A DNA stretch of 64,000 nt from Bombyx mori. Lineage: Eukaryota > Arthropoda > Insecta > Lepidoptera > Bombycidae. The translations under genes and the position numbers were made by a program. Positions 1-64,000 of the stretch are shown here, in pieces (within the stretch, counting starts at the first letter, position 1; every line of letters starts with the position of its first letter). The stretch spans positions 3,990,501-4,054,500 of the forward strand of contig NC_085132.1 of assembly GCF_030269925.1 (NCBI RefSeq). Direction: 5' to 3'. The notes beneath the pieces are model-generated. The model saw only the letters and a list, made by a program, of their open reading frames with translations. It ran no database searches and was not told where the DNA came from.

Positions 1-97
1 GAGGAGAGTGACAATAGTACATCAAATTCTTCAACTACTGATTAATCTGATTGCGAGAGTAATTAATAAGATTTGACGTTCATTTTGTTCAATAAGT

Positions 98-373
98 GAC
101 TCGACTATTATCAAAGCCGGCAATCTGACTTTTGGACAATTATTGGTAAATCAGAAAAACGAATTATTGACTTTGTATTCCATTGGCAGTCACAAAACTC
201 TTCGGAACGACATCTTAGATAAATAACAGGTTAACTATTAACCTTTATTTAACGCAGGTTTTGAACCGTATTCTTTGAAGGAGACGATTATATTCAAATC
301 AATCTGTATGGACATATCAATAACATTTTTTTGTCCAAATGCACAGATTGCCACCTTTGATAATAGACGACTC
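98..373. mobile_element. 276-bp MITE, copy 1
   Basis: Short non-autonomous DNA transposon. The left end reads GACTCGACTATTATCAAAG and the right end is its inverted counterpart (CTTTGATAATAGACGACTC). Terminal inverted repeats are about 30 bp. The 4-bp target duplication AAGT lies at 94-97 and 374-377. There is no coding capacity. A second copy of exactly the same length lies at 2154-2429 in the same orientation. The superfamily is not certain; a 4-bp duplication other than TTAA is uncommon. Confidence 0.85.
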
Positions 374-1020
374 AAGTATGAGTTCATTAAATTAAATTCA
401 TACGTGATCAATTGTAATTTTTTTATTTGAAGTACATAATATCCTCATAAAACTATTTTATAATTTACACTCGCACGGAGGCTTAAGATGTGTTAGAATC
501 GATAGCGCAATATCAACTAATTACAACACTAGCTCATTACGTCAACATTACTTAAAATTCCTCGGAGCTCGCGCGCGGACTGTAGGTGCGTCAGCTTTTT
601 TCGGTATACGTAGTACAAGAAGCAAATAAATACGATAAAACGTATACGCATCTTCAGTCATAGGTTTTTTTTATCTCATTACCGAGAAAGAAAACAATAT
701 TATTTTTCAACACTTTATTAGGTACCCTTATTCATTTCGCCATCAATAGATAAGTATGTACATAATTTATTAGATTTAACATAGTAACTATAATAACTTA
801 GTTTTTAGATGTATTTCATGAGATTACTTCATAAGTATTGGCAAAGGATAACAGGTCAGAATTTTAGCACTTCGAATTATTGATTAAAATATTTCTTTTG
901 CACTTACTAGAACAGTTTGATTGAAAACATCACACTATTTGGAAAATTAAGTCATAATGTGTTAAATGTTCATATTCATATAATCTTTGGGAATGCCAAA
1001 GTTGAATCTTAGGTCTTTAA

Positions 1021-4000
1021 TTATTCATCTTGAATACAAAAATCATTATCCAGGACCACCTGTAACAATCAAATTTGTGGTTATTGCAGCAAAGCACTAA
1101 ATTCTGTAAACCAATATATTCATAGTCTTTCCAGGGCCCTGAAACTACAATACTTTAAGACAAATATTTTTTTCTGTATGAAAACTGGCCACATCTAGTA
1201 GCGGATGCCCTTAAACTTATATGTCGTTAAATTTAAGGCATTTAATTAAGGTATAACTAAACAGAAAATATAAAAAAATATTATAAATCTTACAAGTCTT
1301 TATTTCCTATTGACAAACTAATTAAATTTTATCAATTTGTGATTTCTGTTTACAGAATTCTTCATTAAAAATAAAATATAGGATAAGTAATGTTACTGCC
1401 ATCTACAAGAGCAACGAGAAACTAATCGAAGCGAAGCCATCTAGTGGCAGAGGTCCGTAAGAATTTCTTTGAGCGCTGCGTTGCCTAAAACTTATGTGTA
1501 TTATCTATGGTCTTTCCACAGATCATATTTAGAGAGGACTTTTTGGCGGGAACGCGAGGAGTGAAGTTGTGTGATTTGTTTTATTTTGTCTATTTTGTGT
1601 TTCTTCGGGTTTAAATGTGTAATAATGGTGGTTTATTAACTGTTTAATATCTGTGAAAGTGCACAAATGTGGGAAAATGAAACAAAGCTGCTGGACGTAA
1701 CTTCTCGGGATCCTCCAAAAAGTCCACTGAAAAAATCTCAGTAAATGACCACCATTTTACTGAGATTATATTTCATTCCATTTCATTTCATTTAATTTCA
1801 TCCCAGTTGATTAATGTCACAAATAATAATTAATTGCCTTCGTTTCATTTCATTTCACTCCATATTATCATTTTTCATAAAAATAAGAACATAAATTAAA
1901 ATAAGACATGACTTAAAGGTCTTAGTTACCAGGTCATAAAATCTCTTAAAAAAAAATCATATTTAGAGAAGATAATAATTTGTCTTTTAAATAAATTGCT
2001 TTTTTCACTTTTCATGAGTTGTACACATGATATTAAATACAAAATTAGACATTTCAAATATTTAGGAACGAGTCGGTAGTTAATTATTTAACGCCCCTGA
2101 CTATCGCGCCGGGGGTCGTGGGTTTGATTCCTATATCAGGAAAACATACATGTGAGTCGACTATTATCAAAGGCGGCAATCTGACTTTTGGACAATGATT
2201 GGTAAATCAGAAAAACGAATTATTGACTTTGTATTCCATTGGCAGTCACAAAACTCTTCGGAACGACATCTTAGATAAATAACAGGTTAACTATTAACCT
2301 TTATTTAATGCAGGTTTTGAACCGTATTCTTTGAAGGAGACGATTATATTCAAATAAATCTGTATTGACATATCAATAAAAATTTTTTGTCCAAATGTAC
2401 AGATTGCCGCCTTTGATAATAGACGACTCATGTGATGAACGTGTTTATTTGCTTTGTCTGGGAGCTCATTATTTATATATGTATTGATTTGAAAAAAAAT
2501 ACTTTGTATGTCAGCCTTTGGAATCTATAACACAGGGAATCCTAAATTGGGGCTGGATGACCATGCATGCAAATGAGAATCACATTTTTCTATAGTACCG
2601 ATACAACAATTTCTATCAGGTAGAGTGTAAGTTCGTCAGTACACATTTAAAGTAAATCAATGAAGTTGTACTTAAACAATATTGTTAATTAAAACTCACC
2701 CCTTGCATGCCTGCTACAGCACGATTCGTTTCTTTGTCATCATCTTGCACAATTTGCATCTGGGTTTCCTCAGCATCTAAAAATCGATTTAGATAATTTG
2801 TGAAAACTTTGACAACCAAGACACAACAATTCTTATATTAATTAATATCTATGAAGGAAGAATTCTTGTGATTAAATTGTGTTTAATTTTGTATCCCGAA
2901 ACAGCTTTCTGGGTTTTTTATTGCTTAGGTGAAAGATAAAAATGCTATTTGATGGAAATATTTTTGTTACTGTATTAAATTTCTCTTACATGTTAGCATA
3001 TTGATATTTCAAAGTCTTACGAGATAGGGTTACTAAACAAGTTATGTTTCCAGTTATGTTATAGTTAATAGACCATAATGTAGTTTACCATCAGTAGTTT
3101 GTATGAGCTGCAAGGACCCATCAATGACCTGTCCAGCAACACCGCCTAGGCTAGTTATGTTCATCTGTTGTCTCATTCTCTTGGCCTCAAGCTCCATCTG
3201 TTGCTGCATATATAGCTCCTTGTGGTGGACTTTGTTATGGTACTTCAGGTGGTGAGCTTTGGTGAACTTCTTATTGCATGGACCACAACTATAAACCAAA
3301 ATCACAAAATATTTATGTATTTATGTATCAAAGGCAAACAACACTCCCTTGTGCTTTGATCTCAAGTTTGAGATTGAGTTTTGAATATTATCTATTTTGT
3401 GCTTTTTGTGTAAATTTAATTCTTAAGTATATTTCTATTAATTTCATACTCACGAATATTTTTTCTCTCCAGTATGTGTAAGCATATGGTTAGCCAGAAC
3501 ATAAGAGTATGTGAATGATTTACCACATAATGTACATTGGTATGGTCGGATTCCCATGTGTAATCTGTAAAATAACATATTGTTTGAATATTATCATCTT
3601 AAAAGCCTCATTGGTTTTATTGTTAGTGAGCTTGTTTAATGTACTGTAAAACAAAGACAGTCTGACCCTCATTCAGAGTCAATATATTTTTTTGAATTCC
3701 ATAATTTAATACTGATAATCTTTTGTAAAATATACGGCAGTGGCTTTGTGAGCCACTTTAAAAATATATTTTTTAACAATTTTAAGCAAAGTACATGTCA
3801 TCTGTTAGTGTTTTTAAACATACACACCGTTCATGTTTTTGTCTAGTACCATAATCTCCGAATCGACGTTCACATATTCGGCATTTGTACGGGCGCTCTC
3901 CAGTATGACGTAACATATGACGTTTCAGCGGTTCTTTCATAACACACGCGAAACCACAAACACTGAAACAAAACCATTAAACATTATGTACCAATTTTGT

Positions 4001-7000
4001 AACAGGAGTTCGCGAGATTGTATAAGAAAATGTGTATGTACATTTTATCATACTTTTTTTTTTTATTGCTTAGATGAGTGGACGAGCTCACAGCCTACCT
4101 GGTGTGAAGTGTTTACTGGAGCCCATAGACTTCTACAACGTAAATGCGCCACGCACCTTGAGATATAAGTTCTAAGGTCTCAGTATAGTTACAACGGCTG
4201 CCCCACCCTTCAAACCGAAACGCATTACTGCTTCACGGCAGGGCGGTGGTACCTACCCGTGCGGACTCACCAGAGGTCCTACCACTAGTAATACTTAGCT
4301 ATATACTAACCTACATACAAATGGCTTGATGCCTAAATGTCTTCGTATGTGCGTTTGCAGTGCTGAGTTTGAAGTGAACGATGTTCCGCATGTCTCACAG
4401 GTATGTCTGAAATAAAACATATTATTCACAACAAAACTAACTTCAAATTTAAAAGCTATCTATTCATTCTGAGAGTATGTTTTTGTATTAACAGGGTGAA
4501 TTAAAGTAACTGGTAATTATATAATTATATATGAAGGATTAGCTGGTTCAATATCATTTTTAAAAGGATGACGTCAGCGTTGCTGGCACTATTTTTACAT
4601 CCTTATCATTGCCTTCCATAGTGACATTAATTAAGACTCACTTTTCCAATGAACTCCATTTATTATTACATTTTAAGTGTACAACAACAGAGAGCTCAAC
4701 TTCGTTCGACTATTCGAGCCAGAATCTGTAGTGCGACAAAAATAACTCATATTTATAGTAGAACAGTGGGATTGTTTGTTCATTAATTTTCCTAAATACC
4801 GTCTTCAAACAACTGTTGACTTGCGTGAGACTTACAACAGTTATCCAACAATTTTAGCATTCAGGACACCGTTACCTCTAACCATCTCAGTTAACTAAAT
4901 AACAAGGTTGCGACGATATATATTAATTATAAAAAACATTGGAAAACGTATACATCTGCATTTGGCGCAATAGAAGAACATTAGACCGGGAATCAGAAAT
5001 TTGCCGACATAACTACAGTTCCAAGAGTATGCAGAGGACCACATTAGCTACAAAATACTCACGTCTTCTCATAAACATATTTCTTCTTAGAGCTAGTATA
5101 TCTCTTCTTCGGTTTTGGATTAAGAATGTGCTCCGGTATGGGCTCTGAGAATGCCAAGATCGTTTCCTTGAGTAATACATCTTCTCCATCATCTTCCTTT
5201 ACAGTCTCTTTGGGCTTTGATTTAGACTCTGACTTACGTCTGCGGCCACGTTTCTTGGGTGGAGACTGCTAAAATATTATATTAATATAAAATGTGTTTC
5301 CGCAATAGAAAGATATGCTATTTTTTTAAGAAATAAGACAAGTGCCAAAATGAATGAGGCACATGTATTATTTTCATAATTATAGCTTATTACTTTATTA
5401 TATTTCTTTACTATACTATACTTTTTACATTGTATCTAGTGCAGTAAAAGCAACAATTTATGAATATATTTAACAACTATAAATATTGCAGTCATTTCAA
5501 ATGAAAAGTCAGTCGACTTTTCATTAAAAAACTCATTTCATTAAATTCACTGGTTAAAATAAGGTTTTTTTTTCTATCAAATATTTATCATATTTATATA
5601 GGTAGTATCTCGTAGATACTTTTTTATCGCTTTTCATAAATGCTGTGTATCTAACGATGATCAATATCACTATACACCTCCAGTTTGAGCCCTGAGAGGT
5701 AACCTACACGCTAGGGTAACACTAATATAGGCTCTCAAGGCTATCAACATAAGTAGAAAAAAGAAAAAAAAAACTAGGTTACAGCCTACAATCAAAATTT
5801 GTGGATTTGTTTTTTTATGGCTTAGATGGGTGGACCAGCTCACAGCCCACCTGGTGTTAAGTGGTTACTGGAGCCCATAGACATCTACAACGTAAATGCA
5901 CGACCCACCTTGAGATATAAGTTCTAAGATCTCAGTATAGTTACAACAGCTGCCCTACCCTTCAAATCGAAACGCATTAAAGCTTCACAGCAGAAAAAGG
6001 CAGGGCAGTGGTACCTACCCGCGCGAACTCACAAGAAGTCCTACCACCAGTAAAGTTGTTATTGATTTAGTGGTTAAGATGTTATTGATTTTTTACTGGA
6101 TAATTAATTTTATCTTTTAGATAAAAGTTTGGATTTCCAATGTTTGTAATGTTAAAGAGAACAATCACTTACTGATTTTTCTGGTTCTACTTCAGCTTCA
6201 GTTTCAATTTTTTCATCAATATCATCTGGTGCATAATCAGGGTCATTATCAGCAAAATCTAAAATAATTTGATAAAACCGATATTAAAACAACAACATAC
6301 CTTGTTTACTAGTAAAAATGGATGTTTTGATGTTTTTACTGGTGGTAAGGACATCTTGTGAGTCTGCACGGGTAAGTACCACTACCCTGCCTATTTCTGC
6401 TGTGTACCAGTAATGCGTTTCGGTTTGAAGGGTGGGGCAGCCGTTGTAACTATACTTGCGACCCTTTAGAACTTGTCTCAAGGAGGGTGGCCCATTTATG
6501 CCATAGATGTCTATGGGCTCCAGTAACCACTTAATATCATGTGGGCTGTGAGCACGTTTATCCATCTAAGCAATAAGAAAAAAACAAAAAAAAAACCTGG
6601 ATTCCAATTTGGTCAGAAACATTTTTTTTTAAAGCAATATTTAACATTGAAATATATCTTGTACTGAATGGTACACCCAAGAACTATCAACAGTAAGATA
6701 AATTCATAAGGAAATGGGAGATGCTGTCAGGCCTTAAAAATACATTATAATGACCACAAAGTCTTTTTACACGTTTTTTGTCTCCAGTCTATTAATTTTG
6801 AAATAATGATTTAAAACTGCATTCAAATACTCACCACCTCCAAAAGGCTCTTCTTCATCAACAGGCTCTTCTTTCATATCAATGGTAGCATTGGTTATCA
6901 TAGTGGTCAACTCTTCAGGATCTTTTTCTTTAGACTGTTTTGCCTTCTTTCGTCGGTACAATGACAACCCTGTTATTTTTATTTATTTATTTAGATACAA

Positions 7001-8355
7001 ATATTTTTTTCTTAAATGTTTATTTTTATTTATTGTACCTAGGTAGCAATACAACACCACAAACATTAAGGGAAATCTTAATTTTACTGCATCAAAATGA
7101 CTATCCCTTCCAAATAAGCAAGGTAGCAGTGCCTGTGCAAGCTCACATTCCACTACATATTAAAAGTTAATTTGATTTTTACATCAGTTTGCAATATTTT
7201 GAGTGTTGACTTTTTTAAAGAAGTGTTCTCAGATCAAGCTTCAATGATTCCTTTTGTGCCATGATTTTGGAAGTATGGAAAAGGAAAGAATTACAAAATT
7301 AAATTGGAGATACATGAACTTGTTGAGCATATTAACAAGCCATAAACTGCTGAATAGGTCTTCAGATTTTTTTTTTGACCCAAAGTTAAAATTCTTCAAG
7401 AATAGCCTTGAACAATTAAAAAGCTTTACAACATATTTATCAGCAAGTTTCTATGAGACCCAAAAAAAAAACAAGTTACATTGAGTTCGAACAGGACACT
7501 ACTAAGTTTTTATGATAATTTCCCCAATTCACCTTGTTCATCGACATACTTCCTAGGACGTCCTCTCTTTTTAGATTTACTCGAGTGCCTGGTGGATGAA
7601 GCGCGAGACCATTGTACCTGAGGATCGTGTTCGACAGGCAGCTCATATTGAAGAAGCAAGCCATTTTCTTGCTTTATTGTGATCGTTTCAACATCGACAA
7701 CTGAAATTGGAAAATGGATGTGTTATGATTTTTTTTTAACTACGCAAATAAACTAATTCTTTGAAATTACATATTTCTTTTATGGATATAAGGATGTTTC
7801 TGTATTTGTATAAGCTGATAATCTCCAAAAAAAAAAGTTTTGAGTGTAATTATTAAAGTACACGTAATTATCACTGACCTTTCGAGGCTTTTGTAGCAGA
7901 AGCGGCCGCTGAGCTCTGCTTGAATTCCTCCAAACATTCTTTCAAGGTATCATTAGAAGATAAACATTGTTGCTTAAATTGATATGCAAATGTAAGTCGA
8001 TCCACACAATTCAAACAGATAAGTGTTGGCAAAGTGTCGTTTTTAGAAACCTAAAATATAACCTCAGAATTAGTAGGAAGATTAATTTTTTGCAATACAC
8101 AGTTCTGGGATGTCAATAAAAAAATCACAAATGCACAAATATTCACTAGCATGAAAGACACCACAGCAACATTATCTCAACAAAATTGAATAGGGTGGCC
8201 ATAGCAACCATTTTGGTGTGGTAATTTTAACATACCTCTACGCCGCAACAAAACGTGTATTTGTCGCTTAGTTGTTCATTATTTTCGTCCCAATCAAAAA
8301 TAGAAACCATATCACCGGTTTCTAAACAAACTCGACAAGTTAATTGCCAATCCAT
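1021..8355 (-). CDS. ZAD-domain C2H2 zinc-finger protein with AT-hook-like motifs (12 exons)
   Basis: Probable sequence-specific DNA-binding nuclear protein, 514 aa. Exons in coding order: 8355-8236, 8050-7879, 7700-7533, 6969-6835, 6258-6173, 5268-5063, 4406-4311, 3962-3828, 3564-3454, 3288-3089, 2776-2700 and 1059-1021. All introns are GT-AG and all phases match. Residues 1-75 form a ZAD (CxxC at 7-10, second pair CLNC), an insect dimerisation domain. Two basic AT-hook-like patches follow, KKRGRPRK in exon 3 and KKRGRRRK in exon 6, with acidic linkers. Five C2H2 fingers begin CETC, CSVC, CRIC, CTLC and CGPC (exons 7-10) with TGE(R/K)-type linkers. A Gln/Met-rich segment and a short acidic tail end the protein. 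The last exon (13 codons with stop) lies beyond a 1.64-kb repeat-filled intron and is the least certain. The start is the first Met before the ZAD. The gene lies head to head with the INPP5F-like gene. Confidence 0.85.
1535..1960 (+). repeat. Interspersed repeat with GGCGGGAA head and (CATTT)-rich middle
   Basis: Copy of a dispersed family seen at least six times here (also 17238-17345, 28858-29205, 47293-47690, 47905-48150, 52612-52775 and 57679-58185). It starts with GGACTTTTTGGCGGGAACGC, passes through a conserved block reading ACTTCTCGGGATCCTCC, then a run of CATTT-type repeats, and ends with TTACCAGGTCATAAAATC followed by an A-run. The A-rich 3' end suggests retroposition. I do not recognise the family name. 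Confidence 0.6.
2080..2130 (+). repeat. tRNA-like SINE head fragment
   Basis: A B-box-like run (GTGGGTTTGATTCC) follows a short stem-like GC stretch. It resembles the promoter head of a tRNA-derived SINE rather than a working tRNA, because no acceptor stem or anticodon arm can be folded. It sits just upstream of the second 276-bp MITE. Confidence 0.3.
2154..2429. mobile_element. 276-bp MITE, copy 2
   Basis: Same family and length as 98-373. The inverted ends read GAGTCGACTATTATCAAAGG and its complement, ending ATAGACGACTC. The 4-bp target duplication ATGT is at 2150-2153 and 2430-2433. It lies in the last intron of the ZAD gene. Its end repeats are better conserved than those of copy 1 (GGCGGC, where copy 1 has GCCGGC and GCCACC). 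Confidence 0.88.
4054..4291 (-). mobile_element. Bm1 SINE, 5'-truncated
   Basis: The body and tail of Bm1 in reverse: a T-run, then TTGCTTAGATGAGTGGACGA, then the CAACGGCTGCCCCACCC block, ending at CCACTAGTAA. It has lost the tRNA-like head. It sits in intron 7 of the ZAD gene, 20 bp from the exon 7 donor. Confidence 0.85.
5655..5768 (+). mobile_element. 3' tail of jockey-like non-LTR element
   Basis: Matches the last ~110 bp of the family seen complete at 16040-16420 and 62665-63030: GTTTGAGCCCTGAGAGGTAA, then CTCTCAAGGCTATCAACATA and an A-rich end. It is strongly 5'-truncated and lies in intron 5 of the ZAD gene. Confidence 0.6.
5810..6053 (-). mobile_element. Bm1 SINE, 5'-truncated
   Basis: Bm1 body plus tail, reverse orientation, from the T-run and TGGCTTAGATGGGTGGACCA to CTACCACCAGTAA. 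It carries a small duplication (GCAGAAAAAGGCAGGGCAG). With the opposite-facing copy at 6337-6595 it brackets exon 5 of the ZAD gene. Confidence 0.85.
6337..6595 (+). mobile_element. Bm1 SINE, 5'-truncated
   Basis: Forward Bm1 body from TTACTGGTGGTAAGGACATC to the tail ATCTAAGCAATAAGAAAAAA. It lies in intron 4 of the ZAD gene, inverted relative to 5810-6053. Confidence 0.85.
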
Positions 8356-8859
8356 TTTACTGAAAAGTACATAGATTTTATTGTATTCACTCAAAAATCA
8401 CAATTCCAATATTATTTTATTGGTAGCGTTTCCTTTTCTGATCTCAGCGGAAACGATTTTTTTTTCTCTACCAACATTACAGAAATTGAGGATGGCAGCG
8501 ACTGACCACAGAGTACCATAGAATTTACAGGCATAAGGAAACTTTTAACGTTTCGCTTTTTAATTGTATTTCCCACCAGTACTGACATTTAACATTGTTT
8601 TGAGTTAATAACTACAAAAATATCAACAATGTTACGCTGTATTAACTTTAAACGTTTTTAATTGAACTTTTGTTCGAATTCAATCCAAGCTACCAACAAC
8701 AAGAACCTAACTGTCACTGGGCCCTGATTTTCAATGTCACTATTGTCACTAACACACGGCCCCCTCCTCTTTTAGACGTCAATCTGACCCAAATTAAAAA
8801 AACAGTAAACAGAATGAAATTAATGTTAAAAATATAACAATTGAAATAAAATAACAAAA
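8356..8859. promoter_or_regulatory. Divergent promoter region, ZAD gene / INPP5F-like gene
   Basis: The 504 bp between the two oppositely directed start codons must hold both 5' UTRs and both promoters. No TATA box in a convincing position is visible on either strand. The stretch contains no recognisable transposon, unlike almost all other noncoding DNA nearby. Shared or linked regulation is an inference from the spacing. Confidence 0.55.
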
Positions 8860-11800
8860 ATGGAATTATTTCGTTCGGAACTCTATTACATTTTCGTCAG
8901 AAATGAGTCAAGTTTGTGGTGGAACAGATTATCGGGGGCTTTTTCTGTGCGATCAGGTATGATTTAATTTCCTTTTGATTCTTTGTTTTGTTTTATTATA
9001 ATTTGCTCTCATTGCCTTGCCACTGTCATAAAATATTGCTTTAAAATTTTTACTTTAATATAGTCCTAGTATTTATTGTATAGTTAATATTAGGTAATAT
9101 TTAATACAGGATTCTATTATTCTAGCCTGGGACATGTCTGACATAGAAGATATAGAATGCCTCGGTATAACTGAAGGTATTATTGGAAAGGTCGAGCATT
9201 CCAATATATTCGAACCCCGCTTAATGATAATCAAAGAAAGTGCTCCCGTCGGCAACATATACTTTCATCACACCATTCATAAAGTAAAATCAATATGTTT
9301 TTTAAACATGGGCATAGCAAACCAAGAACTTGAACTGTGTCCTTGCACTAAACATGGCTCTTCCACATCTGTGCTGAGTTCTAATAAAAAAATAGGCAGT
9401 CGTCTGTTTGAAAATTCAGCATTTTTGAATAAAACTGTTGGAGCTGTAAAGAATGTAAGCAACACTATTAAAACAACTACACAGCAAGCAGCTACACAGG
9501 CAAGACCATTTTTATATTATCCTGCTAATTTAAAGTACACCACATTATAAAGTACATTTTTTTTATTTTTTTATTACCTAGATGTGTGGACGAGCTCACA
9601 GCCCACCTGGTGTTAAGTGGTTACTGAAACCCATAGACATCTACAACGGAAATGCGCCACACACCTTGAGATTTAAGTTCTAAGGTCTCAGTATAGTTAC
9701 AACGGCTGCCCCACCCTTCAAACCGAAAAGCATTACTGCTTCACGGCAGAAATAGGCGGGTGGTGATAACTACCCGTGCGGACTCACAAGAGGTCCTACC
9801 ACCATTAAAATTATTTAATGGAAAAATTGTAGCATCATTAATAACAATGGAATTTTCCTTTGTATTAAGTGTACTACACTATGATGTTTGATAAATGTAT
9901 GTGTACCATGCATCATCATATAATATGACATCTACAAAAATAAAATCTTTTAAATTTTTTTTTTATTTATGTTTAAGTTACTTTAAAAAAATATATATAT
10001 AGTGTTTACTTTGTTTCTTTACAAGTCATAAACATAAATAAAACTGCTATTACAGTTCAGTCATGCATTGATAATTTTAATATTATTCTTTCTGCTCTTT
10101 TTCTATGGTTTTTGTGGTCAAGAATAGCTGAAACAATAAAAACGAAATTGAATTCTAAAACTAGTTTTAATTATAAATGATCTATAATAAGGTATGATTT
10201 CAATAACGTAAATGTAATGTAAGTAAATTAAATGAACTGTTGTTAATTCTTAAATAGGTGAAACAAACAGTAAAAAAGCAAAGAGATCCTAAAGTGGCAG
10301 AACGTTTTGAGAAGCGGCTCACGGATGAATTGCATAAAATCTTCGATGATTCACACAACTTTTATTATTCGAGAACATTGGACTTGACAAACAGCCTCCA
10401 AAGACAATATGAGATAGAAAAGATGTTGGAAACTGAAGAAGGTACCGGACGACCGGTCACAGACATAACGAGATGGTGGAAACATGTTGATGATAGATTC
10501 TTCTGGAATAAACATATGTTGAAAGATATTATTGCACTTGGGGTGTGTTTATTATATTTTATTTTCATATTCTGGAACTTTATATTTTTATTTGAAAAAA
10601 AAAAAAACAAATAACAATGCTCAGTGACCCATATTATTGTCATAGATAAATGTATTGAACTGTTCATATTTAAAATATTCTTTGAAACACAATATATTTA
10701 AGAATTTCGAAAATATAAAATTTGAAATTTTTGACGCTTCTCTGCACAGTAGAATGAACTCTATTGCGTTTTTCAGAGTCCAGATTGTGATCAGTGGATA
10801 TTGCCAATAATTCAAGGATTCGTACATCTGTCTCAAATAGCCGTGGATCCAGCTGATTCTAACCCATTGAACACGGAATCTCTCACAAACACGAGCACAT
10901 GTGATGAAACATTTACTCTCGGTTTAATATCCAGACGGTCAAGATATCAAGCTGGGACTCGGTAAGAGTTTATTGTTCAAAAAGGAGACCAATCTTGGTT
11001 TTTATACAATGTAGACACTGAGCTTATTGAAGCAAAATATTAAAGTAGGTTATTTATCTTGAAACAACGCACATAACTTCAACATTATTGTTATCTGTAA
11101 ATATCTGTCGTCTCTACACTCGTGGCACGAAGGGCCGCGAAAGCCCGCGACAACTGCGAATCACGACTGTTTTTTTTTAATTGCTTAGATGTGTGGACGA
11201 ACTCACAGCCCACTTAGTGTTAAGTGGTTACTAGAGCCCATAGATATCTACAACGTAAATGCGCCACCCACCTTGTTATATAAATTCTAAGGTCTCAAGT
11301 ATAGTTACAATGGCTGCCCCACCCTTCAAACCGAAACGCATTACTGCTTCACGTCAGAAATAGGTAGGGTGGTGGTACCTACCCGCGCGGACTCATAAGA
11401 GGCCCTACCACCAGTAATTACGCAAATTAAAAATTGCGGGTTTGATTTTTATTACACGATGTTATTCCTTCACCGTGGAAGTCAATCGTGAACATTTGTT
11501 GAGTACGTATTTTATTAGAAAAATTGGTACCCGCCTGGGATTCGAACACCCCGTGCATCGCTCAACACGAATGCACCGGACGTCTTATCCTTTAGGCCAC
11601 GACGACTTCAAAAGTAGATGTTGTACACGCCATCTCGTTCGCGCTTTCCCCGATGAGTGTCGGTTTTTTGGCTCGCGGCAAAGGGTTTGCGGTACGGGAA
11701 CTTGATCTGAAAAGAAGAAGACTGTGAAGCTTTGCGAGTGTGGAGGGACACAGCTCTCGCGCGGATCACGGCGGTTGATTCACAGCGCGACGTCACACGC

Positions 11801-14800
11801 GAGTGTAGAGCCGGAATATGAATGATTGATCTGTGAACAACTGTGACAGTAGTAGTGCAAATGAGGGTGTAGACATGTGTGTGTGTGGGCGCCTTTAGAC
11901 CTCCCAACAGTGATTAAGTTTTATAGGAAAGATAATCATAGGGTTTTCACACCCAAATGTAAAAATATTTAATGCATAGGCAAACCATTTGATAGGCAGC
12001 GGTTTGGCTTTGCTCCTGTCATTGCTGACGTCCATAAGCGACGGTAACCACACTAACCACTCACCATCAGATTGGCCGTATGCTCGTCTGCCTATACGAC
12101 AATAAAAAAAATATAAAAAAATGCCCACACTATCCCCGTCCCTGCCAATGAGTATCAAGTAGAAAATACGTATTTGACTTCATAAAAAGTTTGATAAAAT
12201 TAGATGTTTCTAAATAACACCACACCAGTGATTTAAATAGTAAGCTTAAAATGTATTTAAAGTATTTTTCATTTGTACAAAATAAAGATAAAATTAAGCT
12301 GTCATTTTCACCTATCGAGTTTATTTATAATTGCAGTTACAATCGACGCGGTATCGAACAAAGCGGAAAAGTGGCTAATTATGTTGAAACCGAGCAAATT
12401 GTGTCGATAATTTGTTCGGATAGCATCCACAGGGCTTCATTTGTACAGGTAAATTCACTATTAGAGTCATGCTTTTATCACTTTCAGCTTGAATGTTAGC
12501 ATCATCTATTTGTTACAATAGGAACTACTCAGTAAACACTAGCCCAAATACCCATACCCAATACCCAATATATATAAAAATGAAATGCTGTGCGTTAGTC
12601 TCGCTAAAACTCGATAACGGCTGGACCGATTTGGCTAATTTTGGTCTTGAATTATTTGTGAAAGTCCAGAGAAGGTTTAAAAGGTAAATAAATATGAAAA
12701 TACTCGGAAATAAATAAAAATAAAAATTTTGTTTTTCCTTTGATCCGTCCGTCGGACGGATTTATTTGTTTGTTGTAAGCTTATTTTATACAAAAGTTTA
12801 GGTCTTTTATTTATCGATTGAGGCACTACGAAGTCTGCCGGGTCAGCTAGTACCCAATATATTTTTCGAATAATGTAAAAAAATCAAAATAAATCTTATA
12901 AACTTACTGCACCGGTTTTGCACTGTCGTGATACCTAAAGATTATCTAAGTGAGCAGACAAGTTCACTCCCTTTTTGAAAACAAATACATTAGCCGGGTC
13001 GTCCTTCTTTCATGTAATAGTAGAGCTTAAACTCAACTTGATTTCTGCAAAGAGGTACTAAAACAGGCTCTTAATCTACAATCAGCTGGGTAAGACCTTA
13101 GGGCATAATACCGATGCGAAAATTGTAGGGAAAATACTAAATATTTATATATATAGGGTGTCCCACAAAAGGTATATGAAGCCGTATCAATAACGTAGGT
13201 AACATAGTAACCGTAATGACTACTTCGTGTAGTCGAACGCAATTAAATATACACTATTAAGAATAAAACAAAAACAACCTGATAAAATTTAAATGGGACC
13301 ACATGATAAGTAATAAAAAAAAAGCACCAGCTTTCAAATAAATAAAAAGATTCATCAAAATCAGTTATACCTAGAAATAAGTAATAAATTAACAGTACAA
13401 AACACAAAATACAGTTAATTAAGAGCAACTTCCTTTTTTAAAAGTTCGATCTAACTTAGTATCGATTCAAAGTAATTTTTATATTGAAATCCAATTATCT
13501 CCCAATATTTCGTCTGCCCCTAACGTCCTACCTCCTCAATTTACGTGATCATGATCCACGCAAATTACTAGGATCGCAGTACATAATATCGGGAAATGAA
13601 TAAATTTCAGAATCGTCAATTGAATCCGTCACAACACAAGACTATAAAATATCAAGTTTTTAAATCCACATAACGTCAATTTAGTTAACTGTTATTTTTG
13701 GGCAGTAAACTGACAACGGTCATGCACTGTTAACTTTGTAGTAACTGTACATGACTGAACAATGTTTGGGATCTTTTTATTTTGCCTACGTATCTTTCTT
13801 TTTTTTTTTTTGCCGGTAGCCACGGTATGGCATCAGAAAACAGAAAGTGTATTCTGAGGGTATAGCTATTCGGGTTTCATTTTGCTTGATAGGCGAGCTC
13901 GTAGCGTTCTACCTGAGAGAATTGCTAACATCTGCTCTAGCAAAGAGCAGTGCTTTGCCGTGTCTAACACCGGAACGCAGTGGTGACCCATTGAGAAGAT
14001 TCGCAATTCGCGCAAAACTGGACATTTAAAAAGCCCGCACGGGTGGAAGATCTACCACATGTACTTTTAGGATGCTTAAATAAAAGCGGCTCTAAACAAA
14101 ATAATAGAATGTTAATTTTTATGAAAAAAATTTACGATCTGTTTTTTATGGCGGGGATCATGGCCTCCTGGATTTTTTTAGCCGCGCATGCGCGTGTCGT
14201 AACCAAAGGTTTCGCCACATACATAAATTTGTATTGAATGTAGAATATTAATTTTGTTCCTTGGGCACAGGTACGAGGTTCGGTTCCAATCTTCTGGAGC
14301 CAGCCTGAATACAAGTTTCGTCCGCCACCACGACTTGATAAAAGTATGTACGAATTTGCGCTTGGACTAACTTTTACTTGGAAATAGAGATGCCAGTAGC
14401 ACATTCAAACCGCTGTCTACCGCTACATTTTTTTGTTTATTTAGACGGGAGGATGAGCTCACAGCCCGTCTGATGTTAAGTGGTTACCGTCCTCATTTAA
14501 ATAGCAAACATATTTTTTTTGTCATCGTTGCCCTAGCCGTTAAATATTTGTTGGAATTTTCGTTACTCAAGCCGTTAGCCCCGGCTTCGCCCGCGTGGGC
14601 AAGGAAAAGTGGCAATTGAAATTTTCTGAAGCGCCACTTAAATTTTCTAAAGATAATAAAACAGATTCCCTTGGTAATGAAATGCCTTTTTCGGGATAAA
14701 AGGTAGGCTATATCACAATCCTGGCTTAAAACTGACACTTTTATATGTATTTTTTTGTTGATCTTAAATGGGTGGACGAGCTCACAGCGCACTTGGTGTT

Positions 14801-17800
14801 AAGTGGTTACTGGAGCCCATGGACATCTACAACGTAAATGCGCCACCCACCTTGAGATATAAATTCTAAGGTCTCAAGTATAGTTACAACGGCTGCCCCA
14901 CCCTTCAAACCGAAACGCATTACTGCTTCACGGCAGAAATAGGCAGGGTGGTGGAACCTACCCGCGCGGACTCACGAGGGGTCCTACCACCAGTAAGTGT
15001 ATGTACAATAATTATGCCAATTCGATGCTTCGTTTCGATTTCATAGAATGACAAACGAACACACTTCCCTTGAATTTTTTATATGGATTGGTACAAAATT
15101 CGTACAGCCGAAGAGGAGTCCCATGCCGCCTTCAAGAAGCATTTCGAAGAACAACTGAACACTTACAAGCAAGTGTGCATAGTGAACTTAGTCGAGCAGC
15201 AGGGCAGAGAACGCGTGATATGGGAGGCGTACGGCAACCACGTCCTCAAATACGACAACCCTAATCTCATATATGCGACCTTTGACTTCCACGAGTACTG
15301 GTAAGTGTACCAACAATTTTTTGTTACCCTTTTTGGGTTGAGCTAATTTTTACAAATATTTTGCAGGAATTGCTAAAGGATTTTTGAAAAAGAGTTCCTT
15401 TAAAAACATTAACCCCAAAAAAACAATGCTAAATTCACAGCAAAATAACTTTAATGGTTAATTATTAATCTTATTAACTTATTAGAAACGTTATACATAC
15501 GCGCGTTCACACACGTCCGTACAGGTCGATACTTAAGGCCTATAATCAAACTGGGCAAACAGTCGGTTTTCCGACGGTCCGTATTTTGTACGCATTAATA
15601 GAGAGTCGATCTATCGACATCTCGCGCGTTTTTTATATAAAAATATTGATTTGAGATAAATTACGCATTTGGGTCTAGTGCTCCGAAGCTATAGCAACAA
15701 AAACAATTAACTGTAAAATAAACAAAGTGTAGGCTGTTTTTATTTATTTCGTAAATGCGTTAGTTATCTGGTGTTAGGTGGTTAACGGAGCCCATAGATA
15801 TGGGCTGAATGTCCCCATCCATCTTTGGACATAAGCTGGAAGTGCCAATTGCATTTTGTAAAGGCTGTCACATCCTTCGAACTGAAATGCATTATTGCTT
15901 CGCGGCACATAAAGGTGGAATTACGATAACCGTCCCGAGCTTCTAATATGTTGTATCATCGATAAATGCCAATTGACAATCGCAATTCGTTGGTGTAATC
16001 ATAGAAGGCTGGCACTTTGAGAAGGCGGCGCGACATGAGAACCATCTTGTCGTAGCCGCTGGAAATTATATACCCGATTCTGTAGACCGAATGATAAATA
16101 GTTGACGTCGCCCAAAACACGTCATTACGGATCCTCCCGATCCATTAACGGTACCAAAAGCACTGGTCACCGTCTTCGTCGAACCCGTCGCTTGCGACGA
16201 AGGGCTCAACGAACGAATTAACCCACAGACGCAGCCCACTGAGTTTCTCGCCGGATCTTCTCAGTGGGTCGCGTTTCCGATCCGGTGGTAGATTCTGCGA
16301 AACACTGCCCTTGCTAGGGCCAGTGTTAGCAACACTCCGGTTTGAGCCCCGTGAGCTCACCTACATGTTAGGGCGAAGCTGAAATAGCCTCTCAAGGCTA
16401 TCAACATAGGTAGGAAAAAAAAAGGAACGCTGCTATCTAATTTCCGGTACATTCCTTAGCCTCCTTAAGCCATCCACGGGAACAGATGATGATGCTATTC
16501 TAAACCACATTGCCTAACAGTAGTGGATCTTGTAGGGTCTTGTGGTAGCAGTCGCGCGGAGGATTTGATGACTGTCCATTTAAATTCCAGCCGCGGTATG
16601 CACTACGAAAACGTGAGCATCCTCATCAACGCAATAGCGGACATAATAACCGACATGCGTTTCTGTTGGCGTGACGACCGCGGCGTTATATGCACGCAGA
16701 ACGGCGTCTTCAGAGTCAACTGCATCGATTGTCTGGATAGAACGAACGTCGTACAAGTGGGTATATCGAAAAAAAAAAAGTGATATTGTCAATCATCATA
16801 TTAGATTATCTGTACGGTACCTTAAAAGTATCTATAAGCCGCGCAAATAAAGAAACGAATCTAAAATCGCGGCTGCGATCATGCGCTCTCACTCTAAACT
16901 ATTGCTGTCTTTAGTCGCACACGGCGCGTACTGCATGCAAAAAAATATCAATTCTGAATTTGTTACTGAGTTCGAGTTTTTTCACTTTCGAGTTGTGCGA
17001 CTTAGATGACTGGCAGCAAAAGTATCTATGGAAGTTGCATTCCAGGTGCGACCCCCCCCCCCCCCCTCTGCCAGGGCATAAAGTAAACTAAAGTACATTC
17101 TCATTTATTTTTTTATATTTTTTTACAATAAACTACTTTTTCTTTCTATTTTTCTTTTTTTTTGTTGACCCTATTTGCTGACCTTCGTTTCTTTATTGGC
17201 GCGGCTTATAAACATTTATCTGTGATTGTAAACTGTCAGTAGTAGTAGTTCTATTTTTCCAATTAGAAAGGCAAAGGTATCATACTATACAGCCTAATCT
17301 TTTGTATATTCTTTTTTATGAAAAATGATATGGAGCGAAATGATGGGAAGTTGATTAATTTGAAATATTATTGCGTGATGTTATATAGCATATCGCCTTG
17401 CTCGATCAATGGACTATCTAACATTGAAAGAATTTTTCAAATCGGACCAGTAGTTCCTGAGATTAGCGCGTTCAAACAAACAAACTCTTCACATTTATGA
17501 TATTAAGCATAGATATATCGCTCGTATAGACTGCTATCGCTAAATACGTGTTGGAGTTGCAACTGTGCCGGCTGGGGTTGGGCACGCCTGGCTGTGGTCT
17601 GCCGCCGCCGCTTCAGAGGGCGTTCCTCACCATGTGGGCGGACAACGGCGATGTCGTGTCGAGGCAATACGCCGGAACGAAGGCCCTCAAGGTTTGTCAC
17701 TACAATAAATTAATAATAACTAGTGGTTCCCCGGTATTTTTTACTGGTGGTAGGACCTCTTGTGAGTCCGCACGGGTAGGTACCACCACCCTGCCTATTT

Positions 17801-20800
17801 CTGTCGTGAAGCAGTAATGCGTTTCGGTTTGAAGGGTGGGGCAGCCGTTGTAACTATACTTGAGTACTTAGAACTTATATCTCAAGGTGGGTGGCGCATT
17901 TACGTTGTAGATGTCTATGGGCTCCAGTAACCATTTAACACCAGGAGGACTGTGAGCTCGTCCACCCATCTAAGCAATAAAAAAATAAAAATAAAGAAAA
18001 CAAGACTCGAAGATAGCAAAGCTGTTCGGCACACGTATTTTATGTCCAATGTAGAGTTCGAAGCCATGACCAACCTAGCAGTCCGAGTGACTAATTGCTG
18101 CGCCACCAGGTAATGTATACATGCATTGACTTTTATTTATACAGCGTACAGGGAATAGTTCTGAACTCTCGACTCGTGACAGGATGAGATTAAGACAAAA
18201 CGGTTGAACTGTTTAAATTTTCAAAAGGTTTTGCGAAGAGCCGTGTACGACAGAAATAAAAAAAAATTGCACGCGCGGACACCGATGCGTACAAAAAAAA
18301 TTATGGCAACATAAGTAATTTAATTACACATTTAATTGTACTGGCAACACAGTCGAATTCCACATTTATTATACGTACATCCCTATTTTTGTTCTATTGC
18401 GCGCCTTACTCTGTTGTTTTAAATATTCATAGCGTCGTATGATTTTAAGGGGGACTACACACGTACAGGCGAACGAAAGATCACGGGAATGATGAAGGAC
18501 GGCGTTGCATCAGCAAATCGGTAAGTTTGTTGATTTTCGTGTACCTCTTTAATATTCAATGTTTACAAAGTACGTAGAATATCTACAATTTCATAATGGC
18601 AATTATTAAATAATCGGAAACCATTAAAACATGATTATTGTGTATGAACTCTCTCTGTGCTAAAGAAGCTAAAGAAGATTTTTTTAATGATTAAATTTAT
18701 GAAAAACCGTTCTCGCCGGAAATTTTCAAGTTGGCATTTTCAAGTTTCATGGCTCCTACGATATAACTGTACAAGTTGCTACTTATTTTGTATTTACTTG
18801 CATATTTTTAGTATTTATTTGTATTTTATCGTATGTAAGTCTATCTTATTTTGTATTTATTTTTCACATGTGTATATAATAAGTATATATTTTTAAGTAA
18901 GTTTATTAAGATATAGCACCGTCCGTGCTAGTTTGCTTATTCCTCTCCCTGCAAGGTTGCCTGGAAGAGATCGCTTTTAGCGATAAGGCCGCCAATTTAT
19001 GTCACCGTCTATTTTTTGTTTTATATGCTTACTCTGTACATGTGGTGTTAAATAAAGAGTTATATTATTATTATTTTTTTAAACTTTAAATGGCTCTCAT
19101 GTAAAGTTGCAATACAGTTAAACCAAATAGCATTTCAGCCCTCGATATGTACTTAATTATTATATATTATTAAATTTATTAATATTCCAGATATTATTTG
19201 TCAACTTTCAAGGATGCGCTGCGTCAAGTGGCCATAGACGTAATGACGGGCGAATCGAAAACGATACCGGAACAACTGATCGTGCCGGACTGCAGCCGAT
19301 GCACTTCCGTTAAGGTGCTCACGTTTGACGTGCGTGCATGAATCAGCTTTCGATATAGGCCTAAACTAATTTCTGAAATACGACGTTAATGAGACGTTTC
19401 CGAAGTTGAAAGCGGAATACATTGCTGCTCTAACAAACAAAAAAAACATTAGCTAAGTAAAGCTTGTCGTTTTAGCGAATTCGAATTCGATTTCTCAAGG
19501 TGTGTGGCGCATTTACGTTGTAGATGTCTATGGGCTCCAGTAACCACTTAACACCAGGTGGGCTGTGAACTCGTCCACACATCTAGGCAATAAAAAATAA
19601 ATACTTGAAGACGCAATGTAATACATCAAAATTTCCGGATTGAAAACGCTTAAACCAAATTTGTGCTACTCTCACAGACAATGCACTAGGTCCATAAACA
19701 TCGCAATTTTTTTCCGCGGCTTGCGTTGCATTTTTACCTTTTTTGTAGTAAAATTTTAAAATGTATCGAGTTTCTTCATTAGATTCACACATCTTGACAT
19801 TACGAAAACTAAATAAAAATCACACATTTTCCTAATTTGAATTTGGTTAATTATCTTCCTTAAAATTTAAACTTTTAATGATACCAAAACCAGCCAGATA
19901 CCAATAGTATAGCCAAAGAGATTTTATTACAATTTCAGACATACTATAATGCGTAAAGATTTTTCCCCAACCTATTACTTAAAGACGCAATGTATGTTGA
20001 ACAAATTTAAATTGTCTCTTTTAAGTTCGTTGTCTCAGGGACAAAAATGTCGCACTTAAATTGGGTCTTGAAATTTTAAGTAACTTAATGACCGGCCGTG
20101 AATGTAAGTGGACAATTGAAGGTAGACAAGCGTACATCGAATCCACAGGTGTGAGGTTAACATCGCTCGGTAATGCTTTAGACAGTCTACTGTCCAAGAC
20201 CTTAATGTTATTGAATCAAAATATCAAAAGCATTCATAAATCATAGCCTTCAAACAAAAACGTACGTCTGCCTCGCTAATATTTGCAAAACGAAGCGACC
20301 AACGACCGCAATCCCATCCAGCTTCAACCAATATCATAAGAATCATTAACAGCCTATTTTAGTCCAGTGTTGGACATAGGCCTCGTCCATGGTTCGCCAT
20401 GCGACCCGATCCTCGCCACAGCCACTCGTCTCCATCGGCTGCCCGATATTCTGCGTATATCGTAGCTCTAATTACTGGCCGTCCCACACTACTTTTACCG
20501 GTCAGCGTTCTCCAGAACTCATCCCGCTCATCGATTATTGGCTGTTGGCAGATATGACCGGATTCATTGACAATTCAACTTGCTTATGCCTTGAACTATG
20601 TGGGTAGCTTTGGTTCTCTGGCGAATGACCTCGTTTTGGATATGATTCCTCAATACAACACCGAACATAGTCCATATCATAGCGCACCTTTTTTAAATTG
20701 CATATGTCGGTGGTGGTTACCGAAGCACATAGACATCTACAACGTAAATGCCGCCATCCACCTTGAGATATAAGTTCTAAGGTCTCGATATAGTTACAAC

Positions 20801-23800
20801 GGCTGCCCCACCCTTCAAACCGAAACGCATTTCTGCTTCACGACAGAAATAAACAGGGTGGTGGTACCTACCCGTGCGGACTCACAAGAGGTCCTACCGC
20901 CAGCAAAAGCTGAGCAATTTTAAACTCTGAAATATCGTAATAGCATTAGACTTAATATCGAAACTTTGACATTTAATTGAATTCGATCGATGATTCTCAA
21001 AGTTTTGTTCTTTCCAAAAAAAGGATCAAGCTGCCCCGGACACCGCTGCGATGGCGCAACACGTCAAGTCCCTAATCGACGACTGCAAGAAAATGTTGGT
21101 CGATACAGAACCGATACTTGGATCGTGGGGTCTGATCGACGCGGATCCACAGTAAGGAAACATCGTTGTACTTGATATGAGGACATCAAATGAAATGTTC
21201 AAATATCGCAGACAAATAGAAATTGTTAGCAATGAAATACGGGCTCGACGCGTATACTACGTATATAGCATATTTAAAAAAAACGGCGTTAAAAATTAAC
21301 ATTATTATTTATTGTCATTATTATTAGGGAGTCCAACACTCATATAAATATTAGCCTATCCATTAAGTGCATGTATTGTCTACATGGATAAGTTTCAAGT
21401 CAATCGGATGCATGGTTCAGTAGTTATAACGGAACATCCGTAAAAACCACTGTAGATTTATATGTTTATACTAGCTGACCCGGCAGACTTGGTAGTGTCA
21501 ATCGATAAATAAAAGACCTAAACTTTTGTATAAAATAAACTTGAAACAAACAAAAGGAATCCGTCCGACGGGGAACACATCAAAGGAAAAACAAAATTGT
21601 TATTTGTTATTTAATTCCGAGCTTTGTCATATTTTTCTACCTTTTAAACCTTCTCTGGACTTCCACAAATAATTCAAGACCAAAATTTGCTAAATCGGTC
21701 TAGCCGAGTTTTAGCGAGACTAACGAACAGCAATTCATTTTTATATATCGACGCTTGAAAGGTAAACATGACTAAGCAACAATGCGTGAACTTTACAGTA
21801 GACTAATTTAAAGTTGAAATACCTGAAAAATTATATTTTAACGAATCTAGCTGTAGGATTGAAATGATTTTAATAGACCTAGAAATATATATTTTTTTGC
21901 GCATCGAATATGGTTATTGCCTATCATTTATGTACAAAGCAATTATTGTCGCTTAGTCACGTTTGCCTTTCAAGCGTCGATTTATAGATGTTATTCCTTC
22001 ACCGTGGAAATCAATCGTGAACATTTGTTAAGTACGTATTTCATTAGAAAAATTGGTACCCGCTTGCGGGATTCGAACACCGTTCCATGCAGATACCAAT
22101 GCACCGGACTTGACCGGATGTCTTATCCATTAGGCCACGACGACGACAAACATTTATATATGTATTTACATTGCGTAGCACGGGCGATCCCCACGAAAGG
22201 GAAATGGATAGCGTATTAGTTCTGACTAGTGAAGTACGTATTTCATTAGAAAAATTGGTACCCGCCAGCGGGATTCGAACACTGTCCCATGCAGATACTA
22301 CTGCACCGGACGTCTTATCCTTTAGGCCACGACGACGACAAACATTTATATATGTATTTACATTGTGTAGCACGGGCGATCCCCACGAAACGGAAATGGA
22401 TAGCGTATTAGTTCTGACTAGTGAAGTACGTATTTCATTAGAAAAATTGGTACCCGCCAGCGGGATTCGAACACTGTCCCATGCAGATACTAATGCACCG
22501 GACGTCTTATCCTTTAGGCCACGACGACGACAAACATTTATATATGTATTTACATTGTGTAGCACGGGCGATCCCCACGAAACGGAAATGGATAGCGTAT
22601 TAGTTCTGACTAGTGAAGCCTACTACGTGGCGGACTACGACGAGACGTCGGACAGGCTGCTGTCCGTGCAGAGGGTGCCGCTGCGTGACGTCATCTCCAT
22701 AGAGCTGGGAACGTTCGACGCAAGTTCCACTGTGAGTAACACCCTTACAGTCCTCTCCCTCCTCCAATCGATCGCTCATTGCTGAGCCTCCTGAAACGCC
22801 CGCCTAAGATGCTAACACTAACCCAAATACCCGAAAATGGGTTTAAAACTGGAATTTAGTTAGTCTATTTTAAAAGATCTCATGTAAATGTGGTAATTAT
22901 GTTATAGTTTTTTTTTACAAATTCGTAGAGGATAAATTAATCATTTAGTATATAGACATTTCACGTGTAATTTATGTCTACATCGGTGTGTTTAGTGCGA
23001 TTTTTGTAACTTCTCGATTGCGTAAAAGTTAACTCAAATTTGCACGGATTTCCCTTGGAACAGTTTCCCTTCGTTTGCCGCTAGAGACGCTATTCCAACT
23101 CCATACAAATTTGAGTTAACGTTTACGCGATCGACCACGTTAAAAAACTCGCACTAAGCACGCTTTTCTCGTCATTTATAGTCTCTCATGTCGGTCAGTG
23201 GCAGAGTGAAGTGCGTCGCTCAGTCTTGTGTCCACGGACCGCTGTATTTATTTATTATACATTGCGCAAGACGATAGATACGTAATGAAAACAAACAACG
23301 GAATCATGGTCAAATGTACCGGATGGATGTGTGGCGGGTAGCCATCATACAACGCAAGATATTTGACAGATGCCAGAATCTCGCTTACGAAATTTTCAAG
23401 ATAAGCTTGCATATATACAAGTTCCTAACAACAACATTCGGACCGTCGGTCTACCGAGCAATATCACTCGTTCGATGGAAGATCTGCCCTTTCGTCGTTA
23501 AACCAAAGATGTAATTCTTTCAGATTTTCGGCGTCGGTCGCAAGTCAAATTCGGAGACGGTATACTGCATGCGCATCAATTACAGTTACAACGGCGATAG
23601 TGGATACTTCCACATGTTCAGGTCGACCTCGCTTCGGTTCTTCAACAACATGGCGGTCGCAATCAACACCAGAGACGAGATGATAGGTGAGTAAATTTAT
23701 AATGTAATTAAAACCCTTCTCAGTGCCCTATGTCAGGTTCAGTGGTTACCAGATGCCATGGTAATGAATAACATAAGTGTCATCACCATCCTTGTAAAGA

Positions 23801-26800
23801 AAATTAATTTTTTTATTGCCCTTTCAGGCCGATGAGCATACGGTCCACCTGATGGTAAGTGGTTACTGTCGCTCATGGACGTTAGCAATGCCAGAGGCAG
23901 AGCCAAGCCGCTGCCTACCGTTTAATGCTGTTACGCGCTGGGGTTCGGGATAAATAAAAAGTTCCACCAAAGTAAAACAAAAAACTGTATTCAACACTTA
24001 GAACACTTAAAACACTTCACAAACACTTTAAAATTCTCATTTCGCTTCTTCCGCCTCGCTTCAGGTGATCTGTTCGCTGTTTCGCTTCGAGTCGTTCCGA
24101 TTACTGACTGACTACGTGCCATCTCTACAACGCTTTTATAGCCGATACCACATCCCTAGAATTCTCGAGAACATTCCACACATTTCTAGTATTGTGCTTC
24201 CGCTATCCGACAATAGATGGCGTTGTACTTCTTGAGCGTTCTAGGTGCTGCTAAATCCTTCGATATTCGTTCGACTATTCGGCGATAGATGGCGTTACTC
24301 TTAACGGCGTAACAGTATGTTAATTATGTTTTTCTCAGAATCGCTGCACTCCATATGCGAATCCATGGTGGTGGCCCGTGAGGTCGCCAAGCTGCCGCCG
24401 ATACCCTTCCACGATGGCATCAAATTGGAAAAGAGGAAATCGAAGGTATGCGCTTAATTATTCTCATGCGCTATTAGTTACCTCATCGAGAGCGCCTTAC
24501 AATATAATTAAACATTCATGCCACTAGGACATACGTGTTTAAATATTTAATTGCGTCGTGGCCTAAAGGATAAGACGTCCGGCACATTCGTATCGAGCGA
24601 TGCACCGGTGTTCAAATCCCGCAGGCGGGTACTAATTTTTCTAATGAAATACGTACATTACAAATGTTCACGATTGACTTCCACGGTGAAGGAATAACAT
24701 CGCATACTAAAAATCAAACCCGCAAAATTATAATTTGCGTAATTACTGGTGGTAGGACCTCTTGTGAGTCCGCACGGGTAGGTACCGCCACCCTGCCTAT
24801 TTCTGCCGTGAAGCAGTAATGCGTTTCGGTTTGAAGGGTGGGACAGCCGTTGTAACTATACTTGAGATCTTAAAACTCATATCTCAAGGTAGGTGGTAAT
24901 CGCTTAACACCAGGTGGGCTGTGAGCTCATCCACCAACCTAAGCAATAAAAAATAAATATGTATTTAACTCTTATTTTGTTTAATTAAGTTATTTCAAAT
25001 TCGTATCCTGCATCCACGTTATAAACAAACTACCCTCAAGTTCTGGAAATTATATTAAGGAGAATACTGTACATACAGGTACATCCGAATCACACTCAAG
25101 CCGGGGGAGCCCGTGCGTCTCCTTACCTGGACCTCTCTCGTCTGCCGACCCTCACCAGGAACGTCAGCGAGACGCAACTGGTGGCCGACATTCGGAGCGT
25201 CGGTGAGTCTGCAACTTTACCCACGTCTAGATAGGGGGTAGTGTGTCACGAATCAAGTTGACCGTATTTTAAAGTAAATAAGGTTCATTTTACAATGACA
25301 AATTTCTATGAAGATTATTTTTTTAAATAAAAGAACACTTATAGCGGCATAACTATAGTAGTTAGATATATGCGGTCTCGACCATTTTTGTAAATAATAA
25401 TGTGTTCTACAAAGTCGTAGTACATTATTTTATTCTATCATCAATAGTTTTCGCAGGGCAAGCGATTTAAAGTATATTTTAGGAAATTTTTTTACACCTC
25501 GGGTTACATTATTGGAGTTTTAGTAAGGATCCCAAATTTTTTTCAAAAAAGATTATAGCTTATGTCACTCGGGAATAGTGTAGCTTTCAAACAGTGAAGG
25601 AATTTTTCAAATCGGTTCAGTAGTTTCGGAGCCTATTCAATACAAACAAACAAACAAATCTTTTCTCTTTATAATATTAGTATAGATATGTTTAACGCAA
25701 GATTTAGTCGTGAATTTATTTGTTCACTGAATTTTTAATTACATAACTCTTTAATGCTTAGTGGTAAATTAGTAGGGCGTCCGTATTATCAATAAGTCCT
25801 GTTTATGCAAAATAATCTTAATTTATGATAAATCATAACATCTTGACCGTCATACTTTGTAATAAACTATTGTCAGTTTTTGAATCATGATCACTGACTG
25901 CTGCTTGGAAAAATGCTTGTATATCGATTCCCGTGCAGACTTTTCTTTGAGGGTCTGAACCCTTTACATAATTGCATAACGATTTTGGGAGTATGTATAT
26001 AAAAATGTTTTAATAAGAAAAAAAAAACAAACAGGAAAGACATTATTTTTCATGATTTATTACAAGGTTTAAAAATAAGTACTTAATACGGAAAAACACA
26101 TTGAAAACACTCATTGCAACAAAAAGAATATTAGGTCATAGTAGTACATAGTAAAATTATTATATTGTCCTTCAACTTATACCTACCCACCTTCTGAAGT
26201 AATATGAAAATTACTTTGAAACAGTGGCAGCTACCCACGAAATATAGATAAAGAACGAATTAACGTAAACACGTTAAAAATTGTCGCATAGACAGGTATT
26301 TAACAAACAGAACTCGAATAGAATGTCCAACTTGATTTAGGAATGAAAATCTAGTCCGACCTTTATGCGTATAATTTTAATGGCTATTTTTAATTGAACT
26401 CACGTTTCATGTTACGACGTTTCGTCTTCAGAGCCGCCTCGTGGTTCGACAAGTTCGGTGTTAAAACAACTTGTACTCTTGTCAACGCAAACAACACAAT
26501 ACAGAATCCTTCACGTTTCTCCCTCAAATCTCGTTAGTTTGAATATAATTTCTTTATGTATTTTGATTTTTAAATTTAACTTAATAATTCGTATTTCGGA
26601 TCCGTAGTTCAAGAAAGTACATCACGATTATTGATATTCGACTAGTGTGACCATAAGCTTCGGGAGAACTTTTGTCGAATTCTAGTAAAGCTTGTTGTAA
26701 CTATGTCGCCGTTGTAACTATACTGAGATCTTAAAACTTATATCTCAAGGTGGGTGGCGCATTTACGTAGTAGATGTCCATGGGCTCCAGTAACCACTTA

Positions 26801-29382
26801 ACACTAGGTGGGCTGTGAGCTCGTCCACCCATCTAAGCAATAAAAAATAAAAAAGCTTGGTAATGTCGTGGCTTTTGCCTGCGACAGCGGAAATCGATAT
26901 AACAAAACACGACCGTGTCACTGTCGTGATGTACACGTCAAGACATTTTAATTTGCGTACATACAATAAGTAGAACTTATTTTTTATTGCTTAGACAAGT
27001 GGACGGCAAACTTATTAGCCAAAGAGCCAAATATGAACATTAAAATAATAATAATAATAAAATCGGAGCCAAATCTGCTTGTTTAGTAAACTTTTATTAC
27101 ACTAAATATGTAGTGCATTAAATGCAGAGCCGCTCTTTGCCGGCCATTGGCTTATACCGACGAAAGAGCTCCTGGCCAAACTGCAATCTTACAGGGGTCT
27201 TAGATAACAAAAGCGCTACTGTCGCCACCCACCTTGTAATATCAGTTCGAAGTATCGGTTCTATAGTACAACGGCTGCCCCGACCTTCCAAGAAGCCGTA
27301 TTTATTCGGTGCGCATTATTTACTGATGGTAGGACCTCTTGTGAGTCCGTGCGGGTAGGTACCACCAAGCTGCCTATTTCTGCCGCGAAGCAGTTTTCGG
27401 TTTGAAGGGCGGAGCAGCCGTTGTAACTATACTGAGACTTTAGAACTTATATCTCTAGGTGGGTAGCGTATTTACGTTGTAGATGTCTATGGACTCCAGT
27501 AATCACTTAACACCAGGTGGGCTGTGAGCTCGTCCACCCATCTATGCAAAAAAAAAATAAAAAAAAAAATCACCAGCTATTGTACTTAAGCATATCTAAA
27601 AAGGTTATTCGTCGTCGCAGGATCGAAGGCGTTCAACAACATGACGGAACAGTTCAGCAAACTAAACAAACTCAGTCACTCTCTGAACGCCAGAGCTAGA
27701 CCGAGCCTCCAGCTAAAGTTCGACCAGAACACGACGAAAACGAAAAAATTATTCACGTTAGGTCAAAACAAAAGCGACAACAAGAAGAAGGGCAGCCTAT
27801 CGGACGGCATGAGCTCCGATTACTCGTCGGACGATGAAAACCGGACCAACATATTCGAGCCGACCCTGGACAACTTCGAGAACACGCAGCACTACATCGG
27901 GAAACCGAACAGTTCGGGAAACGAAAACGACTGCGAACTTATCGAGAATCCACTGTATTCATCGAAAATCGAACCAAACGACAACCAAGAAGTCTTCATC
28001 GCGAATGAAACACCGCCCGCCGTCAACTTGCCGAAAACGCCGACTAATATCGGCAAAGTAAACCCGTTCAATTCGGAGAGGGCGCCCGAAATACAAATCG
28101 AGACGGAAGGTTCCGGAAAACCGGCACCACCGAACTCTCTGATGCTCTCGCAGAAGCTGTCCCACAGCTCGAACGATGTCAATTATGGGGAGAGCGATGG
28201 GGTCAATTACCACGTGAGGTCGAACTCCCAGCACGAGATCGTGCTGAATATCGCATCGTCCCACAGCGAGTCCGCTTTGAGGCACCTCAACTATATCTCC
28301 AGTCCAGTTTCCAGCACCAGCACGACCAAAGACCTGGTGCTTTCGCCCTTAACGAAGCTGGCTAAAGGAGTACAAAATCTTGGTGCTAATTTAGATCCGA
28401 GGAAGATAAAGGTAGGTTGGAATTAATCATTTAGGTGTTTTTTTTTATTGTCCCTGTAAACACCGTCATACGGTCTCCATCTGTGTGCTCAGTGCGAGGT
28501 TTTTTTTAACGTTCTCGATAGCGTAAAAGTTAGCTCATATCTGTATGGAATGGGATCGTTCGCCTGCGTTTGCCGCTAGGGGCGCTGTTCCAACTGCATA
28601 CAAAATTGGGTTAACTTTTACACTATCGAGAACGTTAAAAAAAACCTCGCACTAAGCACAGATGGAGACCGTATGACGATGTTTACAGGGACTCGCACTA
28701 AGCACATGATAATGAATGGTTACCGTCATTGGCGGACATCAGTAACGTCAGGGGCCCAGCCAAGCGGCTACCTACAGGGCCGGCTTAGTTGATCATGTCT
28801 TATTAAGTCATGTCTTATTTTAATTTACTTTCTTATTTTTTTGAAAAATTATAATATGAAGTGAAATGAAATGAAGATGAATGAAATGAAGAGAATGAAG
28901 ATGATTAATTTGAGACATTAATCAACTGAGATGAAATGAAATGAGATGATATGGGATGAAAGATAGTCTCAGTAAAATGGTGGTTATTTACTTACTACTG
29001 AGACTTTTTCAGTGGGCTTTTTGAAGGATCCCGAGAAGCTACATCCAGCGGCTTTGTTTCATTTTCCCACATTTCTGCACTTTTACAGATGTTCAACAAT
29101 TAATATACTACCGTTATTACATATTTAAACCTGAAGTAATACTAAATTGTCAAAATAAAACAAATCACACAACTTCACTCCTCGCGTTCCCGCCAAAAAG
29201 TTCCCCTATACAAGATGATGCTCCTTACCTCTACCCTCCCTAATCTGAATTAATAACAATGACACAATTGTTCGATTCAGGGTTCAGCGGCAGTTAAGCA
29301 TGTAACGGAACAACAGTATGTCGAACATAGGAAGTTGCAGGAGAAATGGCGCGACTGTAACACCAGACTCGTTGCGTTGTAA
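8860..29382 (+). CDS. INPP5F: Phosphatidylinositide phosphatase SAC2 (INPP5F orthologue), 18 exons
   Basis: Sac-family lipid phosphatase, 1141 aa, close to the vertebrate length. INPP5F/SAC2 is known to remove 4-phosphate from phosphoinositides on early endosomes. Exons: 8860-8956, 9126-9499, 10258-10542, 10777-10961, 12337-12448, 14271-14343, 15108-15300, 16591-16756, 17530-17691, 18450-18520, 19191-19314, 21024-21151, 22563-22731, 23524-23686, 24339-24445, 25079-25202, 27621-28411 and 29281-29382; all phases agree. The Sac domain carries the catalytic CX5R(T) motif as CIDCLDRTNVV with Cys484 and Arg490. Other family blocks are DDRFFWNKHML, NVANYVETEQ, MWADNGDVVSRQYAGT and DGVASANRYY. Residues about 615-770 are the hSac2 domain (GSWGLIDADPH, then AYYVADYDE). 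Exon 17 encodes a Ser/Asn-rich region with an acidic patch MSSDYSSDDE. Intron 2 has a GC donor. Exon 13 is preceded by tandem copies of its own acceptor. Confidence 0.95.
9557..9806 (-). mobile_element. Bm1 SINE, 5'-truncated
   Basis: T-run, then TTACCTAGATGTGTGGACGA through to CCTACCACCATTAA. It lies 57 bp after the unusual GC splice donor at the end of INPP5F exon 2. Confidence 0.85.
11170..11608 (-). mobile_element. Bm1 SINE, full length
   Basis: One of the few copies that keeps the tRNA-like head. Reading backwards from 11608: GTCGTGGCCTAAAGGATAAG (A-box side), a B-box beginning GTTCGAATCCC, the stretch ending ACGTACTCAACAAATG, then the standard body and A-tail. It is about 440 bp long and sits in INPP5F intron 4. 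Confidence 0.9.
11612..11985. other. GC-richer unassigned intron stretch
   Basis: Part of INPP5F intron 4 with higher GC than its surroundings, including CACAGCGCGACGTCACACGC and a short TG-rich run. Neither strand gives an ORF with recognisable motifs. I see no splice-bounded exon or terminal repeat in it. Confidence 0.4.
11990..12120 (+). mobile_element. Second SINE family, copy
   Basis: GGCAGCGGTTTGGCTTTGCT, then GACGTCCATAAGCGACGGTA, GGCCGTATGCTCGTCTGCCT and a CAATAAAAAAAA tail. It has the same 3' end style as Bm1 but a different body. The same family recurs reversed at 14432-14500, 23813-23928, 28441-28790 (disrupted), 44650-44740 and 54476-54597. Confidence 0.65.
12560..12852 (+). mobile_element. 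Helitron-like non-autonomous element
   Basis: Contains the block CTAAAACTCGATAACGGCTG, then GAAAGTCCAGAGAAGGTTTA, an inverted GTCCGTCGGAC palindrome, and an end reading TGCCGGGTCAGCTAG. Ends of this kind (short hairpin then CTAG/CTRR, no target duplication) fit Helitrons. A reversed copy lies at 21474-21760. The family assignment is an inference. Confidence 0.5.
13862..14030 (-). mobile_element. Diverged jockey-like 3' end
   Basis: A worn copy in reverse. It keeps the order of the better copies (CTAGCAAAGAGCAGTGCTTT, then CACCGGAACGC, then CCCATTGAGAAGATTCGC) but with many substitutions. It lies in INPP5F intron 5. Confidence 0.4.
14432..14500 (-). mobile_element. Second SINE family, short fragment
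   Basis: TTTGTTTATTTAGACGGGAG, then GAGCTCACAGCCCGTCTGAT and TTAAGTGGTTACCGTCCTCA. This is the tail and first part of the non-Bm1 SINE, cut off early. It lies in INPP5F intron 6. Confidence 0.45.
14751..14996 (-). mobile_element. Bm1 SINE, 5'-truncated
   Basis: T-run, then TGGGTGGACGAGCTCACAGC through CCTACCACCAGTAA. It lies in INPP5F intron 6, about 110 bp before the exon 7 acceptor. Confidence 0.87.
15739..15945 (-). mobile_element. Old, diverged Bm1-like SINE
   Basis: Same block order as Bm1 (TCTGGTGTTAGGTGGTTAAC, then GGAGCCCATAGATATG, then CATCCTTCGAACTGAAATGC) but about a quarter of positions differ and parts are missing. It lies in INPP5F intron 7. Confidence 0.5.
16040..16420 (+). 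mobile_element. 5'-truncated jockey-like non-LTR element
   Basis: It begins inside the C-terminus of a reverse transcriptase ORF (reads roughly LVVAAGNYIPDSVDR). It continues through a 3' UTR with TTTCTCGCCGGATCTTCTCA and CTCTCAAGGCTATCAACATA, and ends in A9. No intact ORF remains. Same family as 31226-31495, 32872-33036 and 62665-63030. It lies in INPP5F intron 7. Confidence 0.7.
16835..17208. mobile_element. DNA transposon / MITE with 25-bp inverted repeats
   Basis: Left end TAAGCCGCGCAAATAAAGAA, then ACGAA; the right end is its complement with one mismatch (17184-17208). The target duplication may be TA. The 374-bp interior has no ORF, and holds a C15 run at 17052-17066 and long T-rich runs. 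It lies in INPP5F intron 8. Confidence 0.75.
17238..17345 (-). repeat. End fragment of the GGCGGGAA/CATTT interspersed repeat
   Basis: GTAGTAGTTCTATTTTTCCA, then GAAAGGCAAAGGTATCATAC and CAGCCTAATCTTTTGTATAT. It matches the start of the reversed copies at 47293 and 57679. Confidence 0.5.
17371..17508 (+). mobile_element. RTE-like non-LTR 3' tail fragment
   Basis: TTTTTCAAATCGGACCAGTA, GTTCCTGAGATTAGCGCGTT and CAAACAAACAAACTCTTCAC. The same tail is more complete at 61655-62071 and diverged at 25547-25687, where it ends TTATAATATTAGTATAGAT. The clade assignment is tentative. Confidence 0.5.
17741..17990 (+). mobile_element. Bm1 SINE, 5'-truncated
   Basis: TTACTGGTGGTAGGACCTCT through CACCCATCTAAGCAATAAAA. 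It starts 50 bp after the INPP5F exon 9 donor. Confidence 0.88.
19493..19600 (+). mobile_element. Bm1 SINE, 3' end only
   Basis: TCTCAAGGTGTGTGGCGCAT through CACATCTAGGCAATAAAAAA. It lies in INPP5F intron 11, directly before a 19-bp direct repeat and the mariner fragment. Confidence 0.8.
19613..19792 (-). pseudogene. Mariner-type transposase, N-terminal fragment
   Basis: The reverse-strand translation contains FYYKKGKNATQAA, then CDVYGPSALSVR and WFKRFQSGNFD. This is the helix-turn-helix start of mariner-family transposases. It then diverges into unrelated sequence; no catalytic DD(D/E) part is present nearby. A dead fragment in INPP5F intron 11. Confidence 0.8.
20250..20700 (-). mobile_element. 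Non-LTR (RTE-like) ORF 3' remnant
   Basis: The reverse strand reads ATGGACGAGGCCTATGTCCA followed by ACACTGGACTAAAATAGGCT, a signature common at the 3' end of lepidopteran RTE-type LINEs. The reading frame is broken. Boundaries are approximate. Confidence 0.4.
20705..20903 (-). mobile_element. Bm1 SINE, truncated at both ends
   Basis: TGGTTACCGAAGCACATAGA through GTCCTACCGCCAGCAAAA. It has lost the tail and the head. It lies in INPP5F intron 11, 120 bp before the exon 12 acceptor. Confidence 0.8.
21474..21760 (-). mobile_element. Helitron-like non-autonomous element (reversed copy)
   Basis: Starts ACTAGCTGACCCGGCAGACT and continues through CCGTCCGACGG, AAACCTTCTCTGGACTTCCA and GCCGAGTTTTAGCGAGACTA. 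It mirrors 12560-12852 and lies in INPP5F intron 12. Confidence 0.5.
21988..22616. repeat. Triplicated 192-bp unit: Bm1 head + splice acceptor + start of INPP5F exon 13
   Basis: Units begin at the same AGTACGTATTTCATTAG motif at 22031, 22233 and 22425. Unit 1 is 202 bp, with a 10-bp insertion near TTGACCGGATG; units 2 and 3 are 192 bp and almost identical. Each holds the tRNA-like head of a reversed Bm1 SINE, then TATATATGTATTTACATTG, an AG acceptor, and the first 54 bp of exon 13 (CACGGGCGATCCCCACGAAA onward). Only after unit 3 does the exon run on. A partial Bm1 precedes the array from 21988. The joint falls at a short AGTGAAG/AGTACG microhomology. Confidence 0.93.
22563..22731 (+). CDS. 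INPP5F: INPP5F exon 13 (hSac2 domain), the exon whose start is triplicated
   Basis: 169 nt, phase 2 in and phase 0 out. It reads HTGDPHETEMDSVLVLTSE, then AYYVADYDETSDRLL and VQRVPLRDVISIELG. Copies of its acceptor lie at 22178 and 22370, each followed by the same first 54 nt. The third acceptor (22562) gives the product that best matches the family. Either upstream acceptor keeps the frame open through to the donor at 22732. Confidence 0.9.
22980..23165. mobile_element. Fold-back MITE, copy 1
   Basis: About 60-bp imperfect inverted arms. The left has GTGTGTTTAGTGCGATTTTT and GCGTAAAAGTTAACTCAAAT; the right is the complement, ending ACTCGCACTAAGCACGCTT. The core reads TTTGCCGCTAGAGACGCTAT. 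Same family as the element within 28441-28790. It lies in INPP5F intron 13. Confidence 0.75.
23813..23928 (-). mobile_element. Second SINE family, copy interrupted by an LTR
   Basis: TTATTGCCCTTTCAGGCCGA, then GAGCATACGGTCCACCTGAT and CCAAGCCGCTGCCTACCG. It stops exactly where the solo LTR begins. It lies in INPP5F intron 14. Confidence 0.65.
23929..24314. mobile_element. Probable solo LTR
   Basis: 386 bp bounded by TGTTACGCGC and GGCGTAACA, the short TG...CA inverted termini typical of Ty3/gypsy LTRs. It contains a TATA-like CTTTTATAG at about 24133, and AATAGATGGCGTT and GATAGATGGCGTT as internal repeats. No primer-binding site or ORF is adjacent. No clear target duplication was found. It ends 24 bp before the exon 15 acceptor. 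Confidence 0.55.
24553..24957 (+). mobile_element. Bm1 SINE, nearly full length with internal deletion
   Basis: Has the tRNA-like head (GTCGTGGCCTAAAGGATAAG; B-box GTTCAAATCCC), then the full body. About 40 bp (the GTAGATGTCTATGGGCTCC block) are missing before the tail. It lies in INPP5F intron 15. Confidence 0.88.
25547..25687 (+). mobile_element. RTE-like 3' tail, diverged
   Basis: GGAATTTTTCAAATCGGTTC, AGTAGTTTCGGAGCCTATTC, ACAAACAAACAAACAAATC and an end reading TTATAATATTAGTATAGAT. It lies in INPP5F intron 16. Confidence 0.5.
26709..26855 (+). mobile_element. Bm1 SINE, 3' half
   Basis: GCCGTTGTAACTATACTGAG through CCATCTAAGCAATAAAAAAT. It lies in INPP5F intron 16. Confidence 0.85.
27326..27556 (+). 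mobile_element. Bm1 SINE, 5'-truncated
   Basis: TACTGATGGTAGGACCTCTT through CCATCTATGCAAAAAAAAAA. It ends about 65 bp before the exon 17 acceptor. A further diverged Bm1-like stretch lies just upstream (27217-27300, GCCACCCACCTTGTAATATC) facing the other way. Confidence 0.85.
28441..28790. mobile_element. SINE split by fold-back MITE with extended palindrome
   Basis: The reversed second-family SINE starts at 28441 (TTTTTTATTGTCCCTGTAAA) and resumes at about 28708 (TGATAATGAATGGTTACCG). Between them is a fold-back MITE of the 22980 family with a TTTGCCGCTAGGGGCGCTGT core. The palindrome runs on past the MITE, because an inverted copy of the SINE head (28661-28691) lies between two copies of the MITE end CTCGCACTAAGCACA. 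It lies in INPP5F intron 17. Confidence 0.75.
28858..29205 (-). repeat. GGCGGGAA/CATTT interspersed repeat, reversed copy
   Basis: An ATGAAATGAAATG-type run, then GATCCCGAGAAGCTACATCC, ending with CTCGCGTTCCCGCCAAAAAG. It ends 75 bp before the last INPP5F exon. Confidence 0.6.
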
Positions 29383-31225
29383 CGATTATAATTAATTAAG
29401 CTTTTTTTTGACATATTTTAAAAAATTTTTTTTTTTCGTTTATTACGTACGCGCTACGAGCGGAAACGTTGCGTGGAAAGTGAATATCGATTTGACTAAT
29501 TTATTTGAAATTTTGTGTTTTTTTTATATAATAATGACTTTACATTCCCAATACATCTTAAATATTCTGTGTGAAAATCGAAAATTCCAGAACGTATTTT
29601 AATTCATCTCGTATTAATTATAGACAAATGTGTGATTGATTGGAACTATATAGAAAAACGATATTTATTTTCATTTTAAAGATCGTTTAAATTTATGACG
29701 CTAATTCTATCTCAGAAACTATTTACTTTCGCCACAATACTTGGTGACTGTTATTAAATTTACTATAATATGAAGTTAAATTAAAATTAATGTAATGAAA
29801 ATAATAAATAGTTCCATTAGTGAATGAATGAATGATGAATGAATGATCAATGAAGAATGAGTGAATGAATGGTGTAATGATCATGACATGAATAGACACG
29901 TTTAGTGTATCAGTCGAATACTATTTTTATGTTTTAATGGGTTCGTTTTAAGACGTCTCCGCTCGATGCGTTTGCATGCTCGTATTTCAATTGAGATCTT
30001 TAGGTATTCTTATAGTGTTAAAGAAAAATAGTACAGTATTTTATTTTGTTTGACAAAAAAAACGAATTTATTATTATCTGTGTTAATTATTTATTTGTTT
30101 ATTAAATAGTCTACAATTTTAAATTCCAAATGTAATTAATGTTTAATATTCCAGTGTTATTTATAATTATTTATTGATAATATCCTTTTATTGATGAAAC
30201 GAGCACAATAATGTTGCCCACCTAATAAATAAAAAAATGTTACTGTATTAACCAATTAGTTAAATAGTGTAGTTTGTGTTACGAAGTATTTAATCAGATA
30301 GTATTTATAATATGTTTATATTCGCAAATAAAGACCCGTTTGAATACTGATAATAGTAAAATGCGGGAAAATTATTATTCATGAAATTGAATGTATTTAG
30401 TAACATCATGGCCATACACAAATTACAAAATCAGCCTTGCGGTATGATCATTCTTATGCTCTTGTCTCTATGGGCGGTTGTAGTCTTCGAAGACTAATAG
30501 TTGCCAACGTTAATTCTGAATAATGTATGTCCAATAAATGTCCCGTGTTCAACTGGGTATCTTGAAGACTGCGACGCGGCCTCCTAGATTGAAATCATCT
30601 CGATTATCTGTGTGAAATACACATATGTATTTTTTTTAGATAATCAGAGTCTGGGTTGTATTGTGTTCTCATACGTATTACACGCGACTATGATAAATCT
30701 TTCGGTCAGTGATTGTGGATTAACATTTATTTGGTTACATTTTAAGCTTAGTAATTAAAAAAAGTAGAAAAAAACGTGTGGGATTTGAACCAATTAAAGA
30801 TATTGTCTTTCGAAAAAAAATGTAGAACGGGTCTTAAAAATAGAGATCGCTTTAATCATTGAAATTAGCAAAATCGTATATAAAATAGGTTCTATTGAAT
30901 TATATTAGCAGGGTTTTGACATTCTGCCGCTAGATCTATATTTATGATAAGTCAATTACGTGAATGTTGTCCCTTATAATAATATATCGAGCCTAATTAA
31001 TGACACGCCTATAAATTTGAATACGCAAGGCCCATGCATATTCCTGATTTTTTTAAAACGCATTCTGTGTTTCACCGAACGATTGTGATGTAAGATTTTT
31101 ATTAGAAACAGCCTCGAAGCGGGTCGAAATCGTCTGAGGTCCGAAGACTTGTGCTACCATGAAGAGGGTAAATCCTTCGTAGTTACGTATTCAGCGAAGT
31201 ATTTATGCACCATATCGAGGGGTAA

Positions 31226-31495
31226 AAGGTTGTTTGGTTTTTTTCCTAACTATGCTGATAGCCTTGAGAGGCTACATCAGCGTTATCGGACGAGTAGGTG
31301 AGCACACGGTGCTCAAACTTGACGAAGTTGCTAACACGAACCCTAGCAAGAGTCGTGCTTCGCAGAATCTACCACCGGATCGGAGACGCGACGCACTAAG
31401 AAGATCCGACGAAAAACTCAGTGGGCTGTGACTGTGGGTTAGTTTACTCGTCGCAAGCGACGGGTTCGACGAGAACGGTGACCGGCGGTATTTGG
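31226..31495 (-). mobile_element. 5'-truncated jockey-like element, reversed
   Basis: TGCTGATAGCCTTGAGAGGC, then CTACCACCGGATCGGAGACG, CACTAAGAAGATCCG and CAAGCGACGGGTTCGACGAG. Same 3' UTR as 16040-16420, in the opposite orientation. Confidence 0.65.
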
Positions 31496-32871
31496 CTTAA
31501 GCGACATAACACGCGACATTTATCTTTGTAATTACAGGTCCGTTTTATTTGGTATTATCATCAACTAATCGATGTTTTCAATTGAACTTAAGTTTAACCA
31601 ATTCAAATTGCTGATTAGTAAAATGTTTTTTTTTGTAATAATATTTTTTCCAAAGTTTTAGCTTTAAATCGCTCTCGTGCAATGTTGCAAAATTGTTGCT
31701 TAAACCAAATAGATCTTTCAACCCTCGATATAAGTTTTTATGAATTCCTCATTAAACACGACATGTCACATAAGTGTGGCCAATGATTATTTAATACCAA
31801 ATAGACTGTGAGCTAGCTAGTAAATTTAGAAAGGTATAACGCTTAAGTGACGCAGATACACCAGTCAAATATTAGCAGAATACTTTTGGAAACTGACAAA
31901 TCGCGATTGTGTCAAAACGGCCATTTTGTTCAGCTTCAATTTTATTAAATAAATAATGGAACAAAATTTACTAATCAGTGTTAGTATATGTTCGTACACA
32001 TATTTTCTGTATCTAAATAAATCAATATTAAATCCGTTTAATACTACAATTTGAGTGCTTTGAAAAAAAAAATATTTATTGCAATTTAGGCAATGGTATT
32101 CAAGATCTTCAATTTTTTTTGTTTTCAAAAAAAACAAAAACAAAATCCTTTCTTAAAAATGTGAAATACATCAAACGCTGGTAATATTCGTACGAAATTT
32201 TAATTTAAAATAAGTTTATGTAGAAATGAATTATGACGAACAATAAAAAATTATATTGTGATTATTTTTAAAAATATTCTCTTTAGCTTTTTTAATCGTC
32301 AATGTGTTTCGTAATAAACAGTATTAACGACAAATATTTATTTGTTATTAAAAAAGATAGTGATGTAGGTATATTGAACAGACGGTAGCGTTTAGTGCAA
32401 TGTTACATTAATAGTTACTATATTGAAACTGTTGTGTAGATTGACATTCCAATATGTACGTAAAAAAAAAAAAAACTGTTCTTGCTGAATTTATAGACAT
32501 TTGTATTCAATTATTCATAAACTGCGATGTACAATAATTATATATTGTTTTAGAATTGCCAAAAATAAAAACTAATAAAATGAAGCGAATGTTATTGTTT
32601 TAGTGATATAAAAAAAAAACATTTCTGGATAACGATTAGATAATGGAATGATTTTTAGAATAAAGCAAGCAAAACAAGACGGGTGAACTATCAATGCGAT
32701 ATTGTGGCTCAATGTGGAAACAATATAACGAGAGGAGGGGCAGGTTGAATTGATTTAAATCGTGCTCTGTACTCTTGACATCCTGCGAAAATTCATGAGT
32801 AGATAAAGTGAAATCGTTACATATTAACTCATTTACTGAAGCGCCTTTAACTGGTAGACGTGGATTCGGCT

Positions 32872-33036
32872 AACACTGACCTTAAGCAAGAGCAGCGCTT
32901 CGCAGAATTACCACCGGATCGGAAACGCGACCCACTGAGAAGATCCGCTGAGAAACTCAGTGGGCTGTGTCATTGGGTTAATTCACTCGTCGAGCCCTTT
33001 GTCGTAAGCGACGGGTTCGACGAGGACGGTGACCGG
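32872..33036 (-). mobile_element. Jockey-like element fragment, reversed
   Basis: AAGAGCAGCGCTTCGCAGAA, TTACCACCGGATCGGAAACG, CACTGAGAAGATCCGC and GTAAGCGACGGGTTCGACGA. It lacks the 3'-most tail seen in the copy at 31226. Confidence 0.6.
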
Positions 33037-34718
33037 TTAAATTCATGCTATATGGATTGTGTAATGGAAATGTTAAATGCGTCATTAGGTACGCGAAACA
33101 AAGTTTTTTCGACGCCCGGTATGTTAACTAAGATACTACATACCTACGTAAAACGTACGTAACTACGGTAGAATCACTAGAAGTAATAGTGTTCTGTGGG
33201 TAGTATGGTATATTGTAACCGAGAGAAGAACGTTTTAGGGCCAAAGTAGTGTTAATATCTTTGTTATAAATACAGAAATACATTACACTATATGCTGAAT
33301 TATAAAGATATCTTTATAATGAAGTTGGTACGTCAATTTGATCTTTCAATTATTTATTCTAGTGCTAATTGGCAATGTTTAGGGTAAAGGTCTAACACAA
33401 CACCCTATTTCTGGTCACCCGAAAAGTTTATTTAAATTTCACTACATTCACAGCATTTTGCCGAGACGCTTATTTTAGTTGTCCTCTCATTTTATTCCGT
33501 TTCATTGAGTTTTAAATGATTATTATAAAAGAATATTCAATATCCATTTTATTATGGTCCTCTTTACTTAATCTTACTCTAAAATAAACGGTTAAAAAGA
33601 CTAGAAACCAAACTATTTAAACTTTAAAAAATGTTCCAACTTAAACCCAGCTTAATCAATTTATGATGGTAGTCTGATAGAAATATTTGAATATAAACCT
33701 TAGTGCCGTACACAACGCTTCCTTCATGTAATGTAATGAACCCAACTAAGATTCATTTTCTTCAGCAGCAAATATATTTACTACATTTCCATGGATAAAA
33801 AGTTGTTCATACTTTAAATGTATTATAAATAATTGAATCTGTCACATATAATAAGATTATGTTGAGAATGTAGTTAAGTCACGTGATTTGTTTAAATTTA
33901 CAATAAACAATTATTGATGCTTTAACTTTATAGTTTTAGTTTTTCCTTTAAAATAACAACAATGTCTTCTTCAATTGCCCTTTTTATTTTCTCTAGGAAA
34001 TCAAAATTAAACATTGTTCCTAGGACCATACAAATTATATTTTATTAGGTTTATCTATGAATAAGTAACTTCTTTGGTAAGTACCTTATTACATACTAAC
34101 GTGATGAATTCACTATATAAACAAGATGTGGAAAAAATCGAATACAGTAAAAGCAACTCATTTGCGAAGCCGAATATCCTGCTTTTTCTGTATTCACAGC
34201 ATATTTACAGAACTTTTACTGTAACAGAAGAAATATTTAGGTTTTTTTCTTTTTTGTTTTGTTACTCTCTCTCAGAAAACAGGCTCTTAAAGTACTAGAT
34301 CAATTTTTATGGCACTTCAAACATGATCAGGTTAATTACACCCTATATTATTCAGTTTTAATAATGAACAAATGCAGGTTACAGCTAAAAATAACAATAG
34401 CTACAAAAGTTTTATGTTAAAGTGATTTTAAAGTCAGTAAAAATATTTTAATGTTATAATTGACTAATGTAATGAATTGAAAATGCATTATTTTTTTTAG
34501 GTTAGCATATTTGAATGCACTTGATAAAGGAGGATTGTATAGAGAAATCTATGTCTTTCAGTTGATAACTATAACCTGGCATAGGAATTGTATAATGTGG
34601 AGTGGTAAACTTTAATCCTAAGGCATTCACTATCAGTCAACTGGTAATGCAGAGAATTAAGTATCAATAATTTAAAGATTCTTAACTCTTAAAACTCTAC
34701 AATTGACACAATATTCTC

Positions 34719-35780
34719 TTAAATGTCTGCATTTAATTTATTATTCAAATATGAAGGCATTCGGCCAGGCGACTTCTTTTCTTGCTTGTGTACATCTATT
34801 TGGTGTCTCCTCATTTGTTTTCTGTAGCCAAAAGCTTTGCCACACAAGTTGCAGCTGTAGTTTTTCACTCCTAAATGATCTACTTCATAATGTCTTTGTA
34901 AGTATAGTTTTGAATGAAAAGCCTTTTTGCAAGTATCACATTTAAACGCCGATTCTTTGTGCCGAAGACTATGTCTGTTCAAATTGCTTTTAGTCAAGAA
35001 TCTGGCAGGACATTCTGTACACAAATAACGATAATCTCCAGTATGCGTCTTCATATGACCTTTAAGCAGACTTGAACTGCGTCCTCTGTATGGACAGATC
35101 TTGCATTTGAATTTGAAATCTGTACTGTGAGTAAACCTGTGGTTAGCATGTGCGCTTTGTTGACGAAATGACTTTCCACAAATGTGACAAATGTATTTAG
35201 GCAAAGTAGAGTCGTGGATAGCATAGTGATCTCTACTATGTCCTTTGCTAACAACTTTCTTGCATATGCGACATTGGACTTTTTTACCTCTGGCTAAATT
35301 GAGACAAACAGGTAACTTTATGTTATCGAGATCACAGTTGCTTAAATCTAAGAAATACTGTTGCACTGATGACCACTGAGTGGGTCTATCATTATTTGCA
35401 TTGTTTTCACAATAATCATTCTGAGGTTCATCTGATTCCGTACTACAACTGAACTCCGATACAGACACAGAACTGTTTTTCAAAATTGATTCACTCAAGA
35501 GTATTTCGGATTGTTTAGCTGCCTTTCGAAATAGTATCGCACATTGTAAAAGTTTGTAACAAGCACTGCACAAATACTTAGGAAACTCATCATCTTCGCT
35601 GATGTCGATGTCTCCAAATGTTCTCACATCGTACGATAGATCAGTAGAACAGTCAGGTCCATAAATGGGTATTCCGCCTTCTTTTAGACATATTCTGCAT
35701 TTAGTAAAATTTGTAATGGATTTAGTTTCAGCCATTTCACAATGATGATTTATTATTGTAGTTTTCTGGATTGTGTTCAT
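34719..35780 (-). CDS. ZAD-domain C2H2 zinc-finger protein, intronless
   Basis: 353 aa. The N-terminal ZAD has zinc pairs CRIC and CSAC, with YDVRTFGDIDISEDDEFPKY between them, a domain that mediates dimerisation in insect zinc-finger regulators. An acidic, Ser-rich linker follows. Then come six C2H2 fingers beginning CRIC, CHIC, CKIC, CTEC, CDTC and CNLC. The first is odd (CRICKKVVSKGHSRDH), lacking the aromatic/hydrophobic pattern of the rest. The C-terminus is PGRMPSYLNNK, shared in form with its neighbours. Translation may start at the second Met (MAETKS, residue 16). Closest in this window to 56455-57522. The targets are unknown. Confidence 0.93.
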   Translation of the reverse strand: MNTIQKTTIINHHCEMAETKSITNFTKCRICLKEGGIPIYGPDCSTDLSYDVRTFGDIDISEDDEFPKYLCSACYKLLQCAILFRKAAKQSEILLSESILKNSSVSVSEFSCSTESDEPQNDYCENNANNDRPTQWSSVQQYFLDLSNCDLDNIKLPVCLNLARGKKVQCRICKKVVSKGHSRDHYAIHDSTLPKYICHICGKSFRQQSAHANHRFTHSTDFKFKCKICPYRGRSSSLLKGHMKTHTGDYRYLCTECPARFLTKSNLNRHSLRHKESAFKCDTCKKAFHSKLYLQRHYEVDHLGVKNYSCNLCGKAFGYRKQMRRHQIDVHKQEKKSPGRMPSYLNNKLNADI

Positions 35781-38700
35781 TCGTTATGGTGATTGTACAT
35801 ATTACTACGTTTAGCTTAAGGTTAGTACACATAATTAAGCTTCACATTTGAACTTTATCACTATGCCGCTGAAAATATGTAATCCTGACAAACACAGGAC
35901 AATAACTTATAATTTATTATAGTTACATATTATATATTAAAATACAATAGATATGGTACCTACATAATTTCAAGAAACTTGCTAATATGCATAGATTATA
36001 CACTTAATATATTAGAGATAGATGCGCAACTCTCATTTTTATTTTTGCTTTAGTTAAAGCCCGGTCCAGCAGGCGTCGCTACGGTCGATTATTAGTCTCC
36101 CTACCCCCCACCAGGTGGCTTTTTTAGTAATTTTAATATTTTTAATAACTCTCTTTATGAAAAAATCTTATCGTTTAGAATCGCTGGAATTCCCGGTAGT
36201 ACTTATGAGATATTAAGGAATGTTTTATTGTGTTCAGCATTCTAATCGATAAGATCTTTTCATACAGAGAGAAAACAGTTTTTTAAAATAAAAAGCTGTA
36301 ATTCTCTGTAAGCTATTTAATTTCCCTATATTACAAACAATTTTCGGTTAAAAGATTGTATGAACGTACAATTGTATAAAACTTCGAATAACAATAACTC
36401 CTCTAGATTAATCCTACTAGCGTACTTATTAACATTAAATCGAAAGTTATCTAAAAGTTAATTAAGTCTAGATAATCAAATCATTCAATGTCAATTAAGT
36501 CATTTGTGCGAAATATAAACATGTCAGCTTTCCATTATAAACATAGTAGACAATTTGAATTAAATTTAATAAATTTGTTTCTTAATGATAGCAGTTCTTG
36601 CTTAAAGTTGATCGTGACAGATCATGACCTTGTATGAAAATATTACATCTATAAATACTACCTATGCTTCGTCATACAATAATTGTCATTTAAACTAGCA
36701 TTGTAGAGATAATACACACACTAAAGTGAATACTAAATTATTCTTAGCATTCTTATAAACATTTAGAAACGATTAACCCACAATCATGTTCATAACATGT
36801 GACATTTTGTTCTGCACAAACGTTTTGTTACATGATTTGAAAAACAAAAAAAAAAAACAAAAAATGTTTAAAAAATGTAATGATGATTTAAAGTACTCTT
36901 AAATATTGATAGTTTGTACTTAATGACACTTATAGTAATCTTAGACATGATTACAATAGTTATACTTTTATTCTTTAACTAAATTATTTCTATTCTGACG
37001 TTTCTGATGCTTTAGCTTTGGTAATACTAGATGAAACAAACAGCAGATTGAAAGAAAATCATCTTAAAGTTAATTACATTCATTACAAACCATTAGTTTG
37101 CATTTTGTTACAAAAGAAACTGATGTTCGTTACATGCAAATGAATTATAAACATACACATGCAAACATAAAATGTAAATTTATCTTTTAATCCAAATTAA
37201 ATGTACATTAATATTACATCTAAATAATAGAAAGGGTCTCGAAAATTTTTATTGCACTCAACAGCAGACGAGCACACAACCCGGCTCATGATAAGTGGTC
37301 ACCAGTGATTATAAACTTCAGCAGTGTCATAGCGGTTGCTGTCTATCACTTAAGTTTTAATAAATTATTAATATACTCAGTCACAAGCATATTGATTTCA
37401 CACAATGAAAATGTAAGAAACATTATCATGTTTGGGCATTTTCATTTATATCTGCTCATACAGAAAACACAAGTTAGCAAATATATTCCACAGTTAATCT
37501 AAATAATTGCAAATAATGCTTTTGAAGATCGTTGACTTTTGATCATTAATTAAAATCATCTTCTCGTAGAATTTACAAAAGCTCATTTACAAAAATTTAT
37601 ATCAGTATTTTCATATATTACTAACTTACTAATTACAACTATTCAAACGTAATAGTATAACTATAAGAACTAAACAACCTATTTTAAAACAAAATTGGCA
37701 TCAATTTAGTTCTTATGAACTATTTCAATTATTAATTTATAAATTATAAACATATTTAAAAAAAATTAAGATCCCTTGTGAGTTCACATTCCTTGCTGAA
37801 TCAGTTTCTCTTCTGAAACGGAGAAACAAAGTATCTTAAGTATGTAACAAATATTGAAAAAATACGACCATGAAAAATTTAGTGTTAATGTAATCATACT
37901 TACAAATTAATATATTACATAACACGTTCTGGTTCAAATATAGTGCATCAATCTTTTCATGTTTCAGACATTTTAGTGCTCCTTATAATTTTTCCATAAA
38001 ATTTTGTCATTATCAAACCTTTGTCTACAAAAATAAAAACATTATTTTATATTGGGTAGAAGGATGAACGTGGTCACAGGCCACTTGGTGTAACTTGGTT
38101 ATCAAACACCAGGAAACAAAATGTGAATGCCATCATCTAACTTTGGATGTGAGATCAATTGTGCTGTATTTTATTTAAACAGGAAAGCATGACTGATTGA
38201 TCATTCCAAAAAACTAGTTCGGGCCCACTTGACAATAAGCATATAATACGCTGAGTTGCAAAACATAAATACTTCCACCCACTCGAGACAATTTTATTAT
38301 CTGAGGTGTGTGTGATAGTACGAGACTTAACACCGACTGTTTTAATCAAACTTAACATATATGATAGCTAGGCAGCAGAAATAGGAAGGACCATTAGTTG
38401 GTGCTAATTCATTTAATTATATTATGAATAATAATTCTGTTAGCAAATAATATACCGGGAAAATAGTGTAAACTCACCGTTATCAAGGCATCCGAAATAG
38501 CATTTCATTTTCGATCTTCGAGGCATGCTGATTTTTAATAATAAACTTTCTGTAAGAAACGAAAATAGTTACACAGGCTTACGAAACGCTAACGAAGAAA
38601 AAAGTATTGGAACCAAGTTATGTCTAAAGAGAATTCAAAACAGAGTTTCTCAATGTCTAATCGTCTAATATTCTCATAAAGCTAAAAGATGCTCTAAATT

Positions 38701-38836
38701 AATACTACAACGTAAAATAACTCACACCAAGACCAAAAAAAACGATTTAAAAAATTAAATCGTTACGACATTTTGAAAACTTTTTTTTTTTTTTTTGAGA
38801 TTGTTTTACGGCCCTGGGATTTTGAAAACTTCAAAG
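35781..38836. other. AT-rich intergenic region
   Basis: No supported long gene. It holds old SINE-like remnants: 37250-37345 (TTTTTATTGCACTCAACAGC, then GGCTCATGATAAGTGGTCAC) and 38045-38160 (CAGGCCACTTGGTGTAACTT). It also holds the small splice-bounded candidate at 38478-38549. Upstream of the ZAD gene start at 35780 I see no clear TATA element. Confidence 0.45.
38478..38549 (-). CDS. Possible short coding exon of an unknown gene
   Basis: On the minus strand an acceptor-like TTTCTTACAG is followed by a short leader, ATG at 38526 and 16 codons (MPRRSKMKCYFGCLDN), then a GTGAGT donor at 38477. The next usable acceptor is at about 38028 (TTTTTATTTTTGTAG). In phase it would add about 20 residues and a stop. 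The CxxxC pair is reminiscent of small zinc-binding starts but nothing firmer. This could be a small gene, a 5' exon of a larger one, or chance. Confidence 0.25.
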
Positions 38837-39757
38837 CAGTGTTTCCACTTAAGTTTTTTTTAACACATTTTACCCTAGTTTCTTTTGAATTTATCCCTAA
38901 AATTTCCTAGACAACTTTCATAAATCCTTTATATAGAAAGCATAAATAAAATACAGAAAATAAACCACAGCATATTATTTAATGTAGGTATATATAATAT
39001 AAACGCCCCCAGAAGATCATAGATCTATAGGATTAGAATTTTCAAGGAAGTCGACGCATTGCTTTTATATTCTTTTGCTGCACGCAACCTAACACTGTTC
39101 GGTTCTAAAATTGAGCAATTGTTTGCTGGCAAAGTTGGGAACTTTCTATGAAGCAAGCCGTTCAGGGTTTCATTAGAAAGCCTGTTTCTTTTGTCAGTTT
39201 TTACATTTGAGAACACTGAATAATCTTTCCACCTCAGTCTTTGAAGAAGGAACTGCTAGCAAAAGTGAAATGACAATTACAAGGTTTTCGTAAATGAAAT
39301 TACCATGATAATCTTTCATGGTACATGAAGTACCTGTATATTACAATACAAGTAAGTTCTGGTGACATCAACGAAAATAGGTAAATAAAAGTTTGGCGGA
39401 TTATACTTATTGGGATTCTGGGGAATCCCTAAGAAAAAAGCAGTGGCTTAATCTATGATTTACTTTACTAGAGGGTTACTGTTGAATCAAACCTTCTTAA
39501 TAGTTTTTATACACAACTCTGTTTTATTCTTTTACTTGTCAACTCGACTTAATGTCATTCTCTCTCCATAAAATAAAATGTTCATTGTTTTACTTTAAAA
39601 ACCGTTTATTTTAAAATTCACAACAGTTACTAGTATAGGCTTTGCTTTTTACCCCGAAATATCCTAAATCCTGGTATTTTTTAAATTGTCTTTATCATCC
39701 AAAATATCAGCTATTTTTCCCTAAAAAAGGGAGAATTCCCTAAAAGTGGAAGCACTG
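38837..39757 (-). mobile_element. hAT-family DNA transposon, internally deleted
   Basis: Ends are CAGTGTTTCCACTTAAG and the inverted CTTTTAGG... form (AAAAGTGGAAGCACTG), typical hAT CAGTG termini. The 8-bp target duplication CTTCAAAG is perfect (38829-38836 and 39758-39765). Subterminal CCCTAAAA-type motifs repeat near both ends. On the minus strand it keeps a remnant of the transposase C-terminal dimerisation region (39025-39290). It is 921 bp long, non-autonomous and probably fairly young. Confidence 0.93.
39025..39290 (-). pseudogene. hAT transposase C-terminal dimerisation region, frameshifted
   Basis: The reverse-strand reading gives AVPSSKTEVERLFSVLK, then after a one-base shift NVKTDKRNRLSNETLNGLL. 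This is the hAT dimerisation signature (VERLFS ... KRNRLS.ETLN.LL). The frame break lies near 39205-39215. Domains N-terminal to it are deleted. Confidence 0.85.
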
Positions 39758-40306
39758 CTTCAAAGTACGCTAACCTTTTTTATTGAGTCAGAACTCGTAT
39801 CTGCCATCTAGTGAGTTTATTAGTTCATTAAGGCCAAAACGTTTCAAAAATGACCTCGCCGGTTCCTAAAGATGACGCTAGTTGAATGTTCTTTTCCTTT
39901 GTATGGGAGTTGCACCCCCCTGCTAATATGTGCTGAACTGCTTTGACAAGACAACTGACATGCTACTGACATATCGCCAGTGTGACCAGATTTAAATCGA
40001 ACATTATGCCAGTTACTTGTATAAATACTGCTAAAATCTGCTTAATTTTTGTAAATAATTCCAAAGTTCTGCTAATAGATAAGATCATCATTTTTACGAG
40101 GATTCTTCTTCTTCTTCTTTTAGATAATTTGGCTCCAACGCCTTTGGCATTGATTTTGCCAATGTCAAAGTATTTACAAAAATGACAGGTGCTTAGAGAG
40201 GGAAAAAATTACTAAATCTAAATACAAGTAAATTTGGTCGGTTTTTCCATACGCGAATCTGTGGTTTTAAGAACAGCACAAACAAATATATGTTAGACTG
40301 ACTACT

Positions 40307-43300
40307 TTAGAGATAAATATTATTAGCAGATAAAAATTTACACAGAATATTTACATGTTTAGAATAGACTAAAGTTAATAAACAATTAATATTAATAGGT
40401 CGGGGAATGTCATTGGGAAGGATATCATAAAGAGGGGATACGATATTGGGGCAGTCGAAGAAAATGTGATCCAGGGTACCCTCATCTAATCCACACTCAC
40501 AAAGAGAATGGTCACGGACTCTAATTTTGGCAAGAAAAACAGGGGAGCAAACATGGCCAAGTCTAAGACGGATTATAGCTGAGACAATTTTTTTAGGAAG
40601 ATGGCAGTGGGAGGAAAACCAAGGCTTAGAGGGCAGGGTCGGTTGCAAGTTACCATAATGCTTACCTACTGACTGACGAGAAATCTGCCAGCTTTCATTC
40701 CAAGATTGAAGCATATCAGATTTTGCCAGAGAATGTAAATCTCGAGGAAAAATTTTGTTATACTTGTTACAGCCCATAACAACAGCCTCCTTGGCACAGG
40801 AGTCAGCAAGCTCATTCCCACAAATTCCGCTATGACTTGGGATCCAGACGAGAGTGACATCAAGTCCGGAGCAGTGACATTGAAACAGAGTTTCTTTAAT
40901 TTTTAATATAATTTCAAAATTGACTTTTGAATGCGATGGAAATTTAGTTATGTCTTGAAGACAGCTTAAGGAGTCCGAAAAAATTACCGATTTACTTAGA
41001 CCGCGGGTTTTAATAAAAAGAGCTGCTTCTAAAAGAGCAACAGCTTCACCAGAGTACACAGAGGAAGTCTGAGGGAGTTTGAATTTTAGGGAGATTTTAA
41101 ACTTGGGGATCCATACCGCAGCACCTACAGGTCCATTTTGGGATAGTTTAGATGCATCAGTGAATAGGTGATAATGATTAGGCCATTGTAATTGTACTAT
41201 GTTCTGAAATTGTAAATTTGCTCCTGGGGAGTCTTTATGGATCCCAATATTCAAGAAGGTAGTGGGACGAAATAAAAGACAGTCAAAAGAGAAAAGAAAG
41301 AGGGGGAATTTATCATATTGAGAAATTGGAGAAGCTAAATTTTGCAGTTTCTTATACGAGTTGACAAGAGGAGGTACAGATTTATGACGCCAGTATCTAG
41401 AGGTTTCGGTCAGTTGAGCAAGTTGGGAAAGTAGAGCTAAAAGGGGGTGGTTTGAGAGAGAAATTACTTTGTAGAAAAATCTATCAGCTAGAAACTGTCT
41501 ACGCAAGGCTAAAGGAGGTTCAAAACATTCAACTTGTAGGGCATTTATAGGGGAAGATTTCATGGCGCCAGAGATGATTCTGAGGCATTTTGATTGAATA
41601 CGATTTAGTTTTGTAAGTGCCATTTTATTACAAGGCTCCAAAACAAAGCAACCATAGTCAAAGTGACTTCTAATTAAAGCATTATAAAGAAGCTTCTGGC
41701 TGTAAGGATGTGAACCCCACTTAACACCGGAGAGTGCGCGTAGAACATTGATGCTCTTCTCAACTTTATTGCAGATATAGTTTAAATGGTGAACACCGGA
41801 GAGTTTAGAATCCAAGAGAATGCCCAAAAACTTAACTTTACTCAAGACTGGAATAGATTGGTTACAAATTTCAATATTTATTTCAGGGATAACTCTCTTA
41901 CGGGAGAAAGCAACCGCAGAACATTTAGGGATGGACAGGGATAAGCAGTGATCATTCAACCAAGAATTCAGGTTAAACAAAGCAGAATTTAGACAATTAC
42001 AAGCTTGTGAGAAAGAATTAGATATGGTATAGAGGGCAATATCGTCAGCATTTTGGAGGATACGGCAAAAACGGTTCACAGTAGTATCTAAAATAGCAGT
42101 GTAAATATTATAAAGCAGAGGACTGAGAACAGAACCCTGAGGCAGACCTTTCCAGGTCCGATGAGAAGAATTTTCACCTAAGATGCGAACTATAATAGAT
42201 CTGTCATAAAACAAATTGAAGATAAAATTCACAATTCTAGGAGGCATATTCAGGTTAATAAGTTTTTGTCTAAGTAAATGAAGGTCGACATTGTCGTATG
42301 CAGAGGAAATATCTAGAAAAACTGCTATAACATGACGATTTTGAGAGAATGCAACACGAATATCTGAAGTGAGGAGGCTCAGGCTGTCCAATGTTCCGTA
42401 ACCTCGTCTAAAGCCAAACTGACTATTAGGGAGAATAGACCTGTTTTCAACTATCCATTCTAGACGATTTTTTATCAAATGTTCCATAATTTTAGCTAGC
42501 ACACTCGAGAGAGCAATAGGTCTATATGAACAAGATTGAGCTGGATCCTTGCCTGGTTTTAGAATTGGGATTATCAATTGAGTTTTCCATGAGGCTGGAA
42601 TAGAACTGGAGAGAAATATATGATTTAAAAGATTTAGAAAGATTTTTTTTAGAAGAGTCAGATAATTTTTTTATAAAAGAGTACGGGAAGCCATCTATAC
42701 CTGGGGCTGAATCTCGGAGGTTGTCAAGAACACAGCATAGTTCTGCAAATGAGAAGCTGGAATTCATGGGGTCATTAGAGGCGGAGGAGGGAATTAAGGG
42801 ACAAGGTTTAAAAGGCACAAAGGGTGGGCAGAGTTTGGAGATAAAATCAGGAAGCCAAGACAAGGAATTAGAATTAATATTATTATCAGATTGTGATTTA
42901 CGAAATGCTTTTATTTTTTTCCAAATCAAGGAGGCAGGAGTTCTTGGGGAGAGAGACTCGCAAAAATTACGCCAAGCAAGAGATTTCTTTTGTCGCAAAA
43001 ATCTTTTAGAGATGGCCGAAATTTTCTGAAATTCTAGGAAATTCTCTAAAGAGAGAATTTTAGAAAATTCAGACTCAGCCTCCTTGCGTTTTTGGACTAT
43101 TTGGGAGCATTCAGCATCCCACCATGCTGGTGAGGGAATTTTATTTGAAGCTGAATTCTTTAAGGGAATGGTTAGTTCGGCTGCGGAGGATAAAATGGAA
43201 CAAAATTCTAGGTACAAAAATAGAGTATTTTCATCATTTGCATCAGGAAGAGATTCAAGATTATTTTGAACTAAAGATGAATACTTTTGCCAGTCGGCCT

Positions 43301-43995
43301 TGTTAAGTCTGAATTTCAAAAGGGGTTCATATGGAATTGAAGATGGGATGGAGGAATCGGCTAGTTAGTAATATTGGAAGATGATCACTGCCATGGGAGT
43401 TGGACAGAACAGACCAAGAAATCGAGTTAACTAAAGAGGGAGAGGACAAGGACAGGTCTGGGGCACTTGGACTTTGGGATGGGGATACTCTACGGGTGGG
43501 AGTTCCATCATTAAGTAGACACAAATTTAATTCATCAAGTTTATCAAGAAATAATGAGGAATTTGAGTCACATAACTCAGAACCCCACATTGTATGGCGT
43601 ATATTAAAATCTCCTAAGACTAAGAGAGGACATGGAAGAGAGGTTAAGAGTGTCGAAAATTCTTGAATAAGGTTACTGTTAGGGTGAGGGATGTACACTG
43701 AGACCACTGTGATGTTAAAGCAGCGAACTGCCACAATGTTAATTGCTGAGGAATGAGGAGGAAGGGTAATGCGAGAAAAAGATATATTTCTTCTGACCAA
43801 GATAGCAGTTCCTGCCCAGCCGTCGTCTCTGTCATCGCGGAGACACGAGAACCCGGGCACCCTAAGCAGAGTATCCGGTCTCAACCATGACTCCGCAACA
43901 GCAAAGAGGACAGGGTTATATTGATTAGATAGATAAATTATTTCTTGTTTTTTATTTCTGATACTACGACAGTTCCATTGTAGGACCTTCGTCAT
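40307..43995 (-). pseudogene. Non-LTR ORF2: endonuclease / reverse transcriptase / RNase H, two frameshifts
   Basis: Three reading-frame blocks: 43995-43327 (endonuclease; QWNCRSI, AESWL, LGDFNIRHTMWGS, GSDHLPIL), 43319-42522 (linker and start of RT) and 42577-40307. The last has RT motifs (PGKDPAQSCSYRPI, FGFRRGYGTLDSL, FLDISSAYDNVD, LPQGSVLSPLLYNIY, LQNADDIALY). RNase H follows (LFTDASKL, YSGEAVALLEAA, FSDSLSCLQDI, WIPSHSGICGNELAD), then a C-terminal CECG...HIFFDCP. Breaks lie near 43355 and 42620. The RT active-site box reads NADD where the family has (F/Y)ADD. Confidence 0.88.
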
Positions 43996-44542
43996 TATGC
44001 TTTGGTTGAGAGTTGACGAGACTAGAGATTAAAGCGTGAATCTGAATCAAGACGTTGTTCGGTAGTATATCATTGAATTTTGATAAAATATTTAGAAGCA
44101 GCATTGACATTAATTCCGCGAGATTATCATTTGTAGCAGGGGCACAGGGGGTGGGAGTGCTAAGAGCACAACCATTGGGTAAACAAGAGTTAGGAGGGCT
44201 AATAATATCGTTGTGAGCATGACGATCATAAGACTTGGAAAGTATTGGTTTAGACGATTTTTCAATAAAAACAGTTTTTTTGTATGAAGTTGACGGAGTA
44301 TGACAATATACATGTTTAGGAAGAACTTGCCCAAGAAAAGAGAGGACAACTGTACCCGTCGGTTCCCATACTGTTTTTCCATCTATTTTCTTTTTCTTAT
44401 TCATTCTTCTGGCTTTAATGACGGTGGTTGAAACAGACCGATACTCAATCCATGAGACTAGGTCCTCAAGAGACCACTCTACAGGAATTTGTCTCACGAC
44501 ACCCATCCTGGTAACTTGAAAGCGTGGAATAATTGCTGACAA
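43964..44542 (-). pseudogene. Non-LTR ORF1 (gag-like) lacking zinc knuckles
   Basis: 192 aa. It starts with the RNA-binding-type block IIPRFQVTRMGVVRQIPVEW, then VVLSFLGQVLPKHVYCH. Relatives continue into CCHC knuckles; here the text jumps to TSYKKTVFIEKSSKPIL with no CCHC motif, so an internal in-frame deletion is likely. It overlaps the start of ORF2 by 32 nt. Confidence 0.8.
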
Positions 44543-44579
44543 TTTGTTAGATGAAAGTAATGGGTTTGTTAAAAATGAT

Positions 44580-44640
44580 GAACCGATGCATCGCTCAACA
44601 CGAATGCACCGGACGTATTATCCGTTAGACCACGACGACT
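44580..44640 (-). mobile_element. Bm1 SINE head fragment
   Basis: GATGCATCGCTCAACACGAA, TGCACCGGACGTATTATCCG and TAGACCACGACGAC. Only the tRNA-like head remains. It abuts the 5' end of the non-LTR element. Confidence 0.7.
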
Positions 44641-44649
44641 TCAAAAGGT

Positions 44650-44740
44650 GCATTAAGCCCATCTATTGGTAAGCAGTCACTCTTGGACATCTGTAATGCA
44701 GGGGCAGAGCAAAGCTACTCCCTACTGCTGGGGCTTCCCT
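44650..44740 (-). mobile_element. Second SINE family, diverged copy
   Basis: CCCATCTATTGGTAAGCAGT, CACTCTTGGACATCTGTAAT and GCAGGGGCAGAGCAAAGCTA. It follows the Bm1 head directly. Confidence 0.5.
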
Positions 44741-44951
44741 TAAACATTATTTGAAGAAAGGCATCACAGTTCTTAGGAAACACTGTGGAGGAGAGATTCC
44801 ATTTAGGGTATGTGGTAAAAAATATCTTTGGAAACACACTGGATGAATACATTTGTTCCAAATAGTACAGATGTCATCACTACTATGGTGCGTGATGCAA
44901 TCATATAAAGGAAATGAGGGGATCGTAATTACTGTAAGTACTGTTAAAAGT

Positions 44952-45056
44952 GAGACCTCAGACGGCATTCACGTTGTAGATATCTATGGGCTCCAGTAAC
45001 CACTTAGCACCAGGTGGGCTGTGAGCTCGTCCACCCATCTAAGCAATAAAAAAAAC
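44952..45056 (+). mobile_element. Bm1 SINE, 3' end
   Basis: CCTCAGACGGCATTCACGTT through CACCCATCTAAGCAATAAAA. It is downstream of the 45640-47265 gene. Confidence 0.8.
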
Positions 45057-45639
45057 CTTTGTCTACTAGTTCAATGTAAACATAAGAAAGAGCACAGAGC
45101 CCTCTCGTTCATTATTAAATAAACAAATATAGTAAAGAACAACATGCATTAGATTGTTTACTTGTTATATTTAAAATAATCAAAAGTTTTGGGTGGTTTC
45201 ATAACAATCCTTTGTCAAATGAGCAAATGGTCTGAATGATAAATCTGGCATAAATGACTTGACATGGAGTTTTAATTTTCTATCTAACACAACACAATTT
45301 TAATAACATGCCACTGACCTCTCAAATATGAGACTGGCCATGCTTTTAACAGCCCTGGTTTATAGGTTGCATGACCATAACGTTGAGACAATTTTTATTT
45401 GGGTCACAAACTCACCGAGCTTACGCTTAAGCAATGGTGGTAACAAGATAAAGCTTACATTATAATTGTTAGCTACTTAATTTAATTTAAGGTGAATTGA
45501 ATAAGGCAAAATAAAGTTAAATAATAATTCAATAAAAAATATCTTGTATTACATGTTTCCATTCCACTTCTTACAGCATAATTAAAACTCATAATCGGTT
45601 CAATTAAAACACTACTTACTACTATCACTTCTAAAATTA

Positions 45640-47265
45640 TCATAATTTTTGCAACTGCTGTTGTTTAATGTCAATTTCATCTTTTTCCTTTTCTCTAGCT
45701 ACTCTCAGATAGGTCGGAACCCGACGAAGTAACCTCTCCCTGTTGTGCATTCTAAGTTGATGACTTAGCATTTCATCTCTGTGGCTAAAGCCTGTACCGC
45801 ACATATCACAGATTACATCACGTACGCCCAAATGTTTTGTTGAGTAATGTTTTTCCATATTACTTTTACGATAGAAATATTTATTGCATGTATGACATTT
45901 AATATTCCCACGAACATTATGCCTTTGGATATGCTGGTTGAGATTACTCTTTGTTATGAATTTTGATGGGCAATGTGGACATTTATAGTTATAATCTCCA
46001 GTATGAGTCCTAACATGCACTTTAATGAGTCCTAAATATTGAGCTTTGTATGGGCAAAACTGACACTGGTATTTAAACTCATCTGTGTGAGTCAACTGAT
46101 GTGTTTTAAAGGCTGATTGATATCTAAATTCTTTTGCACAATATTCACATACATATTTCTTTGGAGGCTTACCGTGATCAGCCAGATGTTCTTTGTACTT
46201 TGATTTGTGCACCAATTTTTCACATATTGGACAGTTTTCAAATGAATCTTTGTTAACGTTAATTAAATTCGCTTGGTCTATTTTTTCCTCATTTGGCCCT
46301 CTTTGATGTACTCTTCTCAGGTGACTGACAAAATAGTGTAACGATATTGGCTTTTGGCACAAACGGCAATATTTTTTTCTTTCGGCTCTTTCTGTTTCCG
46401 GACCATGCATTTTCATATGATATTTGATATAGGTTTTCATAATATATTTTTTGCAAATATTACATTCTATTTTTCCTACTTTTCTTCTTTTTCGTTTATA
46501 TTCATCTTTATGTTGTTTCATGTGTATGTGTTGAATCGCGACACTAACATCTTCCTTACACACATCACATTTCATAGTATCAGTTACCTTAATGTTATGA
46601 TTCAATTCACAATGTATCTCCAACTTATCTAGGGTTTCACTAATCATACTACACATACCGCATTGGTATTGTTCTATATGATAGTTTTCGTTATCCTTAT
46701 TAGAAACTAAATTAATTTCACTATCTTGATTTATTACACACATTACATTAGTACTCAGAAAATCATCAGTGTCATCATTTATCTCCAAATATTCTCTTTC
46801 TGACCCAGAGCTTTCCAATTCGTCTTCGATTTGGAAATCGCCATTACGAGATGTTGATTCATCACCAGAAAATTTGTCATTACAGTCGTTTTCCCAAACC
46901 TGGAGCTTTGGCTGAATCTTTCTATATGTTTGGCTATGTTCATTAAAATTGTGTAAGTCTTCCTCGTCTGCTGAACTTTTTGAATCGCTGCTGGCTACCT
47001 CAGAATCTAGAGTCATCTTCTTATAATTGAGAATCCTCTCCGAATTCTGCGCTTTCTGTCGGAAAAGTAAGGCAGCTTTAAGTAACGAGTAACAAGAATC
47101 GCATAAATGTTTAGGAAATAAATCATCTTCCGTTATTTTCACACCACCGAATTCAATAACTTGTTCTAAAAGATTTTCAATCCCTGGGATAAAGATTTCT
47201 CCCGATTTTAAGCATATTCTGCACTTATTTAATGAAAACATTAAACCATCTTCCTTTATTGACAT
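45640..47265 (-). CDS. ZAD-domain C2H2 zinc-finger protein, intronless, 10 fingers
   Basis: 541 aa, the largest of the four clustered members. The ZAD at residues ~12-85 has pairs CRIC and CDSC. A long acidic, Ser/Asp-rich stretch (~90-190) follows. Fingers begin CGMC, CDVC, CNIC, CRLC, CPIC, CEYC, CQFC, CPHC, CHTC and CDMC. The first five have irregular spacing and weak linkers; the last five are regular (TGDYNYKCPHCP and similar). The C-terminus LLRRVPTYLRVAREK matches the RxPxYL tail of its neighbours, followed by a Gln-rich end. Compared with the 6-finger neighbours it has four extra N-terminal fingers. Confidence 0.93.
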   Translation of the reverse strand: MSIKEDGLMFSLNKCRICLKSGEIFIPGIENLLEQVIEFGGVKITEDDLFPKHLCDSCYSLLKAALLFRQKAQNSERILNYKKMTLDSEVASSDSKSSADEEDLHNFNEHSQTYRKIQPKLQVWENDCNDKFSGDESTSRNGDFQIEDELESSGSEREYLEINDDTDDFLSTNVMCVINQDSEINLVSNKDNENYHIEQYQCGMCSMISETLDKLEIHCELNHNIKVTDTMKCDVCKEDVSVAIQHIHMKQHKDEYKRKRRKVGKIECNICKKYIMKTYIKYHMKMHGPETERAERKKYCRLCQKPISLHYFVSHLRRVHQRGPNEEKIDQANLINVNKDSFENCPICEKLVHKSKYKEHLADHGKPPKKYVCEYCAKEFRYQSAFKTHQLTHTDEFKYQCQFCPYKAQYLGLIKVHVRTHTGDYNYKCPHCPSKFITKSNLNQHIQRHNVRGNIKCHTCNKYFYRKSNMEKHYSTKHLGVRDVICDMCGTGFSHRDEMLSHQLRMHNRERLLRRVPTYLRVAREKEKDEIDIKQQQLQKL

Positions 47266-47292
47266 TAATTTACCTTACTTTGTTTAAATATC

Positions 47293-47690
47293 AATAGTAG
47301 TAGTTTTATTTTTCCAGCTGGAAAGGCAAAGGTATCATACCATGCACCCTAATCTTTTATATTTATATTTTTTATGTATGAAAAATTATATTATGAAATG
47401 AAATGAAGTTGATTAATATGAAACATGACATGTAATAAAATGAAGTGAAAAAACCCAAATGGAATGAAATAAAATGAGATGAGATGATATGGGGTGAAAT
47501 ATAATCTCAGTACAATGGTGGACATTTACTGAGACTTTTCTGTGGTCTTTTTGGAGGATCCTGAGAAGCAACGTCCAGCGGCTTTGTTTAATTTCTCCAC
47601 ATTTGTGCACTTTCAGATACCAAACAGTTAATAAACCACCGCTATTACACATTTAAACCTGAAGAAATACCGAATAGACAAAATAAAACA
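47293..47690 (-). repeat. GGCGGGAA/CATTT interspersed repeat, reversed
   Basis: AGTAGTAGTTTTATTTTTCC, GAAAGGCAAAGGTATCATAC, the ATGAAATGAAATG run, then GGAGGATCCTGAGAAGCAAC and GAAGAAATACCGAATAGAC. It lacks the outermost GGCGGGAA part, being cut by the Bm1 at 47693. It begins 28 bp upstream of the ZAD gene start at 47265. Confidence 0.6.
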
Positions 47691-47692
47691 AG

Positions 47693-47895
47693 TTACCACC
47701 ACCCTGCCTATTTCTGTCGTGAAGCAGTAATGCGTTTCAGTTTGAAGGGTGGGGCAGCCGTTGTAATTATACTTGAGACCTTAGAACTTAAATCTCAAGG
47801 TGGGTGGTGCATTTACGTTGTGGATGTCTATGGGCTCCAGTAACCACTTAACGCCAGGTGGGCTGTGAGCTCGTCCACCCATCTAAGCAATAAAA
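47693..47895 (+). mobile_element. Bm1 SINE, 5'-truncated
   Basis: TTACCACCACCCTGCCTATT through CACCCATCTAAGCAATAAAA. It lies between two oppositely oriented copies of the interspersed repeat. Confidence 0.85.
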
Positions 47896-47904
47896 AAATT
47901 AAAA

Positions 47905-48150
47905 AAAAGTCGTAACTTCCCGAGATCCTCCAAAAAGTCCACTGAAAAAGTTTCCGTAACTAACCACCATTTTACTGAGATTATATTTCATCCCATAGCA
48001 TCTCATCTCATTTCATTTCATGCCATGCCATGTTTCATATTAATCAACTTCATTTCATTTCACAATTACATTTACATTAAAAAGTTTTCATTAAAATTAA
48101 GACTTGACCTAAAGGTTTTAGTTACCAGGTCATAAAATCCCTTAAAAAAA
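47905..48150 (+). repeat. GGCGGGAA/CATTT interspersed repeat, 3' half
   Basis: CGTAACTTCCCGAGATCCTC, CACCATTTTACTGAGATTAT, the CATTTCATTTCA run, then TTAGTTACCAGGTCATAAAA and an A-run. With 47293-47690 it forms an inverted pair upstream of the TMEM216-like gene. Confidence 0.6.
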
Positions 48151-48317
48151 CACTTGTTGCCGCAATAGATTATCTATGGCCATCGCAAGAAGTGATTTTT
48201 ATTTCGTAAAAGTATTCCAAATTCCAATTGAACGAGAATTGTTCGGCTTTTATTAAAAACTCATAAAATATATTTCCACTGATTGAATGGTACAATAAAT
48301 AGTTATATTTAAAAAAA

Positions 48318-48936
48318 ATGGTGAATTCTAGTTTGGCTTACGAAATCCTTTTATATATAAATTCGTTTTATTTTGGTCTCTTCGCAACCTGTGAGCTCGG
48401 AACTCTCATTCTCAAATCAGTACTTATTATTGAAAAGTACAACGTTGGACAAGATCCGACTAAACTTGGTCGAGATTATGGCGTTCTATTTGGATTATTT
48501 GTGGTTGAAGCTCTGAGGCTATTGTTGGGGCGCAAAGGCAGTCTTAGCGAAAAAGGTAAGTTTCAATTTTATTTATTAACAAATTCTGTATATTATCTTA
48601 AAGACAAAATACCTAAAATCTGCTTCTACACAACTATTAATGCACTAAAAATAATACCAATAGAGTCTATTAATTTCCCTTGATACAAAATTAATATTTT
48701 AAAAAAGTTCAAAGAAAAATTAAACTTTTTCAACTTTCACAGATATACCAGTATTGTTCTCAGTACTACTGACAATTCCATCGATCATGGGGGTATTGTA
48801 TCTCCTGGCCTTCCAAGTGGTGGTGCTCCGTATAGAGTGTATCTGGTGCACTCTAATGCTGTGTTTACAGGTTTTGGAATTTATATTTGCTTCTATGTTC
48901 ATAGTTACAATGTGTAGAGGACCATCATATGATTAA
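48318..48936 (+). CDS. TMEM216-like transition-zone membrane protein (2 exons)
   Basis: 143 aa. Exons are 48318-48555 (phase 1, GTAAGT donor) and 48743-48936, ending GPSYD-stop. Four hydrophobic segments are visible: about 8-30, 55-72, 82-102 and 108-135. The block VVEALRLLLGRKGSLSEKDI matches the Transmemb_17 family (TMEM216, TMEM80, TMEM17), whose signature is E(A/V)(I/L)RL..G..GNL. FQVVVLRIE fits TMEM216 best. These proteins work at the ciliary transition zone in a complex with MKS and B9 proteins. In insects cilia are confined to sensory neurons and sperm. AATAAA signals follow at 48995 and 49316. Confidence 0.85.
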
Positions 48937-50196
48937 ATCATGCAAAAAAATATTTTTAGGTAAATTTTGCACAAAACTGAGCAAAAAACTATAAAATAAA
49001 ATACTAACTTATATGTTTTAAAGATATATTTCTAGTCATTTTTTTACTGATGTTTTATCTCTGCTAAGTGAAGTGTTTAATGTCTTTTGTCTTTAAATAT
49101 TATACTTAAATATATACTCTATATTAACTGCCAATATTATAATCATATTTATTGTTGTTAACCAGAGTTAAACTATTAATTTAATTGAAATCTTAAAAAA
49201 ATAATTTTAAATTTTTGTATGAAATTCTAACAGTTATTAATTTCCTTCATTTGTGTATACTAAAATATGAATATACCTAAATAAAATATGAATCTTAATT
49301 CAAATTAATGATGTTCAATAAATTGTTCAGTGTTGTGTAACCATAAGTGATAATGTGGCCTTTATTTAGATGTTGTTATACAAAATGTAAATTATATATT
49401 TATAAAAGAATCTTCCATTGTCAAGTAGATGTCTATAAATAAGATTTGTAATTTATATTTAAATGACAATTTGAAACCAAAAAAGGAAAAGAGGGATGTT
49501 ACAATTCAATAAATTGGAATATCAAATATACTTACAAGAATATGTATTATTAGAACAATGAAATTATAATCAACATAGTACATGTATGCAAGCAAACTCT
49601 TAAAAGAGTATTTATGCAATTTCTTTGATTTATTACTTTTACTGCTATTTAATTTATTTACCCAAATATGATGATTTGTACATTTGTAATCATATGGTTC
49701 TAGTCACTTATAAACATACTCAATTTACCAAAGATAAATATATTATATGCGGAATAATACTGGCACTTTGTCTTTTCGTACAATGGACCTATTTTAGCAA
49801 AATGTAAACTTACTAATGAGGGTCAGTTATACTTGTATAAACATGACGCATTAGAATTTTAAGCTTTTAATAGAATCAATATGGCTTATAGGGTAAGGTT
49901 TAATTTCTGAATAAAATGGTAATAAATTTTCTTCTTTCTACTTAAAACCTTGCCAACATTATCAGGGCTAGTTAAACATTAATTTGTACTATTTTTTTGC
50001 TTGATTTGTTTATTCGCAATAAATGGTATTAAAAAAATGTTTTTTATTTAAATTTTTGGTGATCAACTGAATAATTTCATTAATAGATTAAGTATGTACA
50101 TTTTAGTTAACAACATTCTTAAATAATTCAGGTATAATGAAAATAAATGGAATGATCAAGCACAGTGAAATGTTAAAAGATGTACTACATTAATTA
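48937..50196. other. 3' UTR and intergenic, AT-rich
   Basis: Between the TMEM216-like gene and the convergent ZAD gene. Apart from AATAAA signals (49316 with a GTGTTGTGTAA stretch after it) I see no repeat family, RNA gene or ORF with motifs. Unusually for this window, it is free of recognisable transposons. Confidence 0.45.
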
Positions 50197-51186
50197 CTAT
50201 TGGACTCCATTGCATTTTCTGTTATTTAATAAGTACAGAGGTGTTCGCCCCTTTGTCATTTTGTCTCTTTTGTGTACTCTAAGTTCATGTCTCATCAATG
50301 CCTTCTTTGTTCCATACTTGTTGCCGCAGGCATCACATACAAAATCCTTTACACCTGTATGATCTGCTTTAAAATGTGCTTCCATGTCTCTCTTCAAATA
50401 GAAACTTCGACTACATTCCAAGCATTTAAAGGGTTTTTCTTTTTTATGAGTCAGAAGATGCCTGTTGAGGTTGCTTCGTGTCAAAAATCTTAGACTACAC
50501 TTGTCACAGGAAAAAGGCTTGTCACCACTGTGGGTACGTAAATGTATTTTTAATGACTCATAGAATCTGCCTCGGTATGGACATATTTGGCACACATGTG
50601 GTAAATAATCACTGTGTAACTGTAAGTGTCTGATCAGGTTGTCTTTCCGATATAGTTTGCCACACACTTCACATACGAAGTGAGTTGCTGACTGATGCCG
50701 CATCAAATGTTTTTGGTATGAGTCAGATCTGATTATCGCTTTACAGAGATTACATTGGATTCTTAGTTTTTTTTTCTCCTTATATGCAACAAGCGGCATT
50801 TCTTCTGATTGGTTACTATCCTCATCGTTTGCATTATCGATTTGGAAGTCTGCTGTTACTGCTTGATGAAGAAGTTTATCAGAGTCAATAGCAGTGTTTC
50901 GGAATTTAACAGCTCCTTGGAGAAGGGCAAAGCAGTTGCTACAAACACATTTGGGATAGGAATCAGTTTCGCATATTTCGATACCTGTTATTGTTTTTAT
51001 CGCGTCTTGTATATTAAAGGTATTTTTACTAGAAAAAATATATTGATATCCCTCCTTAAGGCAAATTCTGCAGATATTGTCGCCATGTACAGAGTTCGAA
51101 GGTGATTGCGAATTCTGCCTTTCTTTTTGGGATAATTTGACATTACGTTTCTTCCTTAGTAATTTTAAGAATATATATGAAGACAT
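50197..51186 (-). CDS. ZAD-domain C2H2 zinc-finger protein, intronless
   Basis: 329 aa. Unlike its relatives it has about 35 basic residues before the ZAD (FLKLLRKKRNVKLSQKERQ), which could act as a nuclear signal. ZAD pairs are CRIC and CSNC. Six fingers begin CNLC, CEVC, CQIC, CDKC, CLEC and CDAC. Standard linkers occur only before finger 4 (HSGDKPFSCDKC) and finger 5 (KEKPFKC). The C-terminus TKGRTPLYLLNNRK matches the shared RxPxYL tail. It has the shortest linker between ZAD and fingers in the cluster. Confidence 0.92.
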   Translation of the reverse strand: MSSYIFLKLLRKKRNVKLSQKERQNSQSPSNSVHGDNICRICLKEGYQYIFSSKNTFNIQDAIKTITGIEICETDSYPKCVCSNCFALLQGAVKFRNTAIDSDKLLHQAVTADFQIDNANDEDSNQSEEMPLVAYKEKKKLRIQCNLCKAIIRSDSYQKHLMRHQSATHFVCEVCGKLYRKDNLIRHLQLHSDYLPHVCQICPYRGRFYESLKIHLRTHSGDKPFSCDKCSLRFLTRSNLNRHLLTHKKEKPFKCLECSRSFYLKRDMEAHFKADHTGVKDFVCDACGNKYGTKKALMRHELRVHKRDKMTKGRTPLYLLNNRKCNGVQ

Positions 51187-51304
51187 TAGGTGTACTTTCT
51201 ATAATAGGTACCTCACTGTTTTCTTTTTAAACTATTTACTTAGTAGTTAGTTATCTACTTCGTTTTGGAAACGTTCCACATCTCTGACTTCTCTGAGCGT
51301 GTAA

Positions 51305-51881
51305 CACCGGTCACTCACATGCGCACGAATACGCAAACCCGCAAGACGTGTAGGACGACATTTGCGAATGATTATGCAAAATTTTCGCTGCATTCGTGGT
51401 TTTCCAAGCTGTGTCGGTTTTTTAACAGACATCAAAGCGCGCGAACCTCGAACTTTCGCGTAGTCTCCCACACATTGGCTTGCCCAGTTGCGCCCATAGA
51501 TTATACACTTAATATATTTGGTTGCGCCGACGATTGCGAAGGTAACGGACGTATCGCCATTTTCATAGTTCGTGACGTCTACTGTGTAGCGTATCTTCAT
51601 CAAAAGAAATCCCATAAAAACAGCATGGCTGTTAGTGATGTCTGGGAAAGAATTCAAAAATCTTTTTCTTTTCAATGTTCTATTGACGAATTAAAAAGAA
51701 GGAGAAATTCGTGAGACATTCGTAAACAAGTGTAGGAGGAAGCGCAAACGGGTTCGCAAATTGAGTATGCGAACCCATTTGCACAGCCGCTAGGTTTGCG
51801 AATTAATGTTTGACGGCCTTTCACATGCGCGCAAACATTCGTACAATGTACGAATATTTGCGCGCATGTCAGTGGCCGGCA
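51305..51881 (+). mobile_element. PIF/Harbinger-like DNA transposon with MADF-like ORF remnant
   Basis: Inverted ends CACCGGTCACTCACATGCGC and its right-hand counterpart (GCGCGCATGTCAGTGGCCGG then CA). The flanking 3-bp duplication TAA is at 51302-51304 and 51882-51884, as expected for Harbinger. The plus-strand ORF ends FIVRDVYCVAYLHQ, NSMAVSDVWERIQKSF and IDELKRRRNS, matching the layout of a MADF domain, the DNA-binding partner protein of Harbinger elements. A stop (TGA) falls where the domain would continue. There is also a near-perfect 22-bp palindrome at 51823-51869. It lies 120 bp upstream of the ZAD gene start at 51186. Confidence 0.75.
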
Positions 51882-52394
51882 TAACAATCAATGGATCAAT
51901 GATGTAGGTAGTGGGTACAGGTACCGATTGTCTCTGTAATTATGACTTTTTGGCGGGAACGCGAGGTGTCAACTTGTCAAGTTAAGTGAACAGGCAGAGC
52001 AAGTAGTAATCACAACGTGTGAATAGGTACCGTACCTAGTTATTTTATCTTTGTTTTTGTTGTTGTATCTAGCGTTTTTTCATCGTTATACGTATTTACC
52101 AAACATTTTTTACAACCGTTATCTCAAAATAAGCATAAATATTCGAAATGAAGTTAATCCCAGGATGTGTTTCGAATTGTATATTTCTTTAGTTTACTGT
52201 GAGGGAATTACATTTTTTCTTATACGATATCTACGCTGTTGGCTTCACTCTATATTAAAAAAGTAGGTAATTCAATTAAAAAGATGGCTAATGTATTCAA
52301 TTTTACTACACGGAAAAAACACGTGACACCCACAATACTCACCAGTCAGAGTATATATCAATTTCAAAGTATACCATTTTCGCGAGAGAACTCC

Positions 52395-52585
52395 ACTGCG
52401 CCCGCTGAGTCTCACCGGCAGTTCACGAAGCAGCTGCCCTTGAACTATTAGGTCTCCTTCGTAGGCGCTCGGTCAGGTGTTAGCAAATTCCACCCTACTT
52501 GGCTGAACCTTTGATCACCCACCTGTCCTGGTGAAAATGGAAGACCTCCGGGCCACCAGTAATTCTCCCTTCATACAAAAAAGAA
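52395..52585 (+). mobile_element. Jockey-like 3' tail, second subfamily
   Basis: ACGAAGCAGCTGCCCTTGAA, TTAGGTCTCCTTCGTAGGCG, CACCTGTCCTGGTGAAAATG and GGGCCACCAGTAATTC. It matches the tail of the longer copy at 52985-53950. Confidence 0.6.
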
Positions 52586-52611
52586 CCGCGGATCATTGAT
52601 GGGTTTATCAT

Positions 52612-52775
52612 AATGCTAGACGTAGCTCCTGGGGGTTCTTCCAAAAATTCTACTGACAAAGTCTCAGTCACCTAGGCTAAGACATTTTATTCCTTCTCAT
52701 CTCGTCTTATTTAATTTCATTCCGTCTCAAATTAATCAAATTCATCTCATTCTTATCATTTTTCATTTAGCAGTG
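52612..52775 (+). repeat. GGCGGGAA/CATTT interspersed repeat, worn copy
   Basis: GCTAGACGTAGCTCCTGGGG, TCTACTGACAAAGTCTCAGT, then TCATCTCGTCTTATTTAATT. It is diverged. It is cut at about 52780 by the pogo-like element. Confidence 0.5.
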
Positions 52776-52781
52776 TATATA

Positions 52782-54370
52782 CAGTCAAAGCTGGATAAGC
52801 GAGAGTTCAATCTCATTCTCACTTATAGAGGTTTCTTACTAACCCGAGTTTCTCGCTAATGCTCCCTCTGAATTTCGATTCGCGATTTTCCGCATTCAAA
52901 TGCATTCACTATTTTAAGTTTATGACTTTAATGACAGTACTTTAATATTCCGTTTTTACATGATGCAGAACAGAACTTTCCTTCACAATTGATTAACAAT
53001 AAACTGAGTAAGTCCGACAAACAGGACGGTACACAGGCACACGTGTCACCCCCGATTACTCTCTTTAGACAACCCATACCCTGGGCCAGGAAGGTCAAGT
53101 ACCTGGGCGTTACCCTGGATGCATCGATGACATTCCGCCCGCATATAAAATCAGTCCGTGACCGTGCCGCGTTTATTCTCGGTAAACTTTACCCTATGAT
53201 CTGTAAGCGGAGTAAAATGTCCCTTCGGAACAAGGTGACACTTTACAAAACTTGCATAAGGCCCGTCATGACTTACGCGAGTATGGTGTTCGCTCACGCG
53301 GCCCGCACACACATAGACACCCTCCAATCTCTACAGTCCCGCTTTTGCAGGTTAGCCGTCGGAGCTCCGTGGTTCGTGAGGAACGTTGACCTGTAGGTCA
53401 ACTGAACTGTCGTCGTGTACGACGACCTGGGCCTCGGAATCTATCCAGAAATACATGAAGTCAGCGTCGGAACGGTACTTCGATAAGGCTATGCGTCATG
53501 ATAATCGCCTTATCGTTGCCGCCGCTGACTACTCCCCGAATCCTGATCACGCAGGAGCCAGTCACCGTCGACGCCCTAGACACGTCCTTACGGATCCATC
53601 AGATCCAATAACCTTTGCTTTAGACGCCTTTAGCTCTAACACTAGGAGCAGGCTTAGGGACCCCGGTAACCGTACTCGTCGAACTCGACAAGGAGTTCGC
53701 CATGTAACCTAACCCATTAATCAGCTCGCTGAATTTCTCGCCGGATCTTCTCAGCGGGTCGCGATTCCGATCCGGTAGTAGATTCATTCGCGAAGCAGCT
53801 GCTCTTGAGCTGTTAGGTCTCCTTCGGAGGCGCTCGGGTAGCTGTTAGCAAATCCCACCCCTCCTGGCTGAGCATTTGCTTGCCCACCTGTCCTGGTGAA
53901 ACTGGAAAGGCCTCCGGGCCACCAGTAATCCTTCAATCATAAAAAAAGGCACACGTGTCCATTCGAAAATAATGCGATAAAAGAATACGATAAAATAACA
54001 ACGTTATTTAGTTCCACGAAATAAAATAGGTTCAATATTCACGAGAAAACAATACAAAAACAATGATAGGAAGTTCCACGAAAGTTAAAAATGAGTCATA
54101 AAATAGCAATGTTAAATTTGTAATTTGTTTTGTCACTTGTTCCTCCTAAATAATATAAATAAATAAATAAAGCTCGGCTGTCGCTTATAGAGGTATAGAT
54201 AGGTAGCAGTCTCACTTACGGAGATCCATGAGGAAAAAACGACTCTCTTACAGAGGTTTCTGTTTCTCGCTAATAGAGGTTTTGGGAGCTTAAAATGACG
54301 GGTCCTTGCTATTACTCTCACTTATAGAGTTTTCTTACTTATCCAGTTCTCACTTACCCAGGTTTGACTG
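52782..54370. mobile_element. Pogo/Tigger-like DNA element carrying a non-LTR insertion
   Basis: The left end reads CAGTCAAAGCTGGATAAGCG and the right end is the complement of CAGTCAAACCTGGGTAAGTG. A TA duplication lies on each side (52780-52781, 54371-54372), as for the Tc1/mariner-pogo group. Long subterminal AGAG/CTCTTA-type repeats (TTCTCACTTATAGAGGTTTC) occur at both ends. No transposase is left; the middle 0.96 kb is the jockey-like insert at 52985-53950. Confidence 0.75.
52985..53950 (+). mobile_element. 5'-truncated jockey-like element with RT C-terminal region
   Basis: The ORF 52989-53396 reads WARKVKYLGVTLDASMTF, then HIKSVRDRAAFILGKLYPM and YKTCIRPVMTYASMVFAHAA, the RT thumb/C-terminal region of jockey-clade elements. 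After a frameshift near 53395 it continues (RYFDKAMRHDNRLIVAAADY, then RRRPRHVLTDPSDPITF). The 3' UTR has TTTCTCGCCGGATCTTCTCA and ends CCACCAGTAATCCTTC with a short A-run. It is inserted in the pogo-like element. Confidence 0.8.
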
Positions 54371-54475
54371 TATTTAGTAATTGGATCATTTTTACGAAGT
54401 AAATTGACACCTATTAATAAGGTGACACTACAAAACTTACATACGTTCAGTCATGACTTTATGCAAGCGTTGTTT

Positions 54476-54597
54476 TTTTTATTGCCCTTGTAGACAGACG
54501 AACTTAAGACTCACCTAACGGTGAGTGGTTGCCGTCGCCCATGGACTTCAGCAACGCCAGCGGCAGAGCCAAGCCGTTGCCCACGGTTAAGTACTCT
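54476..54597 (-). mobile_element. Second SINE family, good copy
   Basis: TTTATTGCCCTTGTAGACAG, ACGGTGAGTGGTTGCCGTCG, CCCATGGACTTCAGCAACGC and GCCAAGCCGTTGCCCACGG. It is inserted in the jockey-like RT sequence. Confidence 0.65.
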
Positions 54598-55126
54598 CCA
54601 CAAGCCTCGTTTGAAGGGCATGTCATGGAGCGGGCGGTGCGATGGTAAAAACGATATGATGGGATCGTCTCAAACAATTCATCGGAGTATTCCCCATGGA
54701 ACTTACGGTACAAAATACAGAGAGAAGCGAAGTCCCTCCGCAGACATAGGTTCCAAACGATCCATGACTATCACCCGTTCGATCACGCGGCCCGCATAAG
54801 CCCTTTCCAGGTCTTCCAATCCCGTTTCTGCAGACCAGCCGTCCCAGCTCAGTTCTATGTGAGGAATGTAGATTATCACGACGTCCTCCAATTGGAATCG
54901 ATACGATATGAGGACAGCGTCAGACGGGTTCTTGGAAAAAATTGCACAACAAGATGACCCTCTTATCGTGGTCGCATCTACATATATTCCACCCATGCGA
55001 CGGGGCGACGCAAAGCCGCTGTCAACTTCCAAAACGTGTCCTATCGGACCCTCCCGATCCACTATCGGTGCTTTTAGGCTCTCCAAGCACCGTTACCGTC
55101 TTATCGAGTTGAGTTTGATTCGACTT

Positions 55127-55713
55127 TCAGGCAGTCTCCTCCCGGTGATGGTCACGGGGCGACCTAAGGGGGTTAAGACTGCGCCGCACGCTACCGTTAC
55201 TCTAGCGCGCTGGCACCAGAAGGACGGGACGACGCGTCGGCGGCTGCGGACTGCGATGCGGTCCGCATTTTCGTCGTCGCTGTCGACGCCGAACATACTG
55301 TGGAAGAGCAACCCGGTCGGCGGTGTATCGCGTTCCGATCCGGCAGGCTGGTTCTGGCCCAGCGGCATCGCCCGGCCGGCCTGGTAGGGCCGCCGTACCG
55401 CGAAGAACAACGTCGTTGGTCGTAGACTATCGCCTCAACGACCCGTCGGTCGGGCGTCCTCGGGGTGGCGCCGCGTGTCTGGTTGTAGTGTTGACTGCGG
55501 GAACTCCCCTACTCTGACCGGGTTTTGACCCCGAACGGAGATCGGACGTCGGGTGTAAGAGTGCAGGGGAGTCGTTTAGTGGGTGGGCCCTAAAATTCCT
55601 TGGGCCCGCGGTCTGCTTCCAACACCTTGCAAATCATCGAGTCCCACATACCCCGCGCGCCCCCTAGGCGCGGGGACCTCGTAGGTTAGGCCGCCGGCCC
55701 GAAAAAAAAAAGG
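55127..55713 (+). mobile_element. GC-rich 5'-truncated retroelement fragment with poly(A)
   Basis: About 585 bp, far richer in GC than the window, ending GCCGCCGGCCCG and A10. It is flanked by the 8-bp direct repeat TTCGACTT (55119-55126 and 55714-55721). Both sides are parts of one jockey-like element. The A-tail and duplication fit target-primed retroposition. The 3' UTR-like text (TGGGCCCGCGGTCTGCTTCC) suggests an R1/SART-like source, but I cannot confirm it. ORFs on both strands here lack motifs. Confidence 0.6.
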
Positions 55714-56454
55714 TTCGACTTGCAACCTATCTCATAGACACAACCCACTGAGTTGCTTACCGGATTTTCTCAGTGAATCGCGATTCCGATTCGGTGGTAG
55801 GTTAAGCAAAAGACAGATCTTGCTAGGGATAGTGTTGGCAAGTTCTCTCAGTTTGAACCCCTGTGAGATTGCTTACATGTCAGAGTTCATGTCAACGGGC
55901 TCCGTTAACGTCAACGTCAGGTGGGCTGTGAGCTCACCCGCACATCTAAGCAATAAAACAAAAACAAAAAACAGGATGAATAAGATATTATCACAGAAAA
56001 TGCCATCCATAAATAACAAATACACTTAAAATGAGGACAGGGAGTGCTTTGAGCAATTAATAAAGATAATCCCTTTATTATCTTTTAAGTTTCACAGACT
56101 CCTATCGGAGCAAAATTTATTAATAGTGCTTTCCCAGAAATCTTTACACAATGTTCAACTTTGTAATGAACACGCACCATGGTGTTTTTTTCTGAGCACT
56201 GGTGTCCTTCCTCAAACAAGATTCAAATAGTTTTTATTAATTCTCAACAGCTTGACCGTGTCCCTGTCATTTTAAAGAATTCTGTTTAGGGGAACCTATG
56301 AGATATGTAATGTTAAATACAAAGAAACCCAATGGCAATTACCACCCTGAAACAGCATTCAGTGAGTTTAAATTAATTTAATAATTTCTTTAAAAACAGA
56401 CAGAAATTATTGGTATCAGGAAGTTTAATATATCATATTACATTGAAAAAAATT

Positions 56455-57522
56455 TCAATCAAAATTCTGTTCAGCATTGTCATGCACAGCCATCAAATAA
56501 GATGGCATTCGTCCGTGAAGCATTTTCTCTCTTTTATGAACACGTCTTTGGTGTTTCATCATAGCGTTTCGGTAACCAAAAGCCTTCCCACAAATGTTGC
56601 ATACATGATTTTTTATACCCACATGATCAGCTTGATAATGTCTCTGTAACAATAATTTTGAGTGGAAAGCTCTCTTGCACCCGTCACATTTAAATTGTGG
56701 TATTTTATGCTTAAACATGTGAGTATTTAAGTTACTTTTAAACAAAAAACGAGCAGGACATTCAGTACACATAAATTGGTATTCTCCAGTATGTGTTCTT
56801 AAATGTGTTTTGAGTAATTCTGGATATCGACCCCTATAAGGACAAAATTGACATTTATATGAGAAGTCATTTGTGTGTCTACGATTGTGATTGTGATATG
56901 CACATCGTAATCGGAATGATTTTCCACATTTATCACAAACATACTTTTTATGATCAGGATCATGCATAGTCATGTGGTCTCTGTAATATGATTTCGTGAC
57001 TACTTTACTACATACTTTGCATGTTATTTTTTGTGAAAACTTCATTCCTGTTTTCTTTGGGGGGTTTTCTTCACAAGCGGGGGCTTGTTCGTGGGACCAT
57101 TGTTCAGCATCATTATTGTGATTGTCATTAGCATCATTAAAAATATTTAATTCTTGTGTTTCAAATATCTCTTCTTTGACTGGTAGTTTTAATATTTCTA
57201 ATGACTGTTTTGCGACGTTTCTAAATTCGATTACTATCATTAAAAATTTATAGCACATTTCGCACAAATATTTGGGCCATGCCTTTTCTTCATCTATATT
57301 TATATCGCCTAAAACTTGTAGGGTCTCCAACAGTTGTTTAGTGTTATCGTTGTCTGTGATTAGTACACAGCCCGAATTTAAGCAAATTCTGCATTTCGAA
57401 GCGAGATTGTCTTTTGTTGTACTAAAGTTCCGTTGGATTTTACGATAGTAATCGATAAAATCTACATCCATTCGGTTGGATTGACGATGAGCCATTTTCA
57501 TTTGATAAAATAATGCCAACAT
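56455..57522 (-). CDS. ZAD-domain C2H2 zinc-finger protein, intronless
   Basis: 355 aa. About 40 residues precede the ZAD (pairs CRIC and CEMC, with QLLETLQVLGDINIDEEKAW between). The linker is acidic/Asn-rich (DNHNNDAEQW). Six fingers begin CKVC, CDKC, CQFC, CTEC, CDGC and CNIC. Finger 1 (CSKVVTKSYYRDH) has the same irregular form as in 34719-35780, and finger 3 has the same CPYRGR core. The C-terminus HGRMPSYLMAVHDN is shared. A likely recent paralogue of 34719-35780. The start could also be the Met at residue 8 (MKMAHRQ) or the Met at 10. Confidence 0.93.
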   Translation of the reverse strand: MLALFYQMKMAHRQSNRMDVDFIDYYRKIQRNFSTTKDNLASKCRICLNSGCVLITDNDNTKQLLETLQVLGDINIDEEKAWPKYLCEMCYKFLMIVIEFRNVAKQSLEILKLPVKEEIFETQELNIFNDANDNHNNDAEQWSHEQAPACEENPPKKTGMKFSQKITCKVCSKVVTKSYYRDHMTMHDPDHKKYVCDKCGKSFRLRCAYHNHNRRHTNDFSYKCQFCPYRGRYPELLKTHLRTHTGEYQFMCTECPARFLFKSNLNTHMFKHKIPQFKCDGCKRAFHSKLLLQRHYQADHVGIKNHVCNICGKAFGYRNAMMKHQRRVHKREKMLHGRMPSYLMAVHDNAEQNFD

Positions 57523-57678
57523 TTTTAAAAACTGAAATTACAGTACAATGCAAATTTCACTTTAAAATGACGAACCTACTTTATTACTTATTTTATTATT
57601 TGTTACTTATTATTTACTTATTTCGATTCTTTGATGATAATTGCGAATATTAAACATACATTTCAGAATCTGTAAAGA

Positions 57679-58185
57679 GTAGTAGTAGTTTTATTTTGCC
57701 AAATGGAAAGGCAAAGATATCATAGCATACAGCCTAATCTTTTATATGTATATTTTTATGAAATATGACAATTTAATATGAAACATGGCACGGCATGAAA
57801 TGAAATGAATTGAAATGAGATAAGATGATGTGATATGGGATATTTTTATGAAAAATGGTAATATGCAGTGAAATGAAATGAAGAATTTGGGACATTAATC
57901 AACTGGGATGAAATTAAATGTAATGAGATAAGATGATATGGGATGAAATATAATCTCAGTAAAATGGTGGTCATTTACTGAGACTTTTTCAGTGGACTTT
58001 TTGGAAGATGCCGAGAAGTTACGTTTAGTGGCTTTGCTTCATTTTCCCACATTTGTGCACTTTCACAGATATTAAATAGTTAATAAACCACCGTTATTAC
58101 ACATTTGAACCTGAAGAAACACTAACTAGACAAATTAAAACAAATCACACAACTTCACTCCTCGCGCTCCCGCCAAAAAGTCCTC
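57679..58185 (-). repeat. GGCGGGAA/CATTT interspersed repeat, longest reversed copy
   Basis: AGTAGTAGTTTTATTTTGCC, GGAAAGGCAAAGATATCATA, two ATGAAATG-rich runs each preceded by TATTTTTATGAAAAATG-like text (an internal duplication), GCCGAGAAGTTACGTTTAG, and an end reading CTCGCGCTCCCGCCAAAAAG. It starts about 160 bp upstream of the ZAD gene at 57522. Confidence 0.65.
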
Positions 58186-58980
58186 AAATTTCAACTTCAA
58201 CAAACAAAGCATAGATTATACCCTTAATAATCATATTATTGAATGGTAATTTGAGATTGATTTTTCAAATACCTACTTAATTTAACTGAAATCGATTTCA
58301 GGTAGTCTGGAAATCGATTTTAGACAGTAAAAATTTATGATTCGATCTGGTTTTTTTTCGTCTAGAACGCATTATTATAAATTTATAAACAATTAATATC
58401 GACAAATGAATTGTAAAAAAAAATGTGAGCAGTCACGGGACGCCTGGCAGATGTGAAACATCGACATTATTTTGTAAAAGTAATATGCAGAAAAGATAAG
58501 ATTGTGATAGTAACTAAATATGTCATAATGATAAAAGAAAATATTACGAAAAAATAATTTGTTTTGAAGTAAAACACAGGTTATGTGTACTGTAGTAAAC
58601 AACACTATACACTACGGAGTATACACTATAGGTATCCGAGCTCAGTGAAGCGAGAAAGATGGCATAACGCCGGATCGAGTGGGAGAGAATCGCACAGTCG
58701 ATTGCACATGGCGACGCGTCGCCACACCGTACACACTACTGCATATAGACTGTATATATATACCATCATGTAGCGTGGTGACGCGTCGCCACGGCATGCG
58801 TCGCCACGCCAGAAATCGGTTTTACGTGCGGCTATAGATGTTTCACATCCAAAAAATTAGGTGAATTGAATTCAATCAAACACAAAAATTATTACATAAA
58901 TACATATTATATAATTAAAATAAGAAATAAATAAATTACAACCTCGATATTATATTTAACCTATCACGACAGATAAAGTA
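58186..58980. other. Intergenic stretch with a cluster of GC palindromes
   Basis: Mostly AT-rich. It holds a compact 120-bp island at 58690-58800 with the 16-bp perfect palindrome TGGCGACGCGTCGCCA (58708-58723) and two further CGTCGCCAC copies. Beside it are TATACACTA/TATATATA-rich runs (GTATACACTATAGG upstream). No element boundary is clear. Confidence 0.45.
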
Positions 58981-59300
58981 AAGGTCCTTGTTGTAACAGT
59001 ACAACGGCTGTCCCACTCCTCAAACCGAAACGCATTATAGTTCACGACAGAAATAAGCAGGGTGGTGGTACTGCGCGGACTCACAAAATGTCCTACCACC
59101 AGTAACTACGCAAATTATATTTTTGCGGGCTTAATTTTCATTATACGATGTTATTCCTTTACGTGGAAGTCAGTTGTGAACGTTTATTAACTACGTCTTT
59201 CATTAGAAAAATTGGTACCGCCTGGGGATTCGAACACCGTTGCGTTGCCTCGTTTGATACAAATAAACCGGACGTCTCATCCTTTAAGCTACGACGACAT
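58981..59300 (-). mobile_element. Bm1 SINE with tRNA-like head, worn
   Basis: AGTACAACGGCTGTCCCACT, then the body, ACTACGCAAATTATATTTTT, and the head (GGGGATTCGAACACCG; CATCCTTTAAGCTACGACGA). It lacks the A-tail end. Several small deletions are present. Confidence 0.8.
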
Positions 59301-60258
59301 CTATACTGGTATTGATGTTTTTGAAATTTGTATCGATTAAATCCTGATTAATCAAGTGTTGTGTGACGTAAATTATTAACTCGTATTTATCACGTAAATC
59401 AAAACTTGACTTACTTCAAAAAGATTTCTAAGAAATGTTTTCGATCTCGATCTTAATGTAAATCGGCATCCCTATCAGAATATCGGTTATTATTTTTAGT
59501 TAACATATTTATTAGAGTCAAATTAATATATTAAGATAAACCAATGAGTACTAATAAATAACACGGTTATTAGACTATTATATTTCTGTATACTCTGTAA
59601 TCCTTATATAGTCTGTGAAACTAAAAAATACATTCACACAATCACACAATGAACATAGATAATAAACTTACTACAATGAAATGAATGATATAAATCACAA
59701 GTGTTAAGGAAACATTGAGACGCGCGCGTGTTGGACGTGCTTAACCCTTTAAAAATAAAAGTGTAGTTATTAATAGTAAAAAGTTTGTGTATAGTGAAAA
59801 CTTAATAGATTTCTTGAAAAGTTTATTTAGGACACAGTAAAATTAGGACGGTAAGTGATAAGTAAATGGTAACCACGCGTTGAACGAAGCACGTTTCCGA
59901 AAATATATATAGTTAGTTTTCAATTCATAATCCTTTGTAATAAAAGCTTAACATACGATTCTTAAAAAGCTTACTCTTAGCTCTTTTGGACAATAATCAT
60001 ATTACTTACATAGTTATAATGTATAGTGTGCAAAAACCAATTTTTAACATTACAAATAGGTACCTACCTAATATTTGCAGTTAAAATGGTTTTTATTAAA
60101 ACTATTTAATACAGTATGAATGTATGAAGTCCAGGAATGGAAATATCATTTCAATATTTTTCCATACAAAATGGAATCAATCCAATATTTAAACAAAGGT
60201 AAAAAAATAATTCTTGCCTAAATATTTTCATTATTTAACAATTACTATAAACTGACAT

Positions 60259-60388
60259 TTAGAACTAATATCTCAAGGTGGGTGGTGGCATTTACGTTGT
60301 AGATGTCTATGGGCTCCAGTAACCACTTAACACCAGGTAGGCTGTGAGCTCGTCCACCCATCTAAGCAATAAATAAAAAAAAAAAAAT
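60259..60388 (+). mobile_element. Bm1 SINE, 3' end
   Basis: AGAACTAATATCTCAAGGTG through CACCCATCTAAGCAATAAAT and an A-run. Confidence 0.85.
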
Positions 60389-61654
60389 GTTCATGTTGTA
60401 ATTAACTTTTAAAATTAAAGTAGAGATCAAGATATCTGACAAAAAGACGTATCACACAGAAACCTTATACATACATGTCTCTGAATTTTATAGTTGGATC
60501 ATCCTGTCTCTAGTTCGGTCTAGAGACTAAAGACTAGTACGGCTTGCCAAAAACTAACAAGCCATGATCCATATTTACTAAATATAGTACTTAATTATTT
60601 TTGATGTGTGATGATAAAAGATAATTAATATAAAAAAATTCAAGATGTGACTGGAATTCATTGAATTCATTTGAATAAGGAATTGTCACAGTGCTTTGGA
60701 AACACTAATGAGAGGAGTGCATTGCCTTGGTGGTATGGGTCAAGTCAAATGATAGTATCTGAAAGTATACCCAATAGCAGTAATTTCTCATATAAGGCTA
60801 GACCACAACATTGTAAAGCATGAATCTCTGTTTCGATTCACATCAGGACAGTGTTCTGCTTTGCTTTGTTGAGTACTCCCATTTTTCCGGAATCAAATTT
60901 GCATTTAGCTTACGGCTCAGGTTGTGAAAATATGAATTCAGACCGATTCAGTATATAAGAGAAATTGTTAGTCAGTTTTTCCCTCAGACTCATACCAAGG
61001 TGATGGCTGCTCACCTGGAATAAAATAGGAAAGTCATAGAATGCAAGAGGCCAATATAGTTTGGCCAATAGTCCTATTAAAGTGAGAGCCCACAAATACA
61101 GAGCTTCTTTGGTTTGAACTGTTTACGATTCAAAAAAGCGATACGTAAGCGCTTCCGCGGATATAAATTCCAATTCATTCATATTCCATTGTGAATGTAT
61201 ATCGGCATACTTGAATTTGGGGCGGGGTGGCAAAATAAATTTGCGGAATTAGGGCGTGATGTAAATTCGCATTGGTTGGTATCATCGTCCTGATAATTTG
61301 TGCCGCCTTGTAGGGGTGACAGTCGATATGCAACTGAATTTAAAATTCGACCTTACGTCTCGAGTTATGCGGTGGTATTCATGCTTCATGCTGTAGACTG
61401 AACATCAAATTCTGTAAAATGTCATTTTACTCCTTAAATTCGACCCGCCTTATCGGCCGATCTTTGATTTGGTCGTTGCCTATCAGCTCCACAGAATCAA
61501 CTCGCTAGGGAATACGTAAAACAAGATTTTTGTATTCTAATATTTTTTTCACCTAAATACGTCCCGCCATTTTTGGCTTTACGAGGGCATCGAACTTTGG
61601 TGGGTTGAGTGGCTCACCTGATGCCTTCTGTCTAATCATGGAAATATATTATAC

Positions 61655-62071
61655 TAGCTTTTGGCCGCGACTTCCGCGTGGAATAGTTCACACAAATAAT
61701 GCTTTATTTTAGAACAAATTCGGTTAGAATAAAAAACGTTATAGTGAGCCAACCTTAACATATAGACATATGGTGTCGCGGACTTTTTTTTTAGATCTTT
61801 TAAAGGGAAATAATTCTGTCATACATTTTTTTAGCGAAACTTTAACCGTTTCTGCAGCGCACGCAGCGGAAGCTCTCAAAAGGGAAAAAAAACCCCGATT
61901 TTGAAACATTCCTTATTAGTGCTCTGCTTGTATTGGTCATAGCGTGATGTTATATAGCCTTCCTCAATAAATGGGCTATCTAATACTGAAATAATTTTTC
62001 AAATCGGACCAGTAGTTCCTGGGATTAGCGCGTTCAAACAAACTCTTCAGCTTTATAATATTAGTATAGAT
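61655..62071 (+). mobile_element. RTE-like or non-autonomous element fragment
   Basis: Opens with CTAGCTTTTGGCCGCGACTT, then CCGCGTGGAATAGTTCACAC, and closes with TTTTTCAAATCGGACCAGTA, GATTAGCGCGTTCAAACAAA and TTATAATATTAGTATAGAT. It is the most complete of three copies of this tail in the window. Confidence 0.55.
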
Positions 62072-62664
62072 TTAATCCACAAATACTAAACAATGCATTT
62101 TACATAATATCATTAATATATGATTCCGAATTTTGGTGGTTCAACTATAGTATAGTATTTATGTTGAATGTTACAAATATGCGACTGAGCAGTGCATTCC
62201 ACAAGATCCGAGCGTAACATCGCTCCATATTCCGTGCTATTATCTTGAAATATAAACAACAATGAGATAAAGTGGAAATCAAACTGGTAAAATATAATTT
62301 AGTTACTTACCTACATAACAATGCTATCTTGTTACCAACGATAAACAGTAGTACAAGATAAAGGGATGGCGGATTATGTGCATAGATAAATATTTTGTGT
62401 AATTTATAAGCTTGTAATGTTATGTAAAACAATATAGACAGGTTTTTTTATACAATCTAAATTTGAAATTTCTTCGCTCTTTTAGGGTGATGCTTCTGCG
62501 TCGTAACTATGTATCAGTGCTAATTCTTAACAAAACAATCCGAGGCATTGCTCACACGTGAACTTTATTTTTATATCAATCATATATCATGTGTTATTGT
62601 AATAAACTAGCTATCTGACCACAGATTCGCTCTGCGTTGACTACGCTTTTTCTTAAGATTGGGC

Positions 62665-63030
62665 CAGCACTAGCCATGTAACTCCGAATGGTAAATAGTC
62701 GACGGCGCCCAAAACATGTTATTACGGATCCTGCCGATCCATTAACGATGCTTTTAGGTACCTCAAGCATCGGACACCGTCCTCGTCGAACCCGTCACTT
62801 GCAACGAAGGGCTCGACGAGCGAATTAACCCATAGACACAGCCCACTGAGTTTCTCGCCGGATCTTCTCAGTGGGTCGTGTGTCCGATCCGGTGGTAGAT
62901 TCTGCGAAGCACTGCTCTTGCTAGGCCCATTGTTAGCAACACTCCGGCTTGAGCCCCGTGAGCTCACCTACATGTTACGGCGAAGCTGAAATAGCCTCTC
63001 AAGGCTATCAGCATAGGTAGGGAAAAAAGC
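62665..63030 (+). mobile_element. 5'-truncated jockey-like element
   Basis: The RT C-terminus remnant starts CCATGTAACTCCGAATGGTA, followed by CGTCGAACCCGTCACTTGCA, TTTCTCGCCGGATCTTCTCA, CTCTCAAGGCTATCAGCATA and a short A-run. It parallels 16040-16420 closely. Confidence 0.72.
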
Positions 63031-63447
63031 AATGTAAGACTACGAAAGCAGTTTTCGGACACAATTATCGTTGTGGTCACAGATTATTTAAATTTAAACA
63101 CTGATCTTCCTCATTTATTGCTCGTTTTACGACCGAAAACCGTATCAAAATCGGTAGCGTGAATAGTAGAAGTAAGTGGAGAATCAGACGTAGAGAGACG
63201 TCAAATAAAATTCACAAAAATAATTTAAAAACAAAAAGTCTAAATTCAAGTATAATTGAATGCTAATCACTGAAACGTTTCGAAATAAATCGACATAACA
63301 TATCGTCGTCTGCCCCGAAGACCTATTTCCAAAAATACAATTCAAATGACCACTGTTATAAGTCTAACTTTTGTTGCCAGAACTCCGAAGCCGGTGCCTT
63401 GCACAGATGTCCGTATCACATTTATGATATAGGCCAACGTCGGAAAC

Positions 63448-63541
63448 ATGGAGATGAGCCATCAAGGTGGGGCGGAGGCCGAGAGCCTCCTAAGACATGA
63501 CCAGAGGAGCGCCATCGTCATGCCCGGCCAGCGGACTGGAC
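63448..63541 (+). CDS. Probable first coding exon of a gene leaving the window
   Basis: ATG at 63448, with an in-frame TAG 18 bp upstream, opens 31 codons (MEMSHQGGAEAESLLRHDQR, then SAIVMPGQRTG) and ends at a strong GTGAGT donor (63542), phase 1. Local GC and codon use rise sharply compared with the surroundings. No further exon is found before 64000. The family cannot be told from this length. Confidence 0.5.
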
Positions 63542-64000
63542 GTGAGTATAAAGAACTTTAAAAAATTACTTACGTTTAATTTCTTTTTGTTTTTTTCATT
63601 TTTCTTTCCGTATTTTGCGAGTTAAAAGAAAAACTCAAGTTTTAATGTATATGTTACGGTTAATGTGATAAATCAAAAATTATAATTAACAATTATTTGC
63701 TAACTGTTGCTAATTGTTGCTAATTGTTGCTAATTGTTAAATACTCTATTATATGATAAATTTTACAAATGGACAACCATTCTTGTTTGTTTCCACACAC
63801 TAATCTGTGAACCTTCGGGTAAAGAAATAAACTATATTTTTGTTCAACATTTTTTATACACATATTATATTATTATAATATGATTTTTGATCATCCTTCT
63901 TTGATCCCAGGTGATATTGAAGGTTTTTTCCGAACATAAATTACCGAAGCTAAGGCGGGAGTTTCTAATATAAATTATTCGGCTCTGATTAATCGATTTA
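63542..64000. other. Intron-like AT-rich end of window
   Basis: Follows the GTGAGT donor. It contains about four head-to-tail copies of the 10-mer TTGCTAATTG (63698-63738). No acceptor with coding sequence behind it is evident. Confidence 0.4.

What the first reader, a model, noticed from the sequence alone, without database searches (positions are those of the whole stretch)
22031..22731. A SINE head, a splice acceptor and the start of an exon triplicated in frame inside the SAC2/INPP5F gene
Seen directly: three tandem units, two of exactly 192 bp (64 codons) and one of 202 bp. Each contains a reversed Bm1 tRNA-like head, the same acceptor (AG at 22178, 22370 and 22562) and the first 54 nt of exon 13. 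From any of the three acceptors the phase-2 frame from exon 12 runs open to the true donor at 22732. The gene could thus make proteins with 0, 64 or 128 extra residues, largely SINE-encoded, in the hSac2 domain. A duplicated acceptor that keeps the frame through transposon sequence is rare. Near-identity of units 2 and 3 implies a recent event, and copy number may vary.
Basis: seen in the sequence. Interest (0 to 1): 0.88.

Follow-up and report, generated by a model that had tools for sequence, protein, structure and literature searches.

The report
Triplicated splice acceptor in moth SAC2
In a moth genome (likely silkworm) the last part of one intron, with a piece of a mobile element, and the start of the next exon of the SAC2/INPP5F gene stand three times in a row, each with its own possible splice acceptor; the only full-length matching product found has no extra sequence, so the extra copies are likely mostly silent rather than a source of new protein forms.

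Summary
Three head-to-tail units (202, 192, 192 bp) cover the end of intron 12 and the first 55-56 nt of exon 13 of a single-copy SAC2/INPP5F gene. Acceptors at 22178, 22370 and 22562 all read in frame to the donor after 22731. The units share a flank found in 0 of 11 other copies of the repeat, so they are tandem copies of one SINE insertion. They meet at a 3-bp microhomology (AAG). Unit 1 likely split off first, units 2 and 3 later.

A 1142-aa protein encoded on a 4208-nt contig (hence spliced, since the gene spans 20 kb here) has no insert. Insert words occur in 0 of 127 retrieved proteins. Using it would give a 55-nt mini-exon, a frameshift and an early stop, so only 3 of 8 possible splice paths stay in frame. 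Frame keeping has a chance level of about 3.5%.

Most likely this is a near-neutral tandem duplication across an intron-exon boundary, with the last acceptor used. The same anatomy is published for a potato RdRp gene. Acceptor use in carriers is untested.

The parts
21024..21151 (+). exon 12 of SAC2/INPP5F (ends ...GAC GCG GAT CCA CA|, phase 2)
   Evidence: exact splice solution against P0001, 18 of 18 residues around the intron
21987..22148 (-). 5' part of a reversed dispersed repeat (SINE; name Bm1 recalled), the founder copy, which alone keeps its left continuation
   Evidence: 84-87% to other full-length copies over window 21987-22150 in the loci L002-L008 and in two window copies, 77% to a third; 5' end seen where the copies diverge after ...CGACGACGAC
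22031..22232 (+). unit 1, 202 bp: SINE head, acceptor, first 54 nt of exon 13 (55-56 with the shared AAG)
22233..22424 (+). unit 2, 192 bp
   Evidence: one substitution from unit 3
22425..22616 (+). unit 3, 192 bp, runs on into the rest of exon 13
22177..22178 (+). acceptor AG of unit 1 (TTGCGTAG|C); predicted decoy
   Evidence: open frame, 553-nt exon; score 2.40 bits, 4 of 16 other acceptors of the gene score lower
22369..22370 (+). acceptor AG of unit 2 (TTGTGTAG|C); predicted decoy
   Evidence: open frame, 361-nt exon; 3.31 bits, identical to unit 3
22561..22562 (+). acceptor AG of unit 3, the one that gives the protein without insert
   Evidence: P0001 reads DADPH|TGDPHETEMD without insert; exact splice solution 21151/22563
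22179..22233 (+). potential 55-nt mini-exon 1, with donor-like GAA|GTACGT after 22233
   Evidence: donor 5.28 bits on a matrix from the gene's own 16 GT donors, 3 of which score lower; 93 of 1165 GTs in the gene score as high
22371..22425 (+). potential 55-nt mini-exon 2, with donor-like GAA|GTACGT after 22425
   Evidence: same donor score
22563..22731 (+). exon 13 as used in P0001, donor ACT|GTGAGT
8860..29383 (+). coding span of the SAC2/INPP5F gene, 18 coding exons (end of the last exon approximate)
   Evidence: tblastn of P0001 and splice solution; single copy in the genome for the hSac2 part

Best explanation
Three tandem copies of an intron-exon boundary (SINE piece, acceptor, first 55 nt of exon 13) stand in a SAC2/INPP5F gene, likely made by two successive duplications, and the spliceosome is predicted to use mainly the last acceptor (22562), leaving the two upstream ones as mostly silent decoys. 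Shown: the array, the shared 3-bp AAG at every unit junction, one SINE insertion as the source, three in-frame acceptors, a donor-like site at each junction, and a matching product without insert. Inferred: a first microhomology-based tandem duplication made unit 1 and a second unit; after both had changed, the second was duplicated again (units 2 and 3). Inferred: exon 13 is recognised as a 169-nt exon between the last acceptor and its true donor, so the normal protein is kept and selection on the extra units is weak. Predicted: occasional use of an upstream acceptor gives either an in-frame form with 64 or 128 extra residues or, if the junction donor is also used, a 55-nt mini-exon, a frameshift and a stop, and thus decay of the mRNA.
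For: Array and frames. All three units carry the same locus-specific flank after the SINE 5' end, which none of 11 other repeat copies has, and unit 1 alone keeps the SINE's left continuation. Differences that can be polarised against up to 12 other copies: unit 1 derived at unit positions 34 and 89 and by the 10-bp insert (absent from 11 of 11 other copies), units 2 and 3 jointly derived at 35 and 54 (51 less clearly, 7 to 3), unit 2 alone at 69, position 67 unclear because the copies have a third base; this nesting fits two steps. P0001: 1142 aa on a 4208-nt contig, while the coding span here is about 20.5 kb with 17 introns, so the contig must be spliced RNA or cDNA; it has no insert and reads HETEMD, as units 2 and 3 and not unit 1 (HEREMD). 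Insert words in 0 of 127 retrieved proteins. A query of P0001 with one 64-aa insert, words drawn from the insert region, brought 57 proteins among 69 candidates, none with the insert words. Exon 13 beyond the copied part has 61% GC against 42% for the SINE-plus-acceptor part. Partial exonic tandem duplications are common in flies: a cited survey counts 624 among 1901 duplications in 15 lines (passage in PMC2891723).
Against: P0001 is one contig from an unnamed source; it differs from the window at three places (one residue, one 1-residue and one 2-residue length difference), so its donor may carry fewer units and then says nothing on acceptor choice. The protein set is clustered at 90% and shows representatives only, so rare isoforms can be hidden; P0001 stands for 16 members that I could not see. 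Units 2 and 3 have identical acceptor sequences, so nothing in the acceptor itself favours the last one, and classic competition work (recalled) found that the 5'-proximal of two equal acceptors can win. The insert would fall in a loop of low confidence between strands 645-653 and 667-673 of the model (mean pLDDT 50.5), so a longer protein is not excluded on structural grounds.
Confidence: 0.64

Rival explanations
1. Nascent mini-exons (intron gain by boundary duplication): the junction donors GAA|GTACGT are used, so transcripts carry one or two 55-nt copies of the exon start, and the 137-nt SINE parts between them act as new introns. Because 55 is not a multiple of 3 these would be frame-shifted and would act as poison exons that lower SAC2 output.
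For: Donor score 5.28 bits, above 3 of the gene's 16 GT donors, including that of exon 12 itself (4.27). Five of 8 enumerated splice paths use a junction donor and all five hit a stop (codon 71 of the segment starting with exon 12 in four, 135 in one). The same anatomy gave a real new intron in a potato RdRp gene (abstract and passages of PMC4974935).
Against: No transcript seen; P0001 has no such piece. 93 of 1165 GTs in the gene region score as high, so the score alone is weak. The two Drosophila and potato precedents keep the frame or were selected for it; here the frame is lost.
Confidence: 0.17
2. One reading: real alternative acceptors that make SAC2 proteins with 0, 64 or 128 extra residues, partly SINE-coded, in the hSac2 domain.
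For: All three frames open; acceptor scores 2.40, 3.31 and 3.31 within the gene's range of -0.24 to 7.10; the exon 12/13 junction is at residue 657, in a loop of the model (655-665, pLDDT under 50). TE pieces in silkworm reading frames are on record: 308 protein-coding Iso-Seq transcripts (passages of PMC8476886).
Against: Insert words in 0 of 127 retrieved proteins; P0001 lacks the insert. The only substitution between units 2 and 3 in the would-be coding part changes an amino acid (T to N), which gives no sign of constraint. Long exons of 361 or 553 nt would have to be chosen over 169 nt.
Confidence: 0.12
3. Assembly or haplotype artefact: the true locus has one or two units.
For: Units 2 and 3 differ by one base only, which could be two alleles of one unit placed side by side. 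No reads are available here.
Against: Unit 1 differs from the others by 8-9 bases and 10 bp, so two units at least are distinct. The genome is in 30 contigs of 461.7 Mb in all, which suggests long reads that would span a 0.6-kb array. The gene is single copy in it.
Confidence: 0.07

Closest known systems
Intron gain by tandem duplication crossing an intron-exon boundary: potato RdRp gene PGSC0003DMG402000361 (PMC4974935; abstract and passages seen)
   Same: A tandem duplication spans the end of an intron and the start of the next exon; acceptor and upstream signals are copied; a GT that was not a donor before comes to stand after the exon piece.
   Different: In potato the donor comes from the exon itself and the new intron is seen in transcripts. 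Here the donor-like GTACGT comes from the SINE and is put behind the exon piece by the junction, there are three units, the mini-exon would shift the frame, and no transcript uses it as far as seen.
Novel introns by tandem duplication of exon sequence in Drosophila (PMC2891723; abstract and one section read)
   Same: Tandem duplication supplies splice sites.
   Different: There the copied piece is exonic with a proto-splice site and the new intron is fixed and old; here the copied piece holds the original acceptor and the copies are 95-99% alike.
Transposable-element exonization in Bombyx mori (Iso-Seq survey PMC8476886; abstract and passages seen)
   Same: TE sequence next to or within an exon of a protein-coding gene.
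   Different: There the TE part is seen in mature transcripts; here it is not. The paper's main text does not hold the words INPP5F, SAC2 or SINE.
SAC2/INPP5F phosphatase (human hSac2 domain solved, PDB 4xuu)
   Same: The gene itself: Syja_N and hSac2 domains, 85% identity over the whole protein to the Dendrolimus orthologue.
   Different: No other retrieved orthologue has the insert.

Membership tests
SAC2/INPP5F | Sac domain (PF02383) followed by hSac2 domain (PF12456) | tested here: met
   285 and 77.5 bits on P0001, above cut-offs 27 and 26
SAC2/INPP5F | Sac catalytic motif NCxDCLDRTN (motif recalled) | tested here: met
   RVNCIDCLDRTN at 481-492 of P0001, coded by exon 8 in the window
Intron gain by boundary-crossing tandem duplication | tandem duplication that spans an intron-exon boundary | tested here: met
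Intron gain by boundary-crossing tandem duplication | each copy keeps the acceptor and gains a usable donor | tested here: inconclusive
   acceptors kept; donor-like GAA|GTACGT at both inner junctions, 5.28 bits, but 93 of 1165 GTs score as high
Intron gain by boundary-crossing tandem duplication | the new intron is spliced in mRNA | tested here: inconclusive
   not seen in P0001; the donor of P0001 may lack the array; no RNA reads available
TE exonization | TE-derived sequence in mature mRNA or protein | tested here: inconclusive
   0 of 127 retrieved proteins hold insert words; only cluster representatives could be seen
Alternative 3' splice site exon | two or more acceptors used in transcripts | not testable with these tools
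   only one matching product, with the 22562-type junction
Bm1 SINE | member of a dispersed high-copy repeat | tested here: met
   40 other matches, 88-94%, lower bound; head and body together at window 24531-24960 (by eye)
Bm1 SINE | tRNA-derived head | tested here: inconclusive
   ARAGORN 0 genes, Rfam 0 matches at E<=0.1; A- and B-box-like words by eye; name recalled, no published Bm1 sequence was compared

The most novel reading that the evidence does not exclude
A SINE fixed next to a splice acceptor served as a ready-made intron: boundary duplication set its antisense GTACGT behind a copied exon start, so one event created complete new exon-intron units (acceptor, 55-nt exon, donor, 137-nt intron), repeated twice and caught before fixation or loss. 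Depending on donor use the same array makes either poison mini-exons or in-frame 64- and 128-residue insertions in the hSac2 domain, so unit number would tune SAC2 output between strains.
Probability: 0.13. Interest if true: 0.68.

Novelty: new member of a known kind. Interest (0 to 1): 0.32.

Why it matters
If the upstream copies are silent, this is a clean young example of how a gene tolerates a duplicated splice acceptor. If they are used, it is a natural experiment with three near-identical acceptors in one pre-mRNA, in which exon-definition and acceptor-proximity rules make opposite predictions, and a recent, datable case of intron or exon birth seeded by a SINE.

Tried and rejected
Three independent SINE insertions: rejected, since all units share the locus-specific flank and exon piece. 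A second gene copy or retrocopy as the source of P0001: the 24 matches of P0001 in the own genome place all hSac2-part exons on C26 only; the other matches (C12, C20) are Sac-domain relatives. Insert-like forms in other insects: P0125 and P0126 have 28 and 31 extra residues exactly at the exon 12/13 junction, but the sequence is unrelated and they look like genomic frames running through a short intron (inference). P0121 scored best but has no insert word and looks like a faulty gene model. A selection test on the insert was not attempted, one substitution being too little. Dating: divergence 0.043 (units 1 and 3) and 0.005 (2 and 3) give 7.4 and 0.9 million generations at a recalled rate of 2.9e-9, with a very wide error for the second. 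My simple splice matrices do not separate true from false sites well: 168 of 1031 AGs in the gene region score as high as the real acceptor at 22562. A first splice scan with recalled matrices found few true exons and was dropped. The literature searches that led nowhere: for this locus; no paper on this array was found in searches of the held open-access library.

Full report
What is there. The window holds a SAC2/INPP5F gene on the + strand. P0001 (1142 aa, E 9.9e-161 for residues 450-700 of my query) aligns to 18 coding exons from 8860 to about 29383, and for each of the 17 introns an exact GT-AG (16) or GC-AG (intron 2) solution reproduces the protein around the junction. Exon 12 is 21024-21151 and exon 13 is 22563-22731. 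Pfam gives Syja_N at 50-441 and hSac2 at 622-734. The hSac2 part is single copy in the genome. The host is a moth by its named relatives (Dendrolimus, Manduca and other Lepidoptera head the list); silkworm is likely from the genome size and repeats, but no call names the species.

The array. Units of 202, 192 and 192 bp run from 22031 to 22616. Each holds part of a reversed dispersed repeat, a 28-nt stretch with the acceptor, and the first 55-56 nt of exon 13. The junction between units reads TAGTGAAGTACG; the exon reads TAGTGAAGCC and the repeat TTAAGTACG, so AAG is shared and the breakpoint cannot be placed within it. The repeat piece of unit 1 runs on to the left to 21987, while units 2 and 3 start at the junction, which marks unit 1 as the left end and unit 3 as the right end of the original stretch. 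After the repeat's 5' end all three units carry the same flank, which 0 of 11 other copies carry: one insertion, then tandem duplication.

History. Against other copies (up to 12 informative per site) unit 1 has its own changes (unit positions 34 and 89 and a 10-bp insert absent from 11 of 11 copies), units 2 and 3 share changes (35 and 54, less clearly 51), and unit 2 has one more (69); at 67 the copies show a third base, and positions 134 and 159 lie outside the repeat. At 159, in the exon piece, unit 1 codes R where P0001 and many orthologues have T. This nesting fits a first duplication, divergence, and a later duplication of the second unit.

Frame. From each acceptor the exon 12 frame is open to 22731. 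This is less striking than it looks: 532 of 5000 dinucleotide shuffles (379 of 5000 mononucleotide shuffles) of the 137-nt non-exon part stay open in that frame, and a third of lengths keep the frame, which gives about 3.5%. Because units 2 and 3 are copies, it is one coincidence, not two. Of 11 other repeat copies, 10 are open in at least one frame in this orientation.

The junction sets GAA|GTACGT behind each copied exon start. On a matrix made from the gene's own 16 GT donors it scores 5.28 bits; 3 of the 16 score lower in leave-one-out, among them the donor of exon 12 (4.27); the true donor of exon 13 scores 6.18 in leave-one-out. But 93 of 1165 GTs in the gene region score at least as high, so this is a possibility and no more. 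With it there are 8 ways to get from exon 12 to the true donor. Three are in frame (169, 361, 553 nt); five include at least one junction splice and all five are shifted and reach a stop.

Transcript-level evidence. P0001 lies on a contig of 4208 nt, though its coding exons spread over about 20.5 kb in this genome, so the contig is spliced. It goes from DADP to HTGDPHETEMD without insert. Its T matches units 2 and 3 and not unit 1. It differs from the window at one residue and two short length changes, so it comes from another individual, which may have fewer units. A search with one insert in place and words drawn from the insert region returned 57 proteins among 69 candidates; a search with the 223-aa frame over the whole array returned 5 proteins among 7991 scored. 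Of the 127 proteins held, 0 have the insert words. 123 cover the junction; 62 of them have no gap at all and 61 have a gap, which lies at the junction in two only (P0125, P0126; 28 and 31 residues, unrelated sequence, likely introns read through); 4 are partial. Limits: 90% clusters, representatives only, 120 of 299 hits listed.

Structure. An AlphaFold2 model of P0001 with 30 rows has mean pLDDT 50.5; the hSac2 part has blocks of 44-83. The exon 12/13 junction (residue 657) lies between strands 645-653 and 667-673, in a stretch (655-665) under 50.

Comparison. The anatomy matches the published potato RdRp case of a tandem duplication across an intron-exon boundary (abstract and passages of PMC4974935). 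Such partial exonic duplications are frequent in populations: PMC2891723 (section read) cites 624 of 1901 fly duplications. TE pieces in silkworm coding frames are on record in 308 Iso-Seq transcripts (passages of PMC8476886).

Verdict. A real, young, tidy triplication of a splice acceptor, most likely near-silent. The more exciting readings (in-frame isoforms, SINE-seeded mini-exons) are testable with existing long-read RNA data and are not excluded.

Noticed in passing
window 21742-21986: A roughly 245-bp element with inverted ends of about 42 bp lies directly left of the SINE remnant; 39 other near-full-length places at 93-97% identity in the genome among the 40 scored. It looks like a young MITE family nested in other repeat pieces.
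   Followed up: partly
window 22044-22619, - strand: The antisense strand of the array is also an open frame of 191 codons from stop to stop, a by-product of the 192-bp period.
   Followed up: no
window 9500-9501: Intron 2 of the gene has a GC donor (CAG|GCAAGA), the only non-GT donor of 17.
   Followed up: no
proteins P0125, P0126: In two unnamed insect contigs the frame runs through what looks like a short intron at the same exon 12/13 position, adding 28 and 31 residues in frame.
   Followed up: partly
protein P0064: A Plutella xylostella protein of 808 aa joins Pfam transposase-type domains with a stretch 65% identical to this hSac2 region; gene-model fusion or a real chimera.
   Followed up: no
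window 34719-35783, - strand: A 354-codon open frame with repeated zinc-finger-like motifs (by eye).
   Followed up: no
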